Shown here in pieces: positions 1-64,000 of a stretch of 64,000 bases of DNA. The stretch's first letter is position 1. Each line of letters starts with the position of its first letter. The translations under genes were made by a program, and so were the position numbers. The notes beneath the pieces were generated by a model, which was not told where the DNA came from, did no database searches, and worked only from the letters and a program-made list of their open reading frames with translations. The DNA comes from Procambarus clarkii (taxonomy: Eukaryota; Arthropoda; Malacostraca; Decapoda; Cambaridae): the NCBI RefSeq assembly GCF_040958095.1, contig NC_091181.1, positions 26,490,349-26,554,348 on the forward strand. Reading direction: 5' to 3'.

Positions 1-1909
1 GAAATTCGCGTGGTTTTTGGCCGGTAGCGGCGAAAATCGCGCTATTTTTAGCCGGTAGCGGCGAAAATCACGATTTTTGCCAGCCAGCTGCGAAAATCGT
101 ATAGTTTTTGGCTGCTAACGGCGAAAATCGCGCGGTTTTTAGCCGGTAGCGGCGAAAATCGCGCTATTTTTGCCCACCAGCTGCAAAAATCGCATAGTTT
201 CTGGCCGCTAGCGGCGAAAATCGCACGGTTTTTGGCCGCTAGCGGCGAAAATCGCGCTATTTTTGGCCGGTAGCGGCGAAAATCGCGCTATTTTTGGCCG
301 GTAGCGGCGAAAATCACTTTTTTTGCCCGCCAGCTGCGAAAATCGCATAGTTTTTGGCCGCTAGCGGCGAAAATCGCGCGGTTTTTGGCCGGTAGCGGCT
401 AAAATCGCGCTCTTTTTGCCCGCCAGCTGCAAAAATCGCATAGTTTCTGGCCGCTAGCGGCGAAAATCGCACGATTTTTGGCCGCTAGCGGCGAAAATCG
501 CACGGTTTTTGGCCGCAAGCAGCGAAAATCGCGCAATTTTTGGCCCGTAGTGGCGAAAATCGCGATTTTTGCTCGCCAGCTGCGAAAATCGCATGGTTTT
601 TGGCCGCTAGCGGCGAAAATCGCGCGGTTTTTGGCCGGTAGCGGCGAAAATCGCGCTATTTTCGCCCGCCAGCTGCAAAAATCGCATAGTTTCTGGCCGC
701 TAGCGGCGAAAATCGCACGATTTTTGGCCGCTAGCGGCGAAATTCGCACGATTTTTGGCCGCTAGCGGCGAAATTTGCACGATTTTTGGCCGCTAGCGGC
801 GAAAATCGCACGGTTTTTGGCCGCTAGCGGCGAAAATCGCACGGTTTTTGGCCGCTAGCGGCGAAAATCGCACTATTTTTGGCCGGTAGCGGCGAAAATC
901 GCGATTTTTGCCCGCCAGCTGCGAAAATCGCATGTTTTTGGCCGCTAGCGGCGAAAATCGCGCTATTTTTGGCTGGTAACGGCGAAAATCACGATTTTTG
1001 CCAGCCAGCTGCGAAAATCGTATGGTTTTTGGCTGCTAACGGTGAAAATCGCGCGGTTTTTAGCCGGTAGCGGCGAAAATCGCGCTATTTTTGCCCACCA
1101 GCTGCAAAAATCGCATAGTTTCTGGCCGCTAGCGGCGAAAATCGCACGGTTTTTGGCCGCTAGCGGCGAAAATCGCGCTATTTTTGGCCGGTAGCGGCGA
1201 AAATCGCGCTATTTTTGGCCGGTAGCGGCGAAAATCACTTTTTTTGCCCGCCAGCTGCGAAAATCGCATAGTTTTTGGCCGCTAGCGGCGAAAATCGCGC
1301 GGTTTTTGGCCGGTAGCGGCGAAAATCGCGCTATTTTCGCCCGCCAGCTGCAAAAATCGCATAGTTTCTGGCCGCTAGCGGCGAAATTCACACGATTTTT
1401 GGGCGCTAGCGGCGAAATTTGCACGATTTTTGGCCGCTAGCGGTGAAAATCGCGCTATTTTTAGCCGGTAGCGGCGAAAATCGCGATTTTTGCCCGCCAG
1501 CTGCGAAAATCGCATGGTTTTTGGCCGCTAGCGGCGAAAATCGCGCGGTTTTTGGCCGGTAACGGCGAAAATCGGTCGATTTTTGGCAGGTAGCGGCGAA
1601 ATTCGCGCGGTTTTTGGGCGCCAGCAGCAAAAATCGCATGGTTTCTGGACGCTAGCGTCGAAAATAGCGCGGTTTTCGGCCGTTAAGGGCAAAAATCGCC
1701 CGATTTTTGGCCGCTAGCGGCGAAAATCGCACGGTTTTTGGCCGCTAGCGGCGAAAATCGCGCTATTTTTGGCCGGTAGCGGCGAAAATCGCGATTTTTG
1801 CCCGCCAGCTGCGAAAATCTCATGGTTTTTGGCCGCTAGCGGCGAAAATCGCGCGGTTTTTGGACGGTAGCGGCGAAAATCGGCTATTTTTGCCCGCCAG
1901 CTGCAAAAA

Positions 1910-4085
1910 TCGCATAGTTTCTTGCCGCTAGCGGCGAAATTCCCACGATTTTTGGCCGCTAGCGGCGAAATTTGCACGATTTTTGCCCGCCAGCTGCGAA
2001 AATCGCATGGTTTTTGGCCGCTAGCGGCGAAAATCGCGCGGTTTTTGGCTGGTAGCGGCGAAATTCGCGCGTTTTTTGGCCGCCAGCTGCAAAACTCGTT
2101 TGGTTTCTGGCCGCTAGCGTCGAAAATAGCGCGGTTTTCGGCCGTTAACGGCAAAAATCGCCCGATTTTTTGCCGCTAGCGGCGAAAATCGCACGGTTTT
2201 TGGCCGTTAGCGGCGAAAATCGCACGGTTTTTGGCCGCAAGCAGCGAAAATCGCGCAATTTTTGGCCCGTAGTGGCGAAAATCGCGATTTTTGCTCGCCA
2301 GCTGCGAAAATCGCATGGTTTTTGGCCGCTAGCGGCGAAAATCGCGCGGTTTTTGGCCGGTAGCGGCGAAAATCGCGCTATTTTCGCCCGCCAGCTGCAA
2401 AAATCGCATAGTTTCTGGCCGCTAGCGGCGAAATTCACACGATTTTTGGCCGCTAGTGGCGAAATTCGCACGATTTTTGGCCGCTAGCGGCGAAATTTGC
2501 ACGATTTTTGGCCGCTAGCGGCGAAAATCGCGCTATTTTTGGCCGGTAGCGGCGAAAATCGCATGGTTTTTGGCCGCTAGCGGCGAAAATCGCGTGGTTT
2601 TTGGCCGGTAGCGGCGAAAATCGGCTATTTTTGCCCGCCAGCTGCAAAAATCGCATAGTTTCTGGCCGCTAGCGGCGAAATTCCCACGATTTTTGGCCGC
2701 TAGCGGCGAAATTTGCACGATTTTTGGCCGCTAGCGGCGAAATTCGCACAATTTTTGGCCGCTAGCGGCGAAATTTGCACGATTTTTGGCCGCTAGCGGC
2801 GAAAATCGCACGGTTTTTGGCCGCTAGCGGCGAAAATCGCACGGTTTTTGGCCGCTAGCGGCGAAAATCGCACTATTTTTGGCCGGTAGCGGCGAAAATC
2901 GCGATTTTTGCCCGCCAGCTGCGAAAATCGCATGTTTTTGGCCGCTAGCGGCGAAAATCGCGCTATTTTTGGCTGGTAGCGGCGAAAATCACGATTTTTG
3001 CCAGCCAGCTGCGAAAATCGTATGGTTTTTGGCTGCTAACGGCGAAAATCGCGCGGTTTTTAGCCGGTAGCGGCGAAAATCGCGCTATTTTTGCCCACCA
3101 GCTGCAAAAATCGCATAGTTTCTGGCCGCTAGCGGCGAAAATCGCACGGTTTTTGGCCGCTAGCGGCGAAAATCGCGCTATTTTTGGCCGGTAGCGGCGA
3201 AAATCGCGCTATTTTTGGCCGGTAGCGGCGAAAATCACTTTTTTTGCCCGCCAGCTGCGAAAATCGCATAGTTTCTGGCCGCTAGCGGCGAAATTCCCAC
3301 GATTTTTGGCCGCTAGCGGCGAAATTTGCACGATTTTTGCCCGCCAGCTGCGAAAATCGCATGGTTTTTGGCCGCTAGCGGCGAAAATCGCGCGGTTTTT
3401 GGCTGGTAGCGGCGAAATTCGCGCGTTTTTTGGCCGCCAGCTGCAAAACTCGTTTGGTTTCTGGCCGCTAGCGTCGAAAATAGCGCGGTTTTCGGCCGTT
3501 AACGGCAAAAATCGCCCGATTTTTTGCCGCTAGCGGCGAAAATCGCACGGTTTTTGGCCGTTAGCGGCGAAAATCGCACGGTTTTTGGCCGCAAGCAGCG
3601 AAAATCGCGCAATTTTTGGCCCGTAGTGGCGAAAATCGCGATTTTTGCTCGCCAGCTGCGAAAATCGCATGGTTTTTGGCCGCTAGCGGCGAAAATCGCG
3701 CGGTTTTTGGCCGGTAGCGGCGAAAATCGCGCTATTTTCGCCCGCCAGCTGCAAAAATCGCATAGTTTCTGGCCGCTAGCGGCGAAATTCACACGATTTT
3801 TGGCCGCTAGTGGCGAAATTCGCACGATTTTTGGCCGCTAGCGGCGAAATTTGCACGATTTTTGGCCGCTAGCGGCGAAAATCGCGCTATTTTTGGCCGG
3901 TAGCGGCGAAAATCGCATGGTTTTTGGCCGCTAGCGGCGAAAATCGCGTGGTTTTTGGCCGGTAGCGGCGAAAATCGGCTATTTTTGCCCGCCAGCTGCA
4001 AAAATCGCATAGTTTCTGGCCGCTAGCGGCGAAATTCCCACGATTTTTGGCCGCTAGCGGCGAAATTTGCACGATTTTTGGCCGC
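1910..4085 (+). repeat. Block duplication in the satellite, offset 1,354 bp
   Basis: Sequence from about 1,920-2,730 recurs at about 3,275-4,085 with the same order of variant monomers, including the rare CGTTTGG and GTTAACGGC monomers. The array has therefore expanded by copying blocks of dozens of monomers, not only single monomers. Boundaries are approximate. Confidence 0.75.
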
Positions 4086-6321
4086 TAGCGGCGAAAATCG
4101 CGCTATTTTTGGCCGGTAGTGGCGAAAATCGCGATTTTTACCCGCCAGCTGCGAAAATCGCATGGTTTTTGGCCGGTAGCGGCGAAAATCGCGCTATTTT
4201 TGCCCGCCAGCTGCAAAAATCGCATAGTTTCTGGCCGCTAGCGGCGAAAATCGCACGATTTTTGGCCGCTAGCGGCGAAATTCGCACAATTTTTGGCCGC
4301 TAGCGGCGAAATTTGCACGATTTTTGGCCGCTAGCGGCAAAAATCGCACGGTTTTTGGCCGCTAGCGGCGAAAATCGCACGGTTTTTGGCCGCTAGCGGC
4401 GAAAATCGCACTATTTTTGGCCGGTAGCGGCGAAAATCGCGATTTTTGCCCGCCAGCTGCGAAAATCGCATGTTTTTGGCCGCTAGCGGCGAAAATCGCG
4501 CTATTTTTGGCCACCAGCTGCGAAAATCGTATGGTTTTTGGCTGCTAACGGCGAAAATCGCGCGGTTTTTAGCCGGTAGCGGCGAAAATCGCGCTATTTT
4601 TGCCCACCAGCTGCAAAAATCGCATAGTTTCTGGCCGCTAGCGGCGAAAATCGCACGGTTTTTGGCCGCTAGCGGCGAAAATCGCGCTATTTTTGGCCGG
4701 TAGCGGCGAAAATCGCGCTATTTTTGGCCGGTAGCGGCGAAAATCACTTTTTTTGCCCGCCAGCTGCGAAAATCGCATAGTTTTTGGCCGCTAGCGGCGA
4801 AAATCGCGCGGTTTTTGGCCGGTAGCGGCTAAAATCGCGCTCTTTTTGCCCGCCTGCTGCAAAAATCGCATAGTTTCTGGCCGCTAGCGGCGAAAATCGC
4901 ACGATTTTTGGCCGCTAGCGGCGAAAATCGCACGGTTTTTGGCCGCAAGCAGCGAAAATCGCGCAATTTTTGGCCCGTAGTGGCGAAAATTGCGATTTTT
5001 GCTCGCCAGCTGCGAAAATCGCATGGTTTTTGGCCGCTAGCGGCGAAAATCGCGCGGTTTTTGGCCGGTAGCGGCGAAAATCGCGCTATTTTCGCCCGCC
5101 AGCTGCAAAAATCGCATAGTTTCTGGCCGCTAGCGGCGAAATTCACACGATTTTTGGGCGCTAGCGGCGAAATTCGCACGATTTTTGGCCGCTAGCGGCG
5201 AAATTTGCACGATTTTTGGCCGCTAGCGACGAAAATCGCACTGTTTTTGACCGCTAGCGGCGAAAATCGCGCTATTTTTGGCCGGTAGTGGCGAAAATCG
5301 CGATTTTTGCCCGCCAGCTGCAAAAATCGCATAGTTTCTGACCGCTAGCAGCGAAATTCCCACGATTTTTGGCCGCTAGCGGCGAAAATCGCGTGGTTTT
5401 TGGCCGGTAGCGGCGAAAATCGCGCTATTTTTGAACGCCAGCTGCAAAAATCGCATAGTTTCTGGCCGCTAGCGGCGAAAATCGCACGGTTTTTGGCCGC
5501 TAGCAGCGAAAATCGCGATATTTTTTAGCCAGTAGCGGTGAAAATCGCGATTTTTGGCCGGTAGCGGCGAAAATCGCGCTATTTTCGTCCGCCAGCTGCA
5601 AAAATCGCATAGTTTCTGGCCGCTAGCGGCGAAAATCGCACGATTTTTGGCCGCTAGCGGCGAAAATCGCACGGTTTTTAGCCGCTAGCGGCGAAAATCG
5701 CGCTATTTTTGGCCGGTAGCGCCGAAAATCGCGATTTTTGCCCGCCAGCTGCGAAAATCTCATGGTTTTCGGCCGGTAGCGGCGAAAATCGCGCGGTTTT
5801 TGGCCGGTAGCAGCGAAAATCGGTCGATTTTGGGCAGGTAGCGGAGAAATTCGCGCGGTTTTTGGCCGCCAGCTGCAAAAATAGCATGGTTTCTGGCCGC
5901 TAGCGTCGAAAATAGCGCTGTTATCGGCCGTTAGCGGCAAAAATCGCCCGATTTTTGGCCGCTAGCGGCGAAAATCGCACGGTTTTTGGCCGCTAGCGGC
6001 GAAAATCGCGCTATTTTTGGCCGGTAGCGGCGAAAATCGCGATTTTTGCCCGCCAGCTGCGAAAATCGCATGGTTTTTGGCCGCTAGCGGCGAAAATCGC
6101 GCGATTTTTGGCCGGTATCGGCGAAAATCGCGCTATTTTTGCCCGCCAGCTGCAAAAATCGCATAGTTTCTGGCCGCTAGCGGCGAAAATCGCGCAATTT
6201 TTGGCAGCTAGCGGCGAAATTCGCACGAAATTTGGCCGCTAGCAGCGAAATTTGTACGATTTTTGGCCGCTAGCGGCGAAAATCGCCTCATTTTTAGCCG
6301 CTAGCGGCGAAAAAAGCCCCT

Positions 6322-6345
6322 TTTTTGGCCGCTAGCGGCCAAAAA
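6322..6345. repeat. Perfect 24-bp palindrome at the left orientation switch
   Basis: The switch point is centred inside a GCTAGC core. Twelve bases ending TTGGCCGCT are followed directly by their reverse complement AGCGGCCAA, with T5 and A5 at the outer ends. A perfect loopless palindrome is expected where a monomer has been joined head-to-head at its own symmetry axis. Confidence 0.95.
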
Positions 6346-6965
6346 TCGTGCGAATTTCGCCGCTAGCGGTAAAAAATCGTGCGATTTTCGCCGCTAGCGG
6401 CCAGAAACTATGCGATTTTTGCAGCTGGCGGACAAAAATAGCGCGATTTTCGCCGCTACCGGCCAAAAACCGCGCGATTTTCGCCGCTAGCGGCCAAAAA
6501 CCATGTGATTTTCGCAGCTGGCGGGCAAAAATCGCGATTTTCGCTGCTACCGGCCAAAAATTGCGCGATTTTCGCCGCTAGCGGCCAAAAACCGTGCGAT
6601 TTTCGCCGCTAGCGGCAAAAAATCGGGCGATTTTTGCCGCTAACGGCCAAAAACCGCGCTATTTTCGACGCTAGCGGCCAAAAACCATGCGATTTTTGCA
6701 GCTGGCGGGCAAAAATCGCGATTTTCGCCGCTACCGGCCAAAAATAGACCGATTTTCGCCGCTAGCGGCCAAAAAAGGGGCTATTTTCGCCGCTAGCGGC
6801 TAAAAATGGGGCGATTTTCGCCGCTAGCGGCCAAAAATCGTGCAAATTTCGCCGCTAGCGGCCAAATTTCGTGCGAATTTCGCCGCTAGGTGCCAAAAAT
6901 TGCGCGATTTTCGCCCCTAGCGGCCAGAAACTATGCGATTTTTGCAGCTGGCGGGCAAAAATAGC
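6334..6965 (-). repeat. Satellite segment in reversed orientation
   Basis: Up to about 6,333 the + strand reads linker-then-core as CGAAAATCGC...TTTTTGGCC. From 6,334 to about 6,965 it reads the opposite way (GCGATTTTCGCC...GGCCAAAAA). After that the original orientation resumes. This is the only clear orientation switch I found in the satellite blocks. Confidence 0.9.
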
Positions 6966-7004
6966 GAGATTTTCGCCCGCCAGCTGCAAAAATCGCATAG
7001 TTTC
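6927..7004. repeat. Hairpin at the right orientation switch
   Basis: A 29-bp left arm (6,927-6,955, starting GAAACTATGCG) pairs perfectly with 6,976-7,004. Pairing continues inward with one mismatch, leaving a loop of about 6 bp (AGCGAG). This marks the return from reversed to normal orientation and suggests a fold-back at a CAGCTG-type monomer. Confidence 0.93.
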
Positions 7005-7813
7005 GGCCTCTAGCGGCGAAATTCGCCCGATTTTTGGCCGCTAGCGGCGAAAATCGCGCTATTTTTGGCCGGTAGTGGCGAAAATCGCGATTATTACCCG
7101 CCAGCTGCGAAAATCGCATGGTTTTTGGCCGGTAGCGGCGAAAATCGCGCTATTTTTGCCCGCCAGCTGCAAAAATCGCATAGTTTCTGGCCGCTAGCGG
7201 CGAAAATCGCACGATTTTTGGCCGCTAGCGGCGAAATTCGCACGATTTTTGGCCGCTAGCGGCGAAATTTGCACGATTTTTGGCCGCTAGCGGCGAAAAT
7301 CGCACGGTTTTTGGCCGCTAGCGGCGAAAATCGCACGGTTTTTGGCCGCTAGCGGCGAAAATCGCACTATTTTTGGCCGGTAGCGGCGAAAATCGCGATT
7401 TTTGCCCGCCAGCTGCGAAAATCGCATGTTTTTGGCCGCTAGCGGCGAAAATCGCGCTATTTTTGGCTGGTAGCGGCGAAAATCACGATTTTTGCCAGCC
7501 AGCTGCGAAAATCGTATAGTTTTTGGCTGCTAACGGCGAAAATCGCGCGGTTTTTAGCCGGTAGCGGCGAAAATCGCGCTATTTTTGCCCACCAGCTGCA
7601 AAAATCGCATAGTTTCTGGCCGCTAGCGGCGAAAATCGCACGGTTTTTGGCCGCTAGCGGCGAAAATCGCGCTATTTTTGGCCGGTAGCGGCGAAAATCG
7701 CGCTATTTTTGGCCGGTAGCGGCGAAAATTACTTTTTTTGCCCGCCAGCTGCGAAAATCGCATAGTTTTTGGCCGCTAGCGGCGAAAATCGCGCGGTTTT
7801 TGGCCGGTAGCGG

Positions 7814-10680
7814 CTAAAATCGCGCTCTTTTTGCCCGCCAGCTGCAAAAATCGCATAGTTTCTGGCCGCTAGCGGCGAAAATCGCACGATTTTTGGCCGC
7901 TAGCGGCGAAAATCGCACGGTTTTTGGCCGCAAGCAGCGAAAATCGCGCAATTTTTGGCCCGTAGTGGCGAAAATCGCGATTTTTGCTCGCCAGCTGCGA
8001 AAATCGCATGGTTTTTGGCCGCTAGCGGCGAAAATCGCGCGGTTTTTGGCCGGTAGCGGCGAAAATCGCGCTATTTTCGCCCGCCAGCTGCAAAAATCGC
8101 ATAGTTTCTGGCCGATAGCGGCGAAATTCACACGATTTTTGGCCGCTAGCGGCGAAATTCGCACGATTTTTGGCCGCTAGCGGCGAAATTTGCACGATTT
8201 TTGGCCGCTAGCCGCGAAAATCGCGCTATTTTTGGCCGGTAGCGGCGAAAATCGCGATTTTTGCCCGCCAGCTGCGAAAATCTCATGGTTTTTGGCCGCT
8301 AGCGGCGAAAATCGCGTGGTTTTTGGCCGGTAGCGGCGAAAATCGGCTATTTTTGCCCGCCAGCTGAAAAAATCGCATAGTTTCTGGCCGCTAGCGGCGA
8401 AATTCCCACGATTTTTGGCCGCTAGCGGCGAAATTTGCACGATTTTTGGCGGCTAGCGGCGAAAATCGCGCTATTTTTGGCCGGTAGTGGCGAAAATCGC
8501 GATTTTTACCCGCCAGCTGCGAAAATCGCATGGTTTTTGGCCGGTAGCGGCGAAAATTGCGCTATTTTTGCCCGCCAGCTGCAAAAATCGCATAGTTTCT
8601 GGCCGCTAGCGGCGAAAATCGCACGATTTTTGGCCGCTAGCGGCGAAATTCGCACGATTTTTGGCCGCTAGCGGCGAAATTTGCACGATTTTTGGCCGCT
8701 AGCGGCGAAAATCGCACGGTTTTTGGCCGCTAGCGGCGAAAATCGCACGGTTTTTGGCCGCTAGCGGCGAAAATCGCACTATTTTTGGCCGGTAGCGGCG
8801 AAAATCGTGATTTTTGCCCGCCAGCTGCGAAAATCGCATGTTTTTGGCCGCTAGCGGCGAAAATCGCGCTATTTTTGGCTGGTAGCGGCGAAAATCACGA
8901 TTTTTGCCAGCCAGCTGCGAAAATCGTATGGTTTTTGGCTGCTAACGGCGAAAATCGCGCGGTTTTTAGCCGGTAGCGGCGAAAGTCGCGCTATTTTTGC
9001 CCACCAGCTGCAAAAATCGCATAGTTTCTGGCCGCTAGCGGCGAAAATCGCACGGTTTTTGGCCGCTAGCGGCGACAATCGCGCTATTTTTGGCCGGTAG
9101 CGGCGAAAATCGCGCTATTTTTGGCCGGTAGCGGCGAAAATCACTTTTTTTGCCCGCCAGCTGCGAAAATCGCATAGTTTTTGGCCGCTAGCGGCGAAAA
9201 TCGCGCGGTTTTTGGCCGGTAGCGGCGAAAATCACGATTTTTGCCAGCCAGCTGCGAAAATCGTATGGTTTTTGGCTGCTAACGGCGAAAATCGCGCGGT
9301 TTTTAGCCGGTAGCGGCGAAAGTCGCGCTATTTTTGCCCACCAGCTGCAAAAATCGCATAGTTTCTGGCCGCTAGCGGCGAAAATCGCACGGTTTTTGGC
9401 CGCTAGCGGCGACAATCGCGCTATTTTTGGCCGGTAGCGGCGAAAATCGCGCTATTTTTGGCCGGTAGCGGCGAAAATCACTTTTTTTGCCCGCCAGCTG
9501 CGAAAATCGCATAGTTTTTGGCCGCTAGCGGCGAAAATCGCGCGGTTTTTGGCCGGTAGCGGCTAAAATCGCGCTCTTTTTGCCCGCCAGCTGCAAAAAT
9601 CGCATAGTTTCTGGCCGCTAGCGGCGAAAATCGCACGATTTTTGGCCGCTAGCGGCGAAAATCGCACGGTTTTTGGCCGCAAGCAGCGAAAATCGCGCAA
9701 TTTTTGGCCCGTAGTGGCGAAAATCGCGATTTTTGCTCGCCAGCTGCGAAAATCGCATGGTTTTTGGCCGCTAGCGGCGAAAATCGCGCGGTTTTTGGCC
9801 GGTAGCGGCGAAAATCGCGCTATTTTCGCCCGCCAGCTGCAAAAATCGCATAGTTTCTGGCCGCTAGCGGCGAAATTCACACGATTTTTGGCCGCTAGCG
9901 GCGAAATTCGCACGATTTTTGGCCGCTAGCGGCGAAATTTGCACGATTTTTGGCCGCTAGCGGCGAAAATCGCGCTATTTTTGGCCGGTAGCGGCGAAAA
10001 TCGCGATTTTTGCCCGCCAGCTGCGAAAATCTCATGGTTTTTGGCCGCTAGCGGCGAAAATCGCGTGGTTTTTGGCCGGTAGCGGCGAAAATCGGCTATT
10101 TTTGCCCGCCAGCTGCAAAAATCGCATAGTTTCTGGCCGCTAGCGGCGAAATTCCCACGATTTTTGGCCGCTAGCGGCGAAATTTGCACGATTTTTGGCC
10201 GCTAGCGGCGAAAATCGCGCTATTTTTGGCCGGTAGTGGCGAAAATCGCGATTTTTACCCGCCAGCTGCGAAAATCGCATGGTTTTTGGCCGGTAGCGGC
10301 GAAAATCGCGCTATTTTTGCCCGCCAGCTGCAAAAATCGCATAGTTTCTGGCCGCTAGCGGCGAAAATCGCACGATTTTTGGCCGCTAGCGGCGAAATTC
10401 GCACGATTTTTGGCCGCTAGCGGCGAAATTTGCACGATTTTTGGCCGCTAGAGGCGAAAATCGCACGGTTTTTGGCCGCTAGCGGCGAAAATCGCACGGT
10501 TTTTGGCCGCTAGCGGCGAAAATCGCACTATTTTTGGCCGGTAGCGGCGAAAATCGCGATTTTTGCCCGCCAGCTGCGAAAATCGCATGTTTTTGGCCGC
10601 TAGCGGCGAAAATCGCGCTATTTTTGGCTGGTAGCGGCGAAAATCACGATTTTTGCCAGCCAGCTGCGAAAATCGTATGG
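7814..10680 (+). repeat. Block duplication in the satellite, offset 1,749 bp
   Basis: The segment at about 7,814-8,931 recurs at about 9,563-10,680 with the same variant order. Shared markers include GGCTAAAATCGCGCTC monomers, the GCAAGCAGCG core and the GGCCCGTAGTGG core. Both copies end at a GCCAGCCAGCTG monomer followed by CGTATGG, and then diverge. Edges are approximate. Confidence 0.8.
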
Positions 10681-13600
10681 TTTTTTGGCCGCTAGCGGCG
10701 AAAATCGCGCGGTTTTTGGCCGGTAGCGGCTAAAATCGCGCTCTTTTTGCCCGCCAGCTGCAAAAATCGCATAGTTTCTGGCCGCTAGCGGCGAAAATCG
10801 CACGATTTTTGGCCGCTAGCGGCGAAAATCGCACGGTTTTTGGCCGCAAGCAGCGAAAATCGCGCAATTTTTGGCCCGTAGTGGCGAAAATTGCGATTTT
10901 TGCTCGCCAGCTGCGAAAATCGCATGGTTTTTGGCCGCTAGCGGCGAAAATCGCGCGGTTTTTGGCCGGTAGCGGCGAAAATCGCGCTATTTTCGCCCGC
11001 CAGCTGCAAAAATCGCATAGTTTCTGGCCGCTAGCGGCGAAATTCACACGATTTTTGGGCGCTAGCGGCGAAAATCGCGTGGTTTTTGGCCGGTAGCGGC
11101 GAAAATCGCGCTATTTTTGAACGCCAGCTGCAAAAATCGCATAGTTTCTGGCCGCTAGCGGCGAAAATCGCACGGTTTTTGGCCGCTAGCAGCGAAAATC
11201 GCGATATTTTTTAGCCAGTAGCGGTGAAAATCGCGATTTTTGGCCGGTAGCGGCGAAAATCGCGCTATTTTCGTCCGCCAGCTGCAAAAATCGCATAGTT
11301 TCTGGCCGCTAGCGGCGAAAATCGCACGATTTTTGGCCGCTAGCGGCGAAAATCGCACGGTTTTTGGCCGCTAGCGGCGAAAATCGCGCTATTTTTGGCC
11401 GGTAGCGCCGAAAATCGCGATTTTTGCCCGCCAGCTGCGAAAATCTCATGGTTTTTGGCCGGTAGCGGCGAAAATCGCGCGGTTTTTGGCCGGTAGCGGC
11501 GAAAATCGGTCGATTTTTGGCAGGTAGCGGAGAAATTCGCGTGGTTTTTGGCCGCCAGCTGCAAAAATAGCATGGTTTCTGGCCGCTAGCGTCGAAAATA
11601 GCGCTGTTATCGGCCGTTAGCGGCAAAAATCGCCCGATTTTTGGCCGCTAGCGGCGAAAATCGCACGGTTTTTGGCCGCTAGCGGCGAAAATCGCGCTAT
11701 TTTTGGCCGGTAGCGGCGAAAAACGCGATTTTTGCCCGCCAGCTGCGAAAATCTCATGGTTTTTGGCCGCTAGCGGCGAAATTTGCACGATTTTTGGCCG
11801 CTAGCGGCGAAAATCGCGCTATTTTTGGCCGGTAGCGGCGAAAATCGCGATTTTTGCCCGCCAGCTGCGAAAATCGCGCGGTTTTTGGCCGGTAACGGCG
11901 AAAATCGGTCGATTTTTGGCAGGTAGCGGCGAAATTCGCGCGGTTTTTGGCCGCCAGCTGCAAAAATCGCATGGTTTCTGGATGCTAGCGTCGAAAATAG
12001 CGCGGTTTTCGGCCGTTAACGGCAAAAATCGCCCAATTTTTGGCCGCTAGCGGCGAAAATCGCACGGTTTTTGGCCGCTAGCGGCGAAAATCGCGCATTT
12101 TTGGCCGGTAGCGGCGAAAATCGCGATTTTTGCCTGCCAGCTGCGAAAATCTCATGGTTTTTGGCCGCTAGCGGCGAAAATCGCGCGGTTTTTGGCCGGT
12201 AGCGGCGAAAATCGGCTATTTTTGCCCGCCAGCTGCAAAAATAGCATAGTTTCTGGCCGCTAGCGTCGAAAATAGCACGGTTTTGGCTGTTACCGGCAAA
12301 AATCGCCCGATTTTTGGCCGCTAGCGGCGAAAATCGCACGGTTTTTGGCCACTAGCGGCGAAAATCGCGCTATTTTTGGCCGGTAGCGGCGAAAATCGCG
12401 ATTTTTGCCCGCCAGCTGCGAAAATCTCATGGTTTTTGGCCGCTAGCGGCGAAAATCGCGTGGTTTTTGGCCGGTAGCGGCGAAAATCGGCTATTTTTGC
12501 CCGCCAGCTGCAAAAATCGCATAGTTTCTGGCCGCTAGCGGCGAAATTCCCACGATTTTTGGCCGCTAGCGGCGAAATTTGCACGATTTTTGGCCGCTAG
12601 CGGCGAAAATCGCGCTATTTTTGGCCGGTAGTGGCGAAAATCGCGATTTTTACCCGCCAGCTGCGAAAATCGCATGGTTTTTGGCCGGTAGCGGCGAAAA
12701 TCGCGCTATTTTTGCCCGCCAGCTGCAAAAATCGCATAGTTTCTGGCCGCTAGCGGCGAAAATCGCACGATTTTTGGCCGCTAGCGGCGAAATTCGCACG
12801 ATTTTTGGCCGCTAGCGGCGAAATTTGCACGATTTTTGGCCGCTAGAGGCGAAAATCGCACGGTTTTTGGCCGCTAGCGGCGAAAATCGCACGGTTTTTG
12901 GCCGCTAGCGGCGAAAATCGCACTATTTTTGGCCGGTAGCGGCGAAAATCGCGATTTTTGCCCGCCAGCTGCGAAAATCGCATGTTTTTGGCCGCTAGCG
13001 GCGAAAATCGCGCTATTTTTGGCTGGTAGCGGCGAAAATCACGATTTTTGCCAGCCAGCTGCGAAAATCGTATGGTTTTTGGCCGCTAGCGGCGAAAATC
13101 GCGCGGTTTTTGGCCGGTAGCGGCTAAAATCGCGCTCTTTTTGCCCGCCAGCTGCAAAAATCGCATAGTTTCTGGCCGCTAGCGGCGAAAATCGCACGAT
13201 TTTTGGCCGCTAGCGGCGAAAATCGCACGGTTTTTGGCCGCAAGCAGCGAAAATCGCGCAATTTTTGGCCCGTAGTGGCGAAAATTGCGATTTTTGCTCG
13301 CCAGCTGCGAAAATCGCATGGTTTTTGGCCGCTAGCGGCGAAAATCGCGCGGTTTTTGGCCGGTAGCGGCGAAAATCGCGCTATTTTCGCCCGCCAGCTG
13401 CAAAAATCGCATAGTTTCTGGCCGCTAGCGGCGAAATTCACACGATTTTTGGGCGCTAGCGGCGAAAATCGCGTGGTTTTTGGCCGGTAGCGGCGAAAAT
13501 CGCGCTATTTTTGAACGCCAGCTGCAAAAATCGCATAGTTTCTGGCCGCTAGCGGCGAAAATCGCACGGTTTTTGGCCGCTAGCAGCGAAAATCGCGATA

Positions 13601-14734
13601 TTTTTTAGCCAGTAGCGGTGAAAATCGCGATTTTTGGCCGGTAGCGGCGAAAATCGCGCTATTTTCGTCCGCCAGCTGCAAAAATCGCATAGTTTCTGGC
13701 CGCTAGCGGCGAAAATCGCACGATTTTTGGCCGCTAGCGGCGAAAATCGCACGGTTTTTGGCCGCTAGCGGCGAAAATCGCGCTATTTTTGGCCGGTAGC
13801 GCCGAAAATCGCGATTTTTGCCCGCCAGCTGCGAAAATCTCATGGTTTTTGGCCGGTAGCGGCGAAAATCGCGCGGTTTTTGGCCGGTAGCGGCGAAAAT
13901 CGGTCGATTTTTGGCAGGTAGCGGAGAAATTCGCGTGGTTTTTGGCCGCCAGCTGCAAAAATAGCATGGTTTCTGGCCGCTAGCGTCGAAAATAGCGCTG
14001 TTATCGGCCGTTAGCGGCAAAAATCGCCCGATTTTTGGCCGCTAGCGGCGAAAATCGCACGGTTTTTGGCCGCTAGCGGCGAAAATCGCGCTATTTTTGG
14101 CCGGTAGCGGCGAAAAAACGCGATTTTTGCCCGCCAGCTGCGAAAATCTCATGGTTTTTGGCCGCTAGCGGCGAAATTTGCACGATTTTTGGCCGCTAGC
14201 GGCGAAAATCGCGCTATTTTTGGCCGGTAGCGGCGAAAATCGCGATTTTTGCCCGCCAGCTGCGAAAATCGCGCGGTTTTTGGCCGGTAACGGCGAAAAT
14301 CGGTCGATTTTTGGCAGGTAGCGGCGAAATTCGCGCGGTTTTTGGCCGCCAGCTGCAAAAATCGCATGGTTTCTGGATGCTAGCGTCGAAAATAGCGCGG
14401 TTTTCGGCCGTTAACGGCAAAAATCGCCCAATTTTTGGCCGCTAGCGGCGAAAATCGCACGGTTTTTGGCCGCTAGCGGCGAAAATCGCGCATTTTTGGC
14501 CGGTAGCGGCGAAAATCGCGATTTTTGCCTGCCAGCTGCGAAAATCTCATGGTTTTTGGCCGCTAGCGGCGAAAATCGCGCGGTTTTTGGCCGGTAGCGG
14601 CGAAAATCGGCTATTTTTGCCCGCCAGCTGCAAAAATAGCATAGTTTCTGGCCGCTAGCGTCGAAAATAACACGGTTTTGGCTGTTACCGGCAAAAATCG
14701 CCCGATTTTTGGCCGCTAGCGGCGAAAATCGCAC
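10184..14734 (+). repeat. Block duplication in the satellite, offset 2,394-2,395 bp
   Basis: The segment at about 10,184-12,339 is repeated at about 12,579-14,734, monomer for monomer. Shared rare variants include CTAGAGGCG, GATATTTTTTAGCCAGTAG, TGTTATCGGCC and GGATGCTAGCGTCG. The offset changes from 2,394 to 2,395 part-way because of a small A-run difference near 14,115. It is the largest duplicated block I resolved within the main array. Confidence 0.85.
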
Positions 14735-17700
14735 GGTTTTTGGCCACTAGCGGCGAAAATCGCGCTATTTTTGGCCGGTAGCGGCGAAAATCACGATTTT
14801 TGCCCGCCAGCTGCGAAAATCGCATAGTTTTTAGCCGCTACCTGCGAAAATCGCGCGGTTTTTGGCCGCTAGCGGCAAAAATCGCGCTTTTTTTGGCCGG
14901 TAGTGCCGAAAATCGCGATTTTTGCCCGCCAGCTGCGAAAATCTCACGGTTTTTGGCCGCTAGCGGCGAAAATCGCGCTATTTTCGCCCACCAGCTGCAA
15001 AAATCGCATAGTTTCTGGCCGCTAGCGGGGTAAAACGCACGATTTTTGGCCGCTAGCGGTGAAATTCGCACGCTTTTTGGCCGCTAGCGGGGAAATTTGC
15101 ATGATTTTTGGCCGCTAGCGGCGAAAATCGCACGGTTTTTGGCCGCTAGCGGCGAAAATCGCGCAATTTTTGGCCGGTAGCGCCGAAAATCGCGATTTTT
15201 GCCCACCAGCTGCAAAAATCGCATAGTTTCTGGCCGCTAGCGGGGAGAAACGCACGATTTTTGGCCGCTAGCGGTGAAATTCGCACGATTTTTGGCCGCT
15301 AGCGGCGAAATTTGCACGATTTTTGGCCGCTAGCGGCGAAAATCGCACGGTTTTTGGCCGCTAGCGGCGAAAATCGCGCTATTTTTGGCCGGTAGCGCCG
15401 AAAATCGCGATTTTTGCCCGCCAGCTGCGAAAATCGCATGGTTTTTGGCCGGTAGCGGCGAAAATCGGTCGATTTTTGGCAGGTAGCGGCGAAAATAGCG
15501 CGGTTTTCGGCCGTTAGCGGCAAAAATCGCCCGATTTTTGGCCGCTAGCGGCGAAAATCGCACGTTTTTTTGGCCGCTAGCGGCGAAAATCGCGCTATTT
15601 TTGGCCAGTAGCGGCGAAAATCGCGATTTTTGCCCCTCAGCTGCGAAAATCGCATGGTTTTTGGCCGCTAGCGGCGAAAATCGCATGGTTTTTGGCCGCT
15701 AGCGGCGAAAATCGCGCTATTTTTGCCCGCCAGCTGCAAAAATCGCATAGTTTCTGGCCACTAGCGGCGAAATTCCCACGATTTTTGGCCGCTAGCGGCG
15801 AAATTCGCGTGGTTTTTGGCCGGTAGCGGCGAAAATCGCGCTATTTTTAGCCGGTAGCGGCGAAAATCACGATTTTTGCCAGCCAGCTGCGAAAATCGTA
15901 TAGTTTTTGGCTGCTAACGGCGAAAATCGCGCGGTTTTTTAGCCGGTAGCGGCGAAAATCGCGCTATTTTTGCCCACCAGCTGCAAAAATCGCATAGTTT
16001 CTGGCCGCTAGCGGCGAAAATCGCACGGTTTTTGGCCGCTAGCGGCGAAAATCGCGTTATTTTTGGCCGGTAGCGGCGAAAATCGCGCTATTTTTGGCCG
16101 GTAGCGGCGAAAATCACTTTTTTTGCCCGCCAGCTGCGAAAATCGCATAGTTTTTGGCCGCTAGCGGCGAAAATCGCGCGGTTTTTGGCCGGTAGCGGCT
16201 AAAATCGCGCTCTTTTTGCCCGCCAGCTGCAAAAATCGAATAGTTTCTGGCCGCTAGCGGCGAAAATCGCACGATTTTTGGCCGCTAGCGGCGAAAATCG
16301 CACGGTTTTTGGCCGCAAGCAGCGAAAATCGCGCAATTTTTGGCCCGTAGTGGCGAAAATCGCGATTTTTGCTCGCCAGCTGCGAAAATCGCATGATTTT
16401 TGGTCGCTAGCGGCGAAAATCGCGCGGTTTTTGGCCGGTAGCGGCGAAAATCGCGCTATTTTCGCCCGCCAGCTGCAAAAATCGCATAGTTTCTGGCCGA
16501 TAGCGGCGAAATTCACACGATTTTTGGCCGCTAGCGGCGAAATTCGCACGATTTTTGGCCGCTAGCGGCGAAATTTGCACGATTTTTGGCCGCTAGCGGC
16601 GAAAATCGCGCTATTTTTGGCCGGTAGCGGCGAAAATCGCGATTTTTGCTCGCCAGCTGCGAAAATCTCATGGTTTTTGGCCGCTAGCGGCGAAAATCGC
16701 GTGGTTTTTGGCCGGTAGCGGCGAAAATCGGCTATTTTTGCCCGCCAGCTGCAAAAATCGCATAGTTTCTGGCCGCTAGCGGCGAAATTCCCACGATTTT
16801 TGGCCGCTAGCGGCGAAATTCCCACGATTTTTGGCCGCTAGCGGCGAAATTTGCACGATTTTTGGCCGCTAGCGGCGAAAATCGCGCTATTTTTGGCCGG
16901 TAGTGGCGAAAATCGCGATTTTTACCCGCCAGCTGCGAAAATCGCATGGTTTTTGGCCGGTAGCGGCGAAAATTGCGCTATTTTTGCCCGCCAGGTGCAA
17001 AAATCGCATAGTTTCTGGCCGCTAGCGGCGAAAATCGCACGATTTTTGGCCGCTAGCGGCGAAATTCGCACGATTTTTGGCCGCTAGCGGCGAAATTTGC
17101 ACGATTTTTGGCCGCTAGCGGCGAAAATCGCACGGTTTTTGGCCGCTAGCGGCGAAAATCGCACGGTTTTTGGCCGCTAGCGGCGAAAATCGCACTATTT
17201 TTGGCCGGTAGCGGCGAAAATCGCGATTTTTGCCCGCCAGCTGCGAAAATCGCATGTTTTTGGCCGCTAGCGGCGAAAATCGCGCTATTTTTGGCTGGTA
17301 GCGGCGAAAATCACGATTTTTGCCAGCCAGCTGCGAAAATCGTATGGTTTTTGGCTGCTAACGGCGAAAATCGCGCGGTTTTTAGCCGGTAGCGGCGAAA
17401 ATCGCGCTATTTTTGCCCACCAGCTGCAAAAATCGCATAGTTTCTGGCCGCTAGCGGCGAAAATCGCACGGTTTTTGGCCACTAGCGGCGAAAATCGCGC
17501 TATTTTTGGCCGGTAGCGGCGAAAATCGCGCTATTTTTGGCCGGTAGCGGCGAAAATCACTTTTTTTGCCCGCCAGCTGCGAAAATCGCATAGTTTTTGG
17601 CCGCTAGCGGCGAAAATCGCGCGGTTTTTGGCCGGTAGCGGCTAAAATCGCGCTCTTTTTGCCCGCCAGCTGCAAAAATCGCATAGTTTCTGGCCGCTAG

Positions 17701-20700
17701 CGGCGAAAATCGCACGATTTTTGGCCGCTAGCGGCGAAAATCGCACGGTTTTTGGCCGCAAGCAGCGAAAATCGCGCAATTTTTGGCCCGTAGTGGCGAA
17801 AATCGCGATTTTTGCTCGCCAGCTGCGAAAATCGCATGGTTTTTGGCCGCTAGAGGCGAAAATCGCGTGGTTTTTGGCCGGTAGCGGCGAAAATCGCGCT
17901 ATTTTCGCCCGCCAGCTGCAAAAATCGCATAGTTTCTGGCCGCTAGCGGCGAAATTCCCACGATTTTTGGCCGCTAGCGGCGAAATTTGCACGATTTTTG
18001 GCCGCTAGAGGCGAAAATCGCGCTATTTTTGGCCGGTAGTGGCGAAAATCGCGATTTTTACCCGCCAGCTGCGAAAATCGCATGGTTTTTGGCCGGTAGC
18101 GGCGAAAATCGCGCTATTTTTGCCCGCCAGCTGCAAAAATCGCATAGTTTCTGGCCGCTAGCGGCGAAAATCGCGCTATTTTTGGCCGGTAGCGGCGAAA
18201 ATCGCGCTATTTTTGGCCGGTAGCGGCGAAAATCACTTTTTTTGCCCGCCAGCTGCGAAAATCGCATAGTTTTTGGCCGCTAGCGGCGAAAATCGCGCGG
18301 TTTTTGGCCGGTAGCGGCTAAAATCGCGCTCTTTTTGCCCGCCAGCTGCAAAAATCGCATAGTTTCTGGCCGCTAGCGGCGAAAATCGCACGATTTTTGG
18401 CCGCTAGTGGCGAAAATCGCACGGTTTTTGGCCGCAAGCAGCGAAAATCGCGCAATTTTTGGCCCGTAGTGGCGAAAATTGCGATTTTTGCTCGCCAGCT
18501 GCGAAAATCGCATGGTTTTTGGCCGCTAGCGGCGAAAATCGCGCGGTTTTTGGCCGGTAGCGGCGAAAATCGCGCTATTTTCGCCCGCCAGCTGCAAAAA
18601 TCGCATAGTTTCTGGCCGCTAGCGGCGAAATTCACACGATTTTTGGGCGCTAGCGGCGAAATTCGCACGATTTTTGGCCGCTAGCGGCGAAATTTGCACG
18701 ATTTTTGGCCGCTAGCGACGAAAATCGCACGGTTTTTGACCGCTAGCGGCGAAAATCGCGCTATTTTTGGCCGGTAGTGGCGAAAATCGCGATTTTTGCC
18801 CGCCAGCTGCAAAAATCGCATAGTTTCTGACCGCTAGCAGCGAAATTCCCACGATTTTTGGCCGCTAGCGGCGAAAATCGCGTGGTTTTTGGCCGGTAGC
18901 GGCGAAAATCGCGCTATTTTTGAACGCCAGCTGCAAAAATCGCATAGTTTCTGGCCGCTAGCGGCGAAAATCGCACGGTTTTTGGCCGCTAGCAGCGAAA
19001 ATCGCGATATTTTTTAGCCAGTAGCGGTGAAAATCGCGATTTTTGGCCGGTAGCGGCGAAAATCGCGCTATTTTCGTCCGCCAGCTGCAAAAATCGCATA
19101 GTTTCTGGCCGCTAGCGGCGAAAATCGCACGATTTTTGGCCGCTAGCGGCGAAAATCGCACGGTTTTTGGCCGCTAGCGGCGAAAATCGCGCTATTTTTG
19201 GCCGGTAGCGCCGAAAATCGCGATTTTTGCCCGCCAGCTGCGAAAATCTCATGGTTTTTGGCCGGTAGCGGCGAAAATCGCGCGGTTTTTGGCCGGTAGC
19301 GGCGAAAATCGGTCGATTTTTGGCAGGTAGCGGAGAAATTCGCGCGGTTTTTGGCCGCCAGCTGCAAAAATAGCATGGTTTCTGGCCGCTAGCGTCGAAA
19401 ATAGCGCTGTTATCGGCCGTTAGCGGCAAAAATCGCCCGATTTTTGGCCGCTAGCGGCGAAAATCGCACGGTTTTTGGCCGCTAGCGGCGAAAATCGCGC
19501 TATTTTTGGCCGGTAGCGGCGAAAAACGCGATTTTTGCCCGCCAGCTGCGAAAATCTCATGGTTTTTGGCCGCTAGCGGCGAAATTTGCACGATTTTTGG
19601 CCGCTAGCGGCGAAAATCGCGCTATTTTTGGCCGGTAGCGGCGAAAATCGCGATTTTTGCCCGCCAGCTGCGAAAATCGCGCGGTTTTTGGCCGGTAACG
19701 GCGAAAATCGGTCGATTTTTGGCAGGTAGCGGCGAAATTCGCGCGGTTTTTGGCCGCCAGCTGCAAAAATCGCATGGTTTCTGGATGCTAGCGTCGAAAA
19801 TAGCGCAGTTTTCGGCCGTTAACGGCAAAAATCGCCCAATTTTTGGCCGCTAGCGGCGAAAATCGCACGGTTTTTGGCCGCTAGCGGCGAAAATCGCGCA
19901 TTTTTGGCCGGTAGCGGCGAAAATCGCGATTTTTGCCTGCCAGCTGCGAAAATCTCATGGTTTTTGGCCGCTAGCGGCGAAAATCGCGCGGTTTTTGGCC
20001 GGTAGCGGCGAAAATCGGCTATTTTTGCCCGCCAGCTGCAAAAATAGCATAGTTTCTGGCCGCTAGCGTCGAAAATAGCACGGTTTTGGCTGTTACCGGC
20101 AAAAATCGCCCGATTTTTCGCCGCTAGCGGCGAAAATAGCACGGTTTTTGGCCACTAGCGGCGAAAATCGCGCTATTTTTGGCCGGTAGCGGCGAAAATC
20201 GCGCTATTTTTGGCCGGTAGCGGCGAAAATCGCGCTATTTTTGGCCGGTAGCGGCGAAAATCACGATTTTTGCCCGCCAGCTGCGAAAATCGCATAGTTT
20301 TTAGCCGCTACCTGCGAAAATCGCGCGGTTTTTGGCCGCTAGCGGCGAAAATCGCACGATTTTTGGCCGCTAGCGGCGAAAATCGCACGGTTATTGGCCG
20401 CTAGCGGCGAAAATCGCGCTATTTTTGGCCGGTAGTGGCGAAAATCGCGATTTTTGCCTGCCAGCTGCGAAAATCTCATGGTTTTTGGCCGCTAGCGGCG
20501 AAAATCGCGCGGTTTTTGGCCGGTAGCGGCGAAAATCGGCTATTTTTGCCCGCCAGCTGCAAAAATAGCATAGTTTCTGGCCGCTAGCGTCGAAAATAGC
20601 ACGGTTTTGGCTGTTACCGGCAAAAATTGCCCGATTTTTGGCCGCTAGCGGCGAAAATCGCACGGTTTTTGGCCACTAGCGGCGAAAATCGCGCTATTTT

Positions 20701-21599
20701 TGGCCGGTAGCGGCGAAAATCACGATTTTTGCCCGCCAGCTGCGATAATCGCATAGTTTTTAGCCGCTACCTGCGAAAATCGCGCGGTTTTTGGCCGCTA
20801 GCGGCGAAAATCGCACGATTTTTGGCCGCTAGCGGCGAAAATCGCACGGTTATTGGCCGCTAGCGGCGAAAATTGCGCTTTTTTTGGCCGGTAGTGCCGA
20901 AAATCGCGATTTTTGCCCGCCAGCTGCGAAAATCTCACGGTTTTTGGCCGCTAGCGGCGAAAATCGCGCTATTTTCGCCCACCAGCTGCAAAAATCGCAT
21001 AGTTTCTGGCCGCTAGCGGGGAAAAACGCACGATTTTTGGCCGCTAGCAGTGAAATTCGCACGCTTTTTGGCCGCTAGCGGGGAAATTTGCACGATTTTT
21101 GGCCGCTAGCGGCGAAAATCGCACGGTTTTTGGCCGCTAGCGGCGAAAATCGCGCAATTTTTGGCCGGTAGCGCCGAAAATCGCGATTTTTGCCCACCAG
21201 CTGCAAAAATCGCATAGTTTCTGGCCGCTAGCGGGGAGAAACGCACGATTTTTGGCCGCTAGCGGTGAAATTCGCACGATTTTTGGCCGCTAGCGGCGAA
21301 ATTTGTACGATTTTTGGCCGCTAGCGGCGAAAATCGCACGGTTTTTGGCCGCTAGCGGCGAAAATCGCGCTATTTTTGGCCGGTAGCGCCGAAAATCGCG
21401 ATTTTTGCCCGCCAGCTGCGAAAATCGCATGGTTTTTGGCCGGTAGCGGCGAAAATCGGTCGATTTTTGGCAGGTAGCGGCGAAAATAGCGCGGTTTTCG
21501 GCCGTTAGCGGCAAAAATCGCCCGATTTTTGGCCGCTAGCGGCGAAAATCGCACGTTTTTTGGCCGCTAGCGGCGAAAATCGCGCTATTTTTGGCCAGT

Positions 21600-24500
21600 A
21601 GCGGCGAAAATCGCGATTTTTGCCCCTCAGCTGCGAAAATCGCATGGTTTTTGGCCGCTAGCGGCGAAAATCGCATGGTTTTTGGCCGCTAGCGGCGAAA
21701 ATCGCGCTATTTTTGCCCGCCAGCTGCAAAAATCGCATAGTTTCTGGCCGCTAGCGGCGAAATTCCCACGATTTTTGGCCGCTAGCGGCGAAATTTGCAC
21801 GATTTTTGGCCGCTAGCGGCGAAAATCGCGCTATTTTTAGCCGGTAGCGGCGAAAATCGCGATTTTTGCCCGCCAGCTGCGAAAATCGCATGGTTTTTGG
21901 CCACTAGCGGCGAAAATCGCGCGGTTTTTGGCCGGTAACGTCGAAAATCGGTCGATTTTTGGCAGGTAGCGGCGAAATTCGCGCGGTTTTTGGGCGCCAG
22001 CTGCAAAAATCGCATGGTTTCTGGACGCTAGCGTCGAAAATAGCGCGGTTTTCGGCCGTTAAGGGCAAAAATCGCCCGATTTTTGGCCGCTAGCGGCGAA
22101 AATCGCACGGTTTTTGGCCGTTAGCGGCGAAAATCGCGCTATTTTTAGCCGGTAGCGGCGAAAATCGTGATTTTTGCCCGCCAGCTGCGAAAATCTCATA
22201 GTTTTTGGCCGCTAGCGGCGAAAATCGGCTATTTTTGCCCGCCAGCTGCAAAAATCGCATAGTTTCTGGCCGCTAGCGGCGAAATTCCCACGATTTTTGG
22301 CCGCTAGCGGCGAAATTTGCACGATTTTTGGCCGCTAGCGGCGAAAATCGCGCTATTTTTGGCCGGTAGCGGCGAAAATCGCGATTTTTGCCCGCCAGCT
22401 GCGAAAATCGCATGGTTTTTGGCCGCTAGCGGCGAAAATCGCGCGGTTTTTGGCTGGTAGCGGCGAAATTCGCGCGTTTTTTTGGCCGCCAGCTGCAAAA
22501 CTCGTTTGGTTTCTGGCCGCTAGCGTCGAAAATAGCGCGGTTTTCGGCCGTTAACGGCAAAAATCGCCCGATTTTTGGCCGCTAGCGGCGAAAATCGCAC
22601 GGTTTTTGGCCGTTAGCGGCGAAAATCGCGCTATTTTTGTCCGGTAGCGGCGAAAATCGGGCGGTTTTTGGCCGCCAGCTGCAAAAATCGCATGGTTTCT
22701 GGCCGCTAGCGTCGAAAATAGCACGGTTTTCGGCCGTTAACGGCAAAAATCGCCCGATTTTTGGCCGCTAGCTGCGAAAATCGCGCTATTTTTGTCCGGT
22801 AGCTGCGAAAATCGCACGATTTTTGGCCGCTAGCGTCGAAAATCGCACGGTTTTTGGCCGCTAGTGGCGAAAATCGCGCTATTTTTGGCCGGTAGCGGCG
22901 AAAATCGCGATTTTTGGCCGCTAGCGGCGAAAATCGCATGGTTTTTGGCCGCTAGCGGCGAAAATCGCATGGTTTTTGGCCGCTAGCGGCGAAAATCGCG
23001 CAGTTTTTGGAAGGCAGCGGTGAATATCGCGATTTTTGCCCAACAGCTGCGAAAATCTCATGGTTTCTGGCCGCTAGCGGCGAAAATCGCACGATTTTTG
23101 GCCGCTAGCGGCAAAAATCGCACGGTTTTTGGCCGCTAGCGGCGAAAATCGCGCTATTTTTGGCCGGTAGCGGCGAAAATCGCGATTTTTGCCCCTCAGC
23201 TGCGAAAATCGCATGGTTTTTGGCCGCTAGCGGCGAAAATCGCATGGTTTTTGGCCGCTAGCGGCGAAAATCGCGCTATTTTTGCCCGCCAGCTGCAAAA
23301 ATCGCATAGTTTCTGGCCGCTAGCGGCGAAATTCCCACGATTTTTGGCCGCTAGCGGCGAAATTTGCACGATTTTTGGCCGCTAGCGGCGAAAATCGCGC
23401 TATTTTTAGCCGGTAGCGGCGAAAATCGCGATTTTTGCCCGCCAGCTGCGAAAATCGCATGGTTTTTGGCCACTAGCGGCGAAAATCGCGCGGTTTTTGG
23501 CCGGTAACGTCGAAAATCGGTCGATTTTTGGCAGGTAGCGGCGAAATTCGCGCGGTTTTTGGGCGCCAGCTGCAAAAATCGCATGGTTTCTGGACGCTAG
23601 CGTCGAAAATAGCGCGGTTTTTGGCCGTTAAGGGCAAAAATCGCCCGATTTTTGGCCGCTAGCGGCGAAAATCGCACGGTTTTTGGCCGTTAGCGGCGAA
23701 AATCGCGCTATTTTTAGCCGGTAGCGGCGAAAATCGTGATTTTTGCCCGCCAGCTGCGAAAATCTCATAGTTTTTGGCCGCTAGCGGCGAAAATCGGCTA
23801 TTTTTGCCCGCCAGCTGCAAAAATCGCATAGTTTCTGGCCGCTAGCGGCGAAATTCCCACGATTTTTGGCCGCTAGCGGCGAAATTTGCACGATTTTTGG
23901 CCGCTAGCGGCGAAAATCGCGCTATTTTTGGCCGGTAGCGGCGAAAATCGCGATTTTTGCCCGCCAGCTGCGAAAATCGCATGGTTTTTGGCCGCTAGCG
24001 GCGAAAATCGCGCGGTTTTTGGCTGGTAGCGGCGAAATTCGCGCGTTTTTTTTGGCCGCCAGCTGCAAAACTCGTTTGGTTTCTGGCCGCTAGCGTCGAA
24101 AATAGCGCGGTTTTCGGCCGTTAACGGCAAAAATCGCCCGATTTTTGGCCGCTAGCGGCGAAAATCGCACGGTTTTTGGCCGTTAGCGGCGAAAATCGCG
24201 CTATTTTTGTCCGGTAGCGGCGAAAATCGGGCGGTTTTTGGCCGCCAGCTGCAAAAATCGCATGGTTTCTGGCCGCTAGCGTCGAAAATAGCACGGTTTT
24301 CGGCCGTTAACGGCAAAAATCGCCCGATTTTTGGCCGCTAGCTGCGAAAATCGCGCTATTTTTGTCCGGTAGCTGCGAAAATCGCACGATTTTTGGCCGC
24401 TAGCGTCGAAAATCGCACGGTTTTTGGCCGCTAGTGGCGAAAATCGCGCTATTTTTGGCCGGTAGCGGCGAAAATCGCGATTTTTGGCCGCTAGCGGCGA

Positions 24501-24740
24501 AAATCGCATGGTTTTTGGCAGCTAGCGGCGAAAATCGCATGGTTTTTGGCCGCTAGCGGTGAAAATCGCGCAGTTTTTGGAAGGCAGCGGTGAATATCGC
24601 GATTTTTGCCCAACAGCTGCGAAAATCTCATGGTTTCTGGCCGCTAGCGGCGAAAATCGCACGATTTTTGGCCGCTAGCGGCAAAAATCGCACGGTTTTT
24701 GGCCGCTAGCGGCGAAAATCGCGCTATTTTTGGCCGGTAG
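21600..24740 (+). repeat. Tandem block duplication in the satellite, offset about 1,570 bp
   Basis: The sequence at about 21,600-23,170 is followed directly by a second copy at about 23,170-24,740. Shared markers are GCCCCTCAGCTGCG, GGTAACGTCG, CTCGTTTGG, and the odd GGAAGGCAGCGGTGAATATC plus CCCAACAGCTG pair. Copies differ mainly in T-run length near 22,480 and 24,050. Confidence 0.8.
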
Positions 24741-25269
24741 CGCCGAAAATCGCGATTTTTGCCCGCCAGCTGCGAAAATCTCATGGTTTTTGGCCGCTAG
24801 CGGCGAAAATCGCGCGGTTTTTGGCCGGTATCGGCGAAAATCGCGCTATTTTTGCCCGCCAGCTGCGAAAATCGCATGGTTTTTGGCCGCTAGCGGCGAA
24901 AATTGCGCGGTTTTTGGCCGGTAGCGGCGAAAATCACGCTATTTTCGCCCACCAGCTGCAAAAATCGCATAGTTTCTGGCCGCTAGCGGGGAAAAACGCA
25001 CGATTTTTGGCCGCTAGCGGTGAAATTCGCACGATTTTTGGCCGCTAGCGGCGAAATTTGCACGATTTTTGGCCGGTAGCGGCGAAAATCGGTCGATTTT
25101 TGGCAGGTAGCGGCGAAATACGCGCGGTTTTTGGCCGCTAGCGGCGAAAAAAGCGCGGTTTTCGGCCGTTAGCGGCAAAAATCGCCCGATTTTTGGCCGC
25201 TAGCGGCGAAAATCGCACGGTTTTTGGCCGCTAGCGGCGAAAATCGCGCTATTTTTGGCCAGTAGCGGC

Positions 25270-25400
25270 GAAAATCGCGATTTTCTGCGATTTTTGCGAT
25301 TTTTTGCGTTTTTTTTGCGTTTTTTTTGCGTTTTTTTTTTGCGTTTTTTTTTTTTTTTTGCGATTTTTGCGATTTTTGCGAAAAATCGCGATTTTTGCCC
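25270..25400 (+). repeat. T-run expansion within one satellite linker
   Basis: Elsewhere, for example near 33,361, the sequence runs directly from GGCGAAAATCGCGATTTTTG into CCCCTCAGCTG. Here about 100 bp is inserted between two copies of that linker: a series of GCG(A)T-run units. Successive T-runs are about 5, 6, 8, 8, 10 and 16 bases, then 5 and 5. The length gradient suggests replication slippage on a GCGATTTTT seed. The segment is nearly pure T on the + strand and has no coding potential, although it opens a frame rich in Phe on + and Lys on -. Confidence 0.92.
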
Positions 25401-27059
25401 CTCAGCTGCGAAAATCGCATGGTTTTTGGCCGCTAGCGGCGAAAATCGCCCTATTTTTGCCCGCCAGCTGCAAAAATCGCATAGTTTCTGGCCGCTAGCG
25501 GCGAAATTCCCACGATTTTTGGCCGCTAGCGGCGAAATTTGCACGATTTTTGGCCGCTAGCGGCGAAAATCGCGCTATTTTTAGCCGGTAGCGGCGAAAA
25601 TCGCGATTTTTGCCCGCCAGCTGCGAAAATCGCATGGTTTTTGGCCGCTAGCGGCGAAAATCGCGCGGTTTTTGGCCGGTAACGGCGAAAATCGGTCGAT
25701 TTTTGGCAGGTAGCGGCGAAATTCGCGCGGTTTTTGGGCGCCAGCAGCAAAAATCGCATGGTTTCTGGACGCTAGCGTCGAAAATAGCGCGGTTTTCGGC
25801 CGTTAAGGGCAAAAATCGCCCGATTTTTGGCCGCTAGCGGCGAAAATCGCACGGTTTTTGGCCGCTAGCGGCGAAAATCGCGCTATTTTTGGCCGGTAGC
25901 GGCGAAAATCGCGATTTTTGCCCGCCAGCTGCGAAAATCTCATGGTTTTTGGCCGCTAGCGGCGAAAATCGCGCGGTTTTTGGCCGGTAGCGGCGAAAAT
26001 CGGCTATTTTTGCCCGCCAGCTGCAAAAATCGCATAGTTTCTGGCCGCTAGCGGCGAAAATCGCACGATTTTTGGCCGCTAGCGGCGAAAATCGCACGAT
26101 TTTTGGCCGCTAGCGGCGAAATTCCCACGATTTTTGGCCGCTAGCGGCGAAATTTGCACGATTTTTGCCCGCCAGCTGCGAAAATCGCATGGTTTTTGGC
26201 CGCTAGCGGCGAAAATCGCGCGGTTTTTGGCTGGTAGCGGCGAAATTCGCGCGTTTTTTGGCCGCCAGCTGCAAAACTCGTTTGGTTTCTGGCCGCTAGC
26301 GTCGAAAATAGCGCGGTTTTCGGCCGTTAACGGCAAAAATCGCCCGATTTTTTGCCGCTAGCGGCGAAAATCGCACGGTTTTTGGCCGTTAGCGGCGAAA
26401 ATCGCACGGTTTTTGGCCGCAAGCAGCGAAAATCGCGCAATTTTTGGCCCGTAGTGGCGAAAATCGCGATTTTTGCTCGCCAGCTGCGAAAATCGCATGG
26501 TTTTTGGCCGCTAGCGGCGAAAATCGCGCGGTTTTTGGCCGGGAGCGGCGAAAATCGCGCTATTTTCGCCCGCCAGCTGCAAAAATCGCATAGTTTCTGG
26601 CCGCTAGCGGCGAAATTCACACGATTTTTGGCCGCTAGCGGCGAAATTCACACGATTTTTGGCCGCTAGCGGCGAAATTTGCACGATTTTTGGCCGCTAG
26701 CGGCGAAAATCGCGCTATTTTTGGCCGGTAGCGGCGAAAATCGCATGGTTTTTGGCCGCTAGCGGCGAAAATCGCGTGGTTTTTGGCCGGTAGCGGCGAA
26801 AATCGGCTATTTTTGCCCGCCAGCTGCAAAAATCGCATAGTTTCTGGCCGCTAGCGGCGAAATTCCCACGATTTTTGGCCGCTAGCGGCGAAATTTGCAC
26901 GATTTTTGGCCGCTAGCGGCGAAAATCGCGCTATTTTTGGCCGGTAGTGGCGAAAATCGCGATTTTTACCCGCCAGTTGCGAAAATCGCATGGTTTTTGG
27001 CCGGTAGCGGCGAAAATCGCGCTATTTTTGCCCGCCAGCTGCAAAAATCGCATAGTTTC

Positions 27060-29870
27060 TGGCCTCTAGCGGCGAAATTCACACGATTTTTGGGCGCTAG
27101 CGGCGAAATTCGCACGATTTTTGGCCGCTAGCGGCGAAATTTGCACGATTTTTGGCCGCTAGCGACGAAAATCGCACGGTTTTTGACCGCTAGCGGCGAA
27201 AATCGCGCTATTTTTGGCCGGTAGTGGCGAAAATCGCGCTATTTTTGAACGCCAGCTGCAAAACTCGCATAGTTTCTGGCCGCTAGCGGCGAAAATCGCA
27301 CGGTTTTTGGCCGCTAGCAGCGAAAATCGCGATATTTTTTAGCCAGTAGCGGTGAAAATCGCGATTTTTGGCCGGTAGCGGCGAAAATCGCGCTATTTTC
27401 GTCCGCCAGCTGCAAAAATCGCATAGTTTCTGGCCGCTAGCGGCGAAAATCGCACGATTTTTGGCCGCTAGCGGCGAAAATCGCACGGTTTTTGGCCGCT
27501 AGCGGCGAAAATCGCGCTATTTTTGGCCGGTAGCGCCGAAAATCGCGATTTTTGCCCGCTAGCTGCGAAAATCTCATGGTTTTTGGCCGGTAGCGGCGAA
27601 AATCGCGCGGTTTTTGGCCGGTAGCAGCGAAAATCGGTCGATTTTTGGCAGGTAGCGGAGAAATTCGCGCGGTTTTTGGCCGCCAGCTGCAAAAATAGCA
27701 TGGTTTCTGGCCGCTAGCGTCGAAAATAGCGCTGTTATCGGCCGTTAGCGGCAAAAATCGCCCGATTTTTGGCCGCTAGCGGCGAAAATCGCACGGTTTT
27801 TGGCCGCTAGCGGCGAAAATCGCGCTATTTTTGGCCGGTAGCGGCGAAAAACGCGATTTTTGCCCGCCAGCTGCGAAAATCTCATGGTTTTTGGCCGCTA
27901 GCGGCGAAATTTGCACGATTTTTGGCCGCTATCGGCGAAAATCGCGCTATTTTTGGCCGGTAGCGGCGAAAATCGCGATTTTTGCCCGCCAGCTGCGAAA
28001 ATCGCGCGGTTTTTGGCCGGTAACGGCGAAAATCGGTCGATTTTTGGCAGGTAGCGGCGAAATTCGCGCGGTTTTTGGCCGCCAGCTGCAAAAATCGCAC
28101 TATTTTTGGCCGGTAGCGGCGAAAATCGCAATTTTTGCCCGCCAGCTGCGAAAATCGCATGTTTTTGGCCGCTAGCGGCGAAAATCGCGCTATTTTTGGC
28201 TGGTAGCGTAAAAAATCACGATTTTTGCCAGCCAGCTGCGAAAATCGTATGGTTTTTGGCTGCTAACGGCGAAAATCGCGCGGTTTTTAGCCGGTAGCGG
28301 CGAAAATCGCGCTATTTTTGCCCACCAGCTGCAAAAATCGCATAGTTTCTGGCCGCTAGCGGCGAAAATCGCACGGTTTTTGGCCGCTAGCGGCGAAAAT
28401 CGCGCTATTTTTGGCCGGTAGCGGCGAAAATCGCGCTATTTTTGGCCGGTAGCGGCGAAAATCACTTTTTTTGCCCGCCAGCTGCGAAAATCGCATAGTT
28501 TTTGGCCGCTAGCGGCGAAAATCGCGCGGTTTTTGGCCGGTAGCGGCTAAAATCGCGCTCTTTTTGCCCGCCTGCTGCAAAAATCGCATAGTTTCTGGCC
28601 GCTAGCGGCGAAAATCGCACGATTTTTGGCCGCTAGCGGCGAAAATCGCACGGTTTTTGGCCGCAAGCAGCGAAAATCGCGCAATTTTTGGCCCGTAGTG
28701 GCGAAAATTGCGACTTTTGCTCGCCAGCTGCGAAAATCGCATGGTTTTTGGCCGCTAGCGGCGAAAATCGCGCGGTTTTTGGCCGGTAGCGGCGAAAATC
28801 GCGCTATTTTCGCCCGCCAGCTGCAAAAATCGCATAGTTTCTGGCCTCTAGCGGCGAAATTCACACGATTTTTGGGCGCTAGCGGCGAAATTCGCACGAT
28901 TTTTGGCCGCTAGCGGCGAAATTTGCACGATTTTTGGCCGCTAGCGACGAAAATCGCACGGTTTTTGACCGCTAGCGGCGAAAATCGCGCTATTTTTGGC
29001 CGGTAGTGGCGAAAATCGCGCTATTTTTGAACGCCAGCTGCAAAAATCGCATAGTTTCTGGCCGCTAGCGGCGAAAATCGCACGGTTTTTGGCCGCTAGC
29101 AGCGAAAATCGCGATATTTTTTAGCCAGTAGCGGTGAAAATCGCGATTTTTGGCCGGTAGCGGCGAAAATCGCGCTATTTTCGTCCGCCAGCTGCAAAAA
29201 TCGCATAGTTTCTGGCCGCTAGCGGCGAAAATCGCACGATTTTTGGCCGCTAGCGGCGAAAATCGCACGGTTTTTGGCCGCTAGCGGCGAAAATCGCGCT
29301 ATTTTTGGCCGGTAGCGCCGAAAATCGCGATTTTTGCCCGCCAGCTGCGAAAATCTCATGGTTTTTGGCCGGTAGCGGCGAAAATCGCGCGGTTTTTGGC
29401 CGGTAGCAGCGAAAATCGGTCGATTTTTGGCAGGTAGCGGAGAAATTCGCGCGGTTTTTGGCCGCCAGCTGCAAAAATAGCATGGTTTCTGGCCGCTAGC
29501 GTCGAAAATAGCGCTGTTATCGGCCGTTAGCGGCAAAAATCGCCCGATTTTTGGCCGCTAGCGGCGAAAATCGCACGGTTTTTGGCCGCTAGCGGCGAAA
29601 ATCGCGCTATTTTTGGCCGGTAGCGGCGAAAAACGCGATTTTTGCCCGCCAGCTGCGAAAATCTCATGGTTTTTGGCCGCTAGCGGCGAAATTTGCACGA
29701 TTTTTGGCCGCTATCGGCGAAAATCGCGCTATTTTTGGCCGGTAGCGGCGAAAATCGCGATTTTTGCCCGCCAGCTGCGAAAATCGCGCGGTTTTTGGCC
29801 GGTAACGGCGAAAATCGGTCGATTTTTGGCAGGTAGCGGCGAAATTCGCGCGGTTTTTGGCCGCCAGCTG
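27060..29870 (+). repeat. Block duplication in the satellite, offset 1,782 bp
   Basis: About 27,061-28,090 recurs at about 28,843-29,870. Shared markers are GGCCTCTAGCGG, TTTTTGGGCGC, GATATTTTTTAGCC, TGTTATCGGCC and a CTATCGGCG core. After about 28,090 the first copy switches to another monomer series, so the two blocks are separated by unrelated satellite. Confidence 0.78.
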
Positions 29871-32462
29871 CAAAAATCGCATGGTTTCTGGATGCTAGCG
29901 TCGAAAATAGCGCGGTTTTCGGCCGTTAACGGCAAAAATCGCCCAATTTTTGGCCGCTAGCGGCGAAAATCGCGATTTTTGCCTGCCAGCTGCGAAAATC
30001 TCATGGTTTTTGGCCGCTAGCGGCGAAAATCGTGCGGTTTTTGGCCGGTAGCGGCGAAAATCGGCTATTTTTGCCCGCCAGCTGCAAAAATTGCATAGTT
30101 TCTGGCCGCTAGCGTCGAAAATAGCACGGTTTTGGCTGTTACCGGCAAAAATCGCCCGATTTTTGGCCGCTAGCGGCGAAAATCGCACGGTTTTTGGCCA
30201 CTAGCGGCGAAAATCGCGCTATTTTTGGCCGGTAGCGGCGAAAATCACGATTTTTGCCCGCCAGCTGCGAAAATCGCATAGTTTTTAGCCGCTACCTGCG
30301 AAAATCGCGCGGTTTTTGGCCGCTAGCGGCGAAAATCGCACGATTTTTGGCCGCTAGCGGCGAAAATCGCACGGTTTTTGGCCGCTAGCGGCGAAAATCG
30401 CGCAATTTTTGGCCGGTAGCGCCGAAAATCGCGATTTTTGCCCACCAGCTGCAAAAATCGCATAGTTTCTGGCCGCTAGCGGGGAGAAACGCACGATTTT
30501 TGGCCGCTAGCGGTGAAATTCGCACGATTTTTGGCCGCTAGCGGCGAAATTTGCACGATTTTTGGCCGCTAGCGGCGAAAATCGCACGGTTTTTGGCCGC
30601 TAGCGGCGAAAATCGCGCTATTTTTGGCCGGTAGCGCCGAAAATCGCGATTTTTGCCCGCCAGCTGCGAAAATCGCATGGTTTTTGGCCGGTAGCGGCGA
30701 AAATCGGTCGATTTTTGGCAGGTAGCGGCGAAAATAGCGCGGTTTTCGGCCGTTAGCGGCAAAAATCGCCCGATTTTTGGCCGCTAGCGGCGAAAATCGC
30801 ACGTTTTTTGGCCGCTAGCGGCGAAAATCGCGCTATTTTTGGCCAGTAGCGGCGAAAATCGCGATTTTTGCCCCTCAGCTGCGAAAATCGCATGGTTTTT
30901 GGCCGCTAGCGGCGAAAATCGCATGGTTTTTGGCCGCTAGCGGCGAAAATCGCGCTATTTTTGCCCGCCAGCTGCAAAAATCGCATAGTTTCTGGCCGCT
31001 AGCGGCGAAATTCCCACGATTTTTGGCCGCTAGCGGTGAAATTTGCACGATTTTTGGCCGCTAGCGGCGAAAATCGCGCTATTTTTAGCCGGTAGCGGCG
31101 AAAATCGCGATTTTTGCCCGCCAGCTGCGAAAATCGCATGGTTTTTGGCCACTAGCGGCGAAAATCGCGCGGTTTTTGGCCGGTAACGGCGAAAATCGGT
31201 CGATTTTTGGCAGGTAGCGGCGAAATTCGCGCGGTTTTTGGGCGCCAGCTGCAAAAATCGCATGGTTTCTGGACGCTAGCGTCGAAAATAGCGCGGTTTT
31301 CGGCCGTTAAGGGCAAAAATCGCCCGATTTTTGGCCGCTAGCGGCGAAAATCGCACGGTTTTTGGCCGCTAGCGGCGAAAATCGCGCTATTTTTGGCCGG
31401 TAGCGGCGAAAATCGTGATTTTTGCCCGCCAGCTGCGAAAATCTCATGGTTTTTGGCCGCTAGCGGCGAAAATCGCGCGGTTTTTGGCCGGTAGCGGCGA
31501 AAATCGGCTATTTTTGCCCGCCAGCTGCAAAAATCGCATAGTTTCTGGCCGCTAGCGGCGAAACTCCCACGATTTTTGGCTGCTAGCGGCGAAATTTGCA
31601 CGATTTTTGGCCGCTAGCGGCGAAAATCGCGCTATTTTTGGCCGGTAGCGGCGAAAATCGCGATTTTTGCCCGCCAGCTGCGAAAATCGCATGGTTTTTG
31701 GCCGCTAGCGGCCAAAATCGCGCGGTTTTTGGCTGGTAGCGGCGAAATTCGCGCGTTTTTTGGCCGCCAGCTGCAAAACTCGTTTGGTTTCTGGCCGCTA
31801 GCGTCGAAAATAGCGCGGTTAACGGCAAAAATCGCCCGATTTTTGGACGCTAGCGGCGAAAATCGCACGGTTTTTGGCCGTTAGCGGCGAAAATCGCGCT
31901 ATTTTTGTCCGGTAGCGGCGAAAATCGGCTATTTTTGCCCGCCAGCTGCAAAAATCGCATAGTTTCTGGCCGCTAGCGGCGAAATTCCCACTATTTTTGG
32001 TCGCTAGCGGCGAAATTTGCACGATTTTTGGCCGCTAGCGGCGAAAATCGCGCTATTTTTGGCCGGTAGCGGCGAAAATCGCGATTTTTGCCCGCCAGCT
32101 GTGAAAATCGCATGCTTTTTGGCCGCTAGCGGCGAAAATCGCGCGGTTTTTGGCTGGTAGCGGCGAAATTCGCGCGTTTTTTGGCCGCCAGCTGCAAAAC
32201 TCGTTTGGTTTCTGGCCGCTAGCGTCGAAAATAGCGCGGTTTTCGGCCGTTAACGGCAAAAATCGCCCGATTTTTGGCCGCTAGCGGCGAAAATCGCACG
32301 GTTTTTGGCCGTTAGCGGCGAAAATCGCGCTATTTTTGTCCGGTAGCGGCGAAAATCGGGCGGTTTTTGGCCGCCAGCTGCAAAAATCGCATGGTTTCTG
32401 GCCGCTAGCGTCGAAAATAGCACGGTTTTCGGCCGTTAACGGCAAAAATCGCCCGATTTTTG

Positions 32463-35370
32463 TCCGGTAGCTGCGAAAATCGCACGATTTTTGGCCGCTA
32501 GCGTCGAAAATCGCACGGTTTTTGGCCGCTAGTGGCGAAAATCGCGCTATTTTTGGCCGGTAGCGGCGAAAATCGCGATTTTTGGCCGCTAGCGGCGAAA
32601 ATCGCATGGTTTTTGGCCGCTAGCGGCGAAAATCGCATGGTTTTTGGCCGCTAGCGGCGAAAATCGCGCAGTTTTTGGAAGGCAGCGGTGAATATCGCGA
32701 TTTTTGCCCAACAGCTGCGAAAATCTCATGGTTTCTGGCCGCTAGCGGCGAAAATCGCACGATTTTTGGCCGCTAGCGGCAAAAATCGCCCGATTTTTGG
32801 CCGCTAGCGGCGAAAATCGCGCTATTTTTGGCCGGTAGCGCCGAAAATCGCGATTTTTGCCCGCCAGCTGCGAAAATCTCATGGTTTTTGGCCGCTAGCG
32901 GCGAAAATCGCGCGGTTTTTGGCCGGTATCGGCGAAAATCGCGCTATTTTTGCCCGCCAGCTGCGAAAATCGCATGGTTTTTGGCCGCTAGCGGCGAAAA
33001 TTGCGCGGTTTTTGGCCGGTAGCGGCGAAAATCACGCTATTTTCGCCCACCAGCTGCAAAAATCGCATAGTTTCTGGCCGCTAGCGGGGAAAAACGCACG
33101 ATTTTTGGCCGCTAGCGGTGAAATTCGCACGATTTTTGGCCGCTAGCGGCGAAATTTGCACGATTTTTGGCCGGTAGCGGCGAAAATCGGTCGATTTTTG
33201 GCAGGTAGCGGCGAAATACGCGCGGTTTTTGGCCGCTAGCGGCGAAAATAGCGCGGTTTTCGGCCGTTAGCGGCAAAAATCGCCCGATTTTTGGCCGCTA
33301 GCGGCGAAAATCGCACGGTTTCTGGCCGCTAGCGGCGAAAATCGCGCTATTTTTGGCCAGTAGCGGCGAAAATCGCGATTTTTGCCCCTCAGCTGCGAAA
33401 ATCGCATTGTTTTTGGCCGCTAGCGGCGAAAATCGCGCTATTTTTGCCCGCCAGCTGCAAAAATCGCATAGTTTCTGGCCGCTATCGGCGAAATTCCCAC
33501 GATTTTTGGCCGCTAGCGGCGAAATTCCCACGATTTTTGGCCGCTAGCGGCGAAAATCGCGCTATTTTTTGCCGGTAGCGGCGAAAATCGCGATTTTTGC
33601 CCCTCAGCTGCGAAAATCGCATGGTTTTTGGCCGCTAGCGGCGAAAATCGCGCTATTTTTGGCCAGTAGCGGCGAAAATCGCGATTTTTGCCCCTCAGCT
33701 GCGAAAATCGCATGGTTTTTGGCCGCTAGCGGCGAAAATCGCGCTATTTTTGCCCGCCAGCTGCAAAAATCGCATAGTTTCTGGCCGCTAGCGGCGAAAT
33801 TCCCACGATTTTTGGCCGCTAGCGGCGAAATTTGCACGATTTTTGGCCGCTAGCGGCGAAAATCGCGCTATTTTTAGCCGGTAGCGGCGAAAATCGCGAT
33901 TTTTGCCCGCCAGCTGCGAAAATCGCATGGTTTTTGGCCGCTAGCGGCGAAAATCGCGCGGTTTTTGGCCGGTAACGGCGAAAATCGGTCGATTTTTGGC
34001 AGGTAGCGGCGAAATTCGCGCGGTTTTTGGGCGCCAGCAGCAAAAATCGCATGGTTTCTGGACGCTAGCGTCGAAAATAGCGCGGTTTTCGGCCGTTAAG
34101 GGCAAAAATCGCCCGATTTTTGGCCGCTAGCGGCGAAAATCGCACGGTTTTTGGCAGCTAGCGGCGAAAATCGCGCTATTTTTGGCCGGTAGCGGCGAAA
34201 ATCGCGATTTTTGCCCGCCAGCTGCGAAAATCTCATGGTTTTTGGCCGCTAGCGGCGAAAATCGCGCGGTTTTTGGCCGGTAGCGGCGAAAATCGGCTAT
34301 TTTTGCCCGCCAGCTGCAAAAATCGCATAGTTTCTGGCCGCTAGCGGCGAAATTCCCACGATTTTTGGCCGCTAGCGGCGAAATTTGCACGATTTTTGGC
34401 CGCTAGCGGCGAAAATCGCGCTATTTTTGTCCGGTAGCTGCGAAAATCGCACGATTTTTGGCCGCTAGCGTCGAAAATCGCACGGTTTTTGGCCGCTAGT
34501 GGCGAAAATCGCGCTATTTTTGGCCGGTAGCGGCGAAAATCGCGATTTTTGGCCGCTAGCGGCGAAAATCGCATGGTTTTTGGCCGCTAGCGGCGAAAAT
34601 CGCATGGTTTTTGGCCGCTAGCGGCGAAAATCGCGCAGTTTTTGGAAGGCAGCGGTGAATATCGCGATTTTTGCCCAACAGCTGCGAAAATCTCATGGTT
34701 TCTGGCCGCTAGCGGCGAAAATCGCACGATTTTTGGCCGCTAGCGGCAAAAATCGCACGGTTTTTGGCCGCTAGCGGCGAAAATCGCGCTATTTTTGGCC
34801 GGTAGCGCCGAAAATCGCGATTTTTGCCCGCCAGCTGCGAAAATCTCATGGTTTTTGGCCGCTAGCGGCGAAAATCGCGCGGTTTTTGGTCGGTATCGGC
34901 GAAAATCGCGCTATTTTTGCCCGCCAGCTGCGAAAATCGCATGGTTTTTGGCCGCTAGCGGCGAAAATTGCGCGGTTTTTGGCCGGTAGCGGCGAAAATC
35001 ACGCTATTTTCGCCCACCAGCTGCAAAAATCGCATAGTTTCTGGCCGCTAGCGGGGAAAAACGCACGATTTTTGGCCGCTAGCGGTGAAATTCGCACGAT
35101 TTTTGGCCGCTAGCGGCGAAGTTTGCACGATTTTTGGCCGGTAGCGGCGAAAATCGGTCGATTTTTGGCAGGTAGCGGCGAAATACGCGCGGTTTTTGGC
35201 CGCTAGCGGCGAAAATAGCGCGGTTTTCGGCCGTTAGCGGCAAAAATCGCCCGATTTTTGGCCGCTAGCGGCGAAAATCGCACGGTTTTTGGCCGCTAGC
35301 GGCGAAAATCGCGCTATTTTTGGCCAGTAGCGGCGAAAATCGCGATTTTTGCCCCTCAGCTGCGAAAATC
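32463..35370 (+). repeat. Block duplication in the satellite, offset about 1,967 bp
   Basis: About 32,463-33,400 recurs at about 34,429-35,370, with the GTCCGGTAGCTGCG start, the GGAAGGCAGCGGTGAATATC monomer, the CCCAACAGCTG monomer and GCGGGGAAAAACGC in the same order. A few single-base differences separate the copies. Confidence 0.75.
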
Positions 35371-35394
35371 GCATGGTTTTTGGCCGCTAGCGGC

Positions 35395-37620
35395 GAAAAT
35401 CGCGCTATTTTTGGCCAGTAGCGGCGAAAATCGCGATTTTTGCCCCTCAGCTGCGAAAATCGCATGGTTTTTGGCCGCTAGCGGCGAAAATCGCGCTATT
35501 TTTGCCCGCCAGCTGCAAAAATCGCATAGTTTCTGGCCGCTAGCGGCGAAATTCCCACGATTTTTGGCCGCTAGCGGCGAAATTTGCACGATTTTTGGCC
35601 GCTAGCGGCGAAAATCGCGCTATTTTTAGCCGGTAGCGGCGAAAATCGCGATTTTTGCCCGCCAGCTGCGAAAATCGCATGGTTTTTGGCCGCTAGCGGC
35701 GAAAATCGCGCGGTTTTTGGTCGGTAACGGCGAAAATCGGTCGATTTTTGGCAGGTAGCGGCGAAATTCGCGCGGTTTTTGGGCGCCAGCAGCAAAAATC
35801 GCATGGTTTCTGGACGCTAGCGTCGAAAATAGCGCGGTTTTCGGCCGTTAAGGGCAAAAATCGCCCGATTTTTGGCCGCTAGCGGCGAAAATCGCACGGT
35901 TTTTGGCCGCTAGCGGCGAAAATCGCACGGTTTTTGGCCGCTAGCGGCGAAAATCGCGATTTTTGCCCGCCAGCTGCGAAAATCTCATGGTTTTTGGCCG
36001 CTAGCGGCGAAAATCGCGCGGTTTTTGGCCGGTAGCGGCGAAAATCGGCTATTTTTGCCCGCCAGCTGCAAAAATCGCATAGTTTCTGGCCGCTAGCGGC
36101 GAAATTCCCACGATTTTTGGCCGCTAGCGGCGAAATTTGCACGATTTTTGGCCGATAGCGGCGAAAATCGCGCTATTTTTGGCCGGTAGCGGCGAAAATC
36201 GCGATTTTTGCCCGCCAGCTGCGAAAATCGCATGGTTTTTGGCCGCTAGCGGCGAAAATCGCGCGGTTTTTGGCTGGTAGCGGCGAAATTCGCGCGTTTT
36301 TTGGCCGCCAGCTGCAAAAATCGTTTGGTTTCTGGCCGCTAGCGTCGAAAATAGCGCGGTTTTCGGCCGTTAACGGCAAAAATCGCCCGATTTTTGGCCG
36401 CTAGCGGTGAAATTCGCACGCTTTTTGGCCGCTAGCGGCGAAATTTGCACGATTTTTGGCCGGTAGCGGCGAAAATCGGTCGATTTTTGGCAGGTAGCGG
36501 CGAAATACGCGCGGTTTTTGGCCGCTAGCGGCGAAAATAGCGCGGTTTTCGGCCGTTAGCGGCAAAAATCGCCCGATTTTTGGCCGCTAGCGGCGAAAAT
36601 CGCACGGTTTTTGGCCGCTAGCGGCGAAAATCGCGCTATTTTTGGCCAGTAGCGGCGAAAATCGCGATTTTTGCCCCTCAGCTGCGAAAATCGCATGGTT
36701 TTTGGCCGCTAGCGGCGAAAATCGCGCTATTTTTGCCCGCCAGCTGCAAAAATCGCATAGTTTCTGGCCGCTAGCGGCGAAATTCCCACGATTTTTGGCC
36801 GCTAGCGGCGAAATTTGCACGATTTTTGGCCGCTAGCGGCGAAAATCGCGCTATTTTTAGCCGGTAGCGGCGAAAATCGCGATTTTTGCCCGCCAGCTGC
36901 GAAAATCGCATGGTTTTTGGCCGCTAGCGGCGAAAATCGCGCGGTTTTTGGCCGGTAACGGCGAAAATCGGTCGATTTTTGGCAGGTAGCGGCGAAATTC
37001 GCGCGGTTTTTGGGCGCCAGCAGCAAAAATCGCATGGTTTCTGGACGCTAGCGTCGAAAATAGCGCGGTTTTCGGCCGTTAAGGGCAAAAATCGCCCGAT
37101 TTTTGGCCGCTAGCGGCGAAAATCGCACGGTTTTTGGCCGCTAGCGGCGAAAATCGCGCTATTTTTGGCCGGTAGCGGCGAAAATCGCGATTTTTGCCCG
37201 CCAGCTGCGAAAATCTCATGGTTTTTGGCCGCTAGCGGCGAAAATCGCGCGGTTTTTGGCCGGTAGCGGCGAAAATCGGCTATTTTTGCCCGCCAGCTGC
37301 AAAAATCGCATAGTTTCTGGCCGCTAGCGGCGAAATTCCCACGATTTTTGGCCGCTAGCGGCGAAATTTGCACGATTTTTGGCCGCTAGCGGCGAAAATC
37401 GCGCTATTTTTGGCCGGTAGCGGCGAAAATCGCGATTTTTGCCCGCCAGCTGCGAAAATCGCATGGTTTTTGGCCGCTAGCGGCGAAAATCGCGCGGTTT
37501 TTGGCTGGTAGCGGCGAAATTCGCGCGTTTTTTGACCGCCAGCTGCAAAACTCGTTTGGTTTCTGGCCGCTAGCGTCGAAAATAGCGCGGTTTTCGGCCG
37601 TTAACGGCAAAAATCGCCCG
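35395..37620 (+). repeat. Block duplication in the satellite, offset 1,231 bp
   Basis: About 35,395-36,390 recurs at about 36,625-37,620. Shared markers are GCCCCTCAGCTG, GGGCGCCAGCAGC, GGACGCTAGCGTCG and GGCCGTTAAGGGC. It is part of the same family of block copies seen near 33.7-34.4 and 38.5-41.1 kb. Confidence 0.75.
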
Positions 37621-40600
37621 ATTTTTGGCCGCTAGCTGCGAAAATCGCGCTATTTTTGTCCGGTAGCTGCGAAAATCGCACGATTTTTGGCCGCTAGCGT
37701 CGAAAATCGCACGGTTTTTGGCCGCTAGTGGCGAAAATCGCGCTATTTTTGGCCGGTAGCGGCGAAAATCGCGATTTTTGGCCGCTAGCGGCGAAAATCG
37801 CATGGTTTTTGGCCGCTAGCGGCGAAAATCGCATGGTTTTTGGCCGCTAGCGGCGAAAATCGCGCAGTTTTTGGAAGGCAGCGGTGAATATCGCGATTTT
37901 TGCCCAACAGCTGCGAAAATCTCATGGTTTCTGGCCGCTAGCGGCGAAAATCGCGCTATTTTTGGCCGGTAGCGCCGAAAATCGCGATTTTTGCCCGCCA
38001 GCTGCGAAAATCTCATGGTTTTTTGCCGCTAGCGGCGAAAATCGCGCGGTTTTTGGCCGGTATCGGCGAAAATCGCGCTATTTTTGCCCGCCAGCTGCGA
38101 AAATCGCATGGTTTTTGGCCGCTAGCGGCGAAAATTGCGCGGTTTTTGGCCGGTAGCGGCGAAAATCACGCTATTTTCGCCCACCAGCTGCAAAAATCGC
38201 ATAGTTTCTGGCCGCTAGCGGGGAAAAACGCACGATTTTTGGCCGCTAGCAGTGAAATTCGCACGATTTTTGGCCGCTAGCGGCGAAATTTGCACGATTT
38301 TTGGCCGGTAGCGGCGAAAATCGGTCGATTTTTGGCAGGTAGCGGCGAAATACGCGCGGTTTTTGGCCGCTAGCGGCGAAAATAGCGCGGTTTTCGGCCG
38401 TTAGCGGCAAAAATCGCCCGATTTTTGGCCGCTAGCGGCGAAAATCGCACGGTTTTTAGCCGCTAGCGGCGAAAATCGCGCTATTTTTGGCCAGTAGCGG
38501 CGAAAATCGCGATTTTTGCCCCTCAGCTGCGAAAATCGCATGGTTTTTGGCCGCTAGCGGCGAAAATCGCGCTATTTTTGCCCGCCAGCTGCAAAAATCG
38601 CATAGTTTCTGGCCGCTAGCGGCGAAATTCCCACGATTTTTGGCCGCTAGCGGCGAAATTTGCACGATTTTTGGCCGCTAGCGGCGAAAATCGCGCTATT
38701 TTTAGCCGGTAGCGGCGAAAATCGCGATTTTTGCCCGCCAGCTGCGAAAATCGTATGGTTTTTGGCCGCTAGCGGCGAAAATCGCGCGGTTTTTGGCCGG
38801 TAACGGCGAAAATCGGTCGATTTTTGGCAGGTAGCGGCGAAATTCGCGCGGTTTTTGGGCGCCAGCAGCAAAAATCGCATGGTTTCTGGACGCTAGCGTC
38901 GAAAATAGCGCGGTTTTCGGCCGTTAAGGGCAAAAATCGCCCGATTTTTGGCCGCTAGCGGCGAAAATCGCACGGTTTTTGGCCGCTAGCGGCTAAAATC
39001 GCGCTATTTTTGCCGGTAGCGGCGAAAATCGCGATTTTTGCCCGCCAGCTGCGAAAATCTCATGGTTTTTGGCCGCTAGCGGCGAAAATCGCGCGGTTTT
39101 TGGCCGGTAGCGGCGAAAATCGGCTATTTTTGGCCGGTAGCGGCGAAAATCGGCTATTTTTGCCCGCCAGCTGCAAAAATCGCATAGTTTCTGGCCGCTA
39201 GCGGCGAAATTCCCACGATTTTTGGCCGCTAGCGGCGAAATTTGCACGATTTTTGGCCGTTAGCGGCGAAAATCGCGCTATTTTTTGCCGGTAGCGGCGA
39301 AAATCGCGATTTTTGCCCGCCAGCTGCGAAAATCGCATGGTTTTTGGCCGCTAGCGGCGGAAATCGCGCGGTTTTTGGCTGGTAGCGGCGAAATTCGCGC
39401 GTTTTTTGGCCGCCAGCTGCAAAAATCGTTTGGTTTCTGGCCGCTAGCGTCGAAAATAGCGCGGTTTTCGGCCGTTAACGGCAAAAATCGCCCGATTTTT
39501 GGCCGCTAGCGGTGAAATTCGCACGCTTTTTGGCCGCTAACGGCGAAATTTGCACGATTTTTGGCCGCTAGCGGCGAAAATCGCACGGTTTTTGGCCGCT
39601 AGCGGCGAAAATCGCGCAATTTTTGGCCGGTAGCGCCGAAAATCGCGATTTTTGCCCACCAGCTGCAAAAATCGCATAGTTTCTGGCCGCTAGCGGGGAG
39701 AAACGCACGATTTTTGGCCGCTAGCGGTGAAATTCGCACGATTTTTGGCCGCTAGCGGCGAAATTTGCACGATTTTTGGCCGCTAGCGGCGAAAATCGCA
39801 CGGTTTTTGGCCGCTAGCGGCGAAAATCGCGCTATTTTTGGCCGGTAGCGCCGAAAATCGCGATTTTTGCCCGCCAGCTGCGAAAATCGCATGGTTTTTG
39901 GCCGGTAGCGGCGAAAATCGGTCGATTTTTGGCAGGTAGCGGCGAAAATAGCGCGGTTTTCGGCCATTAGCGGCAAAAATCGCCCGATTTTTGGCCGCTA
40001 GCGGCGAAAATCGGACGGTTTTTGGCCGCTAGCGGCGAAAATCGCGCTATTTTTCGCCAGTAGCGGCGAAAATCGCGATTTTTGCCCCTCAGCTGCGAAA
40101 ATCGCATGGTTTTTGGCCGCTAGCGGCGAAAATCGCATGGTTTTTGGCCGCTAGCGGCGAAAATCGCGCTATTTTTGCCCGCCAGCTGCAAAAATCGCAT
40201 AGTTTCTGGCCGCTAGCGGCGAAATTCCCACGATTTTTGGCCGCTAGCGGCGAAATTTGCACGATTTTTGGCCGCTAGCGGCGAAAATCGCGCTATTTTT
40301 AGCCGGTAGCGGCGAAAATCGCGATTTTTGCCCGCCAGCTGCGAAAATCGCATGGTTTTTGGCCGCTAGCGGCGAAAATCGCGCTGTTTTTGGCCGGTAA
40401 CGGCGAAAATCGGTCGATTTTTGGCAGGTAGCGGCGAAATTCGCGCGGTTTTTGGGCGCCAGCAGCAAAAATCGCATGGTTTCTGGACGCTAGCGTCGAA
40501 AATAGCGCGGTTTTCGGCCGTTAAGGGCAAAAATCGCCCGATTTTTGGCCGCTAGCGGCGAAAATCGCACGGTTTTTGGCCGCTAGCGGCGAAAATCGCG

Positions 40601-42224
40601 CTATTTTTGGCCGGTAGCGGCGAAAATCGCGATTTTTGCCCGCCAGCTGCGAAAATCTCATGGTTTTTGGCCGCTAGCGGCGAAAATCGCGCGGTTTTTG
40701 GCCGGTAGCGGCGAAAATCGGCTATATTTGCCCGCCAGCTGCAAAAATCGCATAGTTTCTGGCCGCTAGCGGCGAAATTCCCACGATTTTTGGCCGCTAG
40801 CGGCGAAATTTGCACGATTTTTGGCCGCTAGCGGCGAAAATCGCGCTATTTTTGGCCGGTAGCGGCGAAAATCGCGATTTTTGCCCGCCAGCTGCGAAAA
40901 TCGCATGGTTTTTGGCCGCTAGCGGCGAAAATCGCGCGGTTTTTGGCTGGTAGCGGCGAAATTCGCGCGTTTTTTGGCCGCCAGCTGCAAAAATCGTTTG
41001 GTTTCTGGCCGCTAGCGTCGAAAATAGCGCGGTTTTCGGCCGTTAACGGCAAAAATCGCCCGATTTTTGGCCGCTAGCGGCGAAAATCGCACGGTTTTTG
41101 GCCGTTAGCGGCGAAAATCGCGCTATTTTTGTCCGGTAGCGGCGAAAATCGGGCGGTTTTTGGCCGCCAGCTGCAAAAATCGCATGGTTTCTGGCCGCTA
41201 GCGTCGAAAATAGCACGGTTTTCGGCCGTTAACGGCAAAAATCGCCCGATTTTTGGCCGCTAGCTGCGAAAATCGCGCTATTTTTGTCCGGTAGCGGCGA
41301 AAATCGCACTATTTTTGCCCGCCAGTTGCAAAAATCGCATAGTTTCTGGCCGCTAGCGGCGAAAATCGCACGATTTTTGGCCGCTAGCGTCGAAAATCGC
41401 ACGGTTTTTGGCCGCTAGTGGCGAAAATCGCGCTATTTTTGGCCGGTAGCGGCGAAAATCGCGATTTTTGGCCGCTAGCGGCGAAAATCGCATGGTTTTT
41501 GGCCGCTAGCGGCGAAAATCGCATGGTTTTTGGCCGCTAGCGGCGAAAATCGCGCAGTTTTTGGAAGGCAGCGGTGAATATCGCGATTTTTGCCCAACAG
41601 CTGCGAAAATCTCATGGTTTCTGGCCGCTAGCGGCGAAAATCGCACGATTTTTGGCCGCTAGCGGCAAAAATCGCACGGTTTTTGGCCGCTAGCGGCGAA
41701 AATCGCGCTATTTTTGGCCGGTAGCGCCGAAAATCGCGATTTTTGCCCGCCAGCTGCGAAAATCTCATGGTTTTTGGCCGCTAGCGGCGAAAATCGCGCG
41801 GTTTTTGGCCGGTATCTGCGAAAATCGCGCTATTTTTGCCCGCCAGCTGCGAAAATCGCATGGTTTTTGGCCGCTAGCGGCGAAAATCGCGCGGTTTTTG
41901 GCCGGTAGCGGCGAATATCGCGATTTTTGCCCGCCAGCTGCGAAAATCGCATGGTTTTTGGCCGCTAGCTGCGAAAATCGCGCGGTTTTTGGCCGGTAGC
42001 GGCGAATATCGCGATTTTTGCCCGCCAGCTGCGAAAATCGCATGGTTTCTGGCCGCTAGCGGCGAAAATCGGACGATTTTTGGCCGCTAGCGGCGAAAAT
42101 CGCACGGTTTTTGGCCGGTAGTGGCGAAAATCACCAATGCCTAATAATAAGCCCAAAAAATCCTAACAGCCAATCTTTTAACATTGGCTCAGCAAGGCCC
42201 ATCCCTTCCTCTGATTTTAGTGCA

Positions 42225-42368
42225 GAGCTTGTTCCCTGAATGGGTGCATTACATCCACCACTGTAGTGCCATCAACACATTGTACATATGCTTTACTGAA
42301 AGCACTGTACAATGCATGCCAGGCACTAAAGTTTTAGATGCATCCACCCATTCAGCAAACAAGCCCTG
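42225..42368. repeat. Imperfect inverted repeat of about 144 bp (unit A)
   Basis: Outer arms GAGCTTGTTCCCTGAATGGG and CCCATTCAGCAAACAAGCCC pair with a few mismatches. Pairing continues through CATCCACC/GGATG and TAGTGCC/GGCACTA, and inward to the exact pair CATTGTACA / TGTACAATG. It could fold into one long hairpin, as an old foldback transposon or MITE might. I saw no clear target duplication. Confidence 0.7.
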
Positions 42369-42646
42369 TGAGAATTAACAATGTAACCATTGTTAAGGGT
42401 CCCTAAACCTATGCAAATCTAGTCCATCTATTAGATGGGTAGTAGAGCAAAGCTCTGAAAAAGCCAAGCCAGGGAAATCTGCAGGACTGCCTGGTCCCCT
42501 TTTATGAAATGGGGTAGGATCAGTACAAACTGCATCATCCCCTGTGGGTTGTAACAGTAGGACATGGTTACACACCTATAAATGGACTATATAAGAGAAT
42601 TAAGATTAAGTCATTGATATAGCTAAAACATCAAATTCAAACTAAC

Positions 42647-43745
42647 CCACTTTTGTAGAGTTCCTTTTGCAGAGTAAAGGAGCCTCACTCCAAGCCAGTC
42701 CATGCATCATAATCACTTTCACCTGAAAAATATTAACAAATTAATTTCAGATTTAAAGCCAATCTTGCTTTACTTTTCAAATTAGCATTCAGTACTTTAC
42801 AAATTCAGATGGAAAAAATTTATTTAAGGAATTTACCTTTCCTACATATTCTAGTAGCAGTAGTAAAGATCTAATTTAGCAATATAAATATATATGGCAT
42901 CAATTTGCCAAGTTTCAATAAATGTCATTTGAGAAACTATCCACAACTGCACTTCAATGGCAATTTACATTTATCTTTAGCCAATGCTATATTGTTTAAT
43001 TAAGTTATTACTATTTTTTTACTTTTATGCAAATCTATACAGATTAACCTTTACTACAACTCACCTGATTGTTTAAGCAATTAACTCTTCCAACTGACAG
43101 AGGGACTTTTGGACTTTCCAAACCACATTCTGGAAAACTATATAAATTTAAAACCAAGCTAAAGTAAACATTGAATATTTTTTTTTTTTACTTTCAAGGG
43201 AAAAATACCATCACTTAGAACAAAACTTTTCCTGCCATTAACTTTATTTGACTCATGATTACCCTTAACAGTGTTATACATTTATAGATTAAAGCTTATT
43301 TAACAAACATTTAATGTTAACTAAACAAGATTTATATTTCATTAAATTTATTAATAAAACACCCTCAACTATGGTGTTTAAGATCTAATGCCCCACATTA
43401 CAATTTTCACAATTTCAACATACCATTCTATTCAATACATTCCTGAAAGGACTAAACTTGCAGATAAGGTACCCACTAGCTTAAGCCTAGACTTCCATAC
43501 CCTAATATTTAATAGGTTTTTAGCAATTAACTTCTACCCTCTAATTCCAATGTACACAACACTACTTACTGTAGATCTGCAAGTATTTTCTTGCAGCTCT
43601 TTGTTGCCAGGACCTTCCACAACCTGTCATGTGAACAGTAAATATTACTAAAAAGTTATTTTCATAGCGATGTTATTTTGTTCATACCTGTACCACCAGT
43701 TTAACAGTTGCCGTTTTAAATGGCACACCAAGTATCTTGTCCCAT
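42647..43745 (-). pseudogene. Exon-like segments of an unidentified host gene (unit A)
   Basis: Three AG/GT-flanked segments lie in order on the minus strand. Segment 0 (43,745-43,688) is bounded by AAAG and GTATGA and can encode WDKILGVPFKTATVKLVVQ. Segment 1 (43,129-43,065) follows TTTTCCAG, precedes GTGAGT, and starts in the next frame position with NVVWKVQKSLCQLEEL. Segment 2 (42,722-42,647) follows TTTTTCAG and can encode ESDYDAWTGLE before a TGA. In this copy segment 1 has an in-frame TAA and is 2 bp shorter than in unit D, and the last donor is GTTAGT rather than GTGAGT. The phases agree across the first junction. I recognise no family, and chance is possible. Confidence 0.4.
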
Positions 43746-44738
43746 CTTTATTAATTACAAAGCTATAGTCATTTCAAGTCAACATCCTATACAAATTTTA
43801 TTTTCCAACAACTTTAGTCATGAACATTTTTCTGGAACATTGCAAACAAACTTTAATTTAACAACCATGTATAACATTTGAATAAAAGCAATACAAAATT
43901 TATATATACAAATTATTATTCTTTTGCAACCACTGCTTACTACTAGGGGGACAAATTTATTCTGTTGAATTATGAACCAAGCTTTTTAGTCTGAAAATTC
44001 ATAATTAACCCAACTATACTACCAAGACAATGTGTTTTACTAAATTTAGTAATATTTTTACACTAGCAACTATACAAGGCCATATTCTCTCCAGTTATCA
44101 CCACACTTCTGCAGGTGTAAGGTTCTATCTCCCCCATCTGCAGCACTTATAACCACACTTGGTCTTTATTATAAATTTCTTTATGAACCTGATACAGTAC
44201 TGTTAATGGATTAAATGTTTTGTGGGAACAATTTAGCTACAGTTCTGCCAAAGGAATGTTTAACACACCATGCAAGCCAACTAATATTAAAGTTAGAAAT
44301 ATTTATTAAAAGCAGAAGTTTTTATCATATGGGATGTTATTTTAGAAGAATGGGTGGTGTGGTGGTTGTTATGGTTGAGTAACATGGTACAAGAGGGCAA
44401 GTAGTTGCTGAGCAAGTATGCCAATTTCAATTTCTAGCAAACTGGGAGATACAGCAGAAGTGCACACTTTCTGCATGAATTCTAATGGCAGTAAAGTTCC
44501 TACTAGAGAGTTACTGGCCACCATTCACTAATGACTAGGGGAAGTTAGCTCAGAGCATCTTTGATGTGCTTTGATGGCAACGAAAATGTTGCCCCCTTCA
44601 AACGTTAAGCTTGTCTACAGCATTTCGTTTTTAATTAACTATGTAAGGGGGAGATTCTGAATAGCAAGTGCCAATAGGCACTGCCACTGGCTTATGGCAA
44701 AAGATTCTGTAGCAATAGAACTATAAGCCACACTTTCT

Positions 44739-44788
44739 CCCCCCCCCCCTTCCTCCCAACTGTTCAGTGTCAAAAGGGAGGGGGGGTG
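44739..44788. repeat. C-run and G-run inverted pair (unit A)
   Basis: Eleven C residues, TTCCTCCC, a 20-base spacer, then GGGAGGGGGGG. The two runs can pair as a hairpin, and the C/G runs could adopt non-B structures. The C-run length differs between copies (A 11, B 10, C 10, and 9 in inverted copy D), which makes it a convenient copy marker and a likely sequencing or assembly trouble spot. Confidence 0.85.
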
Positions 44789-45049
44789 TCCATTTACTGT
44801 GCCACTTACATTTTAGTGTGGGCTTCATCCACTATTCTGATGTTAGCTGGAACATTTGTGCCAGCTGCTGGTTTGAAAGGGAGGCATACCATGTGCCAAT
44901 TCAGGAAGCTTTCCACGTTCCTCACTGCATGTCAGCTCAGGACCTCACTACCATGTTGAGAGGCAGTTGAAGACTAACCAATCAACATCCCAGGCTGGAG
45001 AGCAGTGCCAGCTCGGGGAGAATTTACCACCTGCAAAAAATTTAATACT

Positions 45050-45430
45050 CTTAACTATCTACACCATCTATCTCATCTTTACCTAGCCCCCAAACCTTAC
45101 ATTTGTCAGCATTAAACTGCATCTGGTAGTCTTAACCATTTCAAAACTATATAGGGCATCTATATTTCTTATTTGCCAATTCTGCAACTATTGCAGTCTA
45201 AACCATAATCTTGCGAATAACGGAGGTCCAAGGAGAGCTTTTAGGCACTACTTACAACACTTCTCCCAACTTAACCCCATTTATACCAATTTCCTTTGGT
45301 ATAGCCATGACCTAATCAACTTCAGTCAGCATTCCCAATGTTCCGAGCCCCTATCAATTTTGCGCCACTATCAAAATCTCTGCTGAAGTCAAGGTACACA
45401 AAATCACAAACCTTATCACCATTTCCTCAA
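45050..45430 (-). mobile_element. Decayed LINE reverse-transcriptase fragment (unit A)
   Basis: This is the reverse complement of the fragment described in unit D at 57,290-57,660. The motif A equivalent (VYLDFSRDFD) lies at about 45,370-45,399 and the FNADKCKV segment near 45,100-45,130. Reading frames are broken in several places, so it is a non-functional remnant of a CR1/L2-like LINE. Confidence 0.65.
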
Positions 45431-45640
45431 CTATGCAACCTAATCCATGAACATTTAGTAATAAAACTATGCGATTCATGTATCTAGTCATGTTTCTCAA
45501 AGAGAGTAGAGAAATGGCACTTGTAATGTTAGATTCTAGTAACTTTCCTCACAATAGACTAAGCTAATTGGTCACTAACTTAAGCGTTAAAGTTAATATA
45601 GCAAGTTTTAAAGGAAGTGTGTTAACTTTAACCCTTAAGC

Positions 45641-47205
45641 ATGATTTTTGGCTGCTAGCGGAGAAAATCGCGTGGTTTTTGGCAGGTAGCGGCGAAAATC
45701 GCGCTATTTTTGCCTGCCAGCTGCAAAAAAAAGCATAGTTTCTGGCCGCTAGCGGCGAAAATCGCACGATTTTTGGCCGGTAGCGGCGAAAATCGGCTAT
45801 ATTTGCCCGCCAGCTGCAAAAATCGCATAGTTTCTGGCCGCTAGCGGCGAAATTCCCACGATTTTTGGCCGCTAGCGGCGAAATTTGCACGATTTTTGGC
45901 CGCTAGCGGCGAAAATCGCGCTATTTTTGGCCGGTAGCGGCGAAAATCGCGATTTTTGCCCGCCAGCTGCGAAAATCGCATGGTTTTTGGCCGCTAGCGG
46001 CGAAAATCGCGCGGTTTTTGGCTGGTAGCGGCGAAATTCGCGCGTTTTTTGGCCGCCAGCTGCAAAAATCGTTTGGTTTCTGGCCGCTAGCGTCGAAAAT
46101 AGCGCGGTTTTCGGCCGTTAACGGCAAAAATCGCCCGATTTTTGGCCGCTAGCGGCGAAAATCGCACGGTTTTTGGCCGTTAGCGGCGAAAATCGCGCTA
46201 TTTTTGTCCGGTAGCGGCGAAAATCGGGCGGTTTTTGGCCGCCAGCTGCAAAAATCGCATGGTTTCTGGCCGCTAGCGTCGAAAATAGCACGGTTTTCGG
46301 CCGTTAACGGCAAAAATCGCCCGATTTTTGGCCGCTAGCTGCGAAAATCGCGCTATTTTTGTCCGGTAGCGGCGAAAATCGCACTATTTTTGCCCGCCAG
46401 TTGCAAAAATCGCATAGTTTCTGGCCGCTAGCGGCGAAAATCGCACGATTTTTGGCCGCTAGCGTCGAAAATCGCACGGTTTTTGGCCGCTAGTGGCGAA
46501 AATCGCGCTATTTTTGGCCGGTAGCGGCGAAAATCGCGATTTTTGGCCGCTAGCGGCGAAAATCGCATGGTTTTTGGCCGCTAGCGGCGAAAATCGCATG
46601 GTTTTTGGCCGCTAGCGGCGAAAATCGCGCAGTTTTTGGAAGGCAGCGGTGAATATCGCGATTTTTGCCCAACAGCTGCGAAAATCTCATGGTTTCTGGC
46701 CGCTAGCGGCGAAAATCGCACGATTTTTGGCCGCTAGCGGCAAAAATCGCACGGTTTTTGGCCGCTAGCGGCGAAAATCGCGCTATTTTTGGCCGGTAGC
46801 GCCGAAAATCGCGATTTTTGCCCGCCAGCTGCGAAAATCTCATGGTTTTTGGCCGCTAGCGGCGAAAATCGCGCGGTTTTTGGCCGGTATCTGCGAAAAT
46901 CGCGCTATTTTTGCCCGCCAGCTGCGAAAATCGCATGGTTTTTGGCCGCTAGCGGCGAAAATCGCGCGGTTTTTGGCCGGTAGCGGCGAATATCGCGATT
47001 TTTGCCCGCCAGCTGCGAAAATCGCATGGTTTTTGGCCGCTAGCTGCGAAAATCGCGCGGTTTTTGGCCGGTAGCGGCGAATATCGCGATTTTTGCCCGC
47101 CAGCTGCGAAAATCGCATGGTTTCTGGCCGCTAGCGGCGAAAATCGGACGATTTTTGGCCGCTAGCGGCGAAAATCGCACGGTTTTTGGCCGGTAGTGGC
47201 GAAAA
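45641..47205 (+). repeat. 31-bp satellite block between units A and B
   Basis: About 1.56 kb of satellite in the same orientation as the main array. Its first 140 bp start with divergent monomers (GGCTGCTAGCGGAG, GGCAGGTAGCGG, a CAGCTG monomer with AAAAAAAAGC), and these recur after unit B. From 45,781 it duplicates 40,706-42,130. Confidence 0.96.
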
Positions 47206-47299
47206 TCACCAATGCCTAATAATAAGCCCAAAAAATCCTAACAGCCAATCTTTTAACATTGGCTCAGCAAGGCCCATCCCTTCCTCTGATTTTAGTGCA

Positions 47300-47443
47300 G
47301 AGCTTGTTCCCTGAATGGGTGCATTACATCCACCACTGTAGTGCCATCAACACATTGTACATATGCTTTACTGAAAGCACTGTACAATGCATGCCAGGCA
47401 CTAAAGTTTTAGATGCATCCACCCATTCAGCAAACAAGCCCTG
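47300..47443. repeat. Imperfect inverted repeat of about 144 bp (unit B)
   Basis: Same structure as 42,225-42,368, displaced by 5,075 bp with no difference that I noticed. Confidence 0.7.
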
Positions 47444-47721
47444 TGAGAATTAACAATGTAACCATTGTTAAGGGTCCCTAAACCTATGCAAATCTAGTCC
47501 ATCTATTAGATGGGTAGTAGAGCAAAGCTCTGAAAAAGCCAAGCCAGGGAAATCTGCAGGACTGCCTGGTCCCCTTTTATGAAATGGGGTAGGATCAGTA
47601 CAAACTGCATCATCCCCTGTGGGTTGTAACAGTAGGACATGGTTACACACCTATAAATGGACTATATAAGAGAATTAAGATTAAGTCATTGATATAGCTA
47701 AAACATCAAATTCAAACTAAC

Positions 47722-48820
47722 CCACTTTTGTAGAGTTCCTTTTGCAGAGTAAAGGAGCCTCACTCCAAGCCAGTCCATGCATCATAATCACTTTCACCTG
47801 AAAAATATTAACAAATTAATTTCAGATTTAAAGCCAATCTTGCTTTACTTTTCAAATTAGCATTCAGTACTTTACAAATTCAGATGGAAAAAATTTATTT
47901 AAGGAATTTACCTTTCCTACATATTCTAGTAGCAGTAGTAAAGATCTAATTTAGCAATATAAATATATATGGCATCAATTTGCCAAGTTTCAATAAATGT
48001 CATTTGAGAAACTATCCACAACTGCACTTCAATGGCAATTTACATTTATCTTTAGCCAATGCTATATTGTTTAATTAAGTTATTACTATTTTTTTACTTT
48101 TATGCAAATCTATACAGATTAACCTTTACTACAACTCACCTGATTGTTTAAGCAATTAACTCTTCCAACTGACAGAGGGACTTTTGGACTTTCCAAACCA
48201 CATTCTGGAAAACTATATAAATTTAAAACCAAGCTAAAGTAAACATTGAATATTTTTTTTTTTTACTTTCAAGGGAAAAATACCATCACTTAGAACAAAA
48301 CTTTTCCTGCCATTAACTTTATTTGACTCATGATTACCCTTAACAGTGTTATACATTTATAGATTAAAGCTTATTTAACAAACATTTAATGTTAACTAAA
48401 CAAGATTTATATTTCATTAAATTTATTAATAAAACACCCTCAACTATGGTGTTTAAGATCTAATGCCCCACATTACAATTTTCACAATTTCAACATACCA
48501 TTCTATTCAATACATTCCTGAAAGGACTAAACTTGCAGATAAGGTACCCACTAGCTTAAGCCTAGACTTCCATACCCTAATATTTAATAGGTTTTTAGCA
48601 ATTAACTTCTACCCTCTAATTCCAATGTACACAACACTACTTACTGTAGATCTGCAAGTATTTTCTTGCAGCTCTTTGTTGCCAGGACCTTCCACAACCT
48701 GTCATGTGAACAGTAAATATTACTAAAAAGTTATTTTCATAGCGATGTTATTTTGTTCATACCTGTACCACCAGTTTAACAGTTGCCGTTTTAAATGGCA
48801 CACCAAGTATCTTGTCCCAT
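47722..48820 (-). pseudogene. Exon-like segments of an unidentified host gene (unit B)
   Basis: Same three AG/GT-flanked segments as in unit A, at 48,820-48,763, 48,204-48,140 and 47,797-47,722. They carry the same in-frame TAA in the middle segment and the same GTTAGT donor after the last one. The sharing agrees with B being a very recent copy of A, or the reverse. Confidence 0.38.
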
Positions 48821-50124
48821 CTTTATTAATTACAAAGCTATAGTCATTTCAAGTCAACATCCTATACAAATTTTATTTTCCAACAACTTTAGTCATGAAC
48901 ATTTTTCTGGAACATTGCAAACAAACTTTAATTTAACAACCATGTATAACATTTGAATAAAAGCAATACAAAATTTATATATACAAATTATTATTCTTTT
49001 GCAACCACTGCTTACTACTAGGGGGACAAATTTATTCTGTTGAATTATGAACCAAGCTTTTTAGTCTGAAAATTCATAATTAACCCAACTATACTACCAA
49101 GACAATGTGTTTTACTAAATTTAGTAATATTTTTACACTAGCAACTATACAAGGCCATATTCTCTCCAGTTATCACCACACTTCTGCAGGTGTAAGGTTC
49201 TATCTCCCCCATCTGCAGCACTTATAACCACACTTGGTCTTTATTATAAATTTCTTTATGAACCTGATACAGTACTGTTAATGGATTAAATGTTTTGTGG
49301 GAACAATTTAGCTACAGTTCTGCCAAAGGAATGTTTAACACACCATGCAAGCCAACTAATATTAAAGTTAGAAATATTTATTAAAAGCAGAAGTTTTTAT
49401 CATATGGGATGTTATTTTAGAAGAATGGGTGGTGTGGTGGTTGTTATGGTTGAGTAACATGGTACAAGAGGGCAAGTAGTTGCTGAGCAAGTATGCCAAT
49501 TTCAATTTCTAGCAAACTGGGAGATACAGCAGAAGTGCACACTTTCTGCATGAATTCTAATGGCAGTAAAGTTCCTACTAGAGAGTTACTGGCCACCATT
49601 CACTAATGACTAGGGGAAGTTAGCTCAGAGCATCTTTGATGTGCTTTGATGGCAACGAAAATGTTGCCCCCTTCAAACGTTAAGCTTGTCTACAGCATTT
49701 CGTTTTTAATTAACTATGTAAGGGGGAGATTCTGAATAGCAAGTGCCAATAGGCACTGCCACTGGCTTATGGCAAAAGATTCTGTAGCAATAGAACTATA
49801 AGCCACACTTTCTCCCCCCCCCCTTCCTCCCAACTGTTCAGTGTCAAAAGGGAGGGGGGGTGTCCATTTACTGTGCCACTTACATTTTAGTGTGGGCTTC
49901 ATCCACTATTCTGATGTTAGCTGGAACATTTGTGCCAGCTGCTGGTTTGAAAGGGAGGCATACCATGTGCCAATTCAGGAAGCTTTCCACGTTCCTCACT
50001 GCATGTCAGCTCAGGACCTCACTACCATGTTGAGAGGCAGTTGAAGACTAACCAATCAACATCCCAGGCTGGAGAGCAGTGCCAGCTCGGGGAGAATTTA
50101 CCACCTGCAAAAAATTTAATACTC

Positions 50125-50504
50125 TTAACTATCTACACCATCTATCTCATCTTTACCTAGCCCCCAAACCTTACATTTGTCAGCATTAAACTGCATCTGG
50201 TAGTCTTAACCATTTCAAAACTATATAGGGCATCTATATTTCTTATTTGCCAATTCTGCAACTATTGCAGTCTAAACCATAATCTTGCGAATAACGGAGG
50301 TCCAAGGAGAGCTTTTAGGCACTACTTACAACACTTCTCCCAACTTAACCCCATTTATACCAATTTCCTTTGGTATAGCCATGACCTAATCAACTTCAGT
50401 CAGCATTCCCAATGTTCCGAGCCCCTATCAATTTTGCGCCACTATCAAAATCTCTGCTGAAGTCAAGGTACACAAAATCACAAACCTTATCACCATTTCC
50501 TCAA
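50125..50504 (-). mobile_element. Decayed LINE reverse-transcriptase fragment (unit B)
   Basis: Copy of the unit A remnant with the same broken frames. The motif A equivalent is at about 50,444-50,473. Confidence 0.62.
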
Positions 50505-50714
50505 CTATGCAACCTAATCCATGAACATTTAGTAATAAAACTATGCGATTCATGTATCTAGTCATGTTTCTCAAAGAGAGTAGAGAAATGGCACTTGTAA
50601 TGTTAGATTCTAGTAACTTTCCTCACAATAGACTAAGCTAATTGGTCACTAACTTAAGCGTTAAAGTTAATATAGCAAGTTTTAAAGGAAGTGTGTTAAC
50701 TTTAACCCTTAAGC

Positions 50715-53629
50715 ATGATTTTTGGCTGCTAGCGGAGAAAATCGCGTGGTTTTTGGCAGGTAGCGGCGAAAATCGCGCTATTTTTGCCTGCCAGCTGCAA
50801 AAAAAAGCATAGTTTCTGGCCGCTAGCGGCGAAAATCGCACGATTTTTGGCCGCTAGCGGCGAAAATCGCACAGTTTTTGGCCGCTAGCGGCGAAAATCG
50901 CGCGGTTTTTGGCCGGTAGCGGCGAAAATCGCGCTATTTTCGCCCGCCAGCTGCAAAAATCGCATAGTTTCTGGCTGCTAGCAGCGAAAATCGCACGATT
51001 TTTGGCCGCTAGCGGTGAAATTCGCACGATTTTTGGCCGCTAACGGCAAAATTTGTAGGATTTTTGGCCGCTAGCGGCGAAAATCGCACGGTTTTTGGCC
51101 GCTAGCGGCGAAAATCGCGCTATTTTTGGCCGATAGCGGCGAAAATCGCGATTTTTGCCCGCCAGCTCCGAAAATCGCATGGTTTTTGGCCGGTAGCGGC
51201 GAAAATCACGCGGATTTTGGCCGGTAGCAGCGAAAATCGGTCGATTTTTGGCAGGTAGCGGCGAAATTCGCGCGGTTTTTGGCCGCCAGCTGCAAAAATA
51301 GCATGGTTTCTGGCCGCTAGCGTCGAAAATAGCGCGGTTGTCGGCCGTTAGCGGCAAAAATCGCCCGATTCTTGGCCGCTAGCGGCGAAAATCGCACGGT
51401 TTATGGCCGCTAGCGGCGAAAATCGCGCTATTTTTGGCCAGTACCGGCAAAAATCGCAATTTTTGCCCACCAGCTGCGAAAATCTCATGGTTTTTGGCCG
51501 CTTGCGGCGAAATTCGCGCTATTTTTGGCCGGTACCGGCGAAAATCGCGATTTTTGCCCTCCAGCTGCGAAAATCGCATGGTTTTTGGCCGCTAGCGGCA
51601 AAAATCGCGCGGTTTTTGGCCGGTAGCGCCGAAAATCGGTCGATTTTTGGCAGGTAGCGGCGAAATTCGCGCGGTTTTTGGCCGCTAGCGGCGAAAATAG
51701 AGCGGTTTACGGCCGTTAGCGGCAAAAATCGCCCGATTTTTGGCCGCTAGCGGCGAAAATCGCACGGTTTTTGGCCGCTAGCGGCGAAAATCGCGCTATT
51801 TTTGGCCAGTAGCGGCCAAAATCGCGATTTTTGCCCGCCAGCTGCGAAAATCGCATGGTTTTTGGCCGCTAGCGGCGAAAATCGCGCTATTTTTGCCCGC
51901 CAGCTGCAAAAATCGCATAGTATCTGGCCGCTAGCGGCGAAATTCCCACGATTTTTGGCCGCTAGCGGCGAAATTTGCACGATTTTTGGCCGCTAGCGGC
52001 GAAAATCGCGCTATTTTTAGCCGGTAGCGGCGAAAATCGCGATTTTTGCCCACCAGCTGCGAAAATCGCATGGTTTTTGGCCGCTAGCGGCGAAAATCGC
52101 GCGGTTTTTGGCCGGTAACGGTGAAAATCGGTCGATTTTTGGCAGGTAGCGGCGAAATTCGCGCGGTTTTTGGCCGCCAGCTGCAAAAATCGCATGGTTT
52201 CTGGACGCTAGCGTCGAAAATAGCGCGGTTTTCGGCCGTTAAGGGCAAAAATCGCCCGATTTTTGGCCGCTAGCGGCGAAAATCGCACGATTTTTGGCCG
52301 TTAGCGGCGAAAATCGCGCTATTTTTGTCCGGTAGCGGCGAAAATCGCGATTTTTGCCCACCAGCTGCGAAAATCGCATGGTTTTTGGCCGCTAGCGGCG
52401 AAAATCGCGTGGTTTTTGGCTGGTAGCGGCGAAATTCGCGCGTTTTTTGGCCGCCAGCTGCAAAAATCGCATGGTTTCTGGCCGCTAGCGTCGAAAATAG
52501 CGCGGTTTTCGGCCGTTAACGGCAAAAATCGCCCGATTTTTGGCCGCTAGCGGCGAAAATCGCACGGTTTTTGGCCGTTAGCGGCGAAAATCGCGCTATT
52601 TTTGTCCGGTAGCGGCGAAAATCGCGCTATTTTGCCCGCCAGCTTCAAAAATCGCATAGTTTCTGGCCGCTAGCGGCGAAAATCGCACGATTTTTGGCTG
52701 CTAGCGGCGAAAATCGCACGGTTTTTGGCCGCTAGCGGCGAAAATCGCGCTATTTTTGGCCGGTAGCGGCGAAAATCGCGATTTTTGCCTGCCAGCTGCA
52801 AAAATCTCATGGTTTTTGGCCGCTAGCGGCGAAAATCGCGCGGTTTTTGGCCAGTATCGGCGAAAATCGCGCTATTTTTGCCCGCCAGCTGCGAAAATCG
52901 CATGGTTTTTGGCCGCTAGCGGCGAAAATCGCGCGGTTTTTGGCCGGTAGCGGCGAATATCGCGATTTTTGCCCGCCAGTTGCGAAAATCGCATGGTTTT
53001 TGGCCGCTAGCGGCGAAAATCGCGCGGTTTTTGGCCGGCAGCGGCGAATATCGCGATTTTTGCCCGCCAGCTGCGAAAATCGCATGGTTTCTGGCCGCTA
53101 GCGGCGAAAATCGCGCGGTTTTTGGCCGATAGCGGCGAATATCGCGATTTTTGCCCGTCAGCTGCGAAAATCGCATGGTTTTTGGCCGCTAGCGGCGAAA
53201 ATCGCGCTATTTTTGGCTGGTAGCAGCGAAAATCGCGATTTTTGCCCGCCAGCTGCGAAAATCTCATGGTTTTTGGCCGCTAGCGGCGAAAATCGCGCGG
53301 TTTTTGGCCGGTATCGGCGAAAATCGCGCTATTTTTGCCCGCCAGCTGCGAAAATCGCATGGTTTTTGGCCGCTAGCGGCGAAAATCGCGCGGTTTTTGG
53401 CCGATAGCGGCGAATATCGCGATTTTTGCCCGTCAGCTGCGAAAATCGCATGGTTTTTGGCCGCTAGCTGCGAAAATCGCGCGGTTTTTGGCCGGTAGCG
53501 GCGAATATCGCGATTTTTGCCCGCCAGCTGCGAAAATCGCATGGTTTCTGGCCGCTAGCGGCGAAAATCGGACGATTTTTGGCCTCTAGCGGCGAAAATC
53601 GCACGGTTTTTGGCCGGTAGTGGCGAAAA
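50715..53629 (+). repeat. 31-bp satellite block between units B and C
   Basis: About 2.9 kb of satellite in the main orientation. It starts with the same divergent monomers as 45,641 and then passes into a series with several private changes (for example GGCCAGTACCGGC, GGCCGCTTGCGGCG, GTTATCTGG-like variants). It ends in a 91-bp trimer repeat next to unit C. Confidence 0.96.
52840..53560 (+). repeat. 91-bp trimeric higher-order repeat
   Basis: The monomer order GGTAGC core, CAGCTG core, GCTAGC core repeats with a period of 91 bp (31+29+31). It includes a diagnostic GGCGAATATCGCGATTTTTG linker. Several consecutive trimers can be followed here (for example 52,916 and 53,007). The same trimer order appears less regularly throughout the array, so this stretch shows the higher-order unit most cleanly. 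Confidence 0.85.
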
Positions 53630-53723
53630 TCACCAGTGCCTAATAATAAGCCCAAAAAATCCTAACAGCCAATCTTTTAACATTGGCTCAGCAAGGCCCA
53701 TCCCTTCCTCTGATTTTAGTGCA

Positions 53724-53867
53724 GAGCTTGTTCCCTGAATGGGTGCATTACATCCACCACTGTAGTGCCATCAACACATTGTACATATGCTTTACTGAAA
53801 GCACTGTACAATGCATGCCAGGCACTAAAGTTTTAGATGCATCCACCCATTCAGCAAACAAGCCCTG
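53724..53867. repeat. Imperfect inverted repeat of about 144 bp (unit C)
   Basis: Same arms and the same inner CATTGTACA / TGTACAATG pair as in unit A. Confidence 0.7.
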
Positions 53868-54145
53868 TGAGAATTAACAATGTAACCATTGTTAAGGGTC
53901 CCTAAACCTATGCAAATCTAGTCCATCTATTAGATGGGTAGTAGAGCAAAGCTCTGAAAAAGCCAAGCCAGGGAAATCTGCAGGACTGCCTGGTCTCCTT
54001 TTATGAAATGGGGTAGGATCAGTACAAACTGCATCATCCCCTGTGGGTTGTAACAGTAGGACATGGTTACACACCTATAAATGGACTAGATAAGAGAATT
54101 AAGATTAAGTCATTGATATAGCTAAAACATCAAATTCAAACTCAC

Positions 54146-55243
54146 CCACTTTTGTAGAGTTCCTTTTGCAGAGTAAAGGAGCCTCACTCCAAGCCAGTCC
54201 ATGCATCATAATCACTTTCACCTGAAAAATATTAAAAAATTAATTTCAGATTTAAAGCCAATCTTGCTTTACTTTTCAAATTAGCATTCAGTACTTTACA
54301 AATTCAGATGGAAAAAATTTATTTAAGGAATTTACCTTTCCTACATATTCTAGTAGCAGTAGTAAAGATCTAATTTAGCAATATAAATATATATGGCATA
54401 AATTTGCCAAGTTTCAATAAATGTCATTTGAGAAACTATCCACAACTGCACTTCAATGGCAATTTACATTTATCTTTAGCCAATGCTATATTGTTTAATT
54501 AAGTTATTACTATTTTTTTACTTTTATGCAAATCTATTCAGATTAACCTTTACTACAACTCACCTGATTGTTTAAGCAATTAACTCTTCCAACTGACAGA
54601 GGGACTTTTGGACTTTCCAAACCACATTCTGGAAAACTATATAAATTTAAAACCAAGCTAAAGTAAACATTTAATATTTTTTTTTTTACTTTCAAGGGAA
54701 AAATACCATCACTTAGAACAAAACTTTTCCTGCCATTAACTTTATTTGACTCATGATTACCCTTAACAGTGTTATACATTTATAGATTAAAGCTTATTTA
54801 ACAAACATTTAATGTTAACTAAACAAGATTTATATTTCATTAAATTTATTAATAAAACACCCTCAACTATGCTGTTTAAGATCTAATGCCCCACATTACA
54901 ATTTTCACAATTTCAACATACCATTCTATTCAATACATTCCTGAAAGGACTAAACTTGCAGATATGGTACCCACTAGCCTAAGCCTAGACTTCCATACCC
55001 TAATATTTAATAGGTTTTTAGCAATTAACTTCTACCCTCTAATTCCAATGTACACAACACTACTTACTGTAGATCTGCAAGTATTTTCCTCAAGCTCTTT
55101 GTTGCCAGGACCTTCCACAACCTGTCATGTGAACAGTAAATATTACTAAAAAGTTATTTTCATAGCGATGTTATTTTGTTCATACCTGTACCACCAGTTT
55201 AACAGTTGCCGTTTTAAATGGCACACCAAGTATCTTGTCCCAT
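54146..55243 (-). pseudogene. Exon-like segments of an unidentified host gene (unit C)
   Basis: Segments lie at 55,243-55,186, 54,628-54,564 and 54,221-54,146 on the minus strand. The middle segment has the same TAA and 2-bp shortening as A and B, but the donor after the last segment is GTGAGT as in D. C is thus intermediate between D and A/B. Confidence 0.4.
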
Positions 55244-56529
55244 CTTTATTAATTACAAAGCTATAGTCATTTCAAGTCAACATCCTATACAAATTTTATT
55301 TTCCAACAACTTTAGTCATGAACATTTTTCTGGAACATTGCAAACAAACTTTAATTTAACAACCATGTATAACATTTGAATAAAAGCAATACAAAATTTA
55401 TATATACAAATTATTATTCTTTTGCAACCACTGCTTACTACTAGGGGGACAAATTTATTCTGTTGAATTATGTACCAAGCTTTTTAGTCTGAAAATTCAT
55501 AATTAACCCAACTATACTACCAAGACAATGTGTTTTACTAAATTTAGTAATATTTTTACACTAGCAACTATACAAGGCCATATTCTCTCCAGTTATCACC
55601 ACACTTCTGCAGGTGTAAGGTTCTATCTCCCCCATCTGCAGCACTTATGACCACACTTGGTCTTTATTATAAATTTCTTTATGAACCTGATACAGTACTG
55701 TTAATGGATTAAATGTTTTGTGGGAACAATTTAGCTACAGTTCTGCCAAAGGAATGTTTAACACACCATGCAAGCCAACTAATATTAAAGTTAGAAATAT
55801 TTATTAAAAGCAGAAGTTTTTATCATATGGGATGTTATTTTAGAAGAATGGGTGGTGTGGTGGTTGTTATGGTTGAGTAACATGGTACAAGAGGGCAAGT
55901 AGTTGCTGAGCAAGTATGCCAATTTCAATTTCTAGCAAACTGGGAGATACAGCAGAAGTGCACACTTTCTGCATGAATTCTAATGGCAGTAAAGTTCCTA
56001 CTAGAGAGTTACTGGCCACCATTCACTAATGACTAGGGGAAGTTAGCTCAGAGCATCTTTGATGTGCTTTGATGGCAACGAAAATGTTGCCCCCTTCAAA
56101 CGTTAAGCTTGTCTACAGCATTTCGTTTTTAATTAACTATGTAAGGGGGAGATTCTGAATAGCAAGTGCCAATAGGCACTGCCACTGGCTTATGGCAAAA
56201 GATTCTGTAGCAATAGAACTATAAGCCACACTTTCTCCCCCCCCCCTTCCTCCCAACTGTTCAGTGTCAAAAGGGAGGGGGGGTGTCCATTTACTGTACC
56301 ACTTACATTTTAGTGTGGGCTTCATCCACTATTCTGATGTTAGCTGGAACATTTGTGCCAGCTGCTGGTTTGAAAGGGAGGCATACCATGTGCCAATTCA
56401 GGAAGCTTTCCACGTTCCTCACTGCATGTCAGCTCAGGACCTCACTACCATGTTGAGAGGCAGTTGAAGACTAACCAATCAACATCCCAGGCTGGAGAGC
56501 AGTGCCAGCTCGGGGAGAATTTACCACCT

Positions 56530-56920
56530 GCAAAAAATTTAATACTCTTAACTATCTACACCATCTATCTCATCTTTACCTAGCCCCCAAACCTTACATT
56601 TGTCAGCATTAAACTGCATCTGGTAGTCTTAACCATTTCAAAACTATATAGGGCATCTGTATTTCTTATTTGCCAATTCTGCAACTATTGCAGTCTAAAC
56701 CATAATCTTGCGAATAACGGAGGTCCAAGGAGAGCTTTTAGGCACTACTTACAACACTTCTCCCAACTTAACCCCATTTATACCAATTTCCTTTGGTATA
56801 GCCAAGACCTAATCAACTTCAGTCAGCATTCCCAATGTTCCGAGCCCCTATCAATTTTGCGCCACTATCAAAATCTCTGCTGAAGTCAAGGTACACAAAA
56901 TCACAAACCTTATCACCATT
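56530..56920 (-). mobile_element. Decayed LINE reverse-transcriptase fragment (unit C)
   Basis: Same remnant as in units A and B. The motif A equivalent is at about 56,868-56,897. Frames are broken. Confidence 0.62.
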
Positions 56921-57093
56921 TCCTCAACTATGCAACCTAATCCATGAACATTTAGTAATAAAACTATGTGATTCATGTATCTAGTCATGTTTCTCAAAAA
57001 GAGTAGAGAAATGGCACTTGTAATGTTAGATTCTAGTAACTTTCCTCACAATAGACTAAGCTAATTGGTCACTAACTTAAGCGTTAAAGTTAA

Positions 57094-57118
57094 TATAGCA
57101 AGTTTTAAAGGAAGTGTG
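57094..57118. repeat. 25-base loop at the centre of the giant palindrome
   Basis: The arms flanking this loop are TTAAAGTTAA (left) and TTAACTTTAA (right), followed outward by CTTAAG on both sides and then by about 2 kb of inverted repeat. In units A and B the same small hairpin (CTTAAG…loop…CTTAAG) is present, but satellite begins exactly after the right CTTAAG. The hairpin may have seeded fold-back synthesis. Confidence 0.9.
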
Positions 57119-57289
57119 TTAACTTTAACCCTTAAGTTAGTGACCAATTAGCTTAGTCTATTGTGAGGAAAGTTACTAGAATCTAACATTACAAGTGCCA
57201 TTTCTCTACTCTTGTTGAGAAACATGACTAGATACATGAATCGCATAGTTTTATTACTAAATGTTCATGGATTAGGTTGCATAGTTGAG

Positions 57290-57660
57290 GAAATGGTGAT
57301 AAGGTTTGTGATTTTGTGTACCTTGACTTCAGCAGAGATTTTGATAGTGGCGCAAAATTGATAGGGGCTCGGAACATTGGGAATGCTGACTGAAGTTGAT
57401 TAGGTCATGGCTATACCAAAGGAAATTTGTATAAATGGGGTTAAGTTGGGAGAAGTGTTGTAAGTAGTGCCTAAAAGCTCTCCTTGGACCTCCGTTATTC
57501 GCAAGATTATGGTTTAGACTGCAATAGTTGCAGAATTGGCAAATAAGAAATATAGATGCCCTATATAGTTTTGAAATGGTTAAGACTACCAGATGCAGTT
57601 TAATGCTGACAAATGTAAGGTTTGGGGGCTAGGTAAAGATGAGATAGATGGTGTAGATAG
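57290..57660 (+). mobile_element. Decayed LINE reverse-transcriptase fragment (unit D)
   Basis: Three reverse-transcriptase landmarks of CR1/L2-type LINEs appear in order in drifting frames. VYLDFSRDFD at 57,316-57,345 resembles motif A (YLDFSKAFD). LLGPPLF near 57,470-57,500 resembles motif B (VPQGSVLGPLLF). QMQFNADKCKVWGLGKD at 57,590-57,640 resembles the conserved region after the catalytic YADD box. Motif C itself is not recognisable, and stops and frameshifts are numerous. The AT-rich unit therefore includes an old dispersed repeat. Confidence 0.68.
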
Positions 57661-57927
57661 TTAAGAGTATTAAATGTTTTGCAGGTGGTAAATTCTCCCC
57701 GAGCTGGCACTGCTCTCCAGCCTGGGATGTTGATTGGTTAGTCTTCAACTGCCTCCCAACATGGTAGTGAGGTCCTGAGCTGACATGCAGTGAGGAACGT
57801 GGAAAGCTTCCTGAATTGGCACATGGTATGCCTCCCTTTCAAACCAGCAGCTGGCACAAATGTTCCAGCTAACATCAGAATAGTGGATGAAGCCCACACT
57901 AAAATGTAAGTGGTACAGTAAATGGAC

Positions 57928-57974
57928 ACCCCCCCTCCCTTTTGACACTGAACAGTTGGGAGGAAGGGGGGGGG
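57928..57974. repeat. C-run and G-run inverted pair (unit D)
   Basis: Inverted version of the tract in unit A, with a G-run of nine here. Same possible hairpin. Confidence 0.8.
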
Positions 57975-58133
57975 TGGAGAAAGTGTGGCTTATAGTTCTT
58001 AGGGTAATCATGAGTCAAAGTTAATGGCAGGAAAAGTTTTGTTTTAAGTGATGGTATTTTTCCCCTGAAAGTAAAAAAAAATATTCAATGTTTACTTGTT
58101 AATGCTTGGTATTAAATTTATATAGTTGTCCAG

Positions 58134-58614
58134 AATGTGGTTTGGAAAGTCCAGAAGTCCCTCTGTCAGTTGGAAGAGTTAATTGCTCAAACAGAATCAG
58201 GTGAGTTGTAGTAAAGGTTAATCTGAATAGATTTGCATAAAAGTAAAAAAATAGTAATAACTTAATTAAATATAGCATTGGCTAAAGATAAATGTAAATT
58301 GCCATTGAAGTGCAGTTGTGGATAGTTTCTCAAATGACATTTACTGAAACCTGGCAAATTGATGCCATATATATTTATATTGCTAAATTAATCTTTACTA
58401 CTGCTACTAGAATATGTAGGAAAGGTAAATTCCTTAAAGAAATTTTTTCCATCTGAATTTGTAAAGTACTGAATGCTAATTTGAAAAGTAAAGCAAGATT
58501 GGCTTTAAATCTGAAATTAATTTGTTAATATTTTTCAGGTGAAAGTGATTATGATGCATGGACTGGCTTGGAGTGAGGCTCCTTTACTCTGCAAAAGGAA
58601 CTCTACAAAAGTGG
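58134..58614 (+). pseudogene. Exon-like segments of an unidentified host gene (unit D)
   Basis: Segment 1 (58,134-58,200) follows TTGTCCAG, precedes GTGAGT, and reads NVVWKVQKSLCQLEEL plus seven more residues without a stop. Segment 2 (58,539-58,614) follows TTTTTCAG, precedes GTGAGT, and continues in the same phase as ESDYDAWTGLE to a TGA at 58,574-58,576. Unlike A-C, segment 1 is open here. Segment 0 is absent because it lies in the 1.45 kb missing from D. The peptide is charged and probably helical; I cannot name it. It could be the C-terminal end of a real gene, a pseudogene fragment, or chance. Confidence 0.42.
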
Positions 58615-58892
58615 GTGAGTTTGAATTTGATGTTTTAGCTATATCAATGACCTAATCTTAATTCTCTTATCTAGTCCATTTATGGGTGTGTAACCATGTC
58701 CTACTGTTACAACCCACAGGGGATGATGCAGTTTGTACTGATCCTACCCCATTTCATAAAAGGGGACCAGGCAGTCCTGCAGATTTCCCTGGCTTGGCTT
58801 TTTCAGAGCTTTGCTCTACTACCCATCTAATAGATGGACTAGATTTGCATAGGTTTAGGGACCCTTAACAATGGTTACATTGTTAATTCTCA

Positions 58893-59037
58893 CAGGGCTT
58901 GTTTGCTGAATGGGTGGATGCATCTAAAACTTTAGTGCCTGGCATGCATTGTACAGTGCTTTCAGTAACACATATGTACAATGTGTTGATGGCACTAAAG
59001 TGGTGGATGTAATGCACCCATTCAGGGAACAAGCTTT
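58893..59037. repeat. Imperfect inverted repeat of about 145 bp (unit D)
   Basis: The same foldback structure as in A-C, read from the other strand, with GAATGGGTG / CACCCATTC arms and the CATTGTACA / TGTACAATG inner pair. D adds ACACA around the loop and other small changes. Confidence 0.7.
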
Positions 59038-59072
59038 GCACTAAAATCAGAGGAAGGGATAGGCCTTGCTGA

Positions 59073-59092
59073 GCCAATCTTAAAAGATTGGC
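59073..59092. repeat. Short palindrome near the end of unit D
   Basis: GCCAATCTT and AAGATTGGC face each other with two bases between them. In A-C the second arm is altered (AACATTGGC), so D seems to keep the older form. Confidence 0.8.
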
Positions 59093-59131
59093 TGTTAGGA
59101 TTTTTTGGGCTTATTATTAGGCATTGGTGAT

Positions 59132-59869
59132 AATAAAAGTAGTGTCCCTGTTTAATGTTTATTTTTCTTTTACAGGTGATTGTCTCTGGAGTTGTCTTGG
59201 CCTTTTGGATCTTCTGTTCATCTAGGAGCATCTGTCCCACAACCTGAAACAGTAATAAATATTAGATGTATTATAAATACTATATGTAAAACTTATTAAA
59301 TAAAACAATTTTAATGAAACTACTTTATATACCTTATCCTGAAATTATGCTGGAAATTATTGTTTACTACTATTGATGCAATGTTTAAACATCTGAATTT
59401 TTTTTACTTTGAAAATAAATACTTGGTAAAATTTACACCTATTTGTAACTTGTTACATAGGTGCATGCAAAATGCATTGAAAAGATGTAAAAGTGGACTA
59501 CCTATTCAATTTACATAAACTAACAAATATTGCAAATTAGTCTGAAATATTAAAGTGGAAGAAACTTTAGTCAATATTTTAGTTTTCATATTTGAAAGTA
59601 AATTTAAAGCTATGCAACACCTAAGCTTTGTACAAATTATGATTAAATTAACTAAAGATCATTGTTAAATTTACAAAACATTAGAAAAGTGACAATGAAG
59701 CATCTATACAACATGGTTTTCACAAAGTCTTTGGTAACCTAAATTTAATCAAAGCTCTTAAATGATTTGTCTGCCAAACTTGAGATATTCTGAAATATTT
59801 TACCTAGATTAAAACCATCATTGTTTGAAAGGGCAAAACAGATTACTGTCAATTAGTTTGACCTAACAT
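59132..59869. other. AT-rich non-satellite DNA next to unit D
   Basis: No gene is supported. One exon-like trace lies on the + strand: CTTTTACAG ends at 59,175, and the next 72 nt (59,176-59,247) read a hydrophobic peptide (VIVSGVVLAFWIFCSS…) to a TGA, with AATAAA at 59,254-59,259. It could be a terminal exon with a poly(A) signal. Its phase does not follow from the segments in unit D, so I leave it unassigned. The rest is low-complexity A/T-rich sequence. Confidence 0.5.
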
Positions 59870-60350
59870 CTGCAAGGTCCTGAAGGAATGGAATTTTTTT
59901 TGTAAAACTTTGTTTGCTAAAAACAAACCCTGCCTAATGAACCTGCTCATTTTTTTTAGAAATGGTAATTGCAACATTACCAAAGGCCATTGTTTTAATA
60001 GCCAAAGTACCAAATGAAAGACCAAGAAGCAACAAACGGGTACATGGTAGAAAGGACAAAAGAATGGTTACGAGGACCCTTTCATTTGTTAAAGAAATGA
60101 CTGAGGAAAAATGCTGTCATACCACAAGGGGTCTTAACCCTTGTCATATACATCACTGACATTAATCTAAATATTACCAACCACAAAAATTGCTGATAAC
60201 ATGTTATAAAGAATATAATATTGAGGCCTTAATGCAGATCTCTAACTCTACAAATAGTAACAAGACTGGCAATTTCTTAATATAAAACAGAAAAAAAATC
60301 CAAGACCTTGCACGTGAGCCAGAACAATCCATATCACAACTACCACATTA
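59870..60350 (+). mobile_element. Strongly decayed CR1/L2-like LINE fragment
   Basis: Landmarks of a LINE reverse transcriptase occur in the right order on the + strand. KPCLMNLL near 59,925 resembles the SCLTNLLEF region. KVPNERP at 60,004-60,024 resembles the end of motif A (KVPHERLL). VIPQGVLTLVIYITDI at 60,116-60,166 is motif B (GVPQGSVLGPLLFIIYINDI). IADN at 60,189-60,200 stands where the FADD catalytic box should be, with the second Asp changed. QDWQFLNIK at 60,261-60,287 matches the WQMLFNIDKCK region. Several stops and shifts make it non-functional. A younger LINE has inserted just past its recognisable end. Confidence 0.72.
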
Positions 60351-60356
60351 AAATGA

Positions 60357-60369
60357 AACAACAATGAAG
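60357..60369 (+). repeat. Target site duplication, left copy
   Basis: AACAACAATGAAG, identical to 61,926-61,938. The 13-bp length is typical for LINE insertion by target-primed reverse transcription. Confidence 0.88.
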
Positions 60370-61925
60370 GTAATTACCAAAAGAAGGCACCAAACCGGGA
60401 AGGCCATGTAGCACCATCAAAGTGCGAAATAATCAGAGGGCGCTAAATATCACCAAGAATGCCAATACGAGAACAAAAACGCATAAGGCGAACGATATCA
60501 AAAGTATCCGATTCACCTAGAATTCTATCGAGGCACAAGTAACTGCGAGGGACGGTCGGAAAGCAAGACACACGCTCGTCCTGGAAGTCAGGACATTCAA
60601 CATGGATATGCACAACTGTAAGAGGGACAACGCAATTCGGACAATAAGGAGCAGGCCGGCGCTCCATTAAGTGACCGTGGGTTAAGCGGGTATGACCAAC
60701 CCACAGCCGTGCCAAAGCAGTGTCCCACCGCCGGTTACGGTGGTAGGAGGAAGGCCACGGGGATACACTAAGTTTGAGAGTACGCAGCTTGTTACCAACC
60801 ACAGAGGGCCAACGGGGAAGAATGAATAACAGGATAAAAGTCGGAATAAGGAATACCTTTACGGGAGATGGGACAAGAACGGATAGCTTCCTTAGCGGCA
60901 GCATCCGCACGCTCATTGAAACACCAATATGGCTGGGAACCCAGCAAAACTCTACTGATTTAAATTTACTAGAAATAAGAAACAGCCAATGTTGAATCTC
61001 AATGACCACCGGATGGACAGGATTAAAGGACCCTAGAGCCATGAGGGCACTACGAGAATCAACCACAACCACAAAGGAGGAATGAGAATGAGAAAGCAAG
61101 AGACGAAGAGCATAAAGTTCTGCCGTAAAGACGCTAGCCTCCGAAGGGAGGCGACACATGTAAGTACGGTCAGGAAAAACAACAGAGTAGCCCACACCAT
61201 CCGCAGACTTAGACCCATCAGGGAAGATGGAAATAGAGTGGGAGTGCGAAGAAAAGTGCTCAAGGAAGAGGCTTTTCAGAATTGTAGGAGGGGTAAAGGC
61301 TTTAGTAATACAAGTCAAGGACGTAGAAAACTTGGGAAGGGGGACTCTCCACGGAGGTAATGAAGGAACAATACGAGGAGAAACATTAGAAATATGAACA
61401 GAAAGAGAATCCTGTAAGCGAGATAACTGGACAGAAAGTGGGAGACAATGAAGAGGAACAGGAATCACAGGAGGAGGAGAAGTCAATGCACGACAGAGGC
61501 GAGAGGAAGGATGTTGGAAGGACCGCGCAAGATAGCGAAGACAGTAGCGATCACGGCAGTCCTGAAGAGAGAGAAAGCCAGTGTCAACATACAAACTAAG
61601 GGCGGGAGTCGAACGAAAGCCACCAGAGCCGAGACGCAACCCAGTATGGTGCAAAGCATCAAGATGGCGAAGAGTAGAAGGAGAAGCAGAAGAGTATGCA
61701 GGGCAACCATAATTGAGTGTAGACAGGACGAAAGAGGAGTGCAAATAGAGGAGCGTGCGCCTATCCGCTCCCCAAGATGTATGGGACAAAACCTTAAGGA
61801 GGTTAAGGGCCTTAGAGCATTCAACTCGGAGGCAAGAGATATGGGCTGACCAAGACAAACGAGTGTCAAAGACTAACCCCAAAAGCGTCGTGGAATCCCT
61901 GTACACAATGAGATGACCATAAAGC
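60370..61925 (-). mobile_element. 5'-truncated RNase H-bearing LINE (Jockey/I group)
   Basis: The element is 1,556 bp, flanked by 13-bp direct repeats, and read on the minus strand. It keeps only the 3' part of the second open frame (end of the reverse transcriptase, RNase H, C-terminal zinc-knuckle) and a 3' UTR of about 70 bp (60,370-60,442) containing CCTTCCCGGTTTGGTGCC. There is no poly(A) tail; the 3' end is GGTAATTACC. Loss of the 5' end with intact target duplications is the usual outcome of incomplete reverse transcription, so this copy was probably dead on arrival. It sits in or beside the decayed LINE at 59.87-60.35 kb, so it is the younger of the two. Confidence 0.9.
60443..61925 (-). 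pseudogene. LINE ORF2 C-terminal part: RT thumb, RNase H, zinc-knuckle
   Basis: The open frame runs about 494 codons to a stop at the 60,443 end and has no ATG start, because the element is 5'-truncated. Numbering from the TTG at 61,933, residues 19-130 match the end of a Jockey-type reverse transcriptase (LGLVFDTRLSWSAHI, VLSHTSWGADRRTLL, LNYGCPAY). Residues 236-345 are the RNase H domain: D239 in FPDGSK, E272 in TAELYAL, D292 in VDSRSAL, then WVPSHIGV. The fourth acidic site, NERADAAAK, is readable only in another frame: a shift near 60,918 and a compensating one near 60,820 put about 100 nt out of frame. A CPNC…HIHVEC knuckle lies at residues 431-447. RNase H is therefore non-functional in this copy. 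Confidence 0.88.
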
Positions 61926-61938
61926 AACAACAATGAAG
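61926..61938 (+). repeat. Target site duplication, right copy
   Basis: AACAACAATGAAG, identical to 60,357-60,369; it marks the truncated 5' end of the LINE. Confidence 0.88.
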
Positions 61939-62399
61939 TAAAGGTCCTTTCAGTAAGAATCTATCATTCACTGAAAGTTGCTGCAGTTAAAAATAAAAGA
62001 AAATACAAATCCCTAGAAATAAACAAGCAACCTTTTTGACTAAGGAAAAGAAGGTAGTTATTCTACTGTATAAATCTAAGTATTCACTTAGATAACTGTA
62101 TCCAAGCATAGAGGTCCCCCCCCCCTTCACTTTCAGAAAAACATCTACTTTCGAAAAAGTTTAACATTGGCCAACAAAAATGATTCCAGAACTAAATTGC
62201 CTAATACCAGGAACAACTGAGAGCCATGACAAACACTGCAACCCTCTCCTACCCCCAAGTCTTATGCTATTTATGATCCAAGGTAATTTGAGATACTATA
62301 CTGTACTTCCTACAGACGAGTCTAGTGAGAGGGTGATCTCCTGGCGATTAAATTGAAGCACGATACAGGTGTCAACGAACATCAGTCAGCCCACTTGTC
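61939..62399. other. AT-rich intergenic DNA
   Basis: No gene, RNA or ordered repeat recognised. It contains a C-run (62,117-62,125). It could hold the continuation of the decayed LINE interrupted at 60,357, but I could not align it by eye. Confidence 0.6.
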
Positions 62400-62477
62400 A
62401 GCACAGTGGATAACTAATGACATCATAATCTGCAGTGTTGTATGCCTCCCTGAGGCCATTTAAATCAATAAAACACA
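62400..62477 (-). mobile_element. Possible reverse-transcriptase motif A scrap
   Basis: The minus strand reads LCFIDLNGLREAYNTADYDV in one open stretch. It resembles motif A of some LINE reverse transcriptases (FIDLxKAFDTVDHDIL) with a few extra residues in the middle. No other ordered motif was found nearby, and its position relative to the fragment at 62.8 kb is in the wrong order for one element. Weak call. Confidence 0.3.
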
Positions 62478-62729
62478 GGGTTGTGGCAATGTTTACAGCA
62501 TAAGGCAAGGTATTGAGGAATCCTGGAATGCCATGTAATGTGTAGTCCTTGAATGTGCTTTAGGCAACCAAATTGAATAACAACATTTCTGGTGTTCGGC
62601 TATATAATCCGAGTTTCTCACTCGGTATAATGTTTTAAACCTAAATAGGAATTCACTTTAAAGATCAATTTATTTGGAAAGTGCTAACCAGATTCCAAAT
62701 TACTGAGCTCTGAAAGTACTACAAGGCAA

Positions 62730-62870
62730 GTTTAACCGAATGAGTGTTTGCCTATCCATACCCCCATGAGGTATGTGACAACACTGAATAAAGAAAGGGT
62801 CTTTGAGCATTCACCGTGCAGGTATTTGACATGACCAATATAGCCAAGTGTTAAAGATCATTCTAAGCAG
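62730..62870 (-). mobile_element. Old fragment of the same Jockey-like LINE family
   Basis: The minus strand contains VLSHTSWG (62,761-62,784) preceded in another frame by GECSKTL. In the LINE at 60.4-61.9 kb the corresponding stretch is VECSKALNLLKVLSHTSWG. Nucleotide similarity continues to about 62,855 (GAGCATTC…GTGTTAAAG versus GAGCATTC…GTGTCAAAG). Stops and shifts follow. This is an older, more diverged insertion of the same family. Confidence 0.65.
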
Positions 62871-62879
62871 TTCTGCACA

Positions 62880-64000
62880 ATCCATATACTATCAATTAAT
62901 ATAATTGTACAATGGTGCTTGGTGGATGATATTTCCTATTAAAACTCATTGGACAACTGTTTGTATTAGACATTTTAAACCTACAAATGGTAGCCCTAGA
63001 TATCGCACTACAGTATTAATTACAAGATGAACAATGTAAAATCAATACCACAACAGCAAAGGATGACGGCTGTTCAACAACCGACAAACACACAGGTCTA
63101 ACACCAGCCATCCCGAGAGAGGACGTCCCAAGCATGTACACCCCACAACTTTACATCACCTTTGCTACCTCACGCGAGCCCGCAACAGCATGAGGATGCC
63201 ATACTCCCAAACCAACTCCATGCACTTTGAGGCTTTAACAACTCAACATTTAAAAGGTTGATTTAAAAAATCAAACACCTGAATTTTTGCCTAATTAAAT
63301 TTACTAGGGAAATGCACACCAAGCCATGAAACTTACAATGAAGATGAACAAACTACATACAACTGTCACCAAACTTCCACATACCACCCCCCTCTCACTC
63401 CTGCCCTCCCTCCTTAGGTGCTCTGATTGGCTGAGCACCTGAGCCACCACCACTCATCTCTTGTTGTGAGAGCCTAAAGCATGTTTAGTTGCACTTTAAA
63501 AGTTCCCGAGTGTACTCGCCTAATTGTGAGTACCGCCTGCCCGGTTCACCATTTTGTTTTTCAATCTACCTCAATTTACCCCTTTACAGTCAAATATTAT
63601 GCAAAATTCTGTTTAAGACTTGTCCCTTCTTAACTTAAATAACTGCTTTGGCCATCTGCAATCTTTCTAGGTGGGTAAAAATGACTCTTGAGGCCAGAAA
63701 GGACTTATCAGACGGCGATTATAACAATACGGTACACACACAAAATCACAACCTGATATACACCAAGCAGAAAATCCACTGGAGCTGTGAGGCGACGTAA
63801 ACCCTTGCCCAAGGCACTGGCAGCTGCATACTCTACCACAGTATATTACTGACTGTAAAAGTCTTACAACCGGATTTCCCCATAAATCACAGCAAGTTTT
63901 GAGGCCCCTCCTTGAGTCAACGTCTTACGTAAGACCTACAAGCACTCAGGTGAAGGCTGAAGCAGTTCAACACCATACGCCCCAACTTCAAATACACAGT
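62880..64000. other. Non-coding AT-rich DNA with a few GC-richer islands
   Basis: No gene supported. Around 63,060-63,200 the minus strand has a less A/T-rich stretch with a 32-codon frame (MAGVRPVCLSVVEQPSSFAV…), too short and isolated to call. Near 63,505-63,535 the string GTGTACTCGCCTAATTGTG resembles, from memory, a dispersed decapod repeat beginning GTGTACTCACCTAATTGTG. The right end is cut by the window. Confidence 0.5.
63416..63440. repeat. 8-bp inverted repeat enclosing an ATTGG (CCAAT) motif
   Basis: AGGTGCTC and GAGCACCT flank TGATTGGCT. ATTGG is the reverse of a CCAAT box, but no TATA box, start site or downstream gene is evident. It may be part of a dispersed repeat rather than a promoter. 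Confidence 0.55.

Follow-up and report, generated by a model that had tools for sequence, protein, structure and literature searches.

A palindrome beside a satellite array in the crayfish Procambarus clarkii is, with a probability of about 80%, the fossil of a fold-back inverted duplication that later broke close to its tip and was duplicated. Fold-back inverted duplication is an already known kind of DNA repair error, and this locus offers an unusually readable fossil of it. Specifically, hundreds of unrearranged copies of the affected repeat show, base for base, what the sequence was like before the event; from them the turn, the microhomology, the satellite joint, the break close to the tip and the succession of steps can all be read.

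The structure lies within a 64-kb stretch of DNA (termed the window; positions 1 to 64,000). Four related segments, named A to D, are parts of a dispersed repeat that measures at least about 18 kb, and they are set among arrays of a 31-bp satellite (Table 1). The array to the left of A extends past the window edge, where the neighboring locus (L032) is mostly 31-bp satellite. Under one rotation, the self-complementarity of the satellite is unimpressive (20 of 31 positions, against a shuffled maximum of 24). Our literature search found no paper on 31 bp satellite DNA in crayfish, and the terms ‘31 bp’ and ‘palindrom’ are absent from the available portion of a decapod repeat paper (PMC10454600).

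Table 1. Features of the window and their positions.
Feature	Positions	Strand	Remarks
31-bp satellite array left of unit A	1..42129		TRF period 31 bp, 1,370 copies
Unit A: repeat arm, inversion junction, loop and first 18 bases of right stem	42130..45639	+	
Satellite spacer 1, between A and B	45640..47204		
Unit B, a recent tandem copy of A	47205..50713	+	period about 5,075
Satellite spacer 2, between B and C	50714..53628		
Arm C, inverted copy in the palindrome	53629..57093	+	left end meets satellite, ATC common to both
TAA, 3-bp microhomology common to both sides of the inversion junction	57091..57093		relative to the unrearranged sequence at 20 dispersed loci
25-base loop	57094..57118		part of D's side that extends beyond the end of arm C
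Arm D	57119..59131	-	internal deletion of ~1.45 kb relative to C
Right stem	57119..57136	-	A and B stop at its end, 57,136
Dispersed repeat continuing past arm D	59132..64000	-	colinear with L016 and L017

Segments C and D form the palindrome. Positions 56,227-57,093 and 57,119-57,985 are inverted arms that are 99% complementary across 867 nt with 25 nt between them, and exact inverted repeats within 53,630-59,131 reach 218 nt, compared with a maximum of 20 nt in 20 base shuffles. These values bear out an earlier note, made from the letters of the DNA, that had described a palindrome around a 25-base loop. The apex folds much better than its own shuffles (z -17.8). Farther out, D blocks at 58,017-58,084, 58,104-58,193, 58,195-58,270, 58,269-58,390 and 58,391-59,131 find partners within 53,629-54,743. 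The same note had put the pairing at about 2 kb, which holds for arm D (2.01 kb) and requires correction for arm C (3.47 kb). Arm D is the shorter because about 1.45 kb, corresponding to C positions 54,764-56,214 as read from the alignments, is missing from it. The deletion junction in D (at about 57,999-58,001) occurs once genome-wide and is therefore private to D; on the same ground, the deletion was rejected as a mark of descent from another copy. With the deletion gap excluded, C and D differ at 37 of 1,998 aligned bases (1.85%), a figure that leaves out the unrelated flanks (an alignment including them gave 71 differences). The palindrome, with near-perfect inner arms of ~0.87 kb around a 25-base loop, has survived long enough for its arms to diverge by ~1.9%.

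The unrearranged version of the turn site occurs 254 times genome-wide, whereas the inversion junction, which forms the hairpin, occurs three times and only in A, B and C. Twenty loci, a part of the listed dispersed places, were fetched for comparison. These copies read GTTAA followed by CTCAAACTTTTCC..., with one different base each in L018, L020 and L027, and the inverted stem is absent from all 20. One unrearranged copy (L014) shows no folding advantage over shuffles (z -0.13). At five loci (L011, L012, L016, L022 and L028) the repeat extends ~2.9 kb beyond the turn point. The dispersed-repeat sequence found to the right of D matches all 18 fetched loci that have a left end (L024 and L027 have none and fall outside this count). 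There it is colinear with L016 and L017 to position 64,000 at 97.3%, shares shorter colinear stretches, some of them gapped, with most other fetched loci, and runs to about 72,387 (window numbering) against C62. A search for the repeat sequence on the far side of the break, covering the window plus 10 kb on its left and 30 kb on its right, gave only short or weak matches; one of 280 bases at 81% was the longest and one of 128 bases at 97% the closest. In 42,000-64,000, no Rfam match reached the gathering score. A 504-amino acid frame at 60,443-61,957 had no Pfam match at E 0.001; among five further frames, two matched Pfam entries at E 0.1 or lower and three gave no match.

Comparison with the unrearranged sequence places a 3-bp match, TAA, at the turn, followed by a 25-base spacer that belongs to D's side only and whose counterpart in unrearranged copies is 29 bases. 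The satellite joint of arm C, which has a genome-wide count of three, carries a 3-bp match of its own, ATC. The chance of a match of at least 3 bp is ~0.06, a value that reflects regional base composition and is not specific to the satellite joint.

By their shared derived states, C and D are sisters, the two products of an inverted duplication of one repeat copy. A tree places A, B, C and D in one clade with support of 99/98 (80/75 for the outer half alone), and two derived words are restricted to these four segments genome-wide. Four states are shared only by C and D, three of them in the inner part and one in the outer arm (column 533). By comparison, 169 of 170 other pairs share two or fewer, and the pair L016/L017 shares six. 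The alignment used for the distances, shared states and tree leaves out L024, L025 and L027, where the unit is split or incomplete. Left-end columns were skipped in the difference count, the shared-state count and the tree, and in the distance alignment the B row has one extra base at its right end and the D row two at its left end. Raw distance does not set C and D apart as sisters, since C is at least as close to its nearest dispersed copy (L015; 1.71%) as to D; the evidence for the relationship comes from the shared derived states and from the tree. Together with the 254 unrearranged sites and the confinement of the junction to A, B and C, these data point to a single origin by inverted duplication of one copy. 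Arm D is the original and arm C the inverted copy, because repeat sequence continues to the right of D whereas C ends in the satellite joint.

Judged from the sequences, units A and B are later tandem copies that postdate the palindrome. In the tree they branch off C after the C-D split, and C-derived states are present in both. An identical run of 61 bases occurs in A (45,579-45,639), B (50,653-50,713) and C/D (57,076-57,136), beyond which A and B pass directly into satellite (CATGATTTTTGG), as the earlier note had observed for the inner stem. The note had also read the ends of A and B as a palindrome whose stem had been broken and fused to satellite. This reading is upheld, since A and B contain the inversion junction together with 43 bases from the start of D's side (the 25-base loop and 18 bases of stem) and their version of the stem is that of D. 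The 18-nt length given for the inner stem is set only by the end of A and B; the pairing in C/D runs on. The right satellite joint of A and B has a genome-wide count of two. A small hairpin is present at the tip of these units, and the folding of the full 131-base stretch is barely stronger than that of shuffles (z -0.87). Aligned with each other, A and B show 0 differences in 3,562 positions, and 1,491 bases in the region of spacer 1 (45,770-47,260) are identical to 40,695-42,185.

The history that we propose would begin with a copy of the dispersed repeat, in minus orientation, at the edge of the satellite array. After a break or a stalled fork inside the repeat, an exposed 3′ end, ...TATATTA, would have folded onto a TAA lying 25-29 bases off in that strand and primed the synthesis of arm C, a copy of about 3.5 kb of its own arm. 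The copying strand would then have left the arm at ATC and either continued in satellite or been joined to it. Mutations would have accumulated in both arms, and D would have lost its internal segment. Subsequently, a tandem duplication of satellite, arm C and palindrome tip, with its right breakpoint 18 bases past the loop, would have yielded the A/B type, and A would recently have been duplicated again to give B. The identity of original and copy, the single origin, the junction sequences and the order of these events are established by the sequence comparisons described above. Fold-back priming is probably the physical mechanism, as the arms come from one locus, a single-copy spacer lies at the turn and a short inverted microhomology (TAA) is present, and breakage of the palindrome tip may have caused the later tandem duplication.

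Three base pairs of microhomology are little, and other routes leave an identical scar. A replication template switch, either ODIRA-like or through a fork switching between strands, could have acted in place of a folded broken end, although we consider this unlikely. Template switching also turns very short interrupted inverted repeats into palindromic junctions, as described in sections of PMC10766186. However, ODIRA should leave an inverted triplication whose triplicated segment is flanked by two inverted junctions, and a single turn is present in 40,000-64,000 (a second may have been lost secondarily). The repeats used in ODIRA are 5-6 bp long and 40-80 bp apart according to the same sections (PMC10766186), compared with 3 bp and 25-29 nt here. 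An origin from two independent repeat copies, brought head to head by insertion or rearrangement and homogenized later by gene conversion, is improbable. The abundance of the repeat (254 sites) would favor it, as would the resemblance of the raw C-D divergence to that between C and its nearest dispersed copy, and conversion could account for inner arms that are closer than outer arms (10 of 880 versus 27 of 1,118 differences; Fisher p 0.04). The inner part, however, is also less divergent in comparisons with dispersed copies, and for this reason we make no claim of gene conversion between the arms. Two separate copies would moreover have to be cut no more than about 25 bases apart, and the clade support, the two derived words unique genome-wide and the state shared in the outer arm all argue against them.

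Fold-back chimeric reads and assembly misjoins yield short-loop palindromes, but an artefact is very unlikely because the arms differ at 37 bases and by the 1.45-kb deletion, their flanks are unequal and the identical junction recurs inside A and B, each bordered by satellite to left and right; the window, in addition, contains 0 N. Hardly tenable is the proposal of the earlier note that a small hairpin already present at the unit end seeded the palindrome. A and B do have a small hairpin without a long second arm, but both are younger than the C-D split, none of the 20 fetched dispersed copies has the stem, and all three junctions in the genome are found here. Nor can D derive from C, because D continues into the original repeat. 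The sequences indicate instead that the hairpin is the inversion junction itself and that only the 3-bp inverted pair TAA/TTA pre-existed. A hairpin at a family's own end is a feature of transposon ends such as Helitron. A transposon end with a built-in hairpin was rejected on the basis of the five loci at which the repeat goes further and the 20 of 20 loci that lack the hairpin.

Fold-back inversion, the reading that we favor, has counterparts in other organisms; the palindromes in the literature compared, as far as its available text goes, come from yeast assays, tumors and patients. Human germline fold-back inverted duplications carry 2-8 bp of inverted microhomology at 13 sequenced junctions, with a spacer (Hermetz et al., 2014; PMC3907307). 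As in those human cases, a neighboring segment is copied in inverted orientation, a single-copy spacer lies at the turn, and the far end lies in other sequence (a telomere or another chromosome there, satellite here). Unlike those large chromosome-end events, the crayfish palindrome spans a few kilobases, has a 25-nt spacer and is old, with diverged arms. Short fold-back inversions in yeast, as sections of PMC11724301 present them, likewise have a small loop (41 nt, versus 25-29 nt here), microhomology priming and capture of the other end by joining. In contrast, the yeast copies are mostly <14 bp and reach about 150 bp, against about 3.5 kb here, and their priming match is 10 bp and imperfect, against 3 bp.

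A palindrome of this kind can supply a satellite array with new compound units. Breaks in palindromic AT-rich repeats (PATRRs) cluster near the palindrome centre. The point at which A and B break off is 30 bases from the centre in an arm of ~2 kb, a proximity expected by chance in ~1.5% of cases for a position that was picked post hoc, and this fits a tentative reading of the palindrome as a germline fragile site. Its tip would have been cut within ~30 bases of the centre, and repair into satellite would have started a compound tandem repeat. If true, a higher-order satellite unit (satellite, arm and tip) owes its origin to a fold-back error. PATRRs and other fragile palindromes, as treated in parts of a review (PMC7999016), similarly undergo palindrome-induced breaks that are joined to other sequence; unlike in PATRRs, the outcome here is a local tandem duplication, and recurrent translocation is not part of the picture.

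The window (64 kb) lies on contig C32 of a 4.03-Gb assembly. A 31-bp satellite occupies 1-42,132 and the spacers 45,645-47,207 and 50,719-53,631, and extends leftward beyond the window, where a retrotransposon-like piece breaks it. The monomer contains a perfect 12-base palindrome, GCCGCTAGCGGC, which occurs 484 times in the array (1-42,129). A 31-base monomer word has 55,289 genome-wide occurrences (≤2 mismatches); both orientations are represented, and the places listed first are on contigs C1-C6.

Positions and orientation of the repeat units, with 25 bases between C and D
Unit	Position	Orientation
A	42,130-45,639	direct
B	47,205-50,713	direct
C	53,629-57,093	direct
D	57,119-59,131	inverted

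All four units are fragments of one dispersed repeat. With the palindrome apex as query, 40 of 438 candidates were scored; the dispersed matches among those scored are 95-99% identical and spread over many contigs, and 20 of the listed places were fetched. To the left of the unit, all 18 loci having a left end carry the sequence found to the right of D, minor differences aside. All 20 continue across its right end, reading GTTAA|CTCAAACTTTTCCTTTAAAACTTGCTATATTAGG; L018, L020 and L027 each deviate there by a single base. Between the apex and about 72,387 (window numbering), the repeat at the window locus matches contig C62. In the opposite direction the family extends about 2.9 kb beyond the break in L011, L012, L016, L022 and L028; the repeat therefore measures at least about 18 kb.

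An earlier note had proposed that the palindrome was seeded by a pre-existing small hairpin, a view these copies contradict. The unrearranged site, which runs through the turn position without inversion, occurs 254 times genome-wide (≤3 mismatches; reversed control, 0), whereas the inversion junction occurs three times, in A, B and C (control, 0). Unrearranged sequence from one fetched locus, L014, folds no differently from its shuffles (z -0.13); the window's apex gives z -17.8. The hairpin is a scar, not a seed, and the 18-base 'small hairpin' is a palindrome remnant at the A/B cut point. Against unrearranged sequence, arm C ends at GTTAA and D's side extends 25 bases beyond it (29 bases in unrearranged copies), with TAA common to both sides at the turn.

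Several observations indicate that C and D descend from one copy. In a tree of 17 of the 20 fetched loci plus A, B, C and D, these four units form a clade with support of 99/98 (whole), 98/97 (inner part) and 80/75 (outer part). Four states common to C and D are absent from every dispersed row of the alignment; apart from the recent pair L016/L017, which shares six, none of the 170 other pairs has more than two such states in common. Two words with derived states each occur four times genome-wide, in A, B, C and D. Two points weigh the other way: raw C-D divergence (1.85%) is not below that of C and L015 (1.71%), and three of the four shared states fall in the inner part.

A fold-back read artefact would yield identical arms, but there are 37 differences between C and D over 1,998 positions (1.85%; outer 27/1,118, inner 10/880), and about 1.45 kb of C is missing from D at a deletion junction found once genome-wide. 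Moreover, the left and right flanks are unlike each other, the window contains no N, and A and B each carry this turn within them. The arms are old: if a neutral rate of a few × 10⁻⁹ per site per year is assumed, their divergence would represent some millions of years. The inner arms (about 0.87 kb, 99% alike, 25-base loop) have been retained while the whole arms diverged.

D continues into the repeat like dispersed copies and C passes into satellite, at a joint sharing ATC that is confined to A, B and C; D is therefore the original and C the copy. A and B are later, because they carry the D-type right stem together with C-type derived states and branch off C after the C-D split. Their right joint, CTTAAG followed by CATGATTTTTGG, is found twice. 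A and B show no differences over 3,562 aligned bases, with exact matches of 1,491 bases spanning satellite into unit and of at least 180 bases across the right joint. Alignment of A with C gives 21 differences in 3,531 bases, and their left satellites have about 450 bases in common with seven mismatches before diverging. This sharing fits two successive tandem duplications: satellite, C and tip would have been duplicated (spacing 6,423), and then A (spacing about 5,075). Thirty bases separate the A/B right breakpoint from the palindrome centre, in an arm of roughly 2 kb, a proximity expected by chance at about 1.5% (post hoc).

The turn itself is best fitted by fold-back priming, in which a 3′ end would fold back onto a 3-bp match across a 25-29 nt loop, copy about 3.5 kb and then switch, or be joined, to satellite through a second 3-bp match. 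For matches of at least 3 bp the chance is about 0.06, given the region's base composition. Published work describes human germline inverted duplications with a spacer and 2-8 bp of inverted microhomology (PMC3907307), and yeast breaks with fold-back across a 41-nt loop, Mre11 being stated there to process loops of up to about 8 nt only (PMC11724301). A template switch at a fork would leave the same scar and is compatible too, although fold-back priming is preferred. ODIRA, as outlined in PMC10766186, uses 5-6 bp repeats spaced 40-80 bp and predicts two inverted junctions; one is seen here.

The repeat has a mosaic make-up, with one frame that matches RNase H (Pfam, E 1.1e-5; L029:1,274-1,879) and another that weakly resembles a CENP-B-type DNA-binding domain (E 0.0016, failing Pfam's cut-off). 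Two related retrotransposon-like fragments within it, 60,443-61,957 (minus) and L029:1,274-2,448, are about 77% alike; the 504-aa open frame of the former matches nothing in Pfam at E 0.001. At L029:4,670-6,935 a stretch of about 1.6 kb is directly repeated, with one transposase-like frame occurring twice, the scanned copy giving a weak CENP-B_N match. In L032, the stretch left of the window, a retrotransposon-like insert in satellite (192-1,806) is a distant relative of the apex part (about 66% for most loci), so the turn of the palindrome seems to have formed within an old retrotransposon fragment.

Different parts of the middle stretch (about 43,250-44,720, unit A numbering) are absent from many fetched copies, as from D, and it seems deletion-prone. 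Within the repeat, 53,722-53,872 contains an imperfect hairpin (about 140 bases), with equivalents in A, B and D, that folds strongly as RNA (-64.4 kcal/mol, z -7.85); the matching inverted repeat is present in 19 of the 20 loci. A small hairpin transposon and a structured RNA are both candidate explanations for this hairpin. In L027 a 2-kb repeat piece (1-2,092) lies opposite in orientation to the apex part (5,457-6,609), several kb away, a further inverted rearrangement in this family, of a different kind. L016 and L017, about 1.4 Mb apart on contig C48, are a recently duplicated pair (differing by 0.64% in the outer part and 0.11% in the inner) with a large internal deletion in common.
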